DNA from: Verrucomicrobium spinosum DSM 4136 = JCM 18804
GTDB lineage: Bacteria > Verrucomicrobiota > Verrucomicrobiia > Verrucomicrobiales > Verrucomicrobiaceae
Reading direction: 5' to 3'
Length of the DNA stretch: 64,000 bases
NCBI RefSeq assembly: GCF_000172155.1
Contig: NZ_ABIZ01000001.1
Span: forward strand, 7,163,105 to 7,227,104
Shown here: piece by piece, positions 1-64,000 of the stretch
Layout: every line of letters starts with the position of its first letter
Position numbering within the stretch: the stretch's first letter is position 1
Translations under genes and position numbers: made by a program
Notes under the pieces: model-generated
Told to the model about the DNA's origin: nothing
The model's input: only the letters and a program-made list of their open reading frames with translations
Databases searched by the model: none

Positions 1-2
1 AA

Positions 3-128
3 GTCGCCGCCCATCTCACCTCCGTCCGGCGCAGCGCCGAATCCGCCAAGTTGAAGGAGGAGATCCTGAAGCTCATTCCCGTGGAAAAGCACCTGGACCG
101 CCTGACCGGCGTGGCCCCGGAAAACTAG
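3..128 (+). CDS. C-terminal end of an unidentified protein (5' partial)
   Basis: An open frame enters from the window edge and ends at TAG 126-128. The last 41 residues are charged and probably helical (Lys/Glu-rich, ending LTGVAPEN). Too little remains to name the family. The next gene starts 59 bp later, so it may belong to the same transcript. The frame is inferred only from being open to the edge and having plausible composition. Confidence 0.5.
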   Translation, partial: VAAHLTSVRRSAESAKLKEEILKLIPVEKHLDRLTGVAPEN

Positions 129-187
129 GGGCAATCGACGCTGCGCAACCTCATTGCGTATTCCAGCAGTCCGCCTACTCTAGCGCC

Positions 188-3100
188 ATGTTTGGCAGCA
201 AAAATAACAGCGTGGGCGTCATCGGCCTTGGCATCATCGGAAGCCGGGTGGCCGAGCGCCTGCGCAATGCGGACTTCAACGTGTATGTCTGGAACCGCTC
301 CATCAAGCCTGAGCCAAACTTCATGGCCTCCCCTGCCGAGGTGGCGGAAGTCGCCCAAGTGATTCAGATTTTCGTACGTGATGCCGAGGCACTCGTAGCG
401 GTGATGGAAGACATGAAAACGGCCCTGACGCCGGATCATGTGGTGCTCTGCCATTCCACGGTCAACTCCTGGGGCATTCGCCGGGCCGTGGCCATCGCCG
501 ACAGCGTGGGGGCAGCCTTCCTGGACGCCCCTTTTACCGGCAGCAAGACGGCGGCAGAGAAGGGCCAGCTTGTTTATTATATTGGCGGCGATCAGGCACC
601 CCTGGATCGCGCCCGAAAAGTCCTGGAAACCAGCGGCAAGAAAATCATCACCCTGGGGAAGGCGGGCGACGCCACCGTGCTCAAAATCGCGACCAACCTC
701 ATCAGCGCCGCAGTGATCGAAGCACTCGCTGAAGCCATGGCCATCACCAAGGCTGAAGGCATTGATGTTTCCAAGCTGCAGGAAGCGCTGGCTGACAACG
801 CGAACTCCTCCGCCCTGCTCACCATGAAGCTGCCCACCATGGCAGCCCGCAGTTACGCCCCGCATTTCTCCCTGAAGAACATGCTCAAGGACGCCCGCTA
901 CGCCCAGGCGATTGCGGACGAGAAGGGCCTGGCCCTGCCCGTGCTGAATGCCTCCGCCTTGGCCATGGACCGAGGGGTGCGGAGCGGGCAGGGTGAGTTT
1001 GACTACTCCGTGGTGCTGGAAAACTTCGCCCCCATGCTTCGCGCCGTCGAAGAACGGGCAGCCCGGTTCAAGGCCAAAGAAGCCGCTGCCGTGCCGCCGC
1101 CCACACCAGTAGAGGCCGCACCAGTAGAGCCCACGCCAGTAGAGCCCACGCCAGCTGAGCCCACGCCAGCTGAGCCCACACCAGCTGAGCCCACACCAGC
1201 TGAGCCCACACCAGCTGAGCCCACACCAGCTGAGCCCACACCAGCTGAGCCCACACCAGCTGAGCCCACACCAGCTGAGCCCACACCAGCTGAGCCCACG
1301 CCAGCTGAGCCCACGCCAGCCGCGGAGACACCGCCACTGGAAACTGAAAAGAAGAAGGCGGAGGCGGACGCCGTGAAGACAGAGGAGGCTGGCAAGGTGA
1401 CACCTCCTGCGGATGCCGCAGCAGAGAAACCCAAGGAGTCTCCCCTCAAGCCCCTGGCACCCACATCCGCCTCAGCCGACGCGCCTTCCCTTGCCAAGAA
1501 AGACGAAGCCGCAAAAGACAAAGCTGCACCTGAGCCGTCATCCGAACTCCCTGCAACCATCACCAAGGATGCCGAAAAGGCTCCTGCTGAAAAAGAAATC
1601 TCCGAAAGCAAAGACGCAAGCACCGCCACCGCGGAAACCAAAGACCAGCAAAAGGACGAGAAAAAAGAGAAGGACGTTCCTGAGATCAAGGTGGCGGGAG
1701 ATGCTCCTGCCGAGAAGAAAGAGGGTGAAAAAAGCGCTGCCGAAAAGGCCCAGAAAACCGCCAGGGATTCTGATGAGAAAAAGGCGGAGCCAGATGCGCC
1801 GACTCCTTCCGGTCTTCCTAAACCTCCTGCCATTGCCAAGGCTGGGCTGAAGCCCTCCGCCCCCGGCTCAGACAAGACCGAGGACATCCCAGACAGCAAG
1901 TTGGCCGAGGGCACAGCAGACTCGTCCAAAGTTGAGAAACCCAGCTCTGCCCCAGCCCAGACCGAAGTCGCCCCAGCAGTCAAACAGCCCTCCTTTGTCA
2001 GCCGCCTCTTCCGAGGAATCACTGGCAGGGGCAAAAAGGACAAACAAGATCAGGCGACACCGCCTGTGGCGAAAGACGTCAAAACACCCGATCCTGTAAG
2101 CGCAGCAACACCTTTGCCAGCCGCCCCAGCGGTCACCGGGAAGGACAAGGGCCAAGACAAACCCAAGGAGGCCGCCAAGGAGAAGGACAAGACTCAGAGC
2201 TCACCACCGACCGCCAAATCTTCGGGCGGCTCTCTCGCCGCCGTGCTGGCCACGGAGTCCAGAGAAGTCAAAGCGACTTCGACCGACTCCGAGAAACCTG
2301 CCCTCCCCCCGACCAAACTGCCGCCACCACCCATCAGGCCAGTCAAGACCTTGCGCCCCAAGAACCCCGCGGCCCCTGCCACCACACTGGTGGCCAAGTT
2401 GCTAAGTGACACGGACGCAGACGATGGGGATGACGATATCGACGGGCCGGCGGCCATCACCGCGGTCGCCGCTCCTCCTCCTCCTTCTGATGAAAAGGAG
2501 AAAGGAAAGTTGGCCCCGCCTCCCGTAAACCCGGTTGTGGCTCCCGAGAAAACGGCAGAGCCAACGCCTGCTATTGCAGAGATCGCCCCTGCCTCTGCGG
2601 GCTCTCCGGCTCCAACGGTCAGCGAGCCTGTTTCCCAACCTGTTGAGGTCGAAACAACCCCGACTCCTGCGGAGGAGAAACCAGCCCGGGCAAAAACCGA
2701 ACCGGACGCTCCAAAGCCCCCCCCCGCAGACACCCCCTCTGTGGTTGAGCTTGCTCCTAAATCGGAAGTCTCCGCCAAGACTGAACCTGAGCCCGCCGTG
2801 CCCGCCTTCGACGCAAGCAAGTCGCTGGAGGACATTGCCCGTGAGGTCAACGCAAAGCTCTCCGCCTTTCCGAAAATCCCGGAACGTACGGTTGCCCTGC
2901 CCGAGACCAAAGAGCCGGTCGCAGCACCGCCCCCCATCACTCCACCTCAGACCCGTCTGGAAGGCACCCGCGGTTTCATCGTCCCCAACCTGGCACCTGC
3001 GCCGCCATTGCCCGCCGAGGGACCCGCCAGCGGGCCAGCCCCTGCCCCTAATCCTGCGCCAGCACCCGCGGCGGTTAAAGCTACCGCGTCTCTGGCGGAC

Positions 3101-3232
3101 ACAGAGGCCTCTGAAAAGGGCAAGTCCTCACGCAAGGGGGACCCAAGCCAGCCGGAAAAAAAGGAGCCAGAGACCCCGGGCTCACCTGAGGCGGCTGTTC
3201 CCGCGGATCGCAAAGCCCCGCCCCAAGCTTGA
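188..3232 (+). CDS. NAD-binding 6-phosphogluconate/3-hydroxyisobutyrate dehydrogenase-family protein with a ~720-residue low-complexity tail
   Basis: Residues 1-285 look like a complete beta-hydroxyacid dehydrogenase: a Rossmann dinucleotide motif near the N-terminus (GVIGLGIIGSRVAERL), the substrate-loop region (DAPFTGSK) and the helical domain with the conserved Lys region (KIATNLISAAVIEAL). Family members are normally about 290 residues; this one is 1014. After residue ~300 the protein becomes a Pro/Ala/Glu/Lys tail that opens with 13 exact-length EPTPA/V pentapeptides. The tail has no recognisable domain and is presumably disordered. The ATG at 188 places the Rossmann motif at the right distance from the start. 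The downstream ygfZ-like gene follows after 2 bp, so the two are probably co-transcribed. The substrate cannot be told from sequence. The head is a confident family call; the role of the tail is unknown. Confidence 0.85.
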   Translation: MFGSKNNSVGVIGLGIIGSRVAERLRNADFNVYVWNRSIKPEPNFMASPAEVAEVAQVIQIFVRDAEALVAVMEDMKTALTPDHVVLCHSTVNSWGIRRAVAIADSVGAAFLDAPFTGSKTAAEKGQLVYYIGGDQAPLDRARKVLETSGKKIITLGKAGDATVLKIATNLISAAVIEALAEAMAITKAEGIDVSKLQEALADNANSSALLTMKLPTMAARSYAPHFSLKNMLKDARYAQAIADEKGLALPVLNASALAMDRGVRSGQGEFDYSVVLENFAPMLRAVEERAARFKAKEAAAVPPPTPVEAAPVEPTPVEPTPAEPTPAEPTPAEPTPAEPTPAEPTPAEPTPAEPTPAEPTPAEPTPAEPTPAEPTPAAETPPLETEKKKAEADAVKTEEAGKVTPPADAAAEKPKESPLKPLAPTSASADAPSLAKKDEAAKDKAAPEPSSELPATITKDAEKAPAEKEISESKDASTATAETKDQQKDEKKEKDVPEIKVAGDAPAEKKEGEKSAAEKAQKTARDSDEKKAEPDAPTPSGLPKPPAIAKAGLKPSAPGSDKTEDIPDSKLAEGTADSSKVEKPSSAPAQTEVAPAVKQPSFVSRLFRGITGRGKKDKQDQATPPVAKDVKTPDPVSAATPLPAAPAVTGKDKGQDKPKEAAKEKDKTQSSPPTAKSSGGSLAAVLATESREVKATSTDSEKPALPPTKLPPPPIRPVKTLRPKNPAAPATTLVAKLLSDTDADDGDDDIDGPAAITAVAAPPPPSDEKEKGKLAPPPVNPVVAPEKTAEPTPAIAEIAPASAGSPAPTVSEPVSQPVEVETTPTPAEEKPARAKTEPDAPKPPPADTPSVVELAPKSEVSAKTEPEPAVPAFDASKSLEDIAREVNAKLSAFPKIPERTVALPETKEPVAAPPPITPPQTRLEGTRGFIVPNLAPAPPLPAEGPASGPAPAPNPAPAPAAVKATASLADTEASEKGKSSRKGDPSQPEKKEPETPGSPEAAVPADRKAPPQA
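1127..1321 (+). repeat. 15-bp in-frame tandem repeat (EPTPA/V), 13 units
   Basis: Thirteen consecutive 15-bp units (GAGCCCACACCAGCT with few variants) encode the pentapeptide EPTPA or EPTPV at the start of the dehydrogenase tail. Because the unit is a multiple of three, length changes keep the frame, so copy number could vary between strains. Most units differ only at one third-codon position, indicating recent expansion. Confidence 0.95.
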
Positions 3233-3234
3233 AC

Positions 3235-4179
3235 ATGACCAAAGAACGCTTCGAGGAAATTTCGCAGCAAGGCGGATACGTCAACCTGAGCGCCCGGTCC
3301 AAGTGGCTCCTCCGTGGAGCCGACCGGGTGCGCTACCTGAACGGGCAGGTGACCAACAACGTCAGGGCCGCCACTGAAACCCGGTCCGTCTATGCCTGCG
3401 TGACCAATCTCAAAGGCCGGGTAGAGGGAGATATTTTCATCCACGCCAGTGCGATCGGTGACGACCCGGTCCTCGTGGTGGATGCCGAACCCGGTCTGCG
3501 AGAGCCCCTCAGCCTGCGGCTGGAACGTTACATTATTGCCGATGACGTGGAACTGCTGGACGTGACCGAAGAGTGGCAGCTCTGGCATGCCTTCGGTGAA
3601 GAGGCCACCCAGTATCACGAAATGGCACTGCCAGAGAGCGCGCATCGCGCCGCTGCCTGGCGCTTTGGCCTGGAAGGCGTGGACCTCTGGTGGCCCGTGG
3701 CGGCCGGAGATCCGCCTCTGGCAGAAGGGATGCGCCCTCCGCTCACATCCGAAGAACTGGAGACCTGGCGAATCTGCGCCGGAGTGCCCCGCTGGCCAAA
3801 TGAGCTCAACCCAGAGGCGTTCCCACCTGAAGCAGGTCTTCAAGAGCGGGGCATGGACTACGCGAAGGGTTGCTACATTGGGCAGGAAATTCTCTCGCGC
3901 ATCAAGACCACTGGAAAGATGCCTCAGAGTCTGGTGCGGCTGCAAGGGAACGGCGATGCCGCCGCCCTCTTCCCAGCCGGAGCCCTGCTATTTCACCAGA
4001 AGGAGGACGGCATCTTGACCAAGGTGGGCCATGTGACCAGCGCCACCCTGCATCCAGGACACGGTCTTCCGGTCGGTCTGGGATATGTGAAACAGGCGTT
4101 TGCGTCTGCTCATTCACTATTGCTTGCGTTCGAAGAGCCGCCTAGGATAACTTTCGAAGTTGATATTCTCATCTCATGA
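3235..4179 (+). CDS. ygfZ: YgfZ/GcvT-type folate-binding protein
   Basis: 314 residues with the YgfZ signature KGCYIGQE (here preceded by MDYA) around residue 207, and an N-terminal region typical of the GcvT fold (YLNGQVTNNV). YgfZ proteins bind tetrahydrofolate and help assemble or repair certain Fe-S enzymes, including MiaB-type tRNA modification enzymes; that role is family knowledge. An in-frame TTG lies 6 bp upstream, but the ATG at 3235 sits just after the previous stop and is preferred. It overlaps the next gene by 4 bp (ATGA), suggesting translational coupling to the lipoprotein gene. Confidence 0.85.
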   Translation: MTKERFEEISQQGGYVNLSARSKWLLRGADRVRYLNGQVTNNVRAATETRSVYACVTNLKGRVEGDIFIHASAIGDDPVLVVDAEPGLREPLSLRLERYIIADDVELLDVTEEWQLWHAFGEEATQYHEMALPESAHRAAAWRFGLEGVDLWWPVAAGDPPLAEGMRPPLTSEELETWRICAGVPRWPNELNPEAFPPEAGLQERGMDYAKGCYIGQEILSRIKTTGKMPQSLVRLQGNGDAAALFPAGALLFHQKEDGILTKVGHVTSATLHPGHGLPVGLGYVKQAFASAHSLLLAFEEPPRITFEVDILIS

Positions 4180-4523
4180 ACTGGAATCTTGCGCTGCTCC
4201 CGGCTCTGGCCCTTTCCACCCTTGTGCTGGCATCTTGTGAATCCACGGGCCCGGCTGGTGGCTCGGTGATCACGAATCCCGACGCCGATGAAGTCACCCG
4301 TATGGAGAGCCAGTGGGGCATGAAACCCCGGATCGTGAAGCCACGTCTGCGGCCCATGGAACCCGGCGATCTGCCGGAAAATACCGTGCCGACACCGAAT
4401 CCCACCTACAGTGCGGAGCCTGAATTTGCTCCCGCTGCACCCGCCCCTGCCCCCCAGCTTCAAGAGCCCATCCCCACGGAAGCGCCCACCGTGGATCAGG
4501 CCACCATTCAGAAACTGCGCTGA
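4176..4523 (+). CDS. Small predicted lipoprotein
   Basis: 115 residues starting with a hydrophobic signal segment and a lipobox (LASC, Cys about residue 24). The mature part is Pro-rich (APAPAPQLQEP) and has no domain I recognise. The start codon overlaps the ygfZ stop as ATGA. Probably anchored to a membrane on the periplasmic side; function unknown. Confidence 0.7.
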   Translation: MNWNLALLPALALSTLVLASCESTGPAGGSVITNPDADEVTRMESQWGMKPRIVKPRLRPMEPGDLPENTVPTPNPTYSAEPEFAPAAPAPAPQLQEPIPTEAPTVDQATIQKLR

Positions 4524-4683
4524 TCCGGCCTGAAGCGTGCTCCTCCTTGGGTTTCTTCACTCCAGGAGCGCCCCTCCCCCCCTCGCGACGCACCTCTACG
4601 CAGATTCACGCGTAAAACCGCTCGCACAAAAGGCCAATCGAGGCTAACCACGCTACGCATAACCCGCACCCCAAGTCGTCCCC

Positions 4684-5454
4684 ATGAAGTTGTCCTTCCG
4701 CTGCCTGTTCCTGGCCACGTTCCTTGCCCTGCCTGCCGTCCATGCTGAGCAACCTGCAGCAACTGCCTCGTCCAAGCCGGTCGCCGCAGTCAAAAAGCAA
4801 CTTCCTGCCGAAGCGCAGAACCTTGTGGAAGAGTCTCACAAGCTGGCGGTGATGAAAGTCATCTTCGGTGGTGAGGAACGACAGATCGTGTTTGAACTCC
4901 TTCCGAACGACTCCCCGGTCACCGTCCAAAACTTCGTGGACAACGTGAACAAGGGCACCTACAACGGCCAGGCTTTCCACCGCGCCGTGGATGGCTACTT
5001 GGTCCAGACCGGGGACCCCACCAGCAAGGACAAGGACCAGCGGGACCAATGGGGCCTGGGTGAGGAGTACACCATTCCCGGTGAGTTCAAGCTTCCGCAC
5101 ACGGTCGGCTCCGTCGCCATGGCCCGCCGCGGTGACAAAGTGAACCCCAATCGCAAGTCCAACGGCACCCAGTTCTACTTTGCCGTGGGTGACATGAGCA
5201 GCCTCAACGGCCAGTACAGCGTCTTTGGCAAAGTGGTCGTGGGCCTGGATGATCTGAAGGAACTCTCCAAGGTGGCCACGGACTCCAACGACTGCCCGCT
5301 GGAGCGCGCCGAGATCAAGAGCATCAAAGTGGTGGACCAGAAGGGCCCCGTGGTGGCCATGGCCTCCAGCAGCGCCAACAAAGGCAAGCGTGGCAAGACC
5401 AAGCCGGACTCGCTTAAGAGCCCCTTCGAAAAGTTCCTGGAACGCGTCTGGTAA
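4684..5454 (+). CDS. Secreted cyclophilin-type peptidyl-prolyl cis-trans isomerase
   Basis: 256 residues. A signal peptide (cleavage probably after PAVHA) precedes a cyclophilin domain with the typical FHRAVDGYLVQTGDP segment carrying the catalytic Arg, then a GSVAMAR stretch and an NGTQFYFAVGD segment equivalent to the family's SQFFI motif. It should catalyse proline isomerisation during folding in the periplasm. A basic Ser/Lys-rich extension follows the domain. A strong terminator lies 35 bp downstream, so the transcript ends here. Confidence 0.9.
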   Translation: MKLSFRCLFLATFLALPAVHAEQPAATASSKPVAAVKKQLPAEAQNLVEESHKLAVMKVIFGGEERQIVFELLPNDSPVTVQNFVDNVNKGTYNGQAFHRAVDGYLVQTGDPTSKDKDQRDQWGLGEEYTIPGEFKLPHTVGSVAMARRGDKVNPNRKSNGTQFYFAVGDMSSLNGQYSVFGKVVVGLDDLKELSKVATDSNDCPLERAEIKSIKVVDQKGPVVAMASSSANKGKRGKTKPDSLKSPFEKFLERVW

Positions 5455-5488
5455 GCTTCACGGGGAACGTATTTTATACTGACCTTTC

Positions 5489-5525
5489 GGGCAGTGGAGC
5501 CACAGCGTCTCCACTGCCCTTTTTC
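5489..5525 (+). terminator. Rho-independent terminator after the cyclophilin gene
   Basis: An 11-bp perfect stem (5489-5499 with 5509-5519), 9-nt loop, then TTTTTCTTTT. Confidence 0.9.
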
Positions 5526-5685
5526 TTTTGTTGTCTCCATTTCGCCAAAAGGGCGGTTCTCCCCTGAGTTTGCCGATCCGTCTGTTTACATGCTTGCCAA
5601 AGCTGCCCCCTTTTGATTGACTTTGAGATTACCCTAAACTCCACACTGCGGGTGATTCGCACCACCCGGCTTTCTACTTCAGCAC

Positions 5686-8196
5686 ATGAGTCAAAACCGC
5701 TACGAAGTCCTGGGAAAAATTGCCGATGGCGGCCTGGGAAGTGTCTTCAAAGCGTACGACCGGAATCTGCGGCGGGAAGTGGCGCTAAAACGGGTGCGCG
5801 CGGAGTCGGCTGAAGAGGCCGACCGGCAGGCAGAGCAGCTCTTTGAAGAGGCGAGAACGCTCTCCACCCTACAGCATCCGCACATCGTCACCATCTTCGA
5901 TGTCGGCAAGGATGAAGAAGGTGCCTACATCGTGATGGAATTGCTCAAGGGAGAGACCCTTGAGGACATCATTGAGCGGGGAGCCCTGAACGAAGGGGAC
6001 TTCCGACAGCTCGTGAGTCAGTCGTTGGAAGGGATGATCGCCGCCCATGCCACAGGGCTGATCCACCTCGACATCAAACCGCAGAACTTCATGGTGATCT
6101 GGCTGCCCAGCGGCAAGTTCCAGATCAAGATTCTCGACTTCGGCCTTTCCAAGATCGCGCACCAGCCCATGGTACAGGAGACCGATGCGGAAGGAGCCAT
6201 CTTGGGCAGCATCTTCTTCATGGCACCGGAGCAGTTCGAGCGCTCCCCGGTGGATGTGCGCACGGACCTGTATTCATTGGGATGCGTCTATTATTTCTCC
6301 CTCACGCAGCAGTACCCTTTTCAGGGCGAGACCGCACCGGAGGTGATGGCGAGCCACCTGTACCACAGCTTCATCCCACTGGCTCAGCTGCGCCCTGATC
6401 TGCCAGTGGATCTCTGCCGCTGGGTGGAGTGGCTCATGAGCCGCTCCCCTGAGCGGCGGCCCGCCTCGATGGACAATGCCTTTGAGTGGTTCCAGGCAGG
6501 CCAGGCCCCGTTGACCCCAGAGGAAGAGGATGCCATTGCCCGTCGCCCTCCTCCGCCAGACATCCTCACCGCTCCGCCCGCCGTACCCAACTTCAGCGGC
6601 ACAGCCAGTCAGGCTCTGCGCCGGAGCGCGCCCAGATTCACCCGTCCAGGCAGCGTCACTCAGGCCCTCGGCTCCAAGCCAGTGCCCAAGCCCCTGGCCA
6701 AGCCCGTCAACATTGCCGCCGCGGCGGCCCCCAGGCACCTCCAGCACAGGAAGGCACTGCCGAAGTGGTTCACAGCTGGAGTACCTGCCACCCTCGCCAT
6801 CGGAGCGGTCCTTTACTTCGGCACGCAGTACGCACTCCGGGTAGTGGGAGAGAACCGCTTCGAGGCGCTGGCTCACATGAGCAAACCCACCGGATCGGCC
6901 AAGGACGTAAACCTGCTGCTGGGCTTCCTGGAAGACCCCCGCAACAGCGACGCCGCTGCCGAAGTGCTGAGCAAGTTCGAGGAAAAGGAAATCACCAACA
7001 AGCTCATCCGCCAGCACATCTCCCGCACCAGAGAGCCTTGGGCGAGGAAGAACATCGCCGTGCTGGCCGGCACTCGGGGCATTGCCGATGCGGTCGAGCC
7101 CCTCCTGCGGCACCTGGCTCGCGCCACCGAGCGGGAGGTGCGGATCGCCACCTGGAATGCCCTGGGCCGCGTGGCCACACCAGCGGAAGTTCCCTTCATG
7201 CTGGAGGAAGTCTCTGGCTCAGATGCCGACGAACTCCGGGCGGCTGAAGGCGCGCTGGTGAACGCTGCACGCAAGGAGCCTGAAGCCGAGCGCCGCAGCC
7301 TGCCTGTCCTGCAAAGCTATCGCGCCAACTCGGGTACTGATGATGTCCAGGCGATGCTGCTACGCACGCTTGGCCGCCTCGGCGGTTCCAACGCCCTGGA
7401 TGACATGAGGAAGGCACTGGAGGATGGCAACGCCAAGCTCCGCACTGCCTCTGCACTCGCCCTCGGAGAGTGGCCCAATGCTGAGCCCGTAGCCGCTTTG
7501 GAAGCCTTCATCGCACGTGAGAAAGACTCGCTCGTGCGGACCAATGCGGTGAACAGCCTGGGCATTCTGGCTCCCCTGTCCGGCAACATTCCCCAGGAGG
7601 AAATCGCCGTGGTGCTTGCCAAAGCATTCGACGCCACCCGTGATGGTCGTGAGCAAGGTGCCATCCTGGGGGCCATCGCCCGGGTGGCGGATCCTGCTGC
7701 GGTTAATTTTTTCCGCGATCTTGGCAATCGCGAACCCCGCCGCAAACTAGTGGCAGACAGTGCCATCCGCACGGTCAATCAGGCCCTTGACCGTATGATT
7801 CCGGTGACGGCAGAATCGACCACCCTGGAGTCCGCCAAGGCGGAGCTTCCGCCCGGGCCACTCACCGTGGCAGACGGCGCGATCGTCAACTGGATCAACA
7901 CTGGGGATCAGGTCAACTGGCTCGTGAAAATCGAGCAGCCCGGTGAGTACGAACTGCAAATCAACCAGTTTTTCGACAAGGCCAGCCCGGGACGTTACCG
8001 TGCCACTTTGGGCAAAGAATCCTTCCTGAAGACCGTGGACAAGACCTCCAGCACGGAGTTTAAGACCGTAACTGTAGGGAAGGCCCGTTTTGAGAAGCCC
8101 GGCCTCTACCGCATCTGGATCCGCCCGCAATACATCGCGGATGGGGAATACCTCATGAAGCTCAAAGATGCCACCTTGACCCGGGTGGGAAGCTGA
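5686..8196 (+). CDS. Membrane Ser/Thr protein kinase with HEAT-like repeats and C-terminal beta-sandwich
   Basis: 836 residues. The Hanks-type kinase domain covers about 1-270: glycine-rich loop GKIADGGLGSVFKAY, Lys35, catalytic loop HLDIKPQN (127-134), DFG at 151-153 and APE at 180-182. The usual HRD is HLD, so it is a non-RD kinase. A Pro-rich linker leads to one membrane segment at about 361-385. The extracytoplasmic part contains alpha-helical HEAT-like repeats (roughly 400-690) and a final ~100-residue domain resembling the beta-sandwich binding modules common in Planctomycetes/Verrucomicrobia proteins. The catalytic Asp, Lys and Asn are all present, so activity is plausible. The layout suggests that an external ligand or protein contact controls the internal kinase; the signal is unknown. 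Confidence 0.85.
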   Translation: MSQNRYEVLGKIADGGLGSVFKAYDRNLRREVALKRVRAESAEEADRQAEQLFEEARTLSTLQHPHIVTIFDVGKDEEGAYIVMELLKGETLEDIIERGALNEGDFRQLVSQSLEGMIAAHATGLIHLDIKPQNFMVIWLPSGKFQIKILDFGLSKIAHQPMVQETDAEGAILGSIFFMAPEQFERSPVDVRTDLYSLGCVYYFSLTQQYPFQGETAPEVMASHLYHSFIPLAQLRPDLPVDLCRWVEWLMSRSPERRPASMDNAFEWFQAGQAPLTPEEEDAIARRPPPPDILTAPPAVPNFSGTASQALRRSAPRFTRPGSVTQALGSKPVPKPLAKPVNIAAAAAPRHLQHRKALPKWFTAGVPATLAIGAVLYFGTQYALRVVGENRFEALAHMSKPTGSAKDVNLLLGFLEDPRNSDAAAEVLSKFEEKEITNKLIRQHISRTREPWARKNIAVLAGTRGIADAVEPLLRHLARATEREVRIATWNALGRVATPAEVPFMLEEVSGSDADELRAAEGALVNAARKEPEAERRSLPVLQSYRANSGTDDVQAMLLRTLGRLGGSNALDDMRKALEDGNAKLRTASALALGEWPNAEPVAALEAFIAREKDSLVRTNAVNSLGILAPLSGNIPQEEIAVVLAKAFDATRDGREQGAILGAIARVADPAAVNFFRDLGNREPRRKLVADSAIRTVNQALDRMIPVTAESTTLESAKAELPPGPLTVADGAIVNWINTGDQVNWLVKIEQPGEYELQINQFFDKASPGRYRATLGKESFLKTVDKTSSTEFKTVTVGKARFEKPGLYRIWIRPQYIADGEYLMKLKDATLTRVGS

Positions 8197-8225
8197 TCCG
8201 GGAGTCGGCACCTTCTCCCTCTGCC

Positions 8226-8669
8226 ATGCCAACCTCCTCCCCTCCCTTTCCCGTCTGGCTGGTGGCGTTGATTCCGCTGGCATTCTTCATCATCTTCCCG
8301 CTCTTCTGGTGTTTCGTCGTCTGGCTCATCAGCCAGTTCAGCGGTTGGTCCCGACTGGCCTCCACCTATGCCGCCAAGTCCCCGCCCGAAGGGAAGATGT
8401 GGTCGGGCCAGTTCGGCATGGTGGGTGTGGCCAGCTACAAGGGTGTGTTAACCATCCATGCTGGACCCGCTGGTTTCTACATCGAGACCCCCTGGCTCTT
8501 CCGCACCGGGCACCCGCGGCTGTTCATTCCCTGGGCGGACATCCATGACCTCCAGTTCAGCCGCCTCTTCTGGGGCCGCGAGATGGCAGGCTTCGCCATC
8601 GGTTCCCCCAAGCTCGGCTCCATGCGTCTGCCTGCGGAGATCATTCGCGAAGCGCCGCTGCCGGGATAG
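8226..8669 (+). CDS. Small membrane protein of unknown function
   Basis: 147 residues; one strongly hydrophobic segment at about 10-38 (WLVALIPLAFFIIFPLFWCF) followed by a soluble C-terminal part with no recognised domain. It begins 29 bp after the kinase stop and may share its transcript. Confidence 0.65.
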   Translation: MPTSSPPFPVWLVALIPLAFFIIFPLFWCFVVWLISQFSGWSRLASTYAAKSPPEGKMWSGQFGMVGVASYKGVLTIHAGPAGFYIETPWLFRTGHPRLFIPWADIHDLQFSRLFWGREMAGFAIGSPKLGSMRLPAEIIREAPLPG

Positions 8670-8738
8670 GGTTGAGGAGCGCTCACCAGACTCCACGATT
8701 TCCAGTCGTTGCCATTCAAGATTGGCCAAAGCAATTCC

Positions 8739-8850
8739 ATGCTTCAGACAATGCGCACCAAGTGGCTCCTGGCTGGCCTAGGCTTTGGCTTAACTGCTTC
8801 TTCCCTCCGTCGCATATGCCCCCCTCAGGAACCATTCCCACCCTTGGAAA
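8739..8850 (+). pseudogene. Possible 5' remnant of a secreted-protein gene
   Basis: An ATG at 8739 opens a signal-peptide-like start (basic MRTK then WLLAGLGFGLTASS). After about 8845 the frame continues only as the complement of the adjacent LuxR-type fragment, so the rest of the gene seems lost. The two gene starts point at each other across the junction. This rests on composition alone. Confidence 0.25.
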
Positions 8851-9194
8851 AAACTAACGAAATCGGACAAACGTTGCACCGGCGTGGGCCCATGCTTGAT
8901 CAGATGCTGCACGCCGGGATGATCATGGACGGGCTGCGGCACCACCTCATGGATCTCCGGAAGCGCCTCCGTGTAGCGGTCGTCTATATGTTTCATGGAC
9001 AAATCCAGCGGATTCACCTGATCCACGGATAGACTGCTAATCGGCAACAGTTGCTCAATCGCATCCATGATGCCCCTCAACGGATTCTCCCCCATGGGTT
9101 CCCCATAGATACGGTGCAAAGAGTCTGAAAAGGCCTTAAGGCGGGCTTGCGACAAGTAACCTGAGGCCATGCACAAAAGTACCATCTGATGCAT
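8790..9194 (-). pseudogene. N-terminal fragment of a LuxR-type transcriptional regulator
   Basis: The first ~115 residues match the N-terminal sensor region of a family of single-protein LuxR regulators: a short helix pair, then a beta-rich segment ending in HPGVQHLIKHGPTPVQRLSD. Members are normally 240-270 residues and end in a LuxR helix-turn-helix. Here the similarity stops near 8850 and no HTH follows in any frame, so the gene is truncated. The rest of 8670-9404 holds no other gene; a GC-rich hairpin (GCGCAGC/GCTGCGC) lies at about 9244-9266. Confidence 0.5.
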
Positions 9195-9404
9195 TGAGTT
9201 AGCAACCGGGAAATAGGTAGATTAGTTCATATTGCTTGGTTCGGCGCAGCAGCTCGTAGCTGCGCTCGTGAGAGTGCGGAAGGATCGCGTGGCCCTGTGA
9301 TGTCATCAGCACGCCACCATCTCACAAGCGGCCTGACCACGTTCTTACGAACGCAGCCACGACTGACTTCCTGCCCGCGCAGCCGCAGCTCGCCCCCCAC
9401 TCCA

Positions 9405-10112
9405 TCACTCCATCACTCCATCGACCGCCACCATCCGGTAACCAATCCCCGGCTCATTGCGGATCTGCACGCCTGCCGCGTCTCCCAGCTTCTTGCGCAG
9501 ATGGGCCACATACACGCGCAGGTACTGGGCCTGTTCGGTGGCGTTGGGGCCCCACACGTCTTTCAGGATCTGCTTCTGCGTGATCACTCTGCCCAGATTG
9601 CGGGCCAGCAGCTTGAGCAGGTTGTACTCGATCGGCGTAAGCTTGAGCTCGGCACCGGCCAGCTTCACCTCCCGTGCGGCGAGATCGAGGAATAACTTCC
9701 CCAGTTCCAGCGACGGCTCCTCCGGCGTTTTGCGACGTCTTTGAATGGCCCCCAGACGGGCCGCCAGTTCCGCGGTTGAGAAAGGCTTCGTGACATAATC
9801 GTCCGCGCCGTTCTCCAGCGCCGCCACCTTGATGGCCTCCTGATCACGAACAGACAGAACAAGCACCGGGGTCTCAGTCCATTCGCGGAGCCGCTTGAGC
9901 ACCTCCAGTCCATCCATGTCCGGCAGCCCGAGATCGAGCAGGATGACATCGGGGTGACGGAACGCCGCCTCAGAGAGGCCGAGAGAGCCGGTCCCGGCCT
10001 CAAAGACTTCATAGCCTTTGCTCTCCAGCGCCAGACGCAGCAAGCGCCGCAGTTGCACCTCGTCATCCACCACGAGGGCACGACTTTGACCAGGTATCGG
10101 GGAAGCACTCAT
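9405..10112 (-). CDS. kdpE: KdpE-type response regulator (OmpR family)
   Basis: 235 residues: a receiver domain with the acidic pair after VVDDE, phospho-acceptor Asp in VILLDLGLPDMDG and the conserved Lys in VTKPF, followed by an OmpR/PhoB winged helix (YNLLKLLARNLGRVITQKQILKDVWG). Its start overlaps the kdpD stop by 4 bp, and it is the last gene of the kdp operon. Phosphorylated by KdpD, it should activate kdpFABC transcription when potassium is limiting. The 3' end lies in a small direct repeat (ACTCCATC three times). Confidence 0.93.
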   Translation of the reverse strand: MSASPIPGQSRALVVDDEVQLRRLLRLALESKGYEVFEAGTGSLGLSEAAFRHPDVILLDLGLPDMDGLEVLKRLREWTETPVLVLSVRDQEAIKVAALENGADDYVTKPFSTAELAARLGAIQRRRKTPEEPSLELGKLFLDLAAREVKLAGAELKLTPIEYNLLKLLARNLGRVITQKQILKDVWGPNATEQAQYLRVYVAHLRKKLGDAAGVQIRNEPGIGYRMVAVDGVME

Positions 10113-12760
10113 GGCAGTGAGGGGGTGGTCAGCGTCTCTACAGGCAGTGTGATGACAAACTCTGCCCCTCCGTCGGGCCGGTTCGAGGCTTTTACGTCTC
10201 CATCCAGCGAGCGCAGCAAGGCGCGCGAGATGGAAAGCCCCAGTCCCGTGCCTCCGGTGGGGCTGCCGGGTCCGCGGTAAAACTTCTGAAACACCTGCTC
10301 CTCCCCGTTCTGCGGCAGACCAGGGCCACGATCCGCGATGCGAACCGCAAGGATGCCGCCATGCTGCAGCGCTGCATGAATCTCCACGGGGCTCCCGTCC
10401 GGCGTGTACACTGCCGCATTGTGAAGAATGTTCGCGAGGGCCTGGGCGAAGAGATTGGGGTCGAGTTTCACAGCAGGCAGGTCTGCAGGAATGTCCATCG
10501 CAAGTGGATGCTTGTCGAGCACCTCCCCCACGGAGTGGCGGGCCTGCTCAATCAGATCTCCCAGCAGGCACCACTCCCGCACGGGCTGGACCGCCGCGGA
10601 CTCGATGCGAGTCATCTGCAACAGATGATTCACGACCCGCTGCAACCGCGCCGAGGCAGTGTGAATCTCCTCCACGTACGGGTTCTTCACATCTGACAGC
10701 CCCTCCAGTGCCGCATGAATGACGGCAAGGGGCGTCTTCAATTCGTGAGACACGCTGTCCAGCAAGGTGCGCTGCAGACGCTCGGACTGCTCCATCAACT
10801 CGGCATGCCGCACGGCGAAAATGAAGTGCTCCTTCTCCAGGACCAAGGCCAGTTGCAGTGCAAAAGCCTCAATGGACTGGCGGGTCGTGAAATCCATCAG
10901 GGCCTTTTCCGACAAACGCACTCCAAAGACCCCCATCTGGGAAGTCGCCGTCTGCAAGGGGAACCAGGCGGCCTCAGACTCGGGCAGCGTGTCCGTGAAG
11001 CGACCGGCAGGCTGCTTGTTTTGATAGCTCCAATTGATCACCCCCCACTCTTTGGCGCTTGGCTTGAGGGTGCTGGCCTCATGGACCGCGTGCGGCAGTG
11101 ATCGGTCCATATTTCGCACCACCACGGCTGTGTCGGCACGCAGGAATTCATTGATAGCGCGCAGCGCCTCCTCAAGACCACGATCTGGCTCTGCCGTAAG
11201 GGCGGCGCTCTGGGTGACTCGCAAGAGGGCGGCAGTCTGCCGCTGCCTCCGGCGTTCTGCCTGCTCGCGCTGCCGCAGTCGCGTGGTCAGGTGGCCCATG
11301 CTGAAGGCCACAATGAAGAACATCACGAACATGACGATGTCATGCGGCTGGTTGATGTGGAGCGTGAAACGGGGCGGAATGAAGAAATAGTCCCAGGTGA
11401 AAGCACTCAGCGCGGCCATGGTCAGCACCGGCCCCCTGCCGAGGCGGACGGCGGCAACGATCACCGCCAGCAGGAAGACAAGACCTGCAAAAACATAACC
11501 TGTATAAGGAAGGAGCAGCCAGCCAAGCAGCGCCACGGCGAACGTGAGCCCCAGCGCCCAGACATACTCGGCAACCAGACCGGCAGGAAGCTCAACGGGC
11601 TGTAGTTTGTCCGACCTGGCTGAACCACCAGCCAGTTCCGGCCGCACCATGCAGACGTCGATGTCACCACTTTCCTGAACCAGCCGGTCAGACAATGATC
11701 GGTGCCTCCAGGCTCTGTTGCCTGGTTTTCCGACCACGATCTGGCTCACATTGCGGTCTCGGGCGATCTGCAACAGGGAAGCTGCCACATCCTCCCCCGT
11801 GACACTCACCACCTCCGCCCCCAGTTTGCGGGCTAGCGCCAGTGATCGGGACAGACGCTCTTCATCAGCCGGCACCAGTCTTTTGGAGCCCTCCACCCAC
11901 GCCACGATCCATGGGCAGGAAAGCCGGTTGGCCGCCCGGCGCGTCCAGCGGATGAGGCTCTCCGAGTACGGGCTGGGCCCCACTCCCACCAGCAACCGGG
12001 CATTCGTCTTCCAGGCCGTGCTCACCCGCTTCGCCCGGCGGATGTCCTCCAGGTCGCGATCCACGTGCTCGGCGGTGAAACGCAGCGCCATTTCCCGCAG
12101 GGCCGTGAGGTTGCCTTCCTTGAAGAAGTTCGACACCGCCCACTCCGCACGGTCTCCAAGATACACCTTGCCTGCCGCCATGCGGTCGAGCAGTTTTTCC
12201 ACGCTCAAATCCACCAGCTCGATCTCGTGTGCATGATCAAGGATCGAGTCCGGCACGGTCTCTTGAATGGTGATGCCCGTGATCTGACGGACGATGTCCA
12301 CCTGGCTTTCGATGTGCTGGACATTCACCGTGGTGTAAACATCCAGCCCCGCTCCAATGAGCTCTATCACGTCCTGATACCGCTTGAAGTGGCGGGAACC
12401 AGGGGCATTGGTGTGCGCCAGTTCGTCCACCAAAACGAGTTCGGGGCGCTGCTGGAGCACTGCATCCAGGTCAAACTCCTCCAGGATGTGCCCGCGATGC
12501 TCGAGCTTCCTGCGGGGCAGAACCTCCAGATCCTTGAGCAGCGCGGCTGTCTCCGACCTCCCGTGGGTTTCCACGACCCCCACCATCACCTTCACCCCTT
12601 CTTTCTGGCGCTGGCGTGCTGCCTGCAGCATCGCGTACGTCTTGCCCACGCCCGGGCACATGCCCAGGAAAATGAAGAGGCGTCCCAGACGGGACTCCTT
12701 TTCGGCACGCTGCAGCTCTGCCAAAAGGGCATCAGGATCTGGCCGGTGGGGTTCAGTCAT
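10109..12760 (-). CDS. kdpD: KdpD-type sensor histidine kinase
   Basis: 883 residues with the full KdpD plan: N-terminal KdpD domain with Walker A GMCPGVGKT (33-41) and the VDELAHTN motif, a universal-stress-protein domain (about 250-375), a four-helix membrane domain (about 398-490), a GAF-like region, the dimerisation domain with phospho-His672 in SVSHELKTPL, and an ATPase domain with N box, DRGPGLP and GTGLGLS. It senses potassium or turgor and phosphorylates KdpE. It is separated from kdpC by two extra genes, which is unusual. Confidence 0.95.
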   Translation of the reverse strand: MTEPHRPDPDALLAELQRAEKESRLGRLFIFLGMCPGVGKTYAMLQAARQRQKEGVKVMVGVVETHGRSETAALLKDLEVLPRRKLEHRGHILEEFDLDAVLQQRPELVLVDELAHTNAPGSRHFKRYQDVIELIGAGLDVYTTVNVQHIESQVDIVRQITGITIQETVPDSILDHAHEIELVDLSVEKLLDRMAAGKVYLGDRAEWAVSNFFKEGNLTALREMALRFTAEHVDRDLEDIRRAKRVSTAWKTNARLLVGVGPSPYSESLIRWTRRAANRLSCPWIVAWVEGSKRLVPADEERLSRSLALARKLGAEVVSVTGEDVAASLLQIARDRNVSQIVVGKPGNRAWRHRSLSDRLVQESGDIDVCMVRPELAGGSARSDKLQPVELPAGLVAEYVWALGLTFAVALLGWLLLPYTGYVFAGLVFLLAVIVAAVRLGRGPVLTMAALSAFTWDYFFIPPRFTLHINQPHDIVMFVMFFIVAFSMGHLTTRLRQREQAERRRQRQTAALLRVTQSAALTAEPDRGLEEALRAINEFLRADTAVVVRNMDRSLPHAVHEASTLKPSAKEWGVINWSYQNKQPAGRFTDTLPESEAAWFPLQTATSQMGVFGVRLSEKALMDFTTRQSIEAFALQLALVLEKEHFIFAVRHAELMEQSERLQRTLLDSVSHELKTPLAVIHAALEGLSDVKNPYVEEIHTASARLQRVVNHLLQMTRIESAAVQPVREWCLLGDLIEQARHSVGEVLDKHPLAMDIPADLPAVKLDPNLFAQALANILHNAAVYTPDGSPVEIHAALQHGGILAVRIADRGPGLPQNGEEQVFQKFYRGPGSPTGGTGLGLSISRALLRSLDGDVKASNRPDGGAEFVITLPVETLTTPSLP

Positions 12761-12775
12761 CAGAATGCGGGCGGA

Positions 12776-14218
12776 TCAGTTGGTTGACGTCAGACCGGGC
12801 TTGAGGCGCTTGTTTTTAACACGGGTCTGCGGAAAGGGCTGCTTGTCTTTTTGATAATAGCAGATTTCCACGAGAGTCGGCCAGAGCTCAAGCGAGGCGT
12901 GGATCTGGCTGATGACATCATCCACAATACGACTCACGTTCTGCTGGAAGAAGTCCGGCTCAAAACCATAGAACACCTTTGCGAGATTCTCTGCGAAGAG
13001 GTTGAGGGTGTGCTTGCGCTCGGGGTCCGCGGCTGATTCCGCAGAAGTCAGCACCCGGGAATAGACCGCCATGACCTTGCTCAAAATCTCCTGCGTGTCC
13101 TCCAGGGTCACCTCCCCGTTGTAGCGGAACTTGATGCCCAGGTCGTCGCGGTGGTACACGCTGTCCTTGATCTTCTTCTTCAGCAGGCTGCAGAGCTCTT
13201 CGTTGAAGACCTCCATGGCCAGCGGATTGCGCATGTAGTTGTTCTTCGTGTGGCGCTGCACCGCATCCACATGGGCAGCCGCCACTCCGGGCTGCTGGAT
13301 CCAGAGACGGTAGATGTAGTCCTCGAACCTGAGGCGGGTGGGGAAAAAGGGAGGCAGCCCCAGCCGGTTGTCATAGCCGGAGACACCGCAGTCGATGCGC
13401 CAGTTCTTCTTGGTCACCACCGGCCGGAAGTTCACCAGGACGTACACGTCGTTCAGGGCATTGATGTCCGACTGTTCTTCGTCGGCAAGAAACATCTCCA
13501 CATAGTCGAGCGCATCAATGTCGTTTGTCCCCGTGCGGTAGGTCTGGGCAATCTTCACCACCGACTCCCTCGGCAGGCGGCCGGGTTGGAGCATCAGGGA
13601 GTTTTCGCGGGAGAAAGTGCTGGTAGTGTTGGTCTCCAGATCCATCGAGGTATCCACCAGCATCTCCCCCCGTTCGTAGTTCGCCGGCATCTGTCCCGCC
13701 TTCTTGCCCAGAGCATCCTTAAACGCGGCCAGCAGGTCAAAGGACTTGCTGACGTAGCCGTTCTCCGAGGTCCGGCAGAGCTTGCCGCGGCAGACTTCGT
13801 TGGCCGCCAGGCTCTCCATACTGTCCTCGATGAGCGCGTCAGGCCGCATGTCGTCATCGGAGCTGATCAGATAGTGACCAAGCGTGTACATCAGCGTGAA
13901 ATTCCGGTTCCCGCCATAGCTGGGCCGGAAGAGATTCCGCACCAGTGATTCAAGCTTTTTGTCACGCAGCTTGCGGTTCAGGAAACCAATGAACTCCTCC
14001 TTCTCCCTCGGCCCCACGTAGAAGAGCTCGTTGGCGGTGCGGGTCTGCTCCAGCAGACTGTAGTATTTCTGGTGGGCAGCCAGACTGGAGTCGTCGAAGA
14101 CTAACATCCGTGCGGCATGGCCGTTGCGCCAGAAATTGTCGTCGTAGGCTTCGATGGTGGCGGCCACATCCCGTAATCGATAGGTAGGAATGGCAAAATG
14201 CGTCTGGGCAGAGTTCAT
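12776..14218 (-). CDS. Putative GT-A-fold glycosyltransferase inside the kdp operon
   Basis: 480 residues. The N-terminus resembles family-2-like glycosyltransferases: an IPTYRLRDVAATIEA start for the nucleotide-sugar fold and, at about residue 137, a DDD metal-binding motif (ISSDDDMRPDAL). The rest is helical and shows no membrane segment. It sits between the kdpC-like gene and kdpD in the same orientation, with 15 bp to kdpD, so it is probably co-regulated with potassium transport. The donor and acceptor are unknown. The call rests on the fold-like start and the DxD motif, not on overall similarity. Confidence 0.5.
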   Translation of the reverse strand: MNSAQTHFAIPTYRLRDVAATIEAYDDNFWRNGHAARMLVFDDSSLAAHQKYYSLLEQTRTANELFYVGPREKEEFIGFLNRKLRDKKLESLVRNLFRPSYGGNRNFTLMYTLGHYLISSDDDMRPDALIEDSMESLAANEVCRGKLCRTSENGYVSKSFDLLAAFKDALGKKAGQMPANYERGEMLVDTSMDLETNTTSTFSRENSLMLQPGRLPRESVVKIAQTYRTGTNDIDALDYVEMFLADEEQSDINALNDVYVLVNFRPVVTKKNWRIDCGVSGYDNRLGLPPFFPTRLRFEDYIYRLWIQQPGVAAAHVDAVQRHTKNNYMRNPLAMEVFNEELCSLLKKKIKDSVYHRDDLGIKFRYNGEVTLEDTQEILSKVMAVYSRVLTSAESAADPERKHTLNLFAENLAKVFYGFEPDFFQQNVSRIVDDVISQIHASLELWPTLVEICYYQKDKQPFPQTRVKNKRLKPGLTSTN

Positions 14219-14287
14219 GTCAGTAGGCGATTCAACTTGGATGACGTGTCAGTGAGCATTGCAGTGCAATGGGATGTGCCCATGATG

Positions 14288-14358
14288 GGGCAATCCCGGG
14301 GCACCTCACGATCTGCGTGGGATGCCCCGGGATTGTCCCGACCGCCCTCGGCAGGGCG
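14288..14358 (-). promoter_or_regulatory. Two strong hairpins in the kdpC-like/glycosyltransferase gap
   Basis: The 160-bp gap (14219-14378) contains a long stem (CAATCCCGGGGCA at 14291-14303 paired with 14323-14335, extended on both sides to about 14288-14339) and, beside it, CCGCCCT/AGGGCGG at 14341-14358. There is no U-tract, so processing, RNA stabilisation or an intergenic repeat is more likely than termination. It could separate expression of the transporter from kdpDE. Confidence 0.55.
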
Positions 14359-14378
14359 GCGGGGCGGACGGCCTTCCC

Positions 14379-14804
14379 TTACGGCAGCTCGTCCAGCGCC
14401 AGATTGAGACGCCAGACATTTAACCGGTCAGTGCCAATGGCACGCGAGGGTGGTGGCTCTGTGAGCTTGTCGATGAGTGCCTCCACTCTTTTGATGCCCT
14501 CAGCATCCAGGCCGCGCTCTTTGGCAATCCCTTCGACCTGCTGGCGTGCCTGGAAGGAGCTCAGATAGGGGTGGGGCGTTTCCACAGTGGACTCACCAAG
14601 CTTGAAGTAACGTGGCCCGGTCAGCTTCCCGGCCAGGAGCTGTTCCGCCACGACTTTCTCATCGGGAATGGAGAGTTTTTGCCCCTCGCGGTGGCTTCGC
14701 AAAAAGTGGGCGACGCCCGAGAAAAAGAGAAACAGCACCACCAGCACAACGGCATAGAGGCCGAGGATGCGAATCGGAAAATGGTCATTGACCTGGGACT
14801 TCAT
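14379..14804 (-). CDS. Diverged KdpC-like protein
   Basis: 141 residues: one N-terminal membrane helix (GLYAVVLVVLFLFFSGVAHF) and a C-terminal part that tracks KdpC. Both share an LTG/FTG segment, a helical region before the end, and nearly the same final motif (NVWRLNLALDEL here, NVLRLNLALEKL in the neighbouring KdpC). About 60 residues typical of KdpC, including the substrate-loop region, are missing. It lies 80 bp downstream of true kdpC in the same operon, so it looks like an old tandem duplicate that was shortened and may have become an accessory subunit. Confidence 0.6.
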   Translation of the reverse strand: MKSQVNDHFPIRILGLYAVVLVVLFLFFSGVAHFLRSHREGQKLSIPDEKVVAEQLLAGKLTGPRYFKLGESTVETPHPYLSSFQARQQVEGIAKERGLDAEGIKRVEALIDKLTEPPPSRAIGTDRLNVWRLNLALDELP

Positions 14805-14884
14805 GGCAGGACAGGGCTGTGGAGCAACCAGGCGGGCCCGGCCTGAACCGGACCCGCACTGACATCCATTTCGCTCGACGTGTG

Positions 14885-15493
14885 TTATTTCATCGTAGAA
14901 GACAGTTTCTCCAGAGCCAGGTTCAAGCGGAGCACATTGACCCCCGCATCTCCCAGCACGCCCAGACCAGGCCCCTCAATGCAGGTCTGAACAAGGCTGC
15001 GCACCTGGTCTTCAGACAGTTTTCTCGCCCGGGCCACCCTGGCAGTCTGCAGTTCGGCATTGCGCAGGCTGATGTGAGGATCCAGTCCGCTGCCAGAAGC
15101 TGTCACCGCATCGGCAGGCACCGGTTCATCCGCCTTGAGCCCATTGCTTTCACGATAGGAGGCTATGCGATCCTTCACGGCATCCGCCAGCTTTTGTGAG
15201 GTGGGGCCGAGGTTGGACCCGCCGGAGCTGGCCGCATCATAGCCATTGGCACCGGCGGCTGAAGGACGCGGTTGAAACCAGGCCTCCCCGGTAAAGTTCT
15301 GCCCCAGCAGAGAAGAACCCCGGAGGGTGCCGTCGGCATCTCTGATCAGGCTGCCATTGGCCTTGTCCCGAAAGACGCCTTGGGCAACTGCCCAGACCAC
15401 CACGGGATAGATGCCACAAAGCACCACCACAAAGACCAGGGTGGAGACCACCGCCCCACGCACATCAAGCAAGAACGATTTCATATGTTTCAA
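14885..15493 (-). CDS. kdpC: Potassium-transporting ATPase subunit KdpC
   Basis: 202 residues: one N-terminal membrane helix (VSTLVFVVVLCGIYPVVVWAV), the conserved SLLGQNF and WFQPRPSAA segments, a DPHIS motif and the C-terminal NVLRLNLALEKL. KdpC stabilises the KdpFABC complex and nucleotide binding by KdpB. It directly abuts kdpB (no gap), consistent with coupled translation. Confidence 0.95.
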   Translation of the reverse strand: MKHMKSFLLDVRGAVVSTLVFVVVLCGIYPVVVWAVAQGVFRDKANGSLIRDADGTLRGSSLLGQNFTGEAWFQPRPSAAGANGYDAASSGGSNLGPTSQKLADAVKDRIASYRESNGLKADEPVPADAVTASGSGLDPHISLRNAELQTARVARARKLSEDQVRSLVQTCIEGPGLGVLGDAGVNVLRLNLALEKLSSTMK

Positions 15494-17530
15494 TCAAGCG
15501 AGGTTAAGAGTCGTGATGATGACGTCGATGGCCTTGATGCCTGCGAAGGGCAGGATGAGGCCACCGAGCCCGTAGATGCAAAGGTTGCGCTGGAGCACCG
15601 CCACCGCACCGACCGGGCGGTATTGCACCCCGCGCAAGGCGAGCGGGATGAGGGCAATGATGATGAGCGCATTGAAGATGATGGCGCTCAGGATCGCGCT
15701 TTGCGGCGAGGCCAGGCCCATGATGTTGAGCGGGGCAATGGCCGGGAACGTGACCATGAGCATGGCAGGGATGATGGCGAAGTACTTCGCCACATCGTTG
15801 GCAATGCTGAAGGTGGTCAGCGAGCCCCGGGTCATGAGGAGTTGTTTCCCAATCTCCACAATCTCGATGAGCTTCGTGGGGTTGCTGTCCAGATCCACCA
15901 TGTTGCCGGCTTCACGCGCGGCCTGGGTGCCGGTGTTCATGGCCACGCCCACATCCGCCTGGGCCAGGGCCGGGGCATCATTGGTGCCGTCCCCGGTCAT
16001 GGCCACCAGATGGCCCTGCGCCTGCTCGGAGCGAATGCGCTTGAGCTTGTCCTCCGGTGTGGCCTGGGCCATGAAGTCATCCACGCCCGCTTCCGCGGCA
16101 ATGGCGGCGGCGGTCATCGGATTGTCCCCGGTGATCATCACAGTGCGGATGCCCATCTTGCGCAGCTGGGCAAAGCGCTCCTTGATCCCCCCTTTCACCA
16201 CGTCCTTGAGCTCCACCACGCCCAACACCTTCTGACCATCCACCACCACAAGGGGCGTGCGACCCGCGCGAGCGGCGGCTTCCACGCTCTTCTCCACCTC
16301 GGCGGGATAGAGACCGCCCTTCTCCTCCACATAGCGCCGGACGGACTCTGCCGCGCCTTTGCGCACGCTCCGCCCGTCAATATCCACCCCGCTCATGCGC
16401 GTCTGCGCCGTGAAGGGGATGAAGGTGGCATGGGGCTCCGCCACCTCCCGACCACGGATGTTGAACTTCTCCTTGGCGAGCACCACGATGCTGCGGCCTT
16501 CTGGAGTTTCGTCAGCCAGCGAGGCCAGTTGCGCAGCGTCCGCCAGCTCCTGTTCAGTGACCCCGGCCGCGGGACGAAAGTCCGAAGCCATGCGGTTGCC
16601 GATGGTGATGGTGCCCGTCTTGTCGAGCAGGAGCACGTCAATATCCCCCGCAGCCTCCACCGCACGACCACTGGTGGCCATGACATTGCGACGGATCAGG
16701 CGGTCGATGCCACTGATGCCGATGGCGCTCAGCAGTCCACCGATGGTGGTGGGGATGAGGCACACCAGAAGGGCGATGAGCACCGGGATGGTGAAGTTCG
16801 TGCCAGCATAGATGCCGAAGGGTTTCAACGTCACCACCACCAGCAGGAAGATCAACGTGAGGGCCGAGAGCAGGATCGTCAGGGCTATCTCATTGGGCGT
16901 CTTCTGGCGCTTGGCACCTTCCACCATCGAGATCATGCGATCCAGGAAGGTGTTGCCCTTTTCCGATGTGATCCGGATGATGATGCGGTCACTGATGACC
17001 CGTGTGCCGCCGGTGACAGCGCTGCGATCACCGCCGCTTTCACGAATGACCGGGGCAGACTCGCCAGTGATCGCGGCCTCATCCACGCTGGCAATGCCTT
17101 CAATCACCTCGCCATCAGCGGGGATGACATCGCCAGCGTCGCACACCACGACGTCACCCTTTTGCAACTCGGGAGCAGGCACCCGCTCCTCCTTGCCGCT
17201 GCGCACGCGGCGGGCGACCGTATCCTTGCGGGCTTTCCGCAGAGAATCAGCCTGGGCCTTGCCGCGGCCTTCGGCCATGGCCTCCGCGAAGTTGGCAAAC
17301 AGGACAGTGAACCAGAGCCAGATGGCCAGCTGGACGATAAAGAAGCGGTCCACCGGGGCCGTGAAGATGCTCACAGTGGTCAACACCGCACCAACCAGCG
17401 TCACGAACATGACGGGGTTTCTGATCATCAGGCGCGGATCGAGTTTCTTGAACGACTCTCCAATCGCCGGACCGGCGATCTTCCAGTCAAAGAGGGAGGG
17501 AACTTGGTGGGACATGGTAGCAGGAAACAA
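15494..17530 (-). CDS. kdpB: Potassium-transporting P-type ATPase subunit KdpB
   Basis: 678 residues. P-type ATPase landmarks: TGES in the actuator domain (about 155-158), the phosphorylation motif DKTGTIT (Asp at about 303), TGDN and [14 protein letters not shown] in the P domain, and membrane helices before and after. KdpB energises potassium import through KdpA. A second ATG five codons in (MSHQVPS) is an equally reasonable start. It lies 5 bp after kdpA. Confidence 0.97.
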
Positions 17531-17535
17531 ATGGT

Positions 17536-19347
17536 TTAGAAGAGCTGGCCCTTGAGCATCAGGAAGTGCTCGACAATCGGCCCCAGGGCGAGGGCGGGAA
17601 GGAAGTTGAGAGCGCCGACGAGCAGCACCGTGCCGATCAGCAAGATGGTGAAGGTCACTCCCGCCACCGGGAAGGTACCCACACTGGGCGGTGCTATTTT
17701 CTTCTGCACCAGCGAGCCCGCGAGCGCCATGATCGGGATGATCATGAGAAACCGGCCAATGAGCATCGCCAAGCCCAGCGTCACGTTGTAGTGAGGATCC
17801 CCGTTGGCAGGATTTGCCGTGAGGCCGGCAAAAGCGCTGCCGTTGTTGCCCGTGGCGGAGCTGTAGGCATAGAGCATCTCACTGAACCCGTGCGGGCCGG
17901 CGTTGTTCAGCCCGGCCAGCCCCCAGTCACTGACGGCTGCCCAGGCGGTGAAGCCAAGAATGGAAAGGCACAGGACCAGCAGGGAGAGCATGGCCATCTT
18001 CACATCGTAGGCCTGGATTTTCTTTCCGAGGTACTCAGGCGTGCGACCCACCATCAGTCCAGCGATGAACACCGCGAGCACCACAAAGACGAGCATGCCG
18101 TAGAGCCCGGCCCCCACCCCGCCAATGACCACCTCACCCAGCTCCATCATGAACAACGGCACCAGTCCGCCGATGGCGGTGAAGGAGTCGTGCATCGAGT
18201 TGACGGCCCCACAAGAGGCCGCCGTGGTGATGGTGGCGAAGAGGGAGGAGTTGAAGATGCCAAAGCGGACCTCCTTGCCCTCCATGTTGCCATCGCCCAG
18301 CGCGACGCCGAGCCCCTGGTGGATGGGATTGCCCTGAGCCTCTGCCCACCAGCAGGTGATCACCCCCGCCAGAAAAAGAACCATCATCGCCCCCCAGACC
18401 GACCAGCCGTGTGCCTGGTTGTTGGTCATGCGACCGAGATAGTAAGTCAGCCCGCTGCCGATCGCGAAGATAGAGAGCATCTGTAGAAAGTTGGAGAGCG
18501 GAGTGGGGTTCTCATAGGGGTGCGCCGCATTGGCGTTCACAAAGCCGCCGCCGTTGGTGCCCAGCATCTTGATCGCCACCTGGGAGGCCATGGGCCCCTG
18601 CACAATGGTTTGCGTCGTGATCACCTGCTCCTCCATGACGGGCTTGCCGTCTGCACCCAGGATGGACTCACCCGCCTCGTTCTTCTTCTCCACCAGTACC
18701 TTCTGCGGCTCCAGGAGCGTGGCCGTGTCATACGGTTTGAAGTTCTGGATCATGCCCTGGGAGACCAGGAACACCGCAAACACCAGGCTCAAAGGGAGCA
18801 GGAGATAGTAGGTGCATCGAACCAGATCGACCCAGAAATTCCCCAACACACCTGCGGAATGACGTGTGATGCCGCGGACCAGGGCAGCCGCGATGGCGAT
18901 CCCCGTGGCGGCCGAAGTGAAGTTGTGCAGCGTGAGCCCCACCATCTGGGAGAAGTAGGACATTGTCCCCTCGCCACCGTAGCTCTGCCAGTTCGTGTTG
19001 GTGGTGAAGCTGATGGCCGTATTGAATGCCAGATGATGGTTCAAGGGACCGAGGCCCTGGGGATTGAAGGGCAACAGGTGTTGCAGACGCAGGATTGCGT
19101 AGGTGAGCGCACAACCTGCCAGGCTGAAGAGCAGCATGGCCACAGTGTATTGCTTCCAGTTTTGCTCCCGGGTGCGGTCCACGCCCATGACAGCGTAGGT
19201 CAACCGCTCCAGCGGACCCACCACGGGGTCCAGCAGCGTTTTGCCGTTGGCATCCAGCACCTTCGTGAGGTAGATGCCCAGCGGCTTGGTAATGAGGGCC
19301 AGCAGCCCGACAAAGAGGGCAAGCTGAAGCCAGTCTGATGTATGCAT
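17536..19347 (-). CDS. kdpA: Potassium-transporting ATPase subunit KdpA
   Basis: 603 residues, highly hydrophobic with about ten membrane segments and KdpA selectivity-filter regions ([45 protein letters not shown]-like SCGAVNS). It is the potassium-binding channel-like subunit. A ~60-residue stretch at about 225-265 ([17 protein letters not shown]) is charged and looks like a periplasmic loop longer than in E. coli KdpA. Confidence 0.97.
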
Positions 19348-19381
19348 GAAAAGGTTCAGGTGAATGGGTTTCAGGAAAGTG

Positions 19382-19465
19382 CTAGAACTTTTCCGGCCGG
19401 ATCATGGCCGTGAAAAGGTAGATGAAGAGGAGCAGCGCGACGCCGCCCACGAGGATGGTTTCCAT
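19382..19465 (-). CDS. kdpF: KdpF small membrane subunit
   Basis: 27 residues, one membrane helix flanked by METI and the C-terminal MIRPEKF typical of KdpF. It lies 34 bp upstream of kdpA in the same direction. KdpF is a lipid-like stabiliser of the KdpFABC complex. Confidence 0.85.
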   Translation of the reverse strand: METILVGGVALLLFIYLFTAMIRPEKF

Positions 19466-19488
19466 GGCAATGCAGGATGAGTCAGGGG

Positions 19489-19572
19489 TTAGAGCTTCTC
19501 GCAGAAGCGGATGTAGAATCCGCTCGCGAGGAAAAAGCCGGTGAAGGCCGCGATGTAGAGGAGGTCAGTCAT
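19489..19572 (-). CDS. 27-residue membrane peptide, first gene of the kdp operon
   Basis: MTDLLYIA followed by a hydrophobic helix and the ending FYIRFCEKL. Peptides of this size and pattern are often found just upstream of kdpF, so position supports it as real. It starts about 80 nt after the putative KdpE operator. A longer in-frame extension to 19731 exists but has no signs of being translated. Confidence 0.6.
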   Translation of the reverse strand: MTDLLYIAAFTGFFLASGFYIRFCEKL

Positions 19573-19651
19573 GGGTGGTTCCGGGGTGAAAGTTTCATTG
19601 GAACCACGATCCTCCACCCGCCCCGGCCCTCGAATTAAAAGGGGGCCAGGA

Positions 19652-19673
19652 GGTGTTAAAAAAGTGTTAAAAC
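19652..19673 (-). promoter_or_regulatory. Putative KdpE operator upstream of the kdp operon
   Basis: On the minus strand this reads as two TTAACAC copies separated by a T-run, spaced 11 bp apart (one helical turn), the arrangement expected for a dimeric OmpR-family regulator. It resembles the T-rich KdpE site known from E. coli. It lies about 80 bp upstream of the first kdp gene, the right place for an activator site plus promoter. Confidence 0.55.
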
Positions 19674-19750
19674 GGGGGTGGGTGGACATGGCACACTCCG
19701 GCCTTCGACGCCGGCAGCCCCCAGGGGTCAATCAGTCTGGGCACTTCCAT

Positions 19751-19789
19751 CACCTGGCGACGAAGTCGCTGTGGAGCGCCGCTTTGGCT
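19751..19789 (+). repeat. REP-like repeat, family A, short copy
   Basis: CACCTGGCGACGAAGTCGCT and the following bases match the copies flanking the transposase at 31-32 kb, but the GTGCGGCGTGAAGC middle part is missing. It lies in the 420-bp gap between the kdp promoter and the PIG-L gene (19674-20097), which otherwise holds only GC-rich intergenic sequence and no gene. Confidence 0.75.
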
Positions 19790-20097
19790 ACGCCTTGTGA
19801 GATTTGCCTCCCTGCACCCACCAGCGAAGCCCCATCTCCTCCTTTCACGCCACATCGCCATCAGCCCGACACAGGACTCCCTAAAGGCGGCGATTCTCGC
19901 CGCACTCCCAAAGATGCTTCGCATCCAGGTGGCGGACATCTGGAGGAGCTTTCACACAAGACCAGCCTGAGAAGCCAGAGGCGTTTTTTATCACCCCTCA
20001 TCTCACCCCAGGCGCTCGCGCCGCCTAAACCAGCGGAGCGCCTCAACAGCCCGCTTGCGGGCCCCTCAACCAGCGCGCAGCGCGCCTAAACCTCTTC

Positions 20098-20946
20098 TCA
20101 AGCAAACTTCCGCATGCGCGCCCTTACGTCATCCTTCAAACGATCCACAAACCCCAGGGCAAAGTCCTCAGGGTTCAAGGTATCATCCTGAATGAGCGGG
20201 GTCAGGTCCATCGCAAACGTCAGCGAGTTTGTCGCGTCCGTCGTGTGGGAGTCAAAGTAGGTCGCATTCGCGCGGCGCAGCCCTTCCTCGGCCAGGTCAT
20301 AGCGTTTGCCGCCGCTGATCTGGGAGTCAAACACCGCCAGCAGCGCACCAATCAAATGCGGATACTGGTCCACCCAGAGCATCACCTTGTCCTCGCTGAG
20401 AAGCCAGTCGAGCTTGCGCCAGACTTCACAACCGTACACGCGCTGCGGGCGCGCCTCTTTGGGCAGGGAGCGCAGGGCCTCCAGGCAACGCAGGAAGGTG
20501 GCCACATGCGTGTCGTGACGGTCAGCGGGGTTATGGAGATAAACAAACTGGGGCTGGGTGAGCTTGAGGATGCGCAGCAAGTCATCGGACACATCTTCCC
20601 GGCGACCGGACTTTACATCCTCACTGGGATAGCCAAGCTGGACCATCACACTGTATTCTCCCACGAAGGCGGCCTTACGCTGCTCGTGCTTCCGCACTTC
20701 CAGCATCTCCTCATCCGTGTAGTGGGCATACGGCCCTTTGCGTGGACTGCCGGAGCCGTTCGTCACCACCACGCCACCGAACCACTTCTCCTCCCGCCTG
20801 AAGCACTCGGTGATGCCGTGATAGGCCGCAATTTCCAGGTCATCCTGGTGGCTGACGATGCCAAGGTGGGTCACCCGGGCAAAGGCCTGGGCGGGGTCGG
20901 TCTGGTCGGGGACAAACAAGTCGGCTTTAGAGTGGCGAAAGAGCAT
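20098..20946 (-). CDS. PIG-L/LmbE-family deacetylase
   Basis: 282 residues from the ATG at 20946. The zinc site typical of N-acetylglucosaminyl deacetylases is recognisable: SHQDDLE where most members have AHPDDE, and HNPADRHDTHVA for the downstream His. The likely reaction is metal-dependent removal of an acetyl group from an N-acetyl sugar or related small molecule. The frame is open 147 bp further upstream, but that extension reads like non-coding DNA. Its 3' end faces the kdp promoter region. Confidence 0.75.
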   Translation of the reverse strand: MLFRHSKADLFVPDQTDPAQAFARVTHLGIVSHQDDLEIAAYHGITECFRREEKWFGGVVVTNGSGSPRKGPYAHYTDEEMLEVRKHEQRKAAFVGEYSVMVQLGYPSEDVKSGRREDVSDDLLRILKLTQPQFVYLHNPADRHDTHVATFLRCLEALRSLPKEARPQRVYGCEVWRKLDWLLSEDKVMLWVDQYPHLIGALLAVFDSQISGGKRYDLAEEGLRRANATYFDSHTTDATNSLTFAMDLTPLIQDDTLNPEDFALGFVDRLKDDVRARMRKFA

Positions 20947-21239
20947 GGCAGGTGGTTCACGATGAGCGGAAACCGCCTTGGAGCAAGGCGATTGGTGGCA
21001 TTCCGCAGAAGGAATGTCCGCAACCGGCCCGTTGGGAGCAAAAATCTCCAACAATCGAGCCAGGCGGACCAAGGTTCCCGGAGCGGCTGGCACGCTTTAG
21101 GCATGCAACGGTTATGTCACGCGATTCTCCATGAAAATGGAGGGATCGTGGTTTTTATGCTTGCCGTTGCCACTCAAAGTCGTGTTTACTTTGACGAACT
21201 TAATTAATTCGGATGCACGCTTCATCCGCACGACCCCAA

Positions 21240-21283
21240 CCGCCCGAGGACGCCTGCGCGTTTCTTACGGGCGGTTTTCTTTT
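21240..21283 (+). terminator. Terminator-like hairpin upstream of the PhoH gene
   Basis: CCGCCCG (21240-21246) pairs with CGGGCGG (21268-21274), followed by TTTTCTTTT. No gene precedes it on this strand: the nearest features are a T-rich promoter-like stretch at about 21185-21210. It may end a small RNA or act as a leader attenuator for the PhoH gene 70 bp downstream. Confidence 0.55.
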
Positions 21284-21353
21284 CCCCCCATGGTCAGGCT
21301 GACCGCACCGGTCCGCCGCCCCTGAACCTCAACCACCCCAAACAACGCCCTAT

Positions 21354-22943
21354 ATGCTCCACGAAGCCGCTCCTTCCCCCGAACTGATGCTGAGTCTCGA
21401 AGAGGAAATCACCAACGGGAGGGAACACGGCAACGGGGGCGGCGTCCAGTACGCGGGAGGCGGAACAGGGACGCGAAGGAAACGAGGAGTCAACGGGCGC
21501 AACGGCTCCGCCCAGAGCACCCGGGTGAAGTCCTTTGTGCTGGACACCAACGTGCTGCTGCATGATCCGGCCTGCCTGCAAAGGTTCGAGGACAATGAAG
21601 TGTGCATCCCCGTGGATGTGCTGGGTGAGCTGGACCGGTTCAAGAATGAACCGAGCGATCGAGGAGCCAACGCCCGCGAGGTGCACCGCGCGCTCTCCCG
21701 CGCCTTTTCACAGCCCGGCGCGGATGTCATGCAGGGCGTGAACACCGCCGGTGGCGGCCGGGTGCGCCTGGTGGTCTTTGATCTCAAGGAGGCGCTTCAA
21801 TCCAAGCCGGTGCAGCGCTTCGAGCGTGTGTTTCATGACATGGAAAAGCCGGATCACCGCATCCTCGCATGCGCCCTCTGGCTCGGTCACCTCTCCGATC
21901 ATCCGGTGATCCTCGTGAGCAAGGACCTGAACATGCAGCTGAAGGCACGCGCGGTGGGCATGCCGTGCGAGGACTATCTGCATGACAAGGTGGAGGCGCG
22001 GGAAGTCTCCCAAACCGAGCTCGTCACCGTGCAGGTCACCTCCCACGAATTGCAGCGCTTCGCCAGCAGCAGCATCCTGGAGCTGGAGCCACGCCGCTAC
22101 CCTGCCCTGGCCGTCAATGAATACGTCCTGCTCTCCGCCGGGGAGAAGAACACCATGCCCGCCCGCTTCAGTGCCACGGGTTCATTCATCAAATTGCATG
22201 TGCCGGAATCGCTTAAGATCCTGCAGGGCCGCACCATCAAGCCCATGAACCTGGGTCAGGCCTGCCTGCTGGATGCGCTCATGAATCCGGAGATCTCCCT
22301 CGTCACGTGCTTCGGACAAGCAGGCACGGGCAAAACACTGCTGGCCTGCGCCGCAGGCCTCTCCCAGGTGATGGGCAACACCTACTCCGGCATCACCGTG
22401 AGCCGGCCCATCGTGGCCATGGGTCAGGGCATCGGCTTCCTGCCTGGCTCCCTGCATGAGAAAATGCGCCCCTGGCTCCAGCCAGTGTACGACGCGCTGG
22501 ACCTGCTGACCCGCCCGGCCGCCAATCCCAGCTTCAGCAAGAAGAAGACTTCCCGCCACGGCAACCCCAACCCACCCACGCAGGGCATGACGCCCGGCAG
22601 CGCCGCCGCCCCCTACGATCCGCTGGTGCAGTCCGGTGTGATCGAAATCGAGGCGCTCTGCTACATCCGCGGTCGCAGCATCCCAGACCGCTTCTTCATC
22701 CTGGATGAAGCGCAGCAGCTCACTCCGCTGGAAGCCAAGACGGTGGTCACACGCATGTCCCGCGGCAGCAAGCTGGTGCTCATCGGCGATCCCGCCCAGA
22801 TCGACAATCCCTATGTGGACAGCCGCAGCAACGGCCTGGTGTACACCCGCCAGCGCATGCGTGGCCAGTCCTTTGCCGCCCACGTCCCGTTGGGCAAAGG
22901 CGAGCGCAGCCCGCTTGCCGAAGCCGGGGCCCGCCTGCTCTAG
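21354..22943 (+). CDS. PIN-PhoH ATPase (PhoH2-type)
   Basis: 529 residues. An N-terminal PIN nuclease domain (FVLDTNVLLHDP at about 59, further acidic residues downstream) is joined to a C-terminal PhoH helicase/ATPase domain with Walker A GQAGTGKT, Walker B FFILDEAQQ and a GDPAQIDNP motif. Two-domain proteins of this type (PhoH2) couple RNA unwinding to RNase activity. The first ~55 residues are Gly-rich and unlike the family. A terminator follows 28 bp after the stop. Confidence 0.9.
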   Translation: MLHEAAPSPELMLSLEEEITNGREHGNGGGVQYAGGGTGTRRKRGVNGRNGSAQSTRVKSFVLDTNVLLHDPACLQRFEDNEVCIPVDVLGELDRFKNEPSDRGANAREVHRALSRAFSQPGADVMQGVNTAGGGRVRLVVFDLKEALQSKPVQRFERVFHDMEKPDHRILACALWLGHLSDHPVILVSKDLNMQLKARAVGMPCEDYLHDKVEAREVSQTELVTVQVTSHELQRFASSSILELEPRRYPALAVNEYVLLSAGEKNTMPARFSATGSFIKLHVPESLKILQGRTIKPMNLGQACLLDALMNPEISLVTCFGQAGTGKTLLACAAGLSQVMGNTYSGITVSRPIVAMGQGIGFLPGSLHEKMRPWLQPVYDALDLLTRPAANPSFSKKKTSRHGNPNPPTQGMTPGSAAAPYDPLVQSGVIEIEALCYIRGRSIPDRFFILDEAQQLTPLEAKTVVTRMSRGSKLVLIGDPAQIDNPYVDSRSNGLVYTRQRMRGQSFAAHVPLGKGERSPLAEAGARLL

Positions 22944-22970
22944 TCCCTTCACTCCCGCTCTCAGACTCTG

Positions 22971-23010
22971 ATGCCGGCCCGGGTTCATCGCCCGGGCCGG
23001 CATTGTTTTT
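22971..23010 (+). terminator. Terminator after the PhoH gene
   Basis: A 13-bp perfect stem (22971-22983 with 22991-23003), 7-nt loop, then TGTTTTT. The A-poor opposite side makes it mainly plus-strand. Confidence 0.9.
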
Positions 23011-23046
23011 GGAACCGCAGGTCACGCAAATTCCTCGAACCCCAGA

Positions 23047-24291
23047 TCACGGGTTGTCCACCCGTCCCATCACCAGGATCAATCCACTGGGCTGGTGACG
23101 GATGAAGAAAAGGAACGGGTGGTTGGCGATGAACATGACCGGGGGCTTGGGTGCTTCCGCATTGGGTGCACCGGAGGAGAAGGGCCCTGCAGCCATCGCC
23201 ACTGCCGAGGCTGCCTCAGCCCCCGTCTCGTTGACGTCCACCGTGGTTTCCTTATAGAGTGCACTCAGACGCAGGGGTACGGTGCGGCTCATTGGCCCCA
23301 GTTCCGCGTCTCCGGGCGCGATCACCCTGCCTGCGCCCAACGCTTTGAGAAGCATCGTGAAATCACCCCCTAGAGAGAAAGAGAAACGGGGCAGATGCAC
23401 CGTCACCCGGGCAGAGTCGAGCTTGCCGATCGCCTCTTCCAACCCCGCCTGCGTGAGCGCCTTCTCCACTGCTGGCAGTCCATCCTGCGCATCAGGCAAC
23501 AAGATGAGCATGCAGAAATCCTGCGACCGGGCCCCCATGGGTAGTTCGAGGAGACCATAGCCCCCCGCCTTCATGCTGGCGTGGCGCAGATCTCCCGTTT
23601 TGCGCATCATTTTGACCTGTTTGTCTGTTCGGGCAGAAGGCACCCAAAACGGCCGCTGCACGGTCTTCTCAGCCGGGAACCTTTCTGACCACGCCCCTTT
23701 GAAAAAGAGGGTGCTCACCAACGTCAGGACGTTGTCCGCGCCCAAGCCTCCAGGAGGCACCAGGTTCGTAATGCGCCCCCGGGTGCCGCGGCTGATCAGT
23801 TCATTGACCCCTTCCACAGCGTTGGCGGGATCATCGCTCTTCAGCACCATGGGCGTCACGCCGTAAGTGTCCTGTGCCAGATCCAAAAAAGAGTCTTCCA
23901 GTCGCACCCTGTTGCGAACCAGCAAATTCAGAGACGAGTCAATCGTGACCGCACCTTCCCCAGCCGACCTACCCAAGGCGGTGCCGAGCTCCTTGATGGC
24001 CGCTGACCGTGTGGCAAAGTCCGCCTTCCATCCCAGCAGCTGGGCCAATTCCTCCCGGGTCTTCCCCTCCGCGCCCTCCAATACCAGAGATAGCACCCGA
24101 TGCAGGGCATACGGGCACATCACATAATTCTCTGGCATCGTCTGCAGGGCCGGTGCCAGCTTGAAGGCGAGGACATTGGACGCTTGAGCACCGACCGCTC
24201 GATCGGTTTCCGCCCACATCGCTCCCGGCGCTGCGGCAACCAGCAGAGCCAGCGCCCACCATCCAGCCCGCCAGAGTGAACACACTTTCAT
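23047..24291 (-). CDS. Secreted serpin (serine protease inhibitor)
   Basis: 414 residues from the ATG at 24291, which starts a signal peptide (hydrophobic ALALLVAAAPGAMWA). The serpin fold is shown by the hinge ETGAEAASAVAMA before the reactive loop and the C-terminal NHPFLFFIRH...ILVMGRVDNP signature. The small residues in the hinge are those needed for loop insertion, so it should be inhibitory. The reactive loop is unusually rich in Gly/Pro/Ala. An earlier in-frame start at 24360 would hide the signal peptide and is less likely. Confidence 0.9.
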   Translation of the reverse strand: MKVCSLWRAGWWALALLVAAAPGAMWAETDRAVGAQASNVLAFKLAPALQTMPENYVMCPYALHRVLSLVLEGAEGKTREELAQLLGWKADFATRSAAIKELGTALGRSAGEGAVTIDSSLNLLVRNRVRLEDSFLDLAQDTYGVTPMVLKSDDPANAVEGVNELISRGTRGRITNLVPPGGLGADNVLTLVSTLFFKGAWSERFPAEKTVQRPFWVPSARTDKQVKMMRKTGDLRHASMKAGGYGLLELPMGARSQDFCMLILLPDAQDGLPAVEKALTQAGLEEAIGKLDSARVTVHLPRFSFSLGGDFTMLLKALGAGRVIAPGDAELGPMSRTVPLRLSALYKETTVDVNETGAEAASAVAMAAGPFSSGAPNAEAPKPPVMFIANHPFLFFIRHQPSGLILVMGRVDNP

Positions 24292-24446
24292 GAAGCAAAA
24301 CCATGCCGCCTCCTTCGAAAGAAGAGAAGAAAAAAATCTGCAACTAAGCATCCCCGCCAACGTTCATCCAGCCTCGTGCTCCCTGCCATCCGCTCCGGAG
24401 CGCGTGCCAAATCACAATATCAGCAGTCCTCATTCAATTACCGAAT

Positions 24447-24791
24447 ATGAAAACGATGCTTACGCTTTTCGCCCTGGCCCTCAGCGCCTCCCTCGCCCTC
24501 GCCGCTGATGGTGACAAGCCCAAGCCCCCCGGAGGTGACGGGGCCAAGCGCAACCCTGAAGAAGCCTTCAAGAAGCTCGACGCCAACGGCGACGGCTCCC
24601 TGAGCAAGGACGAATTCAAGGCCGCCCCCTTCGCCCAGAAGAATCCTGAGCGCGCTGAAAAAGGCTTCGAAGCCAAGGACAAGGACAAGGATGGCAAGCT
24701 CTCCAAGGAAGAGTTCGTCGCCCGCCCTGAGGGCAAGCCCGGTGAACAGGGTAAAAAGCCCGCCAAGCCCGAGGGCGACAAGAAGCCCTGA
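24447..24791 (+). CDS. Secreted EF-hand protein 1
   Basis: 114 residues: signal peptide ending LALAAD, then two EF-hand loops (DANGDGSLSKDEF; DKDKDGKLSKEEF) with Asp/Asn at calcium-ligand positions and Glu at position 12. Lys/Glu/Pro-rich flanks. Likely an exported calcium-binding protein. It is a tandem paralogue of the next gene. Confidence 0.85.
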   Translation: MKTMLTLFALALSASLALAADGDKPKPPGGDGAKRNPEEAFKKLDANGDGSLSKDEFKAAPFAQKNPERAEKGFEAKDKDKDGKLSKEEFVARPEGKPGEQGKKPAKPEGDKKP

Positions 24792-24944
24792 TCCGGCCCC
24801 TCGTCCGCTCCCCGTCTGTCATTTTCTTGAAAAATAGGTGCAATGACGGCGGGGGAGCTCCGTTTCAGCAGCAAGCACCTCCAGGTCCCGACCTGCGGCG
24901 TGCCACTGAAACCCAAAGCATAACCAAATCAGAGTAACATAGTC

Positions 24945-25244
24945 ATGAAAATCACCGCAGTTCTCTTCGCTCTCCTTGCCACCGCCTCCCTTTCCTTCGC
25001 CGCTGACGAAGCCGCCAAGAAGCCCGAAGGTGACAAGCCCAAGGGCCCGACCGAAGCCGCCTTCACCAAGAAAGATGGCAATGGCGATGGCAAACTGACC
25101 AAGGAAGAGTTCGCCAAGGGGGCAAAAGACGCCGCCAAGGCCGAGAAGCAGTTCGCCAGCAAAGACAAAGACAAGAGTGGCGACCTCAGCAAGGAAGAAT
25201 TCCTTGCAGTGGGTGCCAAGAAGGAAGCCAAAGGGGCCAAGTAA
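24945..25244 (+). CDS. Secreted EF-hand protein 2
   Basis: 99 residues with the same plan as its neighbour: signal peptide (TASLSFAAD), EF-hand loops KDGNGDGKLTKEEF and DKDKSGDLSKEEF, Lys-rich tail. The two genes share word order and motifs, so they arose by duplication. A terminator follows at 25293. Confidence 0.85.
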   Translation: MKITAVLFALLATASLSFAADEAAKKPEGDKPKGPTEAAFTKKDGNGDGKLTKEEFAKGAKDAAKAEKQFASKDKDKSGDLSKEEFLAVGAKKEAKGAK

Positions 25245-25292
25245 GCCCAGCTCTCTTCCCAACGTACGGGACCACCCGATCGTTTTGAATTT

Positions 25293-25326
25293 GGCCGTCT
25301 CCACGCAGGTGGGGGCGGCCTTTTTT
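25293..25326 (+). terminator. Terminator after the EF-hand pair
   Basis: GGCCGTCTCCAC pairs with GTGGGGGCGGCC (two G-T type or mismatched positions), 4-nt loop, then a TTTTTTG tract. Confidence 0.85.
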
Positions 25327-25390
25327 GTTTTGCTGGCAGGAAGCCCGGCTCTTCTGTCAAAATGAAGACTCGCTGCACGTTTTTTTACCC

Positions 25391-25837
25391 ATGCCCCCTC
25401 CTCCAGTCAAACCGCTCGATCCGGCCGAACTGCCCGCCCTGGCCCAGGCCACCCTACGCACGGCCAAATTTCCCATGCTCTCCAGCATGGACGGCGACCA
25501 GCCCAGGGTGCGTCCTGTCTCTCCCGTGAAAACGGAAGGGTTCACCGTGTACGTGGCCAATTTGCGAAGCTACCACAAAACCGGAGAAATCGCCCACAAC
25601 CCGAAGGTCGAACTCTGCTACCTGGACCCTGACCACAATCAGGTCCGCATCACCGGAGTGGCTGAGGTGGTGACGGACGCTGCCGTGCTGAATGACATCT
25701 GGGCTGGGAACGCCCTGTTGCGAGCCTACCTGGGCACGCCGGACAATCCGGAGCTCATCATCTACCGCATCCAGCCTCAACGGGTGCAATACATGCGGGA
25801 ATGGGCGCTGCACTATCATGAGGTGCCTCTCGCGTAG
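25391..25837 (+). CDS. Pyridoxamine 5'-phosphate oxidase-fold flavoprotein
   Basis: 148 residues with the split-barrel pattern of the general-stress/PNPOx-like group: a PRVRPVSPV strand, an ANLRSYHKTGEIAHNPKVEL region that normally binds FMN phosphate, and an ITGVAEVV strand. The ATG at 25391 gives the normal family start; an open extension upstream overlaps the terminator. Probably binds FMN or F420-like cofactor; substrate unknown. Confidence 0.75.
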   Translation: MPPPPVKPLDPAELPALAQATLRTAKFPMLSSMDGDQPRVRPVSPVKTEGFTVYVANLRSYHKTGEIAHNPKVELCYLDPDHNQVRITGVAEVVTDAAVLNDIWAGNALLRAYLGTPDNPELIIYRIQPQRVQYMREWALHYHEVPLA

Positions 25838-25857
25838 AGGTCCTGTCTCTCCCGCCC

Positions 25858-26742
25858 ATGCTCCGTCGCACCTTTCTCGCCACGCTCTCTGCTGCCGCCG
25901 CGCCGGTCTGTGCGCAGGAAACGACTCCTGCAGCGGGAGCGAAACCCACGCTGCACCTCGCCCGGGCGGGCCACTGGCTGGTCATCAAGGGCAGCCACCT
26001 GCCCAAGGGCGAGATCCGTATCAACTACTTGGAAGCCTACTGCCGCGCCGGCTCCGCTGCGGCAGACTGGGTCACACACACGACCGTGGGACACACAACG
26101 GAGCTCGTCTCCGCCCCGCCTGACGGCAAGAGCCTGCACCTCCGCTGTCAGGTGAAAGACGGTTTGGTGGTGGACCATAAAATCCAGGCCGGGGACGATG
26201 AAATCACCTTCAACCTCAGGGCCCACAATCCCACCAGCCACCTCAACGAGGCCCACTGGGCCCAGCCGTGCATCCGCCTGGGGGACTTCGCCGGGGGCGA
26301 GACCGCCGATCCCAAGGAGACGAACATCAAGCTCGACCGTAGTTTCATCTTCCTCAAAGACCGGCTCACCCGGCTGCCCACCAATCCCTGGGCCACCCAG
26401 GCACGCTACATGCCTGGACAAGTCTGGTGCCCCAGGGAGGTGCCGCGCACGGATGTGAATCCCCGTCCTCTGAGCACCCTCATCCCCAGCCACGGCCTCA
26501 TCGGCTGTTTCAGCCAGGATGACCAATGGATCTTCGCCGTCGCCTTCAGCCCCTATCAGGAGCTGTTCCAGGGTGTGGCCCGATGCCTGCACAGCGACTT
26601 CCGCATCGGCGAAGTAAAGCCGGGCGAAACCAAGGCGATTCGAGGAAAAATCTATATCGTTCCCAATGCGAGGGATGAGGGCGCATCGCTTTTGCAGAGG
26701 TATCAGAAGGATTTTGGCAGCAGTGGCGGAAGCAACGATTAA
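25858..26742 (+). CDS. Exported protein of unknown function
   Basis: 294 residues with a signal sequence that has a twin-Arg-like start (MLRRTFLATLSAAAAPVCA). The remainder is beta-rich with no motif I recognise. It starts 20 bp after the PNPOx-like gene and probably shares its transcript. Confidence 0.65.
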   Translation: MLRRTFLATLSAAAAPVCAQETTPAAGAKPTLHLARAGHWLVIKGSHLPKGEIRINYLEAYCRAGSAAADWVTHTTVGHTTELVSAPPDGKSLHLRCQVKDGLVVDHKIQAGDDEITFNLRAHNPTSHLNEAHWAQPCIRLGDFAGGETADPKETNIKLDRSFIFLKDRLTRLPTNPWATQARYMPGQVWCPREVPRTDVNPRPLSTLIPSHGLIGCFSQDDQWIFAVAFSPYQELFQGVARCLHSDFRIGEVKPGETKAIRGKIYIVPNARDEGASLLQRYQKDFGSSGGSND

Positions 26743-26744
26743 GT

Positions 26745-26914
26745 TTAACCACAGAGGCACAGAAAACACAGAGACTGGAACTGCGGTTTAGACAGAATTA
26801 ACAAAATTAGAAATCAACACCATCTCGGCCAAATAGTAGCTGAACCCTAATTCCGTAAATTCTGTTAATTCTGTCTAAACCTCAGTTGCATTCCCTCTGT
26901 CCCTCTGTGGTTAA
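26745..26914. repeat. 170-bp imperfect palindrome
   Basis: The outer arms TTAACCACAGAGG/CCTCTGTGGTTAA and inner arms TTTAGACAGAATTAACA/TGTTAATTCTGTCTAAA are inverted copies separated by an AT-richer centre. It fills the space between two convergent genes. AT content and style differ from the surroundings, so it looks like a small non-autonomous mobile or repeat unit that may also act as a two-way terminator. Confidence 0.85.
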
Positions 26915-26919
26915 AAATT

Positions 26920-27687
26920 TCACCGACCCGCCAGCAGGTCCCAAAACAGCTTTGCCGTAAGTACCGCCACCACGGTCATAAACACGGGCCTGATGAACTG
27001 CGCGCCTTTCTTCACCACCAGACCAGATCCCAAGCGTGCCCCCAACAGTTGTCCGGCGATCATCGCCCCGCCCGCCCCAAAGTGCACCGCGTCGTGCGCG
27101 AGGAAGATACCCAGAGCCCCCACGTTGCTGGCCAGATTGGCCGTCTTCGTATAACCCGTGGCAGTCCTGAGATCGAGCCCGAGCAAAGTCACCACCGCCA
27201 CCGTCCAGAAAGAACCAGCACCGGGGCCAAAAAAGCCGTCGTAGAAGCCCAGAGCCGTGCCAGCCACCAAGGCGAACACCACCGGGGGCACGCGTTCCCG
27301 TCCCGCCGTCAGGCCAAACCGCCGGTTGAGCATGGTGTACGCCGCCACCGCCGCCAGAAGCCACGGAATGAGTTGTTTTAACGAACTTGTGTCGAGCGCG
27401 CTCACCGCCCAGGCTCCCGCCATGGAGGCGCAGAGCGCTGCCGCCACCGCCAGCCAGAGCCAGCGCGTCCCCAAAAGACCGGCGCGGGCATACCGGACCA
27501 CTGCGATGAGCGTGCCAAAGGAGGACTGCAGTTTGTTGGTGCCCAAGGCCACCTGGGGCGGGAGCCCCACCGTCAGCAACGCGGGCACCGTGATGAGGCC
27601 GCCGCCTCCCGCAATGGAGTCGATGAAACCACCTGTAAAACCGGCCAGAAAGAGCAGAAGCCAGACGTAAATCGGCATGACCGGCAA
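26920..27687 (-). CDS. TSUP-family (TauE/SafE, YfcA-like) membrane permease
   Basis: 255 residues, about eight membrane segments, with the family's N-terminal half-repeat FTGGFIDSIAGGGGLITVPALL and the NKLQSSFGT motif, and the second half-repeat GFYDGFFGPGAGSFW. Such proteins move sulfur-containing or organic anions across the inner membrane. ATG at 27678 is an alternative start. Confidence 0.88.
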   Translation of the reverse strand: MPVMPIYVWLLLFLAGFTGGFIDSIAGGGGLITVPALLTVGLPPQVALGTNKLQSSFGTLIAVVRYARAGLLGTRWLWLAVAAALCASMAGAWAVSALDTSSLKQLIPWLLAAVAAYTMLNRRFGLTAGRERVPPVVFALVAGTALGFYDGFFGPGAGSFWTVAVVTLLGLDLRTATGYTKTANLASNVGALGIFLAHDAVHFGAGGAMIAGQLLGARLGSGLVVKKGAQFIRPVFMTVVAVLTAKLFWDLLAGR

Positions 27688-27696
27688 CTTCTGCGG

Positions 27697-27963
27697 CTAG
27701 AGCCTGGGGGCGGCGGGTTTGGCGGGTGCCCGCTGGCCGCTGACCACTCCTTGGGAGCGGTCTAGACCAGCCAAAAGGTAGATGGACACCTCCCGTTCCG
27801 AGCCCGGCAAGATGGTGTGACTCGTGAACTTGACTTTCAGCATCATCCCTTTGGATACCCCCAATTGAGGTGGGGCATCAGGGCTGGGCTTGTAATCGTC
27901 CGCCCCCTGCGCGAGAGGCAGGGTAGAGGTCAGCAAGACAGCAATGAAAAGCGGAAGGCGCAT
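27697..27963 (-). CDS. Small secreted protein, possibly a truncated esterase
   Basis: 88 residues: signal peptide ending LAQG, then SPDAPPQLGVSKGMMLKVKF..., which resembles the first strands of secreted CE1-type esterases (GVPKG followed by an FTS strand). After about 35 mature residues the likeness ends in a short Pro/Ala tail. Either a remnant of an esterase gene or a small protein with one such domain edge. Confidence 0.45.
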   Translation of the reverse strand: MRLPLFIAVLLTSTLPLAQGADDYKPSPDAPPQLGVSKGMMLKVKFTSHTILPGSEREVSIYLLAGLDRSQGVVSGQRAPAKPAAPRL

Positions 27964-28063
27964 GCGGCAGCATGGCGCATCCAAGCTTTCCCTCCAACAA
28001 ATTGAGCGGGCCTGTGTCCAATTCTCCAGCAACAAAGCAACCCGAGGTGCCCCTTATCAGATC

Positions 28064-28552
28064 ATGCCAAAATTCTTCAGCACGGTGGTGTTCCTGTTTG
28101 GCGGCCTCATGATGGTGGTGGTCGCCGTGAGCATGGTCCAACGGTACATCCCCTGGGGCGATCAGCCTGGGGATACAGCCGCCCTAATCCCGCCTTCAGA
28201 CCTTCCCCCGCTGGATCTGGGTACGCAGGAGGAGTTTCATCAAACGCTGGACCGTCTCTACACAGAAGGTGGCATGCCGATGGTGCAGAGCTGGGTGGAA
28301 AGTCAACTCGTGCCCGGACGCACCCTTTTGATCACGGACGCCACGCCTCCCCGCATGAGTCTGATTGATCGCGAAGTGAGAGCCTGCGACCGGAGCGGCA
28401 ACGTCCTGATGAGCCAACCAGCCTCGGTGCCACGGAGAGACGCGGACCTGAGACTAGGGCCGCAGGCTGTGACGGTCAGCTGGAACCGGCGGGAACTCCC
28501 CACCCCCTACGCACTTACCACTTGGAGCCTCCCTGTTCGGGAAGCCCCCTGA
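28064..28552 (+). CDS. Single-pass membrane protein of unknown function
   Basis: 162 residues from the ATG at 28064; one membrane helix (VVFLFGGLMMVVVAVSMV) near the N-terminus and a soluble exported domain with no recognised family. The frame is open further upstream, but the hydrophobic N-terminus fits this start. Confidence 0.6.
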   Translation: MPKFFSTVVFLFGGLMMVVVAVSMVQRYIPWGDQPGDTAALIPPSDLPPLDLGTQEEFHQTLDRLYTEGGMPMVQSWVESQLVPGRTLLITDATPPRMSLIDREVRACDRSGNVLMSQPASVPRRDADLRLGPQAVTVSWNRRELPTPYALTTWSLPVREAP

Positions 28553-28668
28553 GATCCATCTTCAGGAAAGGTGCCGTCTCAACCACGGCGCGGAACTTGC
28601 TGCACATATTCCAGCACAGGGCACGTTCCAGTTCATCCCCTGCGCAGTTTCAACCGTATATCTGCACG

Positions 28669-28911
28669 ATGAAATCCACCCTTTTGCTGTTGCTCACCCT
28701 GACCTCCCTCTCCGCTTTTGGAGCGGACCCCAAGCCCTACAAGCTCAACACCTGCCCGGTCTCGGGTGAGGGCCTCGGCACCATGGGCAAGCCCTACTCG
28801 TTTGTGAAAGACGGCCAGGAAGTGAAGCTCTGCTGCAAGGGCTGTCTGAAAAACTTCGAGAAGGACTCGGCCAAATACCTCAAAGAGATTGCGGAAAAGA
28901 GCCCAAAATAG
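28669..28911 (+). CDS. Secreted YHS-like metal-binding protein
   Basis: 80 residues: signal peptide (SLSAFGAD), then a short domain with Cys in NTCPVSGE and a second Cys cluster in LCCKGCLKNF, the pattern of YHS/TRASH heavy-metal-binding domains. Probably a periplasmic metal chaperone or sensor; metal unknown. Confidence 0.7.
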   Translation: MKSTLLLLLTLTSLSAFGADPKPYKLNTCPVSGEGLGTMGKPYSFVKDGQEVKLCCKGCLKNFEKDSAKYLKEIAEKSPK

Positions 28912-29018
28912 GCCCCGCTGCCCGTACTCGCAGAATGCCCTGCGCATAAAAGAGAAAGATTGAGGCAGCCGGGCTGGCACGTTTAGAATGGCCCGGAACT
29001 TTTTCTCTTTCTCACTGC

Positions 29019-29921
29019 ATGCCCTCACGTCGCTCCGCTCTCCGCTGGATGGCTGCCGGTTCCGGCCTGGCCGCCCTCACCCCCAAGTCCTCATCTGCCG
29101 CCCCTGCCTCGCCGCTCAAACACGGCAAGATCAAACAAAGTATCGTACACTGGTGCTTTGAGCGAGGATCCAAGTGGAAGGTGGAGGACACAATCAAGGC
29201 CGCCAAGGAACTGGGCTGCGTGAGCGTGGAAGGCCTCGCCCCCCAGCATTGGGACTTGCTCAAGGCCAACGACCTGAAGTGCGCCTACGTCGGTGCCCAT
29301 GGTTTTGTCAAAGGCATGAACCAGCCCGCCTTCTGGGACGCCAACCTCAAGGTCATTGAAGAGCGCATCAACCAGTGCGCGGAATATGGCAACCCCAATG
29401 TGCTGAGCTTCACGGGATTTGCCGACACCACGGCCCAGGGCGGTGGCGTGGTGAGCCTGGAGCAGGGCAAGAAGAACTGCATTGAGGCATACAAGAAGAT
29501 CATCGGTCACGCCGAGAAGAAGGGCGTCGTGCTCCTGCTCGAGCACCTCAACACCCGTGACTCCGCGGAGATGAAGGGCCACCCCGGCTATCAGGGCGAC
29601 AACATCGACTACTGCGCGGAGATCGTGCGCGGCGTGGACTCGCCCAACATGAAGCTCCTCTTCGACATCTATCACGTGCAGATCATGCACGGCGACATCC
29701 TCCGCCGGCTGGAGTCTTGCAAAGACATCATCGGCCACATCCACACCGCCGGAAATCCCGGCCGCTGTGAAATCGGTGCCGATCAGGAGATCAACTATCC
29801 GCCCGCCATGCGGAAGCTGCTCGAGATCGGCTACACGGGTTATGTAGGCCACGAGTTCATCCCCACCAAGGATCCGATGGTGGGCCTCCGCGAGGCCGTC
29901 ACCCTGTGCGATGTGGCCTGA
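29019..29921 (+). CDS. Hydroxypyruvate-isomerase-like TIM-barrel protein, Tat-exported
   Basis: 300 residues: a Tat-like leader (MPSRRSALRWMAAGSG) followed by an AP-endonuclease-2/xylose-isomerase-type barrel similar to hydroxypyruvate isomerase (LLLEHLNTRD, LLFDIYHVQIMHGD, GHIHTAGNPGRCE, GYTGYVGHEFIP), with the Glu/Asp/His metal ligands of the family visible. Exported versions are common in Verrucomicrobia and Planctomycetes near sugar oxidoreductases. Confidence 0.85.
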   Translation: MPSRRSALRWMAAGSGLAALTPKSSSAAPASPLKHGKIKQSIVHWCFERGSKWKVEDTIKAAKELGCVSVEGLAPQHWDLLKANDLKCAYVGAHGFVKGMNQPAFWDANLKVIEERINQCAEYGNPNVLSFTGFADTTAQGGGVVSLEQGKKNCIEAYKKIIGHAEKKGVVLLLEHLNTRDSAEMKGHPGYQGDNIDYCAEIVRGVDSPNMKLLFDIYHVQIMHGDILRRLESCKDIIGHIHTAGNPGRCEIGADQEINYPPAMRKLLEIGYTGYVGHEFIPTKDPMVGLREAVTLCDVA

Positions 29922-29962
29922 CGCGCCCACTTCCACCGAATCCCCCTTCAGTTTACTATTTC

Positions 29963-31144
29963 ATGAAACCACGTCTCAAACCCACCCTTCTGTCCGCCCT
30001 CGCCGTGGGCCTGTTGGCCGTTGACGCCAGCGCCTACACCCTGAAGCCCGCGTACCCCAACGTGGTCACCGAGCTGCCCACCAGCGCGATCATCCCGCCT
30101 GACGGCTCCAACCGCCTTTTCCTGCTGCAGCAGCGCGGCAAGATCCTGGTGCTGCCCAAGGACGAGTCCTCTGCCGACGCCAAGGTCTTTCTGGACTTCA
30201 CCAGCCGTGCCATGGAGGCCAAGGACGGCAAGTTCGAGGAAGGACTGCTCGGACTCGCGTTTCACCCGGAGTTTGCCAAGAACCGGAAGTTCTACGTGTA
30301 CTACTCCCAGCAGGACCCCAAGCGCAGCATCGTCAGCGAATTCCAGGTCTCTGAAGGCGATCCCAACCAGGCCGATCTGAAGACGGAGCGCATCCTCCTG
30401 GAGGTGCCCCAACCCTTCTGGAACCACAACTCCGGGAACCTGCTTTTTGGACCGGATGGCTCCCTTTATATTGCCTTTGGGGACGGCGGGAAACGCGATG
30501 ACGTGACCCGCACCGCGCAGAACCCCTTCTCGCTCCTCGGCAAGATCCTGCGCATCGACGTGAACACGAAGCAGGGCAGCCGCCAGTACGGGCTCCCGGC
30601 CGACAATCCTTTCCCGAACGTCAACGGAACCCGCCCGGAAATCTACGCCCTGGGCCTCCGCAATCCCTGGGGCCTGAGCTTTGACGCGGACGGCACCCTC
30701 TGGTGCGCCGACGTGGGCCAGGATATCTGGGAGGAGATCAACCTCATCGAAAAAGGCGGCAACTATGGCTGGAGCTACCGGGAGGGCGCCCGCCCCTTCC
30801 CCATCCGCACCGATGCACCCCCAGCCGATGCTAAGTTCATCGAACCCATTCATGAGTACCCGCACTCTGACGGCATCAGCATCACCGGTGGATTCATCTA
30901 CCGCGGCGAGAAGCTGCCCAATCTGAAAGGAGCCTACATCTACGGCGACTGGGCCTTCGGCAAAATCTGGGCGCTAAAGTATGACAAGGCCGGTAAAAAG
31001 GTCATCAGCAATGAACTGATCTTCCAGGCCCCGCTCAACCCCAAGGGACAGGGTTTGATGAAACCCAGCGCCTTCTGCGAAGACCTGAACAAGGAGATCC
31101 TCGTTCTCGACTGGAACGGGAAGCTCCACCGGGTGGAGGAGTAG
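29963..31144 (+). CDS. Secreted PQQ-type glucose/sorbosone dehydrogenase-like beta-propeller
   Basis: 393 residues from the ATG at 29963, which begins a signal peptide ending DASA. Six-bladed propeller motifs of the soluble glucose dehydrogenase family: EGLLGLAFHPEF, HNSGNLLFGPDGSLYIAFGDGG, GLRNPWGLSFD and DVGQDIWEEIN. Probably oxidises a sugar or sugar lactone outside the cytoplasm; cofactor binding cannot be confirmed by eye. A terminator follows 36 bp after the stop. Confidence 0.85.
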   Translation: MKPRLKPTLLSALAVGLLAVDASAYTLKPAYPNVVTELPTSAIIPPDGSNRLFLLQQRGKILVLPKDESSADAKVFLDFTSRAMEAKDGKFEEGLLGLAFHPEFAKNRKFYVYYSQQDPKRSIVSEFQVSEGDPNQADLKTERILLEVPQPFWNHNSGNLLFGPDGSLYIAFGDGGKRDDVTRTAQNPFSLLGKILRIDVNTKQGSRQYGLPADNPFPNVNGTRPEIYALGLRNPWGLSFDADGTLWCADVGQDIWEEINLIEKGGNYGWSYREGARPFPIRTDAPPADAKFIEPIHEYPHSDGISITGGFIYRGEKLPNLKGAYIYGDWAFGKIWALKYDKAGKKVISNELIFQAPLNPKGQGLMKPSAFCEDLNKEILVLDWNGKLHRVEE

Positions 31145-31180
31145 GGGCCGCGTGAGCTGAAATTACGCGAATGACTGTGA

Positions 31181-31209
31181 AGAGGCGGTGCCTGCACCGC
31201 CTCTTTTTT
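31181..31209 (+). terminator. Terminator after the sugar dehydrogenase gene
   Basis: AGAGGCGGTGC (31181-31191) pairs with GCACCGCCTCT (31194-31204), followed by TTTTT. Confidence 0.92.
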
Positions 31210-31255
31210 GTGGGGTTGGAGGCTGAATGTGTTCCAAACAATGGACCAGCCCCAA

Positions 31256-31310
31256 CATCTGGCGGCGCAGCCGCTGTGGAGTGCGTGCGTGAAGCTCCGC
31301 TTTCGCGGCC
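31256..31310 (+). repeat. REP-like repeat, family A, diverged copy
   Basis: CATCTGGCGGCGCAGCCGCTG then GTGGAGTGC, with changes relative to the copies at 31404 and 32132. It sits just outside the transposase unit. Confidence 0.75.
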
Positions 31311-31403
31311 CCAGGACATGTAGAAGAGCCTGAGAAGGGGAGCAGAGGCCTGACCGGACAGCCGGCTGCAAGGTCATCCAATCATCCACGTACGCTCCAT
31401 CTG

Positions 31404-31456
31404 CCGGACAAAGCGGCGCTTCACGCCGCACTCCACAGCGACTTCGTCGCCAGATG
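31404..31456 (-). repeat. REP-like repeat, family A, left inverted copy
   Basis: 53 bp; its reverse complement matches the copy at 32132-32184 with one difference. It contains internal dyads (GGCGACGAAGTCGC; GGCGTGAAGCGCC) that can fold into hairpins, as REP sequences do. Confidence 0.92.
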
Positions 31457-31536
31457 ATGTGTACTGCAATGTCGCTTGCTCTCGAATCAGCCTCCAATTC
31501 GATTGCGCAATTTGTGTCCATGCAATATGGGATCGA

Positions 31537-32229
31537 ATGGAATCGACGCAAGAGACTCCGGCACCCTGGCCTCACGCTCCTCCGCATCGCCTGGATACCT
31601 AGGGGACATTCTTCGTTACAGGCAGCACCTACGAAAAGGCGCACTACTTTCAAGGCACCTCCAGGCTGAACTTTCTGCACAACACGCTTCTTCGCGAAGC
31701 ACAATCGCACGGTTGGCAACTTGAGGCGTGGGCCGTATTCCCTAATCACTATCACCTAATAGCCCGACCGGATGCGCAAGCGGCCAACACCTCGTCCCTG
31801 CGTGACTTCATCAACAGGCTACACACTTTCACGTCGATGGAGATCAACCGACTGGACGGATCTCCTGCACGAAAAGTTTGGCACAACTACTGGGACTCAC
31901 GACTGACCTATCACAAGGCATACATCGCAAGGCTCAACTACGTCCACAACAACCCGGTCAAACATGGACTGGTCCCAGTGGCGAGCAACTATCGCTGGTG
32001 TTCAGCGGCATGGTTTGAGCGAACCGCATCTGCTGGCTGGTTGAAAACTGTCAGTGCCTTCAAGACCGATCAGTTGAAGATTCCGGACGACTTCGAAGCT
32101 GACCAAGATTCAAGCTACAACACGGAATCTCCACCTGGCGACGAAGTCGCTGTGGAGTGCGGCGTGAAGCGCCGCTTTGTCCGGCAGGAAGTGCGAACAG
32201 CTATGGAGGGACACACATCCGCCGACTGA
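31537..32229 (+). pseudogene. REP-associated tyrosine transposase (RAYT, Y1_Tnp) with in-frame amber codon
   Basis: From the ATG at 31537 the frame reads a RAYT N-terminus (PWPHAPPHRLDT), hits TAG at 31600-31602 (codon 22), then continues without a break: GTFFVTGSTYEKAHYF, the HUH-like motif PNHYHLIA, the RKVWHNYWDSRLT region with the catalytic Tyr candidates and LNYVHNNPVKHGLV. No usable start lies between the amber and the HYH motif; the next ATG (31837) would lose it. Family knowledge: RAYTs excise and paste REP DNA with a Tyr nuclease. The 3' end is also odd: after IPDDFE the frame runs through the right REP copy and stops at 32229, so the original stop is gone. Confidence 0.8.
32132..32184 (+). 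repeat. REP-like repeat, family A, right copy
   Basis: 53 bp, the inverted partner of 31404-31456. It overlaps the end of the transposase reading frame, where it is translated as GDEVAVECGVKRRF. Confidence 0.92.
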
Positions 32230-32283
32230 CCGCACCCTTCCCCCTGCTCCCCCATCGCATCTCTATGCCCATGTCCCAGGTCC

Positions 32284-32328
32284 ACAAAAGCGGCGCTTCA
32301 CGCCGCACTCCATCCCGACGCGTCGGGA
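32284..32328 (-). repeat. REP-like repeat, family A, partial copy
   Basis: Reverse complement matches the GTGCGGCGTGAAGCGCCGCT part of the family; the other half is replaced by CCCGACGCGTCGGG, a separate small palindrome. Confidence 0.75.
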
Positions 32329-32417
32329 CAAGCGGGGCCAGGTGTTGTCCGCGCTGAATAGCACATCACGTTTCACCTTCCAACCTCGCCCCTCGCCCTT
32401 CGCCCCTCCCCCCCCAC

Positions 32418-32450
32418 CAAAAAAAGCGCCCCGGTTTCCCGGGGCGCTTT
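32418..32450 (-). terminator. Terminator of the Gfo/Idh/MocA gene
   Basis: Stem AAAGCGCCCCGG (32423-32434) with CCGGGGCGCTTT (32439-32450); on the minus strand it ends in seven or more T residues, 38 bp after the oxidoreductase stop. Confidence 0.9.
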
Positions 32451-32487
32451 ACGAAGTTCTAGCAAACTACCCAATCAGCAGACGGCC

Positions 32488-33963
32488 TTAGCCCACTTCC
32501 GCGAGCTTGAATCCGTCGCGATAGACGTCTTCGGTGGCCAGCTTGTTGGCCTCGGCGGCGAATTCGCCTTCGAACTGAAGGGTGTCGGGGTTCAGAGTCA
32601 GCCAGGGGCCGACGTGGGCCTGATCCACACCGATGTCGATCTTGTTGGCAGCCAGGTTGGCGGCGAAGTCCTCGAAGGTTTCAAGGGCGAACTTGTCACC
32701 CTGGAGACGCTCTTTGATTTCGCCGGGCCCCACCTTCTTGCCAAGGCGGTAGGAGATGTTGGCGATGTGAGCCAGGGCCGCGGCATGGTGACCGTGGGAC
32801 ACGTGAAGGTTCGGGTTCACCAGCTTGCCAGCCTGGATGGAAAGGATGAAGTTCTTCATGTGATCCGGGCCGTCCTGGATCGCGAACTTCTGGCCGTTCC
32901 ACTTGCCTTCGTTGTCGTAGGCCTTGGCTTCAGCGATGTAGCCGCCTTCGCAATGCACGACGTTGCCGATGCGCACCACGTTCTTGTAAACGGGCTCGAA
33001 CCCTTTCTGCCAGTTCATGTCAGCCTTGGGAAGACCGCGGTTGTCGAAGAGGATCGGCGCGGTGCCTTTGCCGTAATCATACAGCGCCAGCTGGTTGTTG
33101 GCAGTCTGGCCGTCGTCATCATAACCCCAGCGGTTGCCGAAGCTCATCACGCGGGTCGGCAGCTTCTCAGGGTTGTGGAGCATCCAGCGGGCCACGTCGA
33201 GCTGGTGCGGGCCCTGGTTGCCGATGTCGCCGTTGCCGTAGGCCCACTGCCAGTGCCAGTCATAGTGGAACTGCTCGCGCATGACGGGCGCGGTTTCGCG
33301 CGGACCGCACCAGAGGTCGTAGTTCACCGTGGACGGCGGCTGCTGAGGGCCGGAGACCTTGCCGATGGACTTGCGGGCCTTGTAGTTCACACCACGAGAC
33401 AGGAGCGTCTTGCCCAGCGCTCCAGACTTGAGGTACTCCTCCGCGGCTGCCCAACCGAGGTCAGAGCGGCGCTGCATGCCGTGCTGGAGGATGAGCTTGC
33501 CTTCCACCTTGGAGGCGGCCTTCACGAGAGCGGCACCTTCATGGATGTTGTGGGAGACGGGCTTCTCCACATACACATGCTTGCCAGCGGCCAGGGCGGC
33601 CAGGGCGATGACGGTATGCGTGTGGTTCGGCGTCGCGATGGTCACGGCGTCAATGTCCTTGTCTTCCAGAAGCTTGCGGTAGTCCGTGTAGCTCTTCACC
33701 TCAACGTTGTTCTTCTTGAGGTTGGCGACGTGCTTGTCCATCACCTCGGAGTCCACATCGCAGAGCGCTACAATGCGCACGCCTTTGATCTTCGACAGGC
33801 TGCCGATGTGACCAGAGCCGCGGCCCTTGAAACCGATGACAGCAATCCGAATGTCGCCGTTGGATCCAGCGGCGTTTGCCCAAGTCGGCAGGGCAAGGGC
33901 CGTGCCAGCGTAAACCGTGCTGCGCAGCACGTCACGGCGATTCATGGAGGTGGGTGTGTTCAT
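32488..33963 (-). CDS. Gfo/Idh/MocA-family oxidoreductase, Tat-exported
   Basis: 491 residues: a Tat-like leader (MNRRDVLRSTVYAG), a Rossmann start IRIAVIGFKGRGSGH, the family motif EKPVSHN (Lys near residue 135) and the second-domain GNQGPHQLDVARW with the catalytic His region. It should oxidise or reduce a sugar-derived substrate with tightly bound NAD(P). Together with 29019 and 34097 it forms a loose neighbourhood of exported sugar-processing proteins. Confidence 0.88.
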   Translation of the reverse strand: MNTPTSMNRRDVLRSTVYAGTALALPTWANAAGSNGDIRIAVIGFKGRGSGHIGSLSKIKGVRIVALCDVDSEVMDKHVANLKKNNVEVKSYTDYRKLLEDKDIDAVTIATPNHTHTVIALAALAAGKHVYVEKPVSHNIHEGAALVKAASKVEGKLILQHGMQRRSDLGWAAAEEYLKSGALGKTLLSRGVNYKARKSIGKVSGPQQPPSTVNYDLWCGPRETAPVMREQFHYDWHWQWAYGNGDIGNQGPHQLDVARWMLHNPEKLPTRVMSFGNRWGYDDDGQTANNQLALYDYGKGTAPILFDNRGLPKADMNWQKGFEPVYKNVVRIGNVVHCEGGYIAEAKAYDNEGKWNGQKFAIQDGPDHMKNFILSIQAGKLVNPNLHVSHGHHAAALAHIANISYRLGKKVGPGEIKERLQGDKFALETFEDFAANLAANKIDIGVDQAHVGPWLTLNPDTLQFEGEFAAEANKLATEDVYRDGFKLAEVG

Positions 33964-34096
33964 TTTTCAGTATGGAGTTGGCGTTTTGGCGGATTCGTTT
34001 GGCTGGAAAGTATTCTCGGTGCCGGAAGAGGTCAGTACAACGGGGGTATTTCAGCCATTTTGCGTTTTTTCACAGATTTGATGGGGGTGCCCGGCA

Positions 34097-35053
34097 TCAT
34101 TGGGCCGAGTATTCGGTAAACTTCGCACCCAGCGGGGTCGGGGTCGGTTTGCCTTTGGAGAAATAAAACCGGTAACGCAGCGTCAGGCTCTCCCCCTTGG
34201 CCAGCTTGTGATCACCCAGGTGTTTCTCGTCTTTTTTGGCTTCAAAATCATGAATGCCGAACGGGTTGGCGGCAAACAAACCGTAGTCCCGGGCATGCCA
34301 CCAGGTGGGGGCGCGGAAGTTCTTCGGATGCTCAAACATGACCACGCCGACGAGATTGCCCTTGGGATCCGGGCCATAGTAGGCCACCCAGGGAGCACGC
34401 TTGCCCCAGACATCTTTGTTCTTGTCCGTGCCACTGTTGTAGGCACGGCCAGCGGCGCCTTCACCCTTCAGGCTCAGACCGGAGCTCAGGCGGATGGCCA
34501 TAGTGCCTTCCTTGGTGTCGCCAAAGATGACTGCGCCTTCCGTCGCCTTCAGCGTGATGTCGAAGTCGATGTACTTCTCGCCTTCCGGCAATGCGATCAC
34601 AGTGATCTTGCGGGTATCCGTAAGCTGCACCTTGCCATTCGGGGCCACCCACTTGGTGTCCGCCACGAAGGAGCCCTTGTTGCCAGCGGCAATCACTTCC
34701 GAGAACTGAACGTGCTCCTGACGACCAAAGTCTTTTTCCTCACTCCAGAAGTCCATGTCATTCACCGAGCCATGGGCAAACCAGAGACCACGATGGTGCT
34801 TGTGATCCTTGGCCTCTCCCGGGACATCTTGCACCATGGGGAAGTTGCGCACCACGTTCTCCCCCGCCCCACCAATGATGGGATAGAGGAACGGCCGGGG
34901 CACATCCTTGGTGTGATACTCAGTGAAAAGTTTGCCGTCGATTTCGACTTTCAGCCCCGTATCGCCCGGCTTGAGCGTTACAGTTTGAGCCCCCAACGAG
35001 GAGACCAGGGCGAGAAAGACGGTGGCAATGAGGGGAGGTGAGGTTCTACGCAT
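34097..35053 (-). CDS. DUF6807 (PmoA-like) secreted protein
   Basis: 318 residues: signal peptide (SSLGA), then the DUF6807 pattern: PRPFLYPI, DHKHHRGLWFAHGSVN, a DTKEGTMAIRLSSG stretch and FEHPKNFRAPTWWHARDYGLFAANPFG near the end. The family, once named PmoA-like, has no proven activity. A second member lies at 38700. The gap 35054-35334 upstream holds no gene. Confidence 0.8.
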   Translation of the reverse strand: MRRTSPPLIATVFLALVSSLGAQTVTLKPGDTGLKVEIDGKLFTEYHTKDVPRPFLYPIIGGAGENVVRNFPMVQDVPGEAKDHKHHRGLWFAHGSVNDMDFWSEEKDFGRQEHVQFSEVIAAGNKGSFVADTKWVAPNGKVQLTDTRKITVIALPEGEKYIDFDITLKATEGAVIFGDTKEGTMAIRLSSGLSLKGEGAAGRAYNSGTDKNKDVWGKRAPWVAYYGPDPKGNLVGVVMFEHPKNFRAPTWWHARDYGLFAANPFGIHDFEAKKDEKHLGDHKLAKGESLTLRYRFYFSKGKPTPTPLGAKFTEYSAQ

Positions 35054-35334
35054 GCAGCCAGAAATTTTGGAGTGAAGGCAACGGAAAGGAAAGGAAAACC
35101 TTTCAAGGGGAGTGTCAGCCCCTCACCCTACGGGCGGGGGAAACTCCTTGAGTTTAAAGGGCAGGAGCCGTCCTCTGGTAGATTTGTGACCCTTTGCCCT
35201 CACAAAATCCGATCTGCCTGAATCGCTCCTCTCCCCTCATCTCTCAAGGCCTTATCTGCATGTACAGACCATGTCACCGCCGGCATCGGTCCGACACATC
35301 TGTACCGCCCTGTTTAGGCAAGGCCGGGCCAGTT

Positions 35335-37670
<2,336 letters not shown>

Positions 37671-37805
37671 TAATAATAATCGCAAATTTCACGCAAACCC
37701 GCAAGCCGGTTCACGCAAGCACCATAATGCCCCCAATTATAATGAGGGGCAAGCACCCCGCCATTCGCGCAGTTGCCTTTCCCCCGGCTGGCATTACATC
37801 GCGCG

Positions 37806-38681
37806 ATGCACAGTATGACAGGATTTGGACGTGGCGAGGCCGTTGGCAACGGGGTGGTCTGGCGCGTGGAGGCGGGCTCCGTGAACCGCAAGCAGCTCGA
37901 GCTGGTGGTCCAGTTGCCACGCGAGCTCAATGAACTCGAGCCAGGGCTGCGCAACCAGCTTGCGGAGAAACTCTCCCGCGGGCGTGTGCAGGTGAGCATC
38001 AGCGGGGACAAGGGGACCGGCAGCGCCTCCTCATTGACGGTGAATACCGATCTGGCCAGACAGTATGCGGCCGCCTTGTTGGACCTCTCGAGCAAGCTCG
38101 GCGTCCAGGCCACCATCAGCAGTGCTGACATGACCCGCTGGCAAGGCGTCTTCAGCCTGGCAGACAGCGGATGGAATGTGGAAGAAGCCAAGCCTCTCAT
38201 CGAGAAAGCGCTGGCCCAGGCCCTGATCGCCATGCTGGCCATGCGCCGCACGGAAGGCGACCACCTCAAGGCCGACATCAATGCCCGGCTGGACGCCCTG
38301 ACGGCGATGCTGCAAGAAGCCGCCGCCCTGACCCCGCAGGTGGTCACCCGGTACCGTGATGTCCTCCGCCAGCGCCTCACGGATGCCGGCCTGCCCCTGC
38401 CGCTCGACGATGAGCGTCTCGTCAAGGAAGTGGCCCTCTTTGCCGACCGCTGCGACATCAGCGAGGAAATAACACGCGCCACAAGCCACATCGCCCAGTT
38501 CCGCTCCTACATGGACAGCGGAGAGCCCGTGGGACGCCCGCTTGACTTTCTCTCCCAGGAGCTGTTCCGCGAGCTCAACACCATGGGCAGCAAGGCCAAC
38601 CACGCCACGCTGGCCCAGCTCGTGGTGAAGGCCAAGACGGAGCTCGAAAAGATCCGCGAACAGGTGCAGAACATCGAGTAG
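37806..38681 (+). CDS. yicC: YicC/YloC-family endoribonuclease
   Basis: 291 residues from the ATG at 37806 (MHSMTGFGRG, the canonical YicC start). C-terminal GRPLDFLSQELFRELNTMGSKA and VVKAKTELEKIREQVQNIE are also canonical. Family members cleave RNA. In many bacteria yicC precedes gmk directly; here a DUF6807 gene lies between them. Confidence 0.92.
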   Translation: MHSMTGFGRGEAVGNGVVWRVEAGSVNRKQLELVVQLPRELNELEPGLRNQLAEKLSRGRVQVSISGDKGTGSASSLTVNTDLARQYAAALLDLSSKLGVQATISSADMTRWQGVFSLADSGWNVEEAKPLIEKALAQALIAMLAMRRTEGDHLKADINARLDALTAMLQEAAALTPQVVTRYRDVLRQRLTDAGLPLPLDDERLVKEVALFADRCDISEEITRATSHIAQFRSYMDSGEPVGRPLDFLSQELFRELNTMGSKANHATLAQLVVKAKTELEKIREQVQNIE

Positions 38682-38699
38682 CCGCCCGTTCTTCCCATC

Positions 38700-39938
38700 A
38701 TGAAGGTTTCCGCTCCCCTCCCACGCTGGACTTTCCCGCTGCTGATTGAGGCCGCCCTGATGGGGGGCCTGCACGCCGCCGGCCTGACCGCGACTGTCGA
38801 GGGAGGTGAACAGGGGCGGGAAGCCGGGCTGGCCAGCTTTGCCGCGCCAGCGGGGACCAAGGGCGTCTCTCAACTCATGACGCCGGATGGCAAGTCACTG
38901 CCCGTGCAGCCCAGCGCTGACGGAAAAACCTGGACGCTCATCACACCGGCGATTGCGCCGGGAGCCAAGCTGATCGTGAAAGCCAGAGAAGGAAATGCCT
39001 CTCCCCCTTCCGACGCCATCCATGTCGCCAAATTGGGAGGAGCCCTGCAGTTTCTGGCGGGGAAGCAGCCCTTCTTCACCTACCAAATGGAGGCGAGCAA
39101 AGTGCCCCCCTGCACCTCTGACGACTTCCGCCATGGCGCCTACCTGCATCCCGTGTACTCCCCCAGCGGGAGGCGCGTCACCGGGGACTACCGGCCAGAT
39201 CACCCCCACCAGAGGGGCATTTTCATGGCCTGGACCAAGACCGAGTTCGAGGGGCGGCACCCGGACTTCTGGAACATGGGCAAGGGCAAGGACGGCAAGC
39301 TGACGGGTGAGGTCCGCTTTGGCCAGCTCGACACCGAGTGGAGCGGTCCGGTGCATGGTGGCTTTACCAGCACCCATCGCTGGCTGGATCACACCAGCGG
39401 CGCGGAAAAAGAGGTGCTGCGGGAGAACTGGAGCGTGACCAGCTACTCCGTGAAGATCGGCGGCGTATCGACGTACCTTCTGGATCTCGTCACCACCCAG
39501 ACCTGCGCGGGGCAGGAACCCTTGAAACTGCCCAAATACCACTACGGCGGCCTGGGCGTGCGCGGCCCGGAGCCGTGGGACCCGGTGGACAAGGTGACCA
39601 TGCTCACCTCCACTGGCGCGGATCGCACCAAAGGCGATGGCACCAAGGCCTCCTGGGTGTGGCTGGGCGGTGAGGTGGACGGCACGCTGACGGGCATCGC
39701 TGTCCTCATGCATCCAGACAATTTCCGGTTCCCCCAACCCTTGCGGCTGAATCCCAAGAACCCGCAACTGTGCATCGCCCCCTCCGCGGAGGGTGACTGG
39801 TCCATCGAGCCCGGCAAGCCTCTCGTCCTGCGCTACCGGTTTGTGATCCGCGATGGCAGACCGGACGCGGCTTTGCTGGACAGGCTGTTGCACGACTACG
39901 CAAATCCGGCCAAAGTGACGGTTGCCCCAACTGACTGA
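38700..39938 (+). CDS. DUF6807 (PmoA-like) secreted protein, second copy
   Basis: 412 residues. A likely signal peptide, about 100 residues of unclear fold, then the DUF6807 pattern: AYLHPVYSPSGRRVTGDYRPDHPHQRGIFMAW, EVRFGQL and MHPDNFRFPQPLRLNPKNPQLCIAPS, ending LRYRFVIRDG. It shares the HxHxRG core with the 34097 protein but is longer at the N-terminus. It begins 18 bp after yicC and ends 14 bp before gmk. Confidence 0.8.
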   Translation: MKVSAPLPRWTFPLLIEAALMGGLHAAGLTATVEGGEQGREAGLASFAAPAGTKGVSQLMTPDGKSLPVQPSADGKTWTLITPAIAPGAKLIVKAREGNASPPSDAIHVAKLGGALQFLAGKQPFFTYQMEASKVPPCTSDDFRHGAYLHPVYSPSGRRVTGDYRPDHPHQRGIFMAWTKTEFEGRHPDFWNMGKGKDGKLTGEVRFGQLDTEWSGPVHGGFTSTHRWLDHTSGAEKEVLRENWSVTSYSVKIGGVSTYLLDLVTTQTCAGQEPLKLPKYHYGGLGVRGPEPWDPVDKVTMLTSTGADRTKGDGTKASWVWLGGEVDGTLTGIAVLMHPDNFRFPQPLRLNPKNPQLCIAPSAEGDWSIEPGKPLVLRYRFVIRDGRPDAALLDRLLHDYANPAKVTVAPTD

Positions 39939-39952
39939 CTCTGTCCCATTTC

Positions 39953-40570
39953 ATGCCCGATCCCGCCCCTTTCCCGAAATCCCGCCTGGGAGTGCTTCTC
40001 ATCGTCTCCGGCCCTTCTGGCTCCGGAAAAACCACTCTCTGCCGCCAGATCGCGGACCTGGGAGAGGCGGTGCACTCCGTCTCTGCCACCACCCGCAAAC
40101 CCCGCCCGGGTGAGATGCATGGGAAAGACTATTTCTTCTTTTCCGAGGAGGAGTTCGAGGAGAAAATCGCCCGCGGCGAGTTCTTCGAGCACGCCCGGGT
40201 GCATGGCAATCTCTACGGCACCCTCAAGACCTATGTGAAGGAGAACCTGGAGCGCGGGGTGGATGTGGTGATGGACATCGATGTGCAGGGTGCCACGCTG
40301 GTGCGCGCCTGCGATGACGAACTGGTGCAACAGTGCCTGGCCGATGTTTTCATCCTGCCCGCCTCTGTCGATGCCCTGAAGGAGCGGCTCGCCGGCCGTG
40401 GTACCGAGGACGATGAGAGCCTGGAACTGCGCCTGCGCAACGCGCTGACCGAAATCGCCCACTGGCACAAGTACCGCTACGCCCTGGTGAGTGGCTCCCG
40501 CGAAGCCGACCTTGAGAAATTCCGCTCGCTGCTCCTCGCAGAGCGCATGCGAGTGGCCCGGCTCACCTAG
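39953..40570 (+). CDS. gmk: Guanylate kinase
   Basis: 205 residues: P-loop VSGPSGSGKTTL, the GMP-binding region (VSATTRKPRPGE, GKDYFFFSEEEFE, YGT) and a DIDVQGA segment. Converts GMP to GDP. Essential housekeeping enzyme. Confidence 0.96.
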   Translation: MPDPAPFPKSRLGVLLIVSGPSGSGKTTLCRQIADLGEAVHSVSATTRKPRPGEMHGKDYFFFSEEEFEEKIARGEFFEHARVHGNLYGTLKTYVKENLERGVDVVMDIDVQGATLVRACDDELVQQCLADVFILPASVDALKERLAGRGTEDDESLELRLRNALTEIAHWHKYRYALVSGSREADLEKFRSLLLAERMRVARLT

Positions 40571-40606
40571 ACAATCGCTGATCGATCCGACCGAACTGAT
40601 CCCGCC

Positions 40607-42139
40607 ATGCCTTCGCCTTCCTCCTCCATGCGCCCCTTTTCCAACGTCTGGTTCAAGCTGCTCACCGGCGCGGCCCTGGTCACGCAGGGCCCGCTGCATT
40701 CCCAAGAGCCGGCCAAACCCGCCGCCCCCGCGCAGGAGGCGGCATTCGCCCAGTTCGAGCTGTTGACACGGGCCATGGAAATCATCCGCCAGAACTATGT
40801 GGATGAGAAGAAGGTGTCCTACGAGCAGCTCATCGAGGGTGCCCTGGACGGCATGCTCAAGAAGCTGGACCCCCACTGCGAGTACATGGGGAAGTCGCTC
40901 TTCGAGGAGATGCAGCAGGAGCAGCGCGACACCAGCGAAGGGGTGGGCATCACCATCGCCCTGCGTGAAGGCATGCTCACCATCATCACGGTGGATGAGC
41001 AGGGGCCCGCCGCGAAGGCCGGCGTCCTGCCCAATGACCAGATCATCCGCATCGGCGAGGTGCTGGCCGACAACATGAGCACCATGGAAGCCGTCCAACA
41101 TCTGAAGGGCAAGGCCGGAGACGCGGTGCGCCTGACCGTGCGCCGCCCGGGCACAAAGCAGTTTCTGGATTTCAACCTCGTCCGCCAGGCCCTGCAGGAG
41201 AGCTCAGTGCGCGATGCGATGATGCTCCACGCCCGCCTTTCTTCTCCGTGGAAGATTGGCTACGCCCGCATCACCGAGTTCACCCAGGGAACCGTGAAGG
41301 ATCTCTCCAATGAACTCGACCGACTGGAGAAGGAGGGCATGCAGGCTTTTGTTCTGGACCTCCGCAACAACCCGGGCGGCCTGATCGACTCCGCTGTAGG
41401 CGTCTGCGGCGAGTTCCTGCCCTCTGGCACGGTCGTGGTGACCACAGAAGGTCGTGTTGCGACCCAGAACCCACCGCCCTACCGCACGCCGCCACGCAAT
41501 GGCAAGGCGCAGCGGAAGTACCCCATGTGCGTCCTCGTCAACCACGGCAGCGCCAGTGGCTCTGAACTTGTGGCCGGAGCCCTCCAGGATTTGAAGCGGG
41601 CGATCGTGGTGGGCACCACCAGCTTCGGCAAAGGGTCCGTGCAGACCGTGCTGCCCATGAAAAACGGTGCCGCCATGCGCCTCACCACGGCCAAGTACTA
41701 CACCCCCAGCCATCGCACCATTCACGAGAATGGCGTGGAGCCCAACATCGTCTCTGCGCTGACCAGCGAGGAAGAGATGAAGATCATGCAGTGGCGCACC
41801 GCCAACACCCAGGGGGAAGGGCGGTCGCTGGATCTCGCCAAGCTCAATGACCGCCAGCTGGAGCGCGCCACGGATGTGCTCAAGGGCGTGATGACGTATG
41901 AGGAGTTCAAGAAAGGCGATGCCAAGCCGGCTGCAAAACCGCCCGTCGAAGCTCCGGCGGCCCCCACCAAGCCTCAGGAATCGCCGACACCGGCACCAGC
42001 GTCAGCGTCAACGCCTCCTGCGGCTCCTGCGCCAGCCCCTGCTCCGGCGGCTACCCCCGCGCCGTCTGGCACGACTCCACCGGCACCCTCCCCTACCCCT
42101 GCGCCAACTCCCGCGCCAGCCACCCCGGCTGCCCGTTGA
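40607..42139 (+). CDS. S41 carboxy-terminal processing protease
   Basis: 510 residues: signal sequence, a helical N-terminal region, a PDZ domain (about 115-200, GVGITIALREGML) and the S41 core with GSASGSELVAGALQD (catalytic Ser) and GTTSFGKGSVQT (catalytic Lys). The last ~75 residues are Pro/Ala repeats without structure. Trims or degrades exported proteins from their C-termini. Confidence 0.9.
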   Translation: MPSPSSSMRPFSNVWFKLLTGAALVTQGPLHSQEPAKPAAPAQEAAFAQFELLTRAMEIIRQNYVDEKKVSYEQLIEGALDGMLKKLDPHCEYMGKSLFEEMQQEQRDTSEGVGITIALREGMLTIITVDEQGPAAKAGVLPNDQIIRIGEVLADNMSTMEAVQHLKGKAGDAVRLTVRRPGTKQFLDFNLVRQALQESSVRDAMMLHARLSSPWKIGYARITEFTQGTVKDLSNELDRLEKEGMQAFVLDLRNNPGGLIDSAVGVCGEFLPSGTVVVTTEGRVATQNPPPYRTPPRNGKAQRKYPMCVLVNHGSASGSELVAGALQDLKRAIVVGTTSFGKGSVQTVLPMKNGAAMRLTTAKYYTPSHRTIHENGVEPNIVSALTSEEEMKIMQWRTANTQGEGRSLDLAKLNDRQLERATDVLKGVMTYEEFKKGDAKPAAKPPVEAPAAPTKPQESPTPAPASASTPPAAPAPAPAPAATPAPSGTTPPAPSPTPAPTPAPATPAAR

Positions 42140-42160
42140 TCGTTTCCTTGTACCGCTTTC

Positions 42161-43207
42161 ATGTCCGGATCCCGCCCGCCCTGCCTTCTTGCCCTGGAAA
42201 CCTCTTGTGACGAGACCGCCGCGTCTGTGGTCACCACGGCTGGCGAAGTGCTGAGCAGCGAGGTCGCGTCCCAGATTGAGATCCACCGCGCCTATGGCGG
42301 CGTGGTGCCGGAGGTGGCTTCACGCAATCACATCCAGGTCATGCGCCTCGTGTGTGAGCAGGCCATGCAGAGTGCTGGCGTGGCCCTGCCGGAGATCACC
42401 GCCTTTGCCGCCACCAGCGGACCGGGCCTTGTGAGCTCGCTCCTTATTGGCAGCACCATGGCCAAGGCCCTTGCGCTTGCAGGGAAGAAGCCGTTCCTCG
42501 CCATCAATCATCTGGAGGGACACCTGCTCTCCCCCTTCATGACGAAGCCGGGTGAAGCCACAGGAGACACAGCAGCACCCATCCCTCCCCACCTGGCGTT
42601 GATCGTGAGCGGTGGTCACACCATGCTCATGAACGTGCGCGGAGTGGGGCAGTATGATCTGGTGGGGCGCACGCGCGACGACGCCGCTGGCGAGGCCTTT
42701 GACAAGGTGGCCAAGATGATCGGCCTGCCCTACCCCGGCGGCCCGGAGATTGACCGCCGCGCCCGCCACGGGCGGAGGGATGCCTACGAATTCCCCCGCA
42801 GCATGCTGGAAGCAGGAAACTACGAGTTCAGCTTCAGCGGGCTGAAGACCGCCGTGCTCTATCTCCTGCCCAAGATTGACCTGACGGATGAAGGCACCAT
42901 GAACGATGTCTGCGCCTCCTTCCAGGAAGCCGTCATCGAGGTGCTGGTGAAGAAGACCGTGAACGCCGCCCGTCAGCATGGCCAGCGCATCATCGGCGTA
43001 AGTGGCGGTGTGAGCTGCAATCACCGGCTCCGCGAACGCTTCACGGAACGCTGCGCCAAGGCCGGCATCGAGCTCCGCCTCACCCCACCCACCTACAGCA
43101 CCGACAACGCCGCCATGATCGGCTTCGCCGCCGTGCACCGTCACCTGACAGGCTATCAGAGCCCGTTGGAGATCGATGTCGATCCGAACTTGAGTTTGGT
43201 GGGCTGA
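42161..43207 (+). CDS. tsaD: tRNA threonylcarbamoyladenosine transferase TsaD
   Basis: 348 residues: ETSCDETAAS start, the metal-binding HLEGH-type segment NHLEGHLLSP, VSGGHTML, GEAFDKVAKMIGLPYPGGP and the C-terminal STDNAAMI. Transfers the threonylcarbamoyl group to A37 of ANN-decoding tRNAs. No terminator is obvious. Confidence 0.96.
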   Translation: MSGSRPPCLLALETSCDETAASVVTTAGEVLSSEVASQIEIHRAYGGVVPEVASRNHIQVMRLVCEQAMQSAGVALPEITAFAATSGPGLVSSLLIGSTMAKALALAGKKPFLAINHLEGHLLSPFMTKPGEATGDTAAPIPPHLALIVSGGHTMLMNVRGVGQYDLVGRTRDDAAGEAFDKVAKMIGLPYPGGPEIDRRARHGRRDAYEFPRSMLEAGNYEFSFSGLKTAVLYLLPKIDLTDEGTMNDVCASFQEAVIEVLVKKTVNAARQHGQRIIGVSGGVSCNHRLRERFTERCAKAGIELRLTPPTYSTDNAAMIGFAAVHRHLTGYQSPLEIDVDPNLSLVG

Positions 43208-43570
43208 CCCGCTGCGCGGGAGACAGAAGACTGGAAGACGCCAGACACAAGACCTGAGCTGACGCACGAGATAGAGCACTCCACACAGCACTCAGCAAAA
43301 GGAGCGAGGGACATTCTTGTTCTGGTTCGCACCAAGCGTCCCATGACGTCGTCAATCATGAGCCTGCAATCAAGTCACGTGGATTGACCCCGCCCCATGT
43401 GCCCTGCCGCGCCCTCATGCCATCACGGCCCAAGGAGCGGTGTTTGTGCTTGCACAATCGCCGATGTGAAGCGGATCGCTTGACCGCCAACGCCGCTTCT
43501 CGGCCTGAGCTCGGTCTCGCAGCCACCCCCGGCCCTCCTCGCAACAGCTCGTTTCCTTGTACCACCAAGA

Positions 43571-43635
43571 GGCCGCACCACGACTGAACCGGCGGGACGC
43601 CGGTATCACTCACAGGCTGGAAGCCCATGTCACTT
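43571..43635. repeat. REP-like repeat, family B, copy 1
   Basis: A 65-bp unit with two adjacent hairpins, ACCGGCGGGACGCCGGTA and a second around GGCTGGAAGCC. A second copy lies at 59095-59159 (about 87% identical by eye). It lies in the 743-bp gap 43208-43950, which holds repeats but no gene. Confidence 0.85.
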
Positions 43636-43748
43636 ACGACTCGAATGGCGACGCCTCCGAGAATCTTTGAAGGTGCCCTCCCCTCTCCGCATCAACTCCC
43701 GCATGCCGCTCAAGCCAGCTCCAATCACTGTCGCCCCCCTTCACAACA

Positions 43749-43856
43749 CGTCCCGGAGGGACGTCGGACATTAGCCGGTGGTGAAGGCCTGTAATCAGGC
43801 CGGGAACCACCGGATCCCGCACCCCAAAACCCATTGCGTCCCGGAGGGACGCCGGA
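43749..43856. repeat. Composite GTCCCGGAGGGAC repeat, copy 1
   Basis: Two CGTCCCGGAGGGACG palindromes about 88 bp apart enclose a hairpin region (GCCGGTGGTGAAGGCC). The same two-palindrome arrangement recurs at 46184-46273. Confidence 0.85.
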
Positions 43857-43950
43857 CCGGCCCTCCGAGACCCACGATGACTGTAATGCACGCGCGTCCC
43901 CAACAACGGTTCAGGCACAAACTCGCCCCCGCGCGCCGCCAGCACTCTCA

Positions 43951-44409
43951 TCAACCTCTTTTGCTCTCATATAGCTTTACCAGGCTGAACTCTTTCGGGT
44001 CGTGGGCATTGCGAAAAATCGTAAACACCTGAATCGGACCCTTGGTAATGCCAATCTCAAAAGTCGTAGCCCTTGGATTCTTCAATACGTACTTCTCCAT
44101 GCCCGTACCACACCAGTTCCAAGTCGTCGCCTCCCATTTTCCACCGCGTTTCTTTCTGAAGAATAGCTGCGGACGGCACTTGCTGTAGCCAAAATAATCA
44201 ATGTCGATCCCGGTCCGGTTCTCCACCTGTAGCACCACGGTCGCAGACTTGTCATTCTGCGCGATTTTCTGAACCGTTATCACTGGAGCGGCCCTCAATT
44301 CTCTGTCGCAATCCTTGTGGGAGATCAATTCCTCCCAGCCGGGGCCTTTCACTCCCTTGACGCAACTGACAAGCGTGAACAGGGCGGCGATGACGCAAAG
44401 CGTTTTCAT
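43951..44409 (-). CDS. Predicted lipoprotein of unknown function
   Basis: 152 residues: signal with lipobox LVSC, then a beta-rich domain with an RTGIDIDYFGYSKCRP segment and a late Cys; no recognised family. Located downstream of rcnA in the same orientation, 84 bp away, but without obvious link to metal efflux. Confidence 0.55.
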   Translation of the reverse strand: MKTLCVIAALFTLVSCVKGVKGPGWEELISHKDCDRELRAAPVITVQKIAQNDKSATVVLQVENRTGIDIDYFGYSKCRPQLFFRKKRGGKWEATTWNWCGTGMEKYVLKNPRATTFEIGITKGPIQVFTIFRNAHDPKEFSLVKLYESKRG

Positions 44410-44493
44410 GGGATCATGCGGACGACGTGTTAGGCCAAGTTACACGGGCCATCACCGACAAGCAATGGTTGATCTTGCACCTGGAACCATGTC

Positions 44494-45699
44494 TCAACGC
44501 ACCACCGCAGCACTCCCCAGCCTCTGCAACCCCTCCCAGCCATGCCAGGCCATGAACCCAGCAATGACCACCATCACGGCACAAGAGACATAGGGAGCCC
44601 GACGCATGAGCTCTCCGAAGCCCTTGAATCGCTTCTCCGCATGTCTCAGACTCCAGGCCGCCAGCACACCGGTGGCCACCATCGTGAGGGCCAGCCCCGT
44701 GCTGAAGGCTGCCACCATGGCGAACCCAAGGGTGAATTTCTTCAACTGCAGGCAGATCAGGAGCACGCTGAAGGCAGCAGGGCACGGCATCAAGCCACCC
44801 GTGATGCCGAACAGGGCGATCTGCGGGGTGGTCACCGTGCGCCCCTCGAACCGGCGGCGGATCTCATCAGCGTGTTCGCGCTCATGAGCATCCTGGTACT
44901 CCTCGTCTGACGCTGGAGGCTCATCCTCGCCCCCTTCTCGAAAGGCCACGCGATACGTATGACTGTGATCGCCATGGGACAGGCTCATTTCCACCTCGAA
45001 CTCGTGCGGTTCTCGGATGTGCTGCTCGGACTCCAGCCAGTCGCCTTGCTGACGCAACGCGAAAGACTCCCTGACCCCACCTTCGCGGATGGTCGCAAGC
45101 GCCACTTGCGACGCTGCCGGCAACCTGGCTCCAGAAGGCACCCGCATCCGGAACACAGGCGGCACGCCATCCTCATGGATCTCGATGCCATAGCGACCAT
45201 GCCCCGTGTTGATCCACTTCACCTCCCCATGGCCATGATCGTGCACATGGGCATGGGCATGAGTTGAGTGATCCCCATGATGATGATGGTGGTGGTGGTG
45301 GTGGTGACCGTGATCATGCCCATGCCCATGCCCGTGCCCATGGTGATGGTGATGATGCGAGTGGGCGTACGCCTCACGCACCTCCCGCCGGGTCCGGAAG
45401 AACATCCACACCGCCATGGCCAACACCAGCACTGCCGAGGCGATCTGCAGGTAAGGCTCGATCGCCTCCGCACTCCACTGACTGCCGAAGTAGAGCGCCC
45501 CTGCTGCCAGAGCCCAGATGATCAGGCTGTGAGAGATGGCGGCGGACACGCCCAGCAGCACCGCCTGGGCGATGGTGCCACGGATGGCAATGATGAAGGC
45601 CGCCATCATCGTCTTGGAATGGCCAGGCTCCAGACCATGAAGCGCGCCCAGAAGAATGGCCGTGGGGATGTAGAGCCAGGAGATGTGTTCAGGGTTCAT
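44494..45699 (-). CDS. rcnA: RcnA-type nickel/cobalt efflux permease
   Basis: 401 residues. N-terminal helices with the LHGLEPGHSKT metal motif, and C-terminal helices with GGLMPCPAAFSVLL. Between them a cytoplasmic loop begins with an exceptional His tract (about 113-158: long HHHHHH runs alternating with HGHGHG) and continues ~140 residues of non-membrane sequence. RcnA proteins export Ni and Co; the long soluble insert is larger than in E. coli RcnA. It follows rcnR by 31 bp. Confidence 0.92.
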   Translation of the reverse strand: MNPEHISWLYIPTAILLGALHGLEPGHSKTMMAAFIIAIRGTIAQAVLLGVSAAISHSLIIWALAAGALYFGSQWSAEAIEPYLQIASAVLVLAMAVWMFFRTRREVREAYAHSHHHHHHGHGHGHGHDHGHHHHHHHHHHGDHSTHAHAHVHDHGHGEVKWINTGHGRYGIEIHEDGVPPVFRMRVPSGARLPAASQVALATIREGGVRESFALRQQGDWLESEQHIREPHEFEVEMSLSHGDHSHTYRVAFREGGEDEPPASDEEYQDAHEREHADEIRRRFEGRTVTTPQIALFGITGGLMPCPAAFSVLLICLQLKKFTLGFAMVAAFSTGLALTMVATGVLAAWSLRHAEKRFKGFGELMRRAPYVSCAVMVVIAGFMAWHGWEGLQRLGSAAVVR

Positions 45700-45730
45700 G
45701 GAACAATCAGAAAGGGGTTAATCAGCGAAA

Positions 45731-46006
45731 TCAGCGCAGGTACTTGCGGAGCACATCGATGAGCTCCTCACCCGCCTCGATGGGCGAATGGCCGTCATGG
45801 GCGTCATCCATGACATGATGGCGGATGTGCCCCTCCAGGACCTCCAGCATCAGGCTGTTGATGGCACCCCGGAAGGCCGCCAGCGTGTGCAAGACGTCAC
45901 TGCAATCCTTCTCCTCGTCGATGGAGCGGTAGAGCCCTTCGAGCTGCCCCTGAAGGCGTCGGATGCGGGCCAGGAGGTGCGGCTTGTTCTGCGTGGTGTG
46001 TCCCAT
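45731..46006 (-). CDS. rcnR: RcnR-type nickel/cobalt-responsive repressor
   Basis: 91 residues of the CsoR/RcnR all-helical family. The four RcnR metal ligands are present at the exact positions: His3, Cys35, His60 and His64. CsoR copper ligands differ, so the Ni/Co call is well supported. It should repress rcnRA until metal binds. Start overlaps no other gene; operator just upstream. Confidence 0.93.
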   Translation of the reverse strand: MGHTTQNKPHLLARIRRLQGQLEGLYRSIDEEKDCSDVLHTLAAFRGAINSLMLEVLEGHIRHHVMDDAHDGHSPIEAGEELIDVLRKYLR

Positions 46007-46018
46007 CTTGGGGAAATA

Positions 46019-46043
46019 GATACCCTAGGGGGGTATGGTATAC
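46019..46043 (-). promoter_or_regulatory. Putative RcnR operator
   Basis: On the plus strand TACCCTAGGGGGGTA with flanking ATAC/GTAT: a G-tract inside a short dyad, the form of RcnR/CsoR sites. It ends 13 bp before the rcnR start codon, so a bound repressor would block transcription of the rcnRA operon. Confidence 0.75.
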
Positions 46044-46183
46044 AAGATTTTTAGACAGTGACCTCGGAAGGCCCGGACACCGACGACGAAACACCGGGGC
46101 GAATCAGCTTCCAGCGAACTGGCCTACTCCACCGGTACCCAGACGACATTCTCCGACTTGGAAGCAATGAGCACGGGAATGCC

Positions 46184-46273
46184 CCCGTCCCGGAGAGACG
46201 ATGGACCGTAGCCGACGGTGCCAACCGCCGGACTACGCCCCCACACGCAATTCGCGTCCCGGAGGGACGCCGG
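46184..46273. repeat. Composite GTCCCGGAGGGAC repeat, copy 2
   Basis: CGTCCCGGAGAGACG, an inner hairpin region, then CGTCCCGGAGGGACGCCGGA, matching the order at 43749-43856. It lies in the gap 46044-46561, which has no supported gene. Confidence 0.8.
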
Positions 46274-46406
46274 AACGGACAGGAGATCACCTTGTGCAGC
46301 CTAAAGGGACCCTCGATAAGCGGCAGATGTACGTGTGCTACCGCCGAGGTGGAGCAGAGGGATCGACCACCCAACACTCATCACCGTTTTCATGTACTGA
46401 AACTCT

Positions 46407-46490
46407 GACGCCAAGGGCGTCAAACAAAACAGCCCGGAGTAAGGCGAGGCACGAGCCGCCACCCCGGGTACGCGGACATTTGCACCAGAA
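46407..46490. repeat. Intergenic repeat with GACGCC/GGCGTC hairpin
   Basis: GACGCCAAGGGCGTC followed by CAAAACAGCCCGG and ACCCCGGGT. This type of unit is widespread between genes in Verrucomicrobia and Planctomycetes; only one copy is visible here. Confidence 0.5.
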
Positions 46491-46561
46491 CTCCGAAGTG
46501 AGTTCTACAAACCGTGGCAGCACCCCTGAGGCGACAATCCCCGAACTCGCCACCGCAACAC

Positions 46562-46700
46562 TCACGCTGGGCTGGTTACAGCACACGGTCCGGCCAATGG
46601 GGTGAGCAACTCAACGGTGTGACCATCCAAGTCTTTGACCACTGCACGTCGCCCCCATTCAGAGTCGGCAGGCGAGCTGACAATAAGTGCGAAACGACCT
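46562..46700 (-). pseudogene. 3' fragment of a VOC (glyoxalase-fold) gene
   Basis: The last ~45 residues (RFALIVSS...WGRRAVVKDLDGHTVELL) match the final strands of glyoxalase-type proteins, including the Glu metal ligand position. The preceding sequence in that frame is not VOC-like and overlaps the next gene, so only the end survives. Probably a broken cassette. Confidence 0.45.
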
Positions 46701-47012
46701 TCAATCGTTTTCTGTGGCATACGGCTCCACCGCAATCGTAGTCTTACGTAGGACATTGAAACCAAAAATTTCGATGACGGAAACTTTCCTTTGACCGCAA
46801 CGGTATGCCATAAAAATACTTTCACCGGGCCCTGCAAATTCTTCAGCCCATTTTCTCGCGAGGACTTCCTCTCCCCCTTCTGATAGTTCCGTCTGGAGGA
46901 CGGCCATTTTGTCCCCAGCCTCCCCTGAGTGACAGAGCGACGGCAAAAAGCACTCGTAGCCGGTCTCGCATACCGAATCTTTGACGATCGAAACGTATTC
47001 CTCGAAATTCAT
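46701..47012 (-). CDS. Cassette-type hypothetical protein
   Basis: 103 residues from an ATG at 47012 (NFEEYVSIVKDSV). Small soluble alpha/beta protein with a C-terminal segment KVSVIEIFGFNVLRKTTIAV; no known function. Its stop lies beside the VOC remnant. Upstream starts at 47072 and 47090 are possible. Gap 47013-47221 shows no attC I can recognise. Confidence 0.55.
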   Translation of the reverse strand: MNFEEYVSIVKDSVCETGYECFLPSLCHSGEAGDKMAVLQTELSEGGEEVLARKWAEEFAGPGESIFMAYRCGQRKVSVIEIFGFNVLRKTTIAVEPYATEND

Positions 47013-47221
47013 CAGCGCTTTGTCAGGTTGGGATTTCGTAGGAGGCACAGGGAAGAGTAGCTCCGGCTGCATTTCAGCGAAATGCGGCAACCCTGGGACA
47101 TCTCTGCCGTGACGCGAAGTACCGCAAGTTGATTTGTGGTGGAATGAAATGGCTCACGTCTCCCCCAGTCATGCAAGAATTCTTCGACTGAGTTTTCTCC
47201 AACTCAACTTCGTCACCAGAC

Positions 47222-47575
47222 CTAAATCCTGTCTTTGAGCCTGAGGCAACACCAGCCGTCTGGGCTTCCGCCTAGTGAGGACGCTCTATTCGACAGATCC
47301 AATTCAATTCGTGTAATGCAGTCATGGTCGGGAATCATATAGATCTTGACCTCGGCCTCCCACATATCGCGCTCTTCGTAGTAGGACAAACAGACCTCGT
47401 ACTCTTTCTCTGGAACCGCTCGCGCAAACTCAAGCGATTGAGCTCGTTCAGGGAAAATGAACTGAAACTCGATGAACCGAGGCTTCGACAGGGAATCGCC
47501 GCCATCATAAAGCCGTCTCAGAATACGACCATTGTCATCGTCTGGTATGTCATGCACTATTTTACCTGTCGTCAT
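47222..47575 (-). CDS. RraB-like (RNase E regulator fold) protein
   Basis: 117 residues. DDDNGRILRRLYDGGDSLSKPR followed by FQFIFPERAQSLEFA, EVCLSYYEER and a C-terminal SLGGSPDGWCC match the RraB/DUF1260 fold pattern (acidic start, FxFP strand, Asp-Gly-Trp ending). In E. coli RraB inhibits RNase E; in cassettes such domains may have other partners. The frame is open upstream to 47704, overlapping the next gene, so the inner ATG is preferred. Confidence 0.6.
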   Translation of the reverse strand: MTTGKIVHDIPDDDNGRILRRLYDGGDSLSKPRFIEFQFIFPERAQSLEFARAVPEKEYEVCLSYYEERDMWEAEVKIYMIPDHDCITRIELDLSNRASSLGGSPDGWCCLRLKDRI

Positions 47576-47645
47576 AAGTATTGAACAAGCTATCAGCAGC
47601 ACCATTTCGCAACAGGGATCGGCGTTTAAACGGGCGGAGTCATCT

Positions 47646-48032
47646 CTACTCGGGGAGGGCAGCCGGCGGTTCACCATCGCCCTGCTCCCCTTTGTGTTGA
47701 TCATCGTATAACCGCCGAAGCTTCATGAAAAGGGCCAGGGCTTCCCGGTCCGACTTCGTGTTCGCCTCAATGAAAGTTGTCCATCCATATCCACCATGCG
47801 GAAAGCGATGACCGTAGTACTCTGTGACGAACTCGTGGAATCGCGGAGGGATGATTTGATCGAGTTGGCGTCGAGCCTCATCCCCCAGCAGATCGCTACG
47901 GGCTATTTGGTAGCCGGAGACGAAAGCGACAAAACTGTGAAAATGGTTGGCGCTGTCGCCCCAATACATCGCAGGGCGGCTGAAGATGTTCTCCAGCACG
48001 GTGGCGTCTCGGGGTTGCTCATCGTTGGTCAT
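47646..48032 (-). CDS. Cassette-type hypothetical protein
   Basis: 128 residues from the ATG at 48032; a helical protein with IFSRPAMYWGDSANHFHSFVAFVSGYQ and a GGYGWTTFIEAN stretch. Similar proteins of unknown role occur in gene-cassette settings. The downstream part of the gap 48033-48228 shows no clear attC. Confidence 0.6.
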   Translation of the reverse strand: MTNDEQPRDATVLENIFSRPAMYWGDSANHFHSFVAFVSGYQIARSDLLGDEARRQLDQIIPPRFHEFVTEYYGHRFPHGGYGWTTFIEANTKSDREALALFMKLRRLYDDQHKGEQGDGEPPAALPE

Positions 48033-48228
48033 GGGTAGGTCTTTCTGAGGCAAGAGTTTTGCCCTCCGGGCCGCGAACGAAGGACGCCGAATTCAAACTG
48101 GGAGCCGCTGAACGGTTCGGAATGCCTCCCTATTTTGCCCGCCTTTTGTATCGGCAGCAATCCACAAAGTCCTGAATGCCTTCCCTCCCACACTGTGAAA
48201 GGAGGCCCAGCATGTCTTTCACCTTGAC

Positions 48229-48639
48229 CTAGGCCTTCATTCTGAATCCGGCTTCGACGTTGTTGCCATCCGGATCGAGCACATAGGCGGCATAGTATCC
48301 ATTGCCCTCATCCTCCGGCGTGCCGTTGTCAGTGCCGCCATGCAACAGACTTAATGCGTGAAATTCATCGCCCGCCTGCCGGCTCGGAGCAACAAACGCC
48401 AGGTGAAGGGGACGATGCACGGATGGTGTCAGCGACGTGCCGTAGTAGTCACCTTCGGCCGGCCACACCCAGAGGAAGGGGAACTCTGATGAGCCAGCGA
48501 AGATGGCGGCACCGAACTCCGGTTGACGTTGCACGACGGTGATGCCCAGCGGCGCGAGACAACGCTCGTAGAAGACGATGCTTCGCTGAGCATCAGAAAC
48601 AGTCTGCAGTTCGTCTGAGATGGAATCGAATTCACTCAT
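48229..48639 (-). CDS. VOC (glyoxalase/dioxygenase-fold) family protein
   Basis: 136 residues from the ATG at 48639: two beta-alpha-beta-beta-beta modules, SIVFYERCLAPLGI at the start and AAYVLDPDGNNVEAGFR at the end, with metal-ligand positions plausible (His in the HLAF strand, Glu in VEAG). Small stand-alone VOC proteins are frequent cassette genes. Upstream there is an imperfect copy of the breakpoint repeat at about 48683-48710. Confidence 0.75.
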   Translation of the reverse strand: MSEFDSISDELQTVSDAQRSIVFYERCLAPLGITVVQRQPEFGAAIFAGSSEFPFLWVWPAEGDYYGTSLTPSVHRPLHLAFVAPSRQAGDEFHALSLLHGGTDNGTPEDEGNGYYAAYVLDPDGNNVEAGFRMKA

Positions 48640-48753
48640 GGGATTGGGACGTAGCGAGACCACATGGCAGGATTGAGTTGCCGACCGTACAATTGCCTGT
48701 CTAGCGGCGACCTGCAAATGCTCCGGCCGCGCAGAGCAGAACCACGAGTGTGC

Positions 48754-49167
48754 TCATGCGCGATCACGCCTCCTGTCTGAAACACCGCATGAGCCGGAAA
48801 CGCACGAACGTCCGAACAGCCGCCCCAGCCGCACCCGGTAACGAGCAAACAAAGAATACAGGCCATCGAACACCCACCGCAACACCGGCCAACCAGTCGG
48901 TGCGATGAGCCATCCCAAGCCAACAGTGCGATACGCCTGTCGGAACACCTCGACCTTGCGCGCGAGGCGGCCATCTGGGAAGACGCCGTGGATGACTCCC
49001 AATAGTTCCTCGCGTGTCACGCCAAAGGGCGATGGGTCGAAGCTAGGTGAGGAAACATCCTCGAAAGCGAGATAGCCGAGGCGATCCCGACGCTGCAACC
49101 ATCGCACCTCTCGCAGACAGAACGGGCACTCGCCGTCATACAGAATTTTGAAGTGCCAATTGCTCAT
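48754..49167 (-). CDS. DCC-family thiol-disulfide protein (DUF393)
   Basis: 137 residues starting with the diagnostic YDGECPFC motif (two Cys), then helices with a Trp-rich core (GWLIAPTGWPVLRWVFDGLY). Such proteins are thought to act in thiol-disulfide exchange; not proven. The C-terminal Cys pair is close to the attC side. Confidence 0.8.
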   Translation of the reverse strand: MSNWHFKILYDGECPFCLREVRWLQRRDRLGYLAFEDVSSPSFDPSPFGVTREELLGVIHGVFPDGRLARKVEVFRQAYRTVGLGWLIAPTGWPVLRWVFDGLYSLFARYRVRLGRLFGRSCVSGSCGVSDRRRDRA

Positions 49168-49183
49168 AGCGCGTGCGATTGCC

Positions 49184-49255
49184 GCCTAACGTCTCGGATC
49201 AGACGACGGCGAGCTCAAGACGTTGTTGACACGACAGATAACCTTCGAGCCGTAG
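49184..49255 (-). other. Half attC recombination site
   Basis: Contains GCCTAAC (49184-49190) and the outer arm CGGATCAGACGACGGC, but its pairing arm is missing: after GAGCCGTAG the sequence becomes the 26-bp breakpoint repeat at 49256. Inner sequence matches the half site at 54511. Confidence 0.7.
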
Positions 49256-49281
49256 TTCCGCAATAGCCTGTCTTGTCGCAC
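49256..49281 (+). repeat. Breakpoint repeat (copy 1)
   Basis: 26 bp beginning TTCCGCAATAGCCTGTC and ending GTCGCAC. Identical to the copy at 54481 and one base different at 51240. Here it joins a half attC to a gene cut off at its 3' end. Confidence 0.9.
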
Positions 49282-49717
49282 TGCCAGCACGCCGATCACC
49301 GGACATGGTGAAGAACTCCCAATCACCGCAAGCCGGGTTGAAGCCCGCCTCACGCTTGAGCATGCCGGTGTAGAAATCCGCCTCCTTGGCGTTGACCGTT
49401 GGAAAATTCTGTTTGATGACAACCGTGCCGACCGGAAAGCGGCTCGCCGGATCTTTGAATGCCGCGGCGGAAGTCGAAGTGATGAAGACGTGGATAGCAA
49501 CATCCGGTCTGCCAGTGACGCGCGCATGGTCTGGAATATCCACGGGAGCGCATAGATCGGAATAGATGGCCCGAAGTTCAATGCGCTGTTCGGTGACTCG
49601 TGTGAGAGTGTCGAGCTTGGCGACTAGCCTGACCAGCGCCTCGTTTGAGTTGAGGTCTTGCGCTCGTGCTGTCAGGACGAGCACGCTCAAAATAAGAAAT
49701 TGAATCAGTCGCTTCAT
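49282..49717 (-). pseudogene. Truncated cytochrome P460-like cassette gene
   Basis: A signal peptide (ending LTARA) begins at 49717. The following domain (FPVGTVVIKQNF, YTGMLKREAGFNPACGDWEFFT) resembles cytochrome P460 proteins, which end in a CxxCH haem site. Here the frame runs at 49281 into the breakpoint repeat and a half attC, ending at 49199 without CxxCH, so haem binding is lost. Confidence 0.55.
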
Positions 49718-49739
49718 AGGATAGGACGCGCGTAGCAAC

Positions 49740-49831
49740 GGCTAACGAGTTGGATCAGGGACGGCGGACGGGATGCGTCGATGACGCGACAGATTCCATA
49801 CGAGCCTTTGCCTGCATCCGTTTTGTTAGAC
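49740..49831 (-). other. attC recombination site
   Basis: 92 bp. Ends with core-type sites GGCTAAC (49740) and GTTAGAC (49825). Outer arms GGATCAGGGACGGC and GCCTTTGCCTGCATCC pair imperfectly. Lies directly 3' of the gene at 49851, as an attC should. Confidence 0.8.
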
Positions 49832-49850
49832 CTTGGCGGTAGAAGGTGAG

Positions 49851-50351
49851 TCACGCGATTGAACGCTCGGTGTTTGGGTCACGGGTAAACCATGCATCAA
49901 CGAGAAGCTTCGTTCGTGGTTTGGAGTCGTCATAGAAGTTTACGTCGATTGTCTCACCGGTGATGCGAAAGCGAATACGTTCATCGTTCACCTCCAAGAC
50001 CTCGACCACGTTATTGTCCGTGTCTTCGTGTGCAGAGTAATAGAAATTGGAATTGCGTCCGCCTCTGGATTCGTCATGGCAAACGGGAACGCTAAATCTC
50101 GCGCCTGGGACCAATGATGCCATCGTCAAATCAGGCCGTAACACATCGACCTCCCACCACGGTTCAGCGTGAAGCGATGCGGTATCCTCATGAAGCATCA
50201 ATCCATGCGCAGCCCTCAAGCGAAGGCACAAATTCACTCCTAGCGCGTCGTCGTGATAGAGATTCCAGGTGGCCTCTGTGATCGGGTGACTTTCACGACC
50301 ACAAAAGCGATCCAGGAAAAGTTCTGGGGATGCTTCGGTGCTTGCGTTCAT
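49851..50351 (-). CDS. Cassette gene, unknown function
   Basis: 166 residues from the ATG at 50351, bounded by attC sites on both sides (50366 upstream, 49740 downstream), hence a complete cassette. Beta-rich soluble protein with a conserved-looking RFSVPVCHDESRGG stretch; no family recognised. Confidence 0.7.
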   Translation of the reverse strand: MNASTEASPELFLDRFCGRESHPITEATWNLYHDDALGVNLCLRLRAAHGLMLHEDTASLHAEPWWEVDVLRPDLTMASLVPGARFSVPVCHDESRGGRNSNFYYSAHEDTDNNVVEVLEVNDERIRFRITGETIDVNFYDDSKPRTKLLVDAWFTRDPNTERSIA

Positions 50352-50365
50352 AAGGGTCTGCCTTG

Positions 50366-50466
50366 GTCTAACGTTCAACCCAGCCACCAGCTATGGCCGT
50401 GTTGACGCTAATGATTTAAGGTAAATTCCCGGCCATAGCTGGTTGGCTGCGATGATCTTGTTCGGC
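50366..50466 (-). other. attC recombination site
   Basis: 101 bp. GTCTAAC (50366) and GTTCGGC (50460) at the ends. A 19-bp arm (CAGCCACCAGCTATGGCCG) pairs with 50430-50449 except for one extra T, the extrahelical base typical of attC. Confidence 0.93.
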
Positions 50467-50483
50467 TACGTTGCACTGGGGCA

Positions 50484-51116
50484 TTATTGATGGGGCGGCG
50501 CAAATAGAATTCCTGTGGCAGTGAGGATTGGGCTGAGCATTTGATCTGCCCACAATCCAAAGCGCGCCCGAAGCTCTGCATGGCAGGGAAATTTCGCAAT
50601 GAAACCGGCATTCTGAAACTCAGGCGCACGATTAGCCGTCCAATAACCCCCGCCATATTCGGCCTGCAAAACCAGGCCAGTAAAAATATCGACGCGATTG
50701 GATAACCACCCATCCAGATCCGGAGTTTCAGGAACCACCGCCAGATACAAGGCCCTCCGGAGTTTGCTGATTTCATGAATTTCCTCATTTGTCAGTCTAG
50801 TGCCGGAAATCTTCGCCATCAGGGCCAGCATGTAAGTCAAATTTAGATTGAACCCAGTCAGGCATGCCGACTTCTCCAGGTCTGATCCCAAGGTCAATGC
50901 GTAGTGTGAGGCAGCCACGAAATGTGCTGCCTCAACGATGCATTTGTCTGTTAGCTTAGGGGATAAGCTCGATGACGGGCCGGCAGCTAAGCAAGCGGCG
51001 CGAGTGCAAATCAAGGAAAATTCCTCATTCCCTTTAAAAGCGGGGAAGATGTTGCGCTCTGGGGATTCCTTCTCTGCCCATTGTGCCAATTTTTTGAGTC
51101 TTCTGCGTGCAAACAT
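50484..51116 (-). CDS. Cassette gene, unknown function
   Basis: 210 residues, mostly helical and soluble, basic start (MFARRRLKKLAQW). Flanked by attC at 51126 and 50366, so a complete cassette. No family recognised. Confidence 0.7.
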   Translation of the reverse strand: MFARRRLKKLAQWAEKESPERNIFPAFKGNEEFSLICTRAACLAAGPSSSLSPKLTDKCIVEAAHFVAASHYALTLGSDLEKSACLTGFNLNLTYMLALMAKISGTRLTNEEIHEISKLRRALYLAVVPETPDLDGWLSNRVDIFTGLVLQAEYGGGYWTANRAPEFQNAGFIAKFPCHAELRARFGLWADQMLSPILTATGILFAPPHQ

Positions 51117-51125
51117 GGTTTTGGA

Positions 51126-51225
51126 GCCGAACGTCTAGCTCATCCACGGCGGGGAGGGAAGCCCGAATTCAAAAAGAGACGTTGCCCGCCGTTGGATGGA
51201 GAGGCTTGTTCTGCCTCTGTTAGGT
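51126..51225 (-). other. attC recombination site
   Basis: 100 bp. GCCGAAC (51126) and GTTAGGT (51219) at the ends. Arm CATCCACGGCGGG (51141) pairs with CCCGCCGTTGGATG (51185) leaving one unpaired base. An extra hairpin AGGCTTGTTCTGCCT sits near the GTTAGGT end. Confidence 0.93.
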
Positions 51226-51239
51226 GGTCAACGCTCTTC

Positions 51240-51265
51240 TTCCGCAATAGCCTGTCCTGTCGCAC
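51240..51265 (+). repeat. Breakpoint repeat (copy 2)
   Basis: Same 26 bp with one difference (CCTGTCC for CCTGTCT). On the minus strand it lies between a short open segment (51266-51334, 23 residues, possibly a gene start cut short) and the attC at 51126. Confidence 0.85.
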
Positions 51266-51504
51266 TCCACCAGCCAGATGGGGTGCACTAACAACGAATT
51301 TCTCGCGTTCTACCAAGCCCTTCTTGAAGCGCAAAGAGCAGGAGGGGGAAGAGTCTGAACGGTGCCGTCATGGAAGCGTAGATCATGCGGCAAAGGCCAG
51401 GATCGGACTTCGGGCTGCTTCTACGGGCTGCTGGGCCGTTGAACGCGGAAATCCGAATTTATCCGCTGCATCCCTTCCCGCCTTACTGGACGTAACTGGG
51501 GCAA

Positions 51505-53049
51505 GTGCTCAACACCTCCCGCCTCATTCTTGTCCTCGGTGACCAGCTCGATGCTGGATCGGCGGCATTTGATGGCTTCGATGCGAAGCGCGACTTGGTG
51601 TGGATGGCGGAGGTGAAGCACGAGTCGTCGAAGGTGTGGAGCACGAAGGCACGCATCACGGTCTTCCTCGCGGCGATGCGGCACTTTCGAGATGCGCTGA
51701 AAGATCGTGGATGGCGGGTGGACTATCGCCAGCTAGGCGGCGCAGGTGGTGAAACATTTGCGAAGCAGCTTCGTGAGGCGATCCGCCGTCTAAGGCCGAA
51801 AAAGCTCGTCATGGTGGAGGCGGGCGAATGGAGCGTGGCATGCGAGATCGAGTCGGTGGCGGCCAAGACGGGCGTGGAGCTTGAGGTGAGGACGGATCGG
51901 CATTTCATCTGCACGCGAGAGATGTTTCAAAAGCATGCGGAAGGCCGCAAACAGCTCCGCATGGAGTTTTTCTATCGTGAGGTGCGGCAGCACACCGGCG
52001 TGCTGATGGAGAAAGGCAAGCCAGTCGGTGGCCAGTGGAACTTCGATCATGACAATCGCGAGTCATTTGGTAAGAGCGGCCCAGGTCTGCGCATGCCGCC
52101 GATGCGCTTTGTGCCAGATGACCTCACGAAAGGTGTGATCGCCGATGTAGAGAAGCACTTCGCGAAGCATCCGGGAGCGCTGGCGGAGTTTGACTGGCCG
52201 GTGACGACGGTGCAGGCCCGCAAGGCCTTGGACGACTTCATCAAGCACCGGCTGGCTGAGTTTGGCAGCTTCCAGGATGCGATGTGGACGAATGAGCCGT
52301 GGCTGTATCACTCACGTCTCAGCGCGGCGATGAATCTGAAGCTGCTCGATCCGCGCGAGGTGATCGCGGCAGCGGAGAAGGCGTATCACGAGGGCAGGGC
52401 GCCCCTTGCGGCGGTGGAGGGCTTTATTCGGCAGATTCTCGGCTGGCGGGAGTATGTGCGCGGCATCTACTGCCATTTCATGCCTGATTACATCGAGCGA
52501 AACGCCATGCACGCCGAGCACGAGCTGCCGGACTTTTACTGGACCGGCGATACGGAGATGAATTGCCTTCGCGATGCCATCGGCCAGACGCTGCGCCTGG
52601 GCTATGCGCATCACATTCAGCGGCTGATGGTCACCGGACTCTTCGCACTGCTTTACGGCGTGCAGCCCCGCCGCGTCCACGAGTGGTATCTTGCCGTGTA
52701 TGTGGATGCGGTGGAGTGGGTGGAGCTACCCAACACGCTCGGCATGTCGCAGTATGGCGATGGTGGCGTGATGGCCAGCAAGCCCTATGTTGCCAGCGGC
52801 AAATACATCCAGCGCATGAGCAACTACTGCGCCGGCTGCCGCTACGATCCCGCGCAGAGCACCGGCCTGCGAGCCTGTCCCTTCACCACGCTCTATTGGG
52901 ACTACCTGCTCCGGCACGAGCCGGTGCTGCGCCAGAACCAGCGCATGAGCCTGCAGGTGCGGAATCTCGCCCGCCTCTCCACGGAGGATCGCGTGAAGCT
53001 TCAGAAGCAGGCGCAGATCGTGCGCACCGCCTGCGGCTCAAAGTCATGA
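51505..53049 (+). CDS. Prokaryotic FeS-type photolyase/cryptochrome-like protein
   Basis: 514 residues, GTG start. Matches the deoxyribodipyrimidine photolyase-related family: LILVLGDQLDAGSAAFDGFD, the FAD-domain LRDAIGQTLRLGYAHHIQRLMVTG, and the Cys of an iron-sulfur cluster (CAGCRYDP...CPFTTLYWDYL). Predicted to repair (6-4) or CPD photoproducts using light. First gene of an ATGA-overlapped plus-strand operon that sits inside the integron against the cassette direction. Unlike the cassettes it has no attC. Confidence 0.92.
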   Translation: MLNTSRLILVLGDQLDAGSAAFDGFDAKRDLVWMAEVKHESSKVWSTKARITVFLAAMRHFRDALKDRGWRVDYRQLGGAGGETFAKQLREAIRRLRPKKLVMVEAGEWSVACEIESVAAKTGVELEVRTDRHFICTREMFQKHAEGRKQLRMEFFYREVRQHTGVLMEKGKPVGGQWNFDHDNRESFGKSGPGLRMPPMRFVPDDLTKGVIADVEKHFAKHPGALAEFDWPVTTVQARKALDDFIKHRLAEFGSFQDAMWTNEPWLYHSRLSAAMNLKLLDPREVIAAAEKAYHEGRAPLAAVEGFIRQILGWREYVRGIYCHFMPDYIERNAMHAEHELPDFYWTGDTEMNCLRDAIGQTLRLGYAHHIQRLMVTGLFALLYGVQPRRVHEWYLAVYVDAVEWVELPNTLGMSQYGDGGVMASKPYVASGKYIQRMSNYCAGCRYDPAQSTGLRACPFTTLYWDYLLRHEPVLRQNQRMSLQVRNLARLSTEDRVKLQKQAQIVRTACGSKS

Positions 53050-53516
53050 AACCACGTTCACCTCTACAACAAGGCCTCGTGCTCCTCGGCTTCATCACGC
53101 TGACCTTTCTCGCGCCAGCCGTGGGAGCTTTCGCGCCTCCGGGGGCGTGGTATCAGACGCTAAACAAGCCGTCGTGGAATCCTCCGCCGTGGATTTTTGG
53201 TCCGGTGTGGACGCTCTTGTATCTCGGCATGGCCGTCGCGGCGTGGCTGGTTTGGAAACGCGCGGTCCAAGGACATGCATTGAGGCTCTACTTCGTTCAA
53301 CTGGCCCTCAATGCCGCGTGGACACCGGTGTTTTTTGGGGCGCATCAACCCGGCGCGGCCTTGATCGTGATTGGTTTCCTGTGGATGGCCATTTTTCTCA
53401 CACTACGGGCCTTTCAGGCGGTTTCGCGACCTGCGGGGCTTTTGCTCGTGCCCTACCTCGTGTGGGTCACTTTTGCTTCGGTGCTCAATTTTACTCTCTG
53501 GAGGCTCAATTCATGA
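53046..53516 (+). CDS. tspO: TspO/MBR-family membrane protein
   Basis: 156 residues, five membrane helices, with the family motifs PSWNPPPWIFGPVWTLLYLGM and LNAAWTPVFFG. TspO proteins bind porphyrins and take part in light or oxidative stress. ATG overlaps the photolyase stop (ATGA). Light-linked partner genes support the call. Confidence 0.92.
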   Translation: MKPRSPLQQGLVLLGFITLTFLAPAVGAFAPPGAWYQTLNKPSWNPPPWIFGPVWTLLYLGMAVAAWLVWKRAVQGHALRLYFVQLALNAAWTPVFFGAHQPGAALIVIGFLWMAIFLTLRAFQAVSRPAGLLLVPYLVWVTFASVLNFTLWRLNS

Positions 53517-54337
53517 CGGAGGCAAAAACATGGTTCATCACCGGCTGCTCATCTGGATTCGGCCGATCCATTGCGGAGGCGGCACTCGCGGCAGGGCATC
53601 GGGTCATCGCCACCGCGCGTGATTTGCGCAGCATCGCCGGCATCGAATGTGAGACTTGCCGGGTGCTTACTCTCGATGTCACTGACCCGGCAAACATCCG
53701 CGAGGCCATCGCAGAGGCTGGGAGCTTTGACGTGCTCGTGAACAACGCGGGCTATGGCCTCCTCGGCGCGGTGGAGGAGTGCGATGACGATCAAATCCGC
53801 CGGAGTGTGGAAATGAACTTCCTCGGCCCTCTGAACGTCATCCGTGCCGCGCTACCGATGCTTCGTTCGCAGAAAAGCGGCCACATAATCAACATCAGCG
53901 CCGCTGCGGCGATCTCGAACTACCCCGGTTTTGGCATCTACGGCGGTGCAAAGGCCGCGCTGGAGTTCATGAGCGAGAGTCTGCGTCTTGAATTGGCCCC
54001 TCTCGGCATCCACGTGACGTTGGTGGAGCCCGGCCCCTTTCGCACGAACTTCGTCACGCGCAGCCTGGAGAAGGCCTCGCAGCCTCTCGCCGACTACGAC
54101 GGCACCTCGGGCAAGTTTGGCCGCCTCATCGCGTCGATGAACGGTAAGCAGCCCGGCGACCCCGCGCGTGCCGCGAAGGCCATTCTTGCCATCACCGCCG
54201 TGGAATCACCGCCACTGAGGCTCGTGCTGGGGAAGTATGCGAATGACAAAGCCCGCCGCCGCGCCGCCGACCTCGAAAAGGAACGCAGCGCCTGGGAAAC
54301 CATCGGACTTCCCACCGAATTCACCGCCGCATCATGA
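53513..54337 (+). CDS. Short-chain dehydrogenase/reductase
   Basis: 274 residues: TGCSSGFGR nucleotide motif, NNAG, catalytic Ser region and YGGAK (Tyr/Lys). ATG at 53513 overlaps the tspO stop. Substrate unknown; the setting in a photolyase operon suggests a stress role. Confidence 0.9.
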   Translation: MTEAKTWFITGCSSGFGRSIAEAALAAGHRVIATARDLRSIAGIECETCRVLTLDVTDPANIREAIAEAGSFDVLVNNAGYGLLGAVEECDDDQIRRSVEMNFLGPLNVIRAALPMLRSQKSGHIINISAAAAISNYPGFGIYGGAKAALEFMSESLRLELAPLGIHVTLVEPGPFRTNFVTRSLEKASQPLADYDGTSGKFGRLIASMNGKQPGDPARAAKAILAITAVESPPLRLVLGKYANDKARRRAADLEKERSAWETIGLPTEFTAAS

Positions 54338-54480
54338 AATCACGCCTTCCCCTCGCCCTCTTGATCTCGCTGCTCGCCTCCCGTGCCCGTCCGCCGCTCA
54401 AAACGGTGCCGAAGGTCGTTCTTCCGCGCTTTATGGGTGATTGGCATGTCTTCGCGCATATCCCCTACTCGCTGGCGCAG
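54334..54480 (+). pseudogene. Truncated lipocalin (Blc-like)
   Basis: ATG overlaps the SDR stop. Signal-like start, then KTVPKVVLPRFMGDWHVFAHIPYSLAQ, the lipocalin GxW strand. After 49 residues the frame meets the breakpoint repeat at 54481 and is lost. A Blc-type lipocalin is normally 160-180 residues, so only the N-terminus remains. Confidence 0.75.
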
Positions 54481-54506
54481 TTCCGCAATAGCCTGTCTTG
54501 TCGCAC
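54481..54506 (+). repeat. Breakpoint repeat (copy 3)
   Basis: Identical to the copy at 49256. It joins the cut lipocalin to array sequence; a second partial unit (CTGTCTTGTCGCACTTC) follows directly at about 54509-54525. Confidence 0.9.
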
Positions 54507-54510
54507 TTCT

Positions 54511-54595
54511 GTCTTGTCGCACTTCTTGCGAGCGCGAGACGTTGCTGACACGACAGATTGCCTTCGAGCCGTTGCCTGCATCCGTTTTGTTCGCC
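54511..54595 (-). other. Half attC recombination site
   Basis: Keeps the GTTCGCC end (54589) and the arm GCCGTTGCCTGCATCCG, but the opposite arm and core are missing. The inner part (GACGTT..TGACACGACAGAT..CCTTCGAGCCGT) matches the half site at 49184. Confidence 0.7.
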
Positions 54596-55019
54596 CTTGG
54601 TTGGTCTGGCAGCTGGAAAGCAGAATGAGGTGATCCAGTAATGGCGTGCCAGATGGAGTTGAGTGGAACTCTCGGAAAGCAGTCGCGTAGGCGTCGAGAG
54701 CAGTCAGCGCAGCCTCGGAATCTCCGAAATGGCGAATGATTCGATCAAGCCTGTCTCTTGGTGAAATGGCATACGAGCTTAAAGGGGCTACTCGCACTTT
54801 ATCAAGCTTAGCTGACAACTCAGACATTTCGCGTGCAGCAACAATCTCTTTGTGAACTCCGAGTAAGAGGCCAAAACAGAGAAATAACAATGAGCACTAG
54901 CCTCGGCTATTGATATATGTGCGACCAGACTGATGAGTTCGCGTGTCACCACCAATAGCAAGTATGCCTACCATTACGGTGCATACAACGAGAAGTATGT
55001 TTGCCAATAGAGTGCTCAT
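54596..55019 (-). pseudogene. Two-helix membrane protein cassette interrupted by an amber codon
   Basis: ATG at 55019 opens MSTLLANILLVVCTVMVGIL, a first membrane helix; 40 residues later TAG (54897-54899) stops the frame. Read through, the same frame gives a second helix (LLFLCFGLLLGV) and a soluble domain (HKEIVAAREMSELSAKL...). A TTG at 54890 could restart it. Upstream is an attC (55026), so it is a cassette position. No family recognised. Confidence 0.5.
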
Positions 55020-55025
55020 TAATTG

Positions 55026-55152
55026 TGAGAACGTCTAAGCTGCGCCGCCCGCCCGGGGAGGGATGAGCGTGGAGACGGGATTGCGGGTGAAAGTTACGGA
55101 ACGCATATCCGACGGAGCAGCCCTGGCGGTTGGCACCAGCGCTTTGTTCGAA
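55026..55152 (-). other. attC-like recombination site
   Basis: TGAGAAC (55026) and GTTCGAA (55146) at the ends; CTGCGCCGCC near the left and GGCGGTTGGCACCAG near the right pair only partly. Lies between the genes at 55206 and 55019, the expected place. Confidence 0.65.
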
Positions 55153-55205
55153 GAAGGTGCAGCCCAACAGCGTCCACCAACGTCATGAACAGGAAGTAAG
55201 GAAGC

Positions 55206-55598
55206 TCAAAACTTGGTCAATCTTGCAGATGTTTTATTCACATTAACGGAAGACACCCGATCCTGCCCATTAAAGTTAATTGTGAGGCTCACACTTTGAT
55301 ACCCTCCGCTTTGGTCCATGGCGCGCATGGAAGCGACCATACCCACTACCGGGATAAGCACTCTTGGGTTAATCAGGCCTGATTCATTACTACGAGTGTA
55401 TATCCACATTTCGGTGCCATTGAACTCCTGCATCACCAAGGGCTTACCAATTTTACGGATCACTTCGGACTTGGAGTCACCCTTGCGAACGCCATGATTC
55501 GCCAGGTCGTTAACCTTTTGATTCTCTTGCTGTATCGATGTGCAACTCACTATTCCAAAGGCGCAAATTGCAGTCAAAACTAATGTTTTTGTGTTCAT
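55206..55598 (-). CDS. Cassette lipoprotein with BamE/SmpA-like fold
   Basis: 130 residues from the ATG at 55598: signal with lipobox IVSC, then GVRKGDSKSEVIRKIGKPLVMQEF and a beta strand MWIYTR, the pattern of SmpA/OmlA (BamE) and related small lipoproteins. Predicted outer-membrane-associated. Flanked by attC sites. Confidence 0.65.
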   Translation of the reverse strand: MNTKTLVLTAICAFGIVSCTSIQQENQKVNDLANHGVRKGDSKSEVIRKIGKPLVMQEFNGTEMWIYTRSNESGLINPRVLIPVVGMVASMRAMDQSGGYQSVSLTINFNGQDRVSSVNVNKTSARLTKF

Positions 55599-55603
55599 TG
55601 AGT

Positions 55604-55703
55604 TCCTAACTAGGCGGGGGTGGCGTGTTGGATTTGCGGAAAGCATGAGCGACTGATCAGGCCCGGCGCTTGGCACCAGCGCCCTGGCCGCCTTCATTCG
55701 ACG
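55604..55703 (-). other. Degenerate attC-like site
   Basis: TCCTAAC (55604) at one end; arms GGCGGGGGTGGC and CGCCCTGGCCGCC pair in part; the other core is only ATTCGAC. Its centre shares GGCGCTTGGCACCAGCGCC-type sequence with the site at 55026. Confidence 0.5.
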
Positions 55704-56305
55704 TGGATTCCCGCAACCAGTGCCAAATATTCATATATTAGCAACGCCGTGCAAGTAAAATCACGCCGCCACACCTTGCAGTTGTGCGATGCATTCCCTG
55801 TCGGAGCCGTCCTGCCAGCTCTGGCATAGCCTGTCTCGTCGCACTGCGACGTGGAAAACATTCAAGCACAGAGTGCCAAAGCCACCAGCCACCCTATCAC
55901 CAACGCAACTGACAGAAGAGCTCCACAGCCTCATTCAACCGCTCAAGGCGTCGCCACGCGGCTTTAGCAATTTCGACAACTGCCCCATACACATTCTGCT
56001 CTTCCTCGGCGGGCTCGACATGCTTCCAGCCTTGTCAAAATCCCACGAAAACTTGCGGAGAGTCTCGTATCGTGAGTGCGCATTCCGTTGTCTATTGCCA
56101 CGTGTCTCAGAGGCTAGCTCTGATGCATTGATCTACTATGTCCACAATCACAGAACTGCCAATCATTCGAAGTGGTGTGATAGCTGCTGCAGGAACATCC
56201 AGGATGTCTGCATGAACCAAACTTCGCGTGCACAACAAGGTGTTTAAGGAATTTAAATACTGCTCTCATGGCATTATCCCCCGATTTGGTTGGTTTTGGG
56301 TGTTG
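55704..56305. other. Stretch without a supported gene
   Basis: A partial breakpoint repeat (GCATAGCCTGTC..GTCGCAC) lies at 55824-55844. A plus-strand frame (55789-56247, 152 residues) is open but has no recognisable domain and runs through the repeat; no minus-strand gene is visible. About 40 bp at 55853 resemble the ENIQAQ region of intI. Possibly a decayed cassette. Confidence 0.4.
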
Positions 56306-56650
56306 TCAGAATATGACATCGGTTTCGGAAATCTCGCAAAATGTGATGCATTCAGGGGTGCAGCCATCCATCCTGAACATTGCAGGCACCATCATCACCT
56401 CACTTGCGGCGAAAACGGGACGTATGGTGATTGTCCTGGTGGCAGGGTCTGCCGTCTCAAGCAGCACCTCATCCTCCTGCAAGTCGAAATGCTGATGCAA
56501 AAGTGTCAGACCAAAGGTTGAGAGCTTCCCGTGCTTACGAAGAACCGCTCGAACAGCATCCAGGCAGTCTCTATCGGCGTCAGAAAACTCTGGCACCTCG
56601 TCAATGTCAGGGAGATCCGCAAGGCTCTGTCTGTGGTGTGCTGGACTCAT
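56306..56650 (-). CDS. Unknown cassette protein, paralogue pair member 1
   Basis: 114 residues. The central motif FGLTLLHQHFDLQEDEVLLET...RTITIRP is shared with the next gene upstream. Small alpha/beta protein of unknown function; related proteins are seen across bacteria. Confidence 0.7.
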   Translation of the reverse strand: MSPAHHRQSLADLPDIDEVPEFSDADRDCLDAVRAVLRKHGKLSTFGLTLLHQHFDLQEDEVLLETADPATRTITIRPVFAASEVMMVPAMFRMDGCTPECITFCEISETDVIF

Positions 56651-56655
56651 AACTC

Positions 56656-57021
56656 TTATTTTTTGCCTGCGTGGCGGAGAGTATGATACATGCGACCGTT
56701 CTGCTCATACTTCTCGCACCACTGCGTCCTGCAAACATGAGAGACGGTCGGAACGTCCAACCTCCAATTCGTCGGAGTATGGCGATCAAAGTCAACCGCA
56801 GTAGCAGGTCGTATGGTTAGAGTCCGTGCTTCATGATCGCAGGTCTCCATCAGAACCTCTCCATCCGCAAGCGGGAAGTGCTCTCGCAGCCTAGTTACGC
56901 CAAAACGATGTCGCATACCAAGTCGCCCCAGCACTTGGGTAACTTCTGAAAGGCAAGCTTTATCCGACTCATTAAGCTGATGAAGAGAACGGGCGTGCGG
57001 CAGTGGTGCTATTTCAGTCAT
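56656..57021 (-). CDS. Unknown cassette protein, paralogue pair member 2
   Basis: 121 residues from the ATG at 57021. Shares FGVTRLREHFPLADGEVLMET...RTLTIRP with the 56306 gene, only 5 bp downstream. Its C-terminus adds a Cys/His-containing stretch (HVCRTQWCEKY). The pair was made by duplication and has no attC between them. Confidence 0.7.
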   Translation of the reverse strand: MTEIAPLPHARSLHQLNESDKACLSEVTQVLGRLGMRHRFGVTRLREHFPLADGEVLMETCDHEARTLTIRPATAVDFDRHTPTNWRLDVPTVSHVCRTQWCEKYEQNGRMYHTLRHAGKK

Positions 57022-57087
57022 TGGATGTTTCCTGTTTCCGTTGTGGGTGATGGGCAATATTGATTGTCCGGACAGCAGAATGGTTGC

Positions 57088-57216
57088 TCAACGTGGGCGG
57101 CAATTAGAACAATACATGGTGCCATAATCGATTTTCTTGCCGCAAGTTCTGCACGTTCCGCTGCCACTTGCCATGCGGCGTATCATTGCTTTCAGGTTTT
57201 TGATCATTGTAGTCAT
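57088..57216 (-). CDS. 42-residue zinc-ribbon peptide
   Basis: CRTCG and CSNCR Cys pairs (residues 22/25 and 36/39) form a single zinc ribbon after a basic N-terminus. Its stop overlaps a GCTCAAC core-like site. Small size makes it provisional; the metal-binding spacing is good evidence. Confidence 0.5.
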   Translation of the reverse strand: MTTMIKNLKAMIRRMASGSGTCRTCGKKIDYGTMYCSNCRPR

Positions 57217-57286
57217 GGGATGTAAAGAGCTTGGCTACTGTTCAGGTTGGAGGGATGCCTGGTTCGTTTCGACGGGCAAACTTTTC

Positions 57287-57754
57287 TTACTGCAGAGCCG
57301 TGTTGAGGTTGGTCGAACGTCTTAGGTGAAGCACGGGGAGCAGCGGAGTTGCCTCCAGCGCTAGCTCCCTTTTATCTCTTGGATAGGCAGTGAATGCTAT
57401 CGAAGCGCCCAAATCTACAAGCTTGGGAAGTATTGCGTGGCGAAGAACTGAACTCCATCGGTGATCCATGCCCGGAGCCTCATTGCCAAGATCGAAGCAT
57501 TGGTGGCCTGCCGCATTCCATTCTGTGGCTGCCCACTCGTCCAGTGATTCGATGACTTCGCAAGCCTTTTTGATGGCACTGTCGGGCTCACAATTGCCTC
57601 TACTATTGGCGCATTCCAGACTCGTGAAAAGGCCCAGTCCAGAAGGACCGCAATGAAGGCGGTGGATATCGGCAGCGCTTTGCTCAATACAAAGGCAATC
57701 GAGCGAGTCCTTGGACTCGATATCAAGATCAACGTTGATGAGTTGTAGAGCCAT
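57287..57754 (-). CDS. First cassette gene, unknown function
   Basis: 155 residues from the ATG at 57754. Soluble, several Cys/His (CLCIEQSAADIHRLHCGPSGLG). Nearest cassette to attI, hence the most recently acquired in the usual model and the one best placed to be expressed from a promoter in the intI region. No family recognised. Confidence 0.6.
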   Translation of the reverse strand: MALQLINVDLDIESKDSLDCLCIEQSAADIHRLHCGPSGLGLFTSLECANSRGNCEPDSAIKKACEVIESLDEWAATEWNAAGHQCFDLGNEAPGMDHRWSSVLRHAILPKLVDLGASIAFTAYPRDKRELALEATPLLPVLHLRRSTNLNTALQ

Positions 57755-57802
57755 TTCTTGAACAAACATACAGATAGTCTGCAAAAACACAGGTAAAATC
57801 AA

Positions 57803-57991
57803 CAGCGCTATAGGCTAAAAATTTATCGGCTAACCCCAAGATGAGAGAGCTGCGGGATGCAGGAAAAGACGCAAAATGGGTTTATTATCCTGCACAAGTG
57901 AAGGAATATTGCTTAACTGAGAGCAATATCCTGCAAAGATAGAGCTCGGAAATAGTTTGCGCTGACGGGTTCACCCCTTCAAGTTTGCTCC
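57803..57991. promoter_or_regulatory. attI core and intI promoter region
   Basis: A single core site GGCTAAC at 57828-57834 (GTTAGCC on the minus strand) marks the likely attI insertion point, 26 bp beyond the first cassette. Towards intI, TCCTGCA occurs twice (about 57890, 57929) and inverted once (57859), and ATATTGCT...AGCAATAT (57906-57929) forms a perfect 8-bp dyad with an 8-nt spacer. These could be integrase or repressor sites. Confidence 0.65.
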
Positions 57992-58939
57992 ATGCAACTG
58001 GAGGATCAATTGAGAGGAGAGATCCGAAAACTTCACTATTCCATCCGCACTGAGGAGGCTTACGTCCTCTGGTACAGGCAGTTTGTCCGTTTCCACGGGC
58101 TCATACACCCAGAGACCATGGGCGCTGCGGAAGTCGAGGCGTTCCTCACACATCTAGTGAAACGCGGCGTGAGCGCTTCCACCCAGAATCAGGCCCTCAA
58201 CGCCCTTGTGTTCCTCTACCGCCAAGTGCTCAAGCGCGAATTGGAAAATATTCAGGCACAAAGGGCCAAGACCTCGCGACACCTGCCCGTGGTGCTCGCG
58301 GTGGAGGAGATCAAGGTTCTACTGGCCGTCATGGACGGAGTGGAGGCCCTGCAGGCCGGGCTGCTTTATGGCTGTGGCCTGCGGGTGATGGAACTGTTGC
58401 GCCTGCGGATCAAGGATGTGGACCTGGCGGGTGGAAAGATCGAGGTGCGCGATGGCAAGGGCGGAAAGGACCGGGTGGTATGTTTGCCTGGTTCAGCCAT
58501 GGCAGCCCTCCAACGGCAAATGGAGCGGGCGAAACGCGTCTATGAGCAGGATGAAATGGCCAACCTGTCACCAGTCTGGCTGCCCGATGCCTACGCGACA
58601 AAAAACCCATCCGCAGGAAAATCCTGGCCCTGGTTTTGGTTGTTCCCGGCGGACAAACTGGCTACGGACCCGCGTTCCGGAACACTCCGCCGCCACCACT
58701 CCCATGAGCAGCGCTTGGGACGAGCCCTGTCTTTGGCCGCGAAGCGGGCGGGATTGGCCAAGAAGGTGACCGCACACACCATGCGTCACAGTTTTGCCAC
58801 CCATCTGCTGCTGCGCGGGGTGGATATCCGCAGCGTGCAGGAGTTGTTGGGACACGCGGATGTGCGCACGACAGAGATTTACACTCAACTCGCGCGAGCC
58901 ATGCGGGGCGACATCCGCAGCCCGTTGGATGATCTGTAA
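57992..58939 (+). CDS. intI: Integron integrase
   Basis: 315 residues, tyrosine recombinase. Catalytic Arg131 (GLRVMELLRL), His262/Arg265 (HTMRHSF), His288 and Tyr297 (TTEIYTQ). The integron-specific extra region (about 193-236, LPDAYATKNPSAGKSW...LATDPRSGTLRRHH) and the ending DIRSPLDDL separate IntI from other site-specific recombinases. It inserts and excises cassettes by pairing folded attC DNA with attI. All catalytic residues are present, so it may be active. Confidence 0.96.
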   Translation: MQLEDQLRGEIRKLHYSIRTEEAYVLWYRQFVRFHGLIHPETMGAAEVEAFLTHLVKRGVSASTQNQALNALVFLYRQVLKRELENIQAQRAKTSRHLPVVLAVEEIKVLLAVMDGVEALQAGLLYGCGLRVMELLRLRIKDVDLAGGKIEVRDGKGGKDRVVCLPGSAMAALQRQMERAKRVYEQDEMANLSPVWLPDAYATKNPSAGKSWPWFWLFPADKLATDPRSGTLRRHHSHEQRLGRALSLAAKRAGLAKKVTAHTMRHSFATHLLLRGVDIRSVQELLGHADVRTTEIYTQLARAMRGDIRSPLDDL

Positions 58940-59094
58940 ACCTTGGCTTGAGGCGGAGTAGCGCAACATCCTCACCACTTCCCAACTCGATTCCCGCCTG
59001 CCAAATTCAGCCCCACAATGGCTAGCGGAACACTGGAATAAGCTGTCTTAATGTGCTCAGCCTTCCTACCAAACACACAGCTTTCACAACAGGT

Positions 59095-59159
59095 GGCCAC
59101 ACCGCGACTGAACCGGCGGGACGCCGGTACCACACACCGGCTGGAAGCCGGTGTCACTT
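59095..59159. repeat. REP-like repeat, family B, copy 2
   Basis: Two hairpins (ACCGGCGGGACGCCGGTA; CACCGGCTGGAAGCCGGTGT), about 87% identical to 43571-43635. It marks the far side of intI, next to the AAA+ gene. Confidence 0.85.
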
Positions 59160-59163
59160 GGGA

Positions 59164-60603
59164 TCACCCCTGCTGCTTCGCTGCCGAGGTCGCCTGCATG
59201 AACTTGCGCACCTCATGATAGAGGGCGTCCTGCTGGGCGGCTGGGGTCTGCTGCTTCACGCCGTCCAGCCACGCCTGGGTGGTGGGGGTGTGGGCTTGGG
59301 AGACCTGCTGGAGCAGTTCCATGGTGATGGGGACCGTTTTCCCCGCATGGAGGGCATCAGCCAGGGCCAGCTCTGCGGCGCGATCAAAAACCCAGCGAAG
59401 GTCCGCCCCGGAGAATCCGGCGGTGGTGGCCACGAGCTGTTCATGATCGAGCTTGGCAATGGGCTTGTCCTTGGCGAGCAGGCGGATGATCTGGTGCCGG
59501 GCGGCATCGTCCGGCGGGGGCACGAAGATGGCTTGGTCAAAGCGACCGGGACGACGCAGGGCGGGGTCCAGCTGCCAGGGTGAATTGGTAGCACCAATCA
59601 CCAAGATCCGTTGGTTGTCGCTGCGCAGGCCGTCGAGCTCGCTCAGGAACTGGTTCACCACGTTGCGCATCTGCGTATCGCGCACATGACGACGATCCGG
59701 CGCCAGGCTGTCCAGTTCGTCGAACACGAGCACGCAAGGCGTGTTCGCCCGGGCGGTTTCGAAGATCTGGTGCAGGTTGCGCTCGATGCTGCCGTAGTAC
59801 GGGTCGAAGACCTCGTGCAGGCCGATGGCGAAGTAGTTGCAGGAGACCTCCCCTGCCGTGGCCCGGAGGATGGTGGTCTTGCCGCAGCCAGGAGGGCCGT
59901 AGAGCAGGATGCCACCGCCGGACTTGCGTCCGTAGGCCTTGTAAAGGTCCGGGTGCTGGAGCGGGTAGATGATTTTGAGACGGATCTCCTCCTTGAGGGC
60001 TTCCATCCCGCCGACATCGGCAAAGGTCACGCGAAAGCGCTCGCCGTCGCCGGGGGCGAAGAAGGTCTCGGGCCGCCATTCATAACCGGCAGGCTCATCA
60101 AAGGGATCGTCAAAGAACTCCTGGGGCAGCTCGCTGCCAATCTCATCGTCGTCTGGCAATTCCAGCGGGCTGGAGTTGCGCTCCCGCCCCAGTTGGGGCG
60201 TCGGCTTGGACACGCGACCCAGATCCGCCTCCAGCGCGGCATCCGCGGCTGAGGAGTCGATTTCCTGGGCACGTTTGTAATGCTCCAGCGCCTTGGAGCG
60301 CTGGTTCTCCGTGAGATGGATGCGGGACAGCAGCAGGTGGGCACCAGCGTTCTGTGGATGCTTTTGCAGCACGCGCTCCGCCCGGACGGCGGCACCGCTG
60401 GTGTCGCCCTGGAGGACAAGCACCCGGGCCAGGCTCAGCTGAGCCTCGGCATGGTCTGGCTCCAAAGCCAGCAACCGGCCCAGGATTTCCTGAGCCTCTT
60501 CCAGATGGAGCTCATCCAGGCAAGCATGACCGTACAACAGCAGGAGAGCCGTGTTGTCCGGCGCTTGCGTGAGTGCTTCGCGAAGGGTTTGGAGTCGAGA
60601 CAT
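59164..60603 (-). CDS. TPR and AAA+ ATPase protein
   Basis: 479 residues. N-terminal TPR-like helical repeats (about 1-125), a linker, then an AAA domain of the CDC48/FtsH type: Walker A GPPGCGKT, Walker B VLVFDELDSLA, sensor GATNSPW and Arg finger region RRPGRFD. TPRs probably bind a client or partner that the ATPase remodels. Confidence 0.88.
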   Translation of the reverse strand: MSRLQTLREALTQAPDNTALLLLYGHACLDELHLEEAQEILGRLLALEPDHAEAQLSLARVLVLQGDTSGAAVRAERVLQKHPQNAGAHLLLSRIHLTENQRSKALEHYKRAQEIDSSAADAALEADLGRVSKPTPQLGRERNSSPLELPDDDEIGSELPQEFFDDPFDEPAGYEWRPETFFAPGDGERFRVTFADVGGMEALKEEIRLKIIYPLQHPDLYKAYGRKSGGGILLYGPPGCGKTTILRATAGEVSCNYFAIGLHEVFDPYYGSIERNLHQIFETARANTPCVLVFDELDSLAPDRRHVRDTQMRNVVNQFLSELDGLRSDNQRILVIGATNSPWQLDPALRRPGRFDQAIFVPPPDDAARHQIIRLLAKDKPIAKLDHEQLVATTAGFSGADLRWVFDRAAELALADALHAGKTVPITMELLQQVSQAHTPTTQAWLDGVKQQTPAAQQDALYHEVRKFMQATSAAKQQG

Positions 60604-60646
60604 GGCAGGAAGCCCGTGTGCGGCTGGACTAGCAACTAAAGTGCCG

Positions 60647-61222
60647 CTACGAGCGCATTTCCAGAAAATTCTTCAAGAGTCGTTTCCCATCCTGGGTGAG
60701 GATGCTTTCAGGATGGAATTGCACCCCGTGAATGGGCAGTTCCTTGTGGCGCACCCCCATGATTTCCGTGTCGTCATCAGACGCCACCGCCGTCACTTCC
60801 AGACAATCCGGAAGGCTCTGACGCTCAATGATCAAGGAATGGTAGCGGGTGGCTTCAAAGTCCTCCGGCATCCCTAAAAATACGGACTGGTTGGTGTGGT
60901 GGATGCGGGAGGTCTTCCCATGCATCAAACGGGGGGCGCGAATCACGTTCCCACCGAAAACGTCACCGATGCACTGGTGGCCCAAGCATACCCCCAAAAG
61001 GGGGGTCCGGCTGCCAAAGCGGCGGATCACCTCATTGCTGATCCCGGCCTCCTTGGGCGTGCAGGGCCCGGGCGAAATGCAGATGTGATCGGGGTTCAGC
61101 CCCTCGATCTCCTCCAGCGTGACCTTGTCATTGCGACGGATCTCCATGGTCGCCCCCATCTCGCCAAAGTACTGGACCAAGTTGTAGGTGAAGGAGTCGT
61201 AGTTGTCGATAATCAGCAGCAT
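60647..61222 (-). CDS. trpG: Anthranilate/aminodeoxychorismate synthase glutamine amidotransferase
   Basis: 191 residues from the ATG at 61222 ([21 protein letters not shown]). Class-I amidotransferase with the nucleophile in [15 protein letters not shown], and HPES near the end with His/Glu of the triad. Supplies ammonia for tryptophan or folate synthesis (TrpG/PabA); which one cannot be told here. Confidence 0.92.
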
Positions 61223-61387
61223 GGATGGAGCCTCTAGAGAAGCAATGTAATGCACGTAACGCCGCTGGCAAACGGCTTGGACGCTTCCCTGCACCTCTGG
61301 AGCCTTTCCTGAAAAATACAAACCCAGTTCGAGCTTGCGCCAAATCCTAAAGCAATCCATATTATCAACAACTTCAGGAGAGCCCTC

Positions 61388-61825
61388 ATGCCCCCTGCTC
61401 GATCTTCCCCAAGCCCGATGGTCTTGCCCCAGACTTCACGTCTGATTGCGGTGACCGGTCGGCTCCGGAATGATCATTTTCATCTGACCACTGATCACCT
61501 CTTGCTGGAGGTGGACCGGGCCACTCTCAACCTGCAACGGGCCTTTGCGGAAGGGAATGTGGAGGTGCATCTCCACCATGCGCCCTTGGGCTTGGAATAC
61601 GTCTTTTTCTCCCGCCGTGCCACCTACCATCCCAACGACAGCCAACTGCACCTGAGCGAGTGGCATGGCACCCGGCAAAATGGTCGCTACGCACCCTTCC
61701 CCGAGCCCCGGCGAGAACTGGTGCTCCCGGTGGACGGCACCTTCTTCATGGAGGAGGAACTCCCTCAGGACCTGAGGGAAACAGGCCCTGACGCCCTCTG
61801 TGACGAGGTGCTGGCAACTTTTTAG
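61388..61825 (+). CDS. Hypothetical protein
   Basis: 145 residues, beta-rich, with no signal peptide ([31 protein letters not shown]). The strand pattern recalls the LptA/OstA fold only loosely. Divergent from trpG. No confident function. Confidence 0.5.
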
Positions 61826-62040
61826 TTTCTATCGTCCAATGTCGCATGGAAAAATAGCCCCAGATTGCGAATTCATGAATTGCCACGGCATGAAAAACGC
61901 TTTACGATTGGCCTCCGTGGCCGGGTTGCCTCCAACCCGATACTGAACATCACGGGATCCTGTGATTTGTTCGTCCTTTGGCGGGCATCGCAACGCAAAC
62001 GAACCTCCTTCCAACTTTTCTACCACCTTCCCCGCCGCAC

Positions 62041-62736
62041 ATGCCCGACTTACTTTCCAAAGGAGGCCCGCTCGTCTGGTTGCTGCTTTGCTGCTTCGGA
62101 CTCGCCCTGGCCATCTTTGCTGAGCGTCTTGCATACTTTCACCGGGCATCGCTGAATGTAGGGGAGTTTCTCGCGGGTCTGGCCAGCCTCATCCGTCGCA
62201 AGAATTTCTCTGAAGCCCTCCAGGAGTGCGTGGCCACGCGGGTGCCCGTGGGTCGCGTGCTTCACGCGGCCCTGCTACGCCACCATGTCCCCCGCGAGCA
62301 GCTCAAGGAGATCGTCCAGGAAGCCGGTCAGCTGGAAGTGCCCCGTCTGGAACGCTACCTGAGCGTCCTTCACGGCATCGCCCACGCCGCTCCTTTGATC
62401 GGTCTGCTCGGCACCATCGCCGGCCTCATGGATACCTTCACGCAGCTCAACAACGTGAACGGCTACGCCACCCCGGCCGACGTGGCTCGCGGGGTTTACC
62501 AGAGCCTCATCACCTCCGCCCTCGGCCTGGTGGTGGCCATCCCCAGCTTCCTCTTCTATTCCTTCCTCGCCGCCAAGGCCCGTCACCTGATGCACGACCT
62601 CGAGCGCGCCGGCATCGAGGTGGTGAACATCCTCGATGACCACCGTGAATCTGCCCAGAGTGTAGATTCGGGTGCCCAGATCGTGGAGTTCCGCCAGAGC
62701 GACTCCGGCATGCGCAAGATTGGCAAGAACGCCTGA
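62041..62736 (+). CDS. TolQ/ExbB-type proton channel protein
   Basis: 231 residues from the ATG at 62041: an early membrane helix (WLLLCCFGLALAIF) and two later ones with the family's conserved PLIGLLGTIAGLMDTF and SLITSALGLVVAIP segments. Partner TolR/ExbD gene follows after 44 bp. Confidence 0.85.
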   Translation: MPDLLSKGGPLVWLLLCCFGLALAIFAERLAYFHRASLNVGEFLAGLASLIRRKNFSEALQECVATRVPVGRVLHAALLRHHVPREQLKEIVQEAGQLEVPRLERYLSVLHGIAHAAPLIGLLGTIAGLMDTFTQLNNVNGYATPADVARGVYQSLITSALGLVVAIPSFLFYSFLAAKARHLMHDLERAGIEVVNILDDHRESAQSVDSGAQIVEFRQSDSGMRKIGKNA

Positions 62737-62780
62737 GGCTCCTCCGGTCGTCCACCGCAAGCCAGTCCGCCTGTCCTGCC

Positions 62781-63182
62781 ATGAAGCTTGAGAGCCATCT
62801 GCCCAAACAGACCTTTTGGCTCTACTTGGGGCCAGTGCTGAATGTGCTGCTCATCCTGCTCATCTTCTTCCTGCTGGGCTCCTCGTTTGTGATTCAGAGC
62901 GGCGTGAGTGTGAAGCTCCCCGAGAGCGGCTTCCCTCTGCGCGACTTTCACCATCCGCTCGTCGCCACCGTCACGGCCAACTCGGACCAGTTCCTCTACC
63001 TGGAAGGCCGCCCTGTCACTCTCCTGGAGATGCGCAAAGGTCTGGAAGAAAAGAAGAAGGAGACCCGCCAGCTCATCATCCATGCCGACGAGATGGCCCC
63101 CTTCGGCAGGGTACAGGAAGTGGCCAACTCCGCACTGAGTCTCGGCTATGAAGTCGCCTATGCGACGCAGCCAGCCCGGTAA
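62781..63182 (+). CDS. TolR/ExbD-type protein
   Basis: 133 residues: one N-terminal helix (LNVLLILLIFFLLGSSFVIQ) and a C-terminal periplasmic domain (IIHADEMAPFGRVQEVANSALSLG). The Asp usually found inside the ExbD/TolR helix is Asn here (LGPVLNVLLIL), so proton coupling may be altered. Confidence 0.8.
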   Translation: MKLESHLPKQTFWLYLGPVLNVLLILLIFFLLGSSFVIQSGVSVKLPESGFPLRDFHHPLVATVTANSDQFLYLEGRPVTLLEMRKGLEEKKKETRQLIIHADEMAPFGRVQEVANSALSLGYEVAYATQPAR

Positions 63183-63229
63183 TAGCATCGCTCCTTCACG
63201 CTGACTTTACAAAACGAGTGATCTCGTGA

Positions 63230-64000
63230 TGGTCGGGCTCATGCCTGTCAAACCGTCATCACAGATCAGCCTCCGGGATACCCTCTCCCATTTGGACCAC
63301 ATCGCCGCAGCCAAGCTGCTGGGTGCCGGCGGGCGGGAACTGCTGATCAAGGGCGGCTCCGCCACCATCGATGTCGCCGAGCAGGTGCATTTCACCGAGG
63401 ACCACTTCCAGGTGGTGTTTCCTCATCCCGAAAAGGAACCCTTGGTGGTGACGCTCAGCCTCCATCCCGGGGCCAAGCGTCGGCTGCAAATCGCCTGCAG
63501 CCACGAAGGCGAAGAAGCCGACTTTTACAAGGCCGCCATCTTTGCCCTCATCCTGGAGGAAAAGACACTGCTGGGCCTTGCCGCCGCACCGCCAGACCTG
63601 GACATCCCCTGGGAGCTACTGCCCGCCCACCAGCTGGAGGCCAGAGCCCTGGCCGAAAGGACGAAGCGAGCGGCCGAGGAAAAGATGCGGATCAAAACGG
63701 CCGACAAAACTCAACCCTGGACGGACTACACGGTCACCAATCCGGTCTCTGGCAAATCCTACCGGGTGGGCCTGCGCGGCCTGGGTCGTGGGCAGAGCTA
63801 CTGCGCCTGCCCTGACTTCCGGAGGAACCGGCTCGGCACCTGCAAGCATGTCATCGCCGTCCACACCTGGGTGGGCAAGAAGTTCGACAGCCGCACTCTC
63901 AAGCGAGCCTGGAAGCCCAAAAGCATCAATATCCATGCGCTCTACGATGGAGATCTGCGCCTGGCCGTGGAGCACCCCTCGAACCTGGCCCCTCCGGTCG
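63230..64000 (+). CDS. SWIM zinc-finger protein, N-terminal part (likely SNF2 helicase)
   Basis: Open frame to the window end (257 codons). It contains a SWIM motif SYCACPDF...CKHVIAVH (CxC...CxH). In Verrucomicrobia such starts usually belong to SNF2-family helicases, but the helicase part is outside the window. ATG at 63242 is an alternative start. Confidence 0.7.

Follow-up and report, generated by a model that had tools for sequence, protein, structure and literature searches.

The pump subunit KdpC has a single helix and faces the periplasm, according to the available part of PMC6255902. What it does there is less clear; in the portions available of two papers on the structure of the pump its function is called unknown (PMC9651954) or elusive (PMC9651954, PMC8385062). 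The available sections of other papers suggest that KdpC influences K+ affinity in the manner of a beta subunit (PMC6255902, PMC8385062), or that it has a stabilising role (PMC12629597). The beta subunits of the Na+/K+- and H+/K+-ATPases are auxiliary subunits of P-type ATPases that are proposed to affect K+ affinity, and so offer a parallel to the protein described here, although the comparison made in the available text of PMC6255902 and PMC8385062 concerns KdpC itself, and the likeness is one of working only. KdpF provides a second parallel, being likewise a small membrane protein added to the Kdp pump, but it differs in being a single helix of 27 residues that has its own ORF upstream of kdpA in Verrucomicrobium spinosum. 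An extra kdp gene, kdpG, occurs in cyanobacteria.

Here we analyse a shortened paralog of KdpC, which we label C2, encoded in the kdp operon of V. spinosum. C2 has in common with KdpC (PF02669, TIGR00681; 5mrw, 6hra, 7bgy) an N-terminal hydrophobic helix, a block of the LxxxxTGxxYF type, a C-terminal A..Q..R...R pattern with LNxALD, and a gene that lies beside kdpB and kdpC. It differs from KdpC in that the centre of the protein is absent, in that it falls under the cut-off of every NCBIfam KdpC model, and in being additional to KdpC; moreover one copy has a lipobox-like N-terminus, and in two genomes there is a copy that adjoins kup. An earlier note on this DNA stated that an added KdpC-type subunit was not known to have been studied, and this agrees with our searches of open-licence PubMed Central papers (largely by title and the start of the abstract), in which no paper on a second or short KdpC was found. 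C2 is a real and selected paralog of KdpC from which the centre has been deleted, and it is apparently undescribed so far. We put at about an even chance the proposal that it is an extra, membrane-anchored periplasmic subunit of Kdp that would bind the outer face of the pump and tune it beside KdpC.

The C2 gene and its operon

The window (the whole stretch of 64,000 nucleotides that was analysed) contains a kdp operon on its minus strand in the order kdpF-like ORF, kdpA, kdpB, kdpC, C2, a gene for a protein of 480 aa, kdpD and kdpE (Table 1). The earlier note had claimed that this operon has a further, shorter gene of the KdpC type, and this is what we find: C2 scores 49.5 bits against the Pfam KdpC family and lies directly after the normal kdpC. 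The product of the latter scores 232 bits against the same family and exceeds the cut-off of TIGR00681. The short ORF at the head of the operon is presumably KdpF. Just 5' of it there is a second single-helix ORF of 27 codons (MTDLLY...CEKL; window 19489-19572, minus strand).

Table 1. Features of the kdp operon in the window, with the parts of the C2 protein
Feature	Coordinates	Strand	Description
kdpF-like ORF	19382..19465	(-)	27 aa, single helix, ends RPEKF; read from sequence
kdpA	17536..19347	(-)	603 aa; Pfam KdpA 756 bits
kdpB	15494..17530	(-)	678 aa as listed; E1-E2_ATPase and Hydrolase domains
kdpC, canonical	14885..15493	(-)	202 aa with the listed TTG start; 199 aa with the internal ATG at 15484
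C2, short KdpC paralog	14379..14804	(-)	141 aa, ATG start (14804->14379)
C2 parts, in order			N-terminal hydrophobic helix (residues ~13-31), PDEK stretch, LLxxKLTGPRYF block, C-terminal KdpC block with end LNVWRLNLALDELP; from hydropathy, Pfam and family profile
480-aa gene between C2 and kdpD	12776..14218	(-)	no Pfam family over cut-off, no NCBIfam family
kdpD sensor kinase	10109..12760	(-)	883 aa; Pfam KdpD 307 bits
kdpE response regulator	9405..10112	(-)	235 aa; Response_reg and Trans_reg_C

The spacing between the stop of kdpC and the start of C2 is 80 nt, and a simple scan of the minus strand found no terminator-like site between the two genes. From the gene order and spacing we assume that the kdp genes, including C2, form a single transcript. 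No Rfam family scored over its gathering score in six kup or kdp loci or in window positions 8000-24000.

Each of the 21 C2 copies collected below has exactly one hydrophobic stretch near the N-terminus, with nothing as strong downstream. In one of them (G211) the stretch is short and ends in LASC at residue 14, which is lipobox-like as judged by a regular expression, so that the anchor of C2 looks replaceable. The topology of KdpC given in the available part of PMC6255902 would place C2 on the periplasmic side.

Relationship to KdpC

C2 matches PF02669 with an E value of 5.6e-13, well over the cut-off of 24.1 bits, and the best-matching stretch corresponds to positions 125-182 of the 182 in the profile. 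The earlier note had named an HMM comparison as the point on which its claim of kinship should be judged, and that comparison finds the relationship. Six of seven other C2 copies also score above the Pfam cut-off, while the G211 copy falls below it with 20.4 bits. Ten NCBIfam KdpC models match C2 (best E 2.9e-10), every one of them under its cut-off; for the equivalogs the scores are 28.9 bits for TIGR00681 (cut-off 152.55) and 40.1 bits for NF001454 (cut-off 178). A match to the whole KdpC domain fails, and the central RPSAAG...GSNLGPTS and VTASGSG segments are absent.

Comparison with individual KdpC sequences locates what has been retained. In a single BLASTP comparison C2 is 34% identical to the adjoining KdpC over 62 C-terminal residues (E 1e-6). 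Using phmmer, C2 alone matches the solved E. coli KdpC with E 0.044, and a profile of the 21-sequence C2 family matches it with E 8.5e-12. The match comprises two colinear blocks, profile positions 14-71 corresponding to residues 20-77 of E. coli KdpC and positions 72-133 corresponding to residues 130-188; the first block is weak when taken alone (10.7 bits). Between the two retained blocks there are 63 residues in the V. spinosum KdpC and 52 in that of E. coli, so that the loss of about 60 residues claimed in the earlier note is borne out as a single central stretch. In terms of sequence, then, C2 is KdpC without its centre of some 50-60 residues. The C-terminal NxxRLNLALxxL motif is present as the earlier note had described it (NVWRLNLALDEL). 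Within the C-terminal block one Q, one R and the LN are kept in all 21 copies, and the LD of the KdpC sequence LDPHIS is retained in none of the 21. The V. spinosum genome (one contig of 8,220,857 bases) contains just two matches to KdpC, these being C2 and kdpC.

An AlphaFold model of C2 was built from three sequences, leaving out an alignment that mixed C2 with KdpC since its consensus looked misaligned. The model is of low confidence (mean pLDDT 61.6). KdpC chains take the top seven places in a Foldseek search with it, with probability 0.96-1.0, E 0.02-0.08 and TM-scores of 0.28-0.42, and for a model of this low confidence there is no match at E <= 0.001. We judge C2 to be homologous to KdpC by sequence, with a weak indication of the same from the fold.

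The nature of the missing segment bears upon what C2 might do. Conservation reaches 90% or more at 65 positions across 62 KdpC sequences, and 27 of these positions fall inside the stretch that is absent from C2. This makes it unlikely that a family without the conserved centre serves as a plain substitute for KdpC. It also seems to us improbable that C2, as an alternative KdpC, exchanges with the full-length subunit and so gives a second form of the pump with a different affinity. The two proteins do belong to the same family, with a similar N-terminal anchor and C-terminal block, and in four genomes the genes overlap. Yet the 27 lost positions include those of the RPSAAG...GSNLGPTS and VTASGSG segments, the anchor of the G211 copy resembles a lipoprotein signal rather than the KdpC helix, and every one of the 20 genomes with C2 has KdpC, which is never replaced. 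The loss of so many highly conserved positions points instead to a C2 that would act beside KdpC.

Distribution and gene neighbourhood

When C2 alone was used as query against 38 genomes including its own, full-length matches were found in its own genome, in two of the same genus and in two of another genus in the family; two further matches covered the C-terminal part only. A five-sequence C2 profile applied to 387 genomes of the phylum adds three genomes, which share a genus and represent a second family within the order, and a nine-sequence profile gives a match in 55 of 386 genomes of the order. Matches in the order search with E <= 6.2e-18 and a start at profile position 51 or earlier were called C2, which gives 21 matches in 20 genomes. 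The remaining ones begin no earlier than profile position 66, have E 3e-9 or weaker, and were read as KdpC.

A Pfam search found KdpC in 74 of the 386 genomes of the order (the two sets of 386 were taken as identical, and the listed handles agree). C2 is present in 20 of these 74 and in none of the 312 genomes without KdpC; the KdpC of all 20 was also confirmed by tblastn or in the window. The pair of genes, which the earlier note had suggested seeking in other Verrucomicrobia, is found in 20 of the 386 genomes of the order, that of V. spinosum included. Full-length C2 was not found outside the order in the 387 genomes of the phylum using the five-sequence profile, nor in 365 genomes of the class using a 21-row profile. 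Beyond the order the profiles gave partial matches, almost always to the C-terminal part within longer frames, and from their coordinates we read these as ordinary KdpC. Among the genomes sampled within the phylum, C2 is restricted to one order. The nearest C2 genes are those of Verrucomicrobium sp. BvORR034 and BvORR106, and a scan of contigs with narrow patterns found these two only.

Some candidates were rejected as C2. Matches came from 18 plasmid records, and the two that were inspected are full-length KdpC. A short KdpC in G257 is a C-terminal half of canonical KdpC (116 aa) that contains GLDPHIS. This half-length gene (L044:7077-7427) lies before kdpDE with no match to kdpA or kdpB in the 14 kb around it, and the kdpB, kdpA and a kdpC of that genome sit on another contig.

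Judged by gene order and strand, 19 of the 20 genomes have C2 downstream of kdpC and ahead of kdpD in the same orientation, in G584 at an interval of 2.4 kb. The start of C2 overlaps the stop of kdpC by 4 nt in G335, G211, G505 and G508 (where a GTG start was chosen). The 480-aa gene stands between C2 and kdpD in five of the 19 genomes with C2 in the operon (G000, G001, G003, G500 and G549), and in G335 a toxin-antitoxin-like pair, read from the sequence, is found there. KdpC occurs without C2 in 54 genomes, and the gap between kdpC and kdpD was examined in 40 of these and could be measured in 39. It is at most 226 nt in 32 genomes and 744-902 nt in the other seven, the long gaps containing repeats, a toxin-antitoxin-like pair or a transposase-like gene as judged by eye. 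Hence the absence of C2 is clean in most of the C2-less genomes examined, and the presence of other elements in such genomes indicates that the slot between kdpC and kdpD tolerates insertion.

The constant position suggests a further reading, that C2 provides a periplasmic input to the sensor kinase KdpD. C2 does precede kdpD in 19 of the 20 genomes, either immediately or separated from it by the 480-aa gene or the toxin-antitoxin-like pair. But C2 derives from KdpC and belongs to no sensor family, the same slot also accepts other genes, and there is no kdpD within the 14-17 kb around two copies that are linked to kup. We regard this role as very improbable.

We note that the 480-aa gene is 76-99% identical in G001, G003, G500 and G549, better conserved than C2 and KdpC are in those genomes, and that the order is always C2, 480-aa gene, kdpD. 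No PHROG match was found for the protein. Its IPTYR and SDDDM stretches look by eye like those of a GT-A glycosyltransferase; the pLDDT of its predicted fold is 35.3. Other kdp loci have extra genes as well. Downstream of kdpDE in four loci of genus g8 (L092, L099, L100 and L102) there is another KdpD-like kinase, which is shortened, and another KdpE-like regulator; in L092, L099, L100 and L101 kup lies directly 5' of kdpA.

Two copies of C2 lie outside the kdp operon. The sole C2 of G495 precedes a kup gene of the same orientation by 264 nt, and is on a different contig from a kdp operon that is ordinary and has no C2. The related genome G335 has two copies: its kdp operon contains one, and the other precedes kup by 371 nt. 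The kup of G335 scores 590 bits against Pfam K_trans, and that of G495 is 91% identical to it. Across 18 genomes of the genus to which these two belong, C2 is found in the flank of two of the 13 kup loci. Again no kdpD is present within 14-17 kb around either of the kup-linked copies.

These copies are a hint of a wider role for C2 in potassium uptake, so that its function may extend beyond KdpFABC. The sole copy of G495 in particular is not predicted if C2 is purely bound to Kdp. An alternative is that C2 is a general periplasmic accessory of K+ uptake, acting in local K+ capture or gating, that works with either KdpFABC or Kup; the kup-adjoining copies and the differences in membrane anchor among C2 copies favour this. 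On the other side, C2 is found at so few of the kup loci of that genus, the distances to kup make co-transcription only putative, and no genome of the order without KdpC has C2. We consider this alternative possible but unlikely.

Selection, descent and proposed role

C2 is kept by purifying selection. By the Nei-Gojobori method dN/dS relative to BvORR034 is 0.12 for both C2 and KdpC, and relative to BvORR106 it is 0.10 for C2 and 0.17 for KdpC, with silent sites near saturation. None of the 21 copies contains an in-frame stop. In a tree of the C-terminal block the 21 C2 sequences split from 61 KdpC sequences with branch support of 100/96; this tree rests on 62 columns, so that its inner branching is unsure, and the KdpC row of G431 was left out. 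The pairwise distances between 18 genomes are correlated for C2 and KdpB (r 0.86, Mantel p 0.0005), with 0.75 for C2 and KdpC and 0.83 for KdpC and KdpB. G460, for which the contig has partial kdpB only, was left out of both the distance test and the KdpB tree; G495 is in the tree, and its kup-linked C2 was left out of the test.

Mapping the presence of C2 on a tree of KdpB from 58 genomes requires 8-9 changes, at least five of them forced by well-supported branches. It follows that many Kdp pumps work without C2. The counts fit gain or loss alike; taken with the clade and distance results we read them as one old gain followed by repeated loss. A duplication and a deletion probably gave rise to C2 from a full-length KdpC. 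Four genomes of one genus (G448, G500, G443 and G460) have a C2 from which both the PDEK stretch and the motif PSR are missing, so that constraint has been relaxed in that genus.

That motif loss, and the patchy presence of the gene, might be taken to mean that C2 is a decaying duplicate of kdpC or a non-functional remnant. However, its dN/dS is as low as that of KdpC, none of the 21 copies has an internal stop, and the C2 sequences make up a single clade of wide depth, with the position in the operon in agreement. We rejected decay on the basis of dN/dS and clade depth, and consider it most unlikely.

A loop of KdpA was also examined. In V. spinosum residues 198-250 (window 18598-18756, minus strand), directly before the GTNGGG segment, form an extended loop, and the stretch before GTNGGG is at least 35 residues long in 17 of 19 C2 genomes compared with four of 29 C2-less genomes (Fisher 2e-7). 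Note that the threshold of 35 was picked post hoc with the lengths known, and that the first threshold, of 55, separated nothing. The count excludes G729, where the contig ends at kdpC, and G460, which has no kdpA on the contig stretch. The long loops form one clade (one change at a threshold of 26) and five independent pairs give no significance. The loop was therefore set aside as evidence for a link with C2, since it may reflect shared ancestry.

The C-terminal block that is kept, the centre that is lost, the invariable presence of KdpC alongside and the position in the operon lead us back to an extra modulating subunit on the outer side of the pump. On this proposal C2, an old KdpC paralog lacking the central periplasmic part, would be anchored at its N-terminus and exposed to the periplasm. 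It would be expressed together with the pump from the operon, right after kdpC, and its retained C-terminal block may bind the outer face of KdpFABC at KdpA, KdpC or both. Full-length KdpC would keep its normal place while C2 acts, and C2 would tune the pump in its capture of K+, its stability or its shut-off. That C2 might change the affinity or stability of the pump, as the earlier note suggested, is plausible as a putative role. The 80-nt gap in V. spinosum, unlike the 4-nt overlap of the four relatives, counts against an accessory subunit.

Whatever its exact role, C2 keeps the C-terminal block of KdpC and drops the conserved centre. It is thus a natural separation of two parts of KdpC, in effect a ready-made domain experiment, and may help to reveal the role of a poorly understood subunit. 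If the kup-adjoining copies are functional, a KdpC-type domain could be tested outside a P-type pump. They raise the further idea, to which we give a low probability, that this KdpC-derived, anchored periplasmic module is a portable accessory of K+ uptake, serving Kdp in most carriers and the unrelated Kup in some. Were this true, KdpC-type domains would be potassium-handling modules and not fixed parts of one pump.
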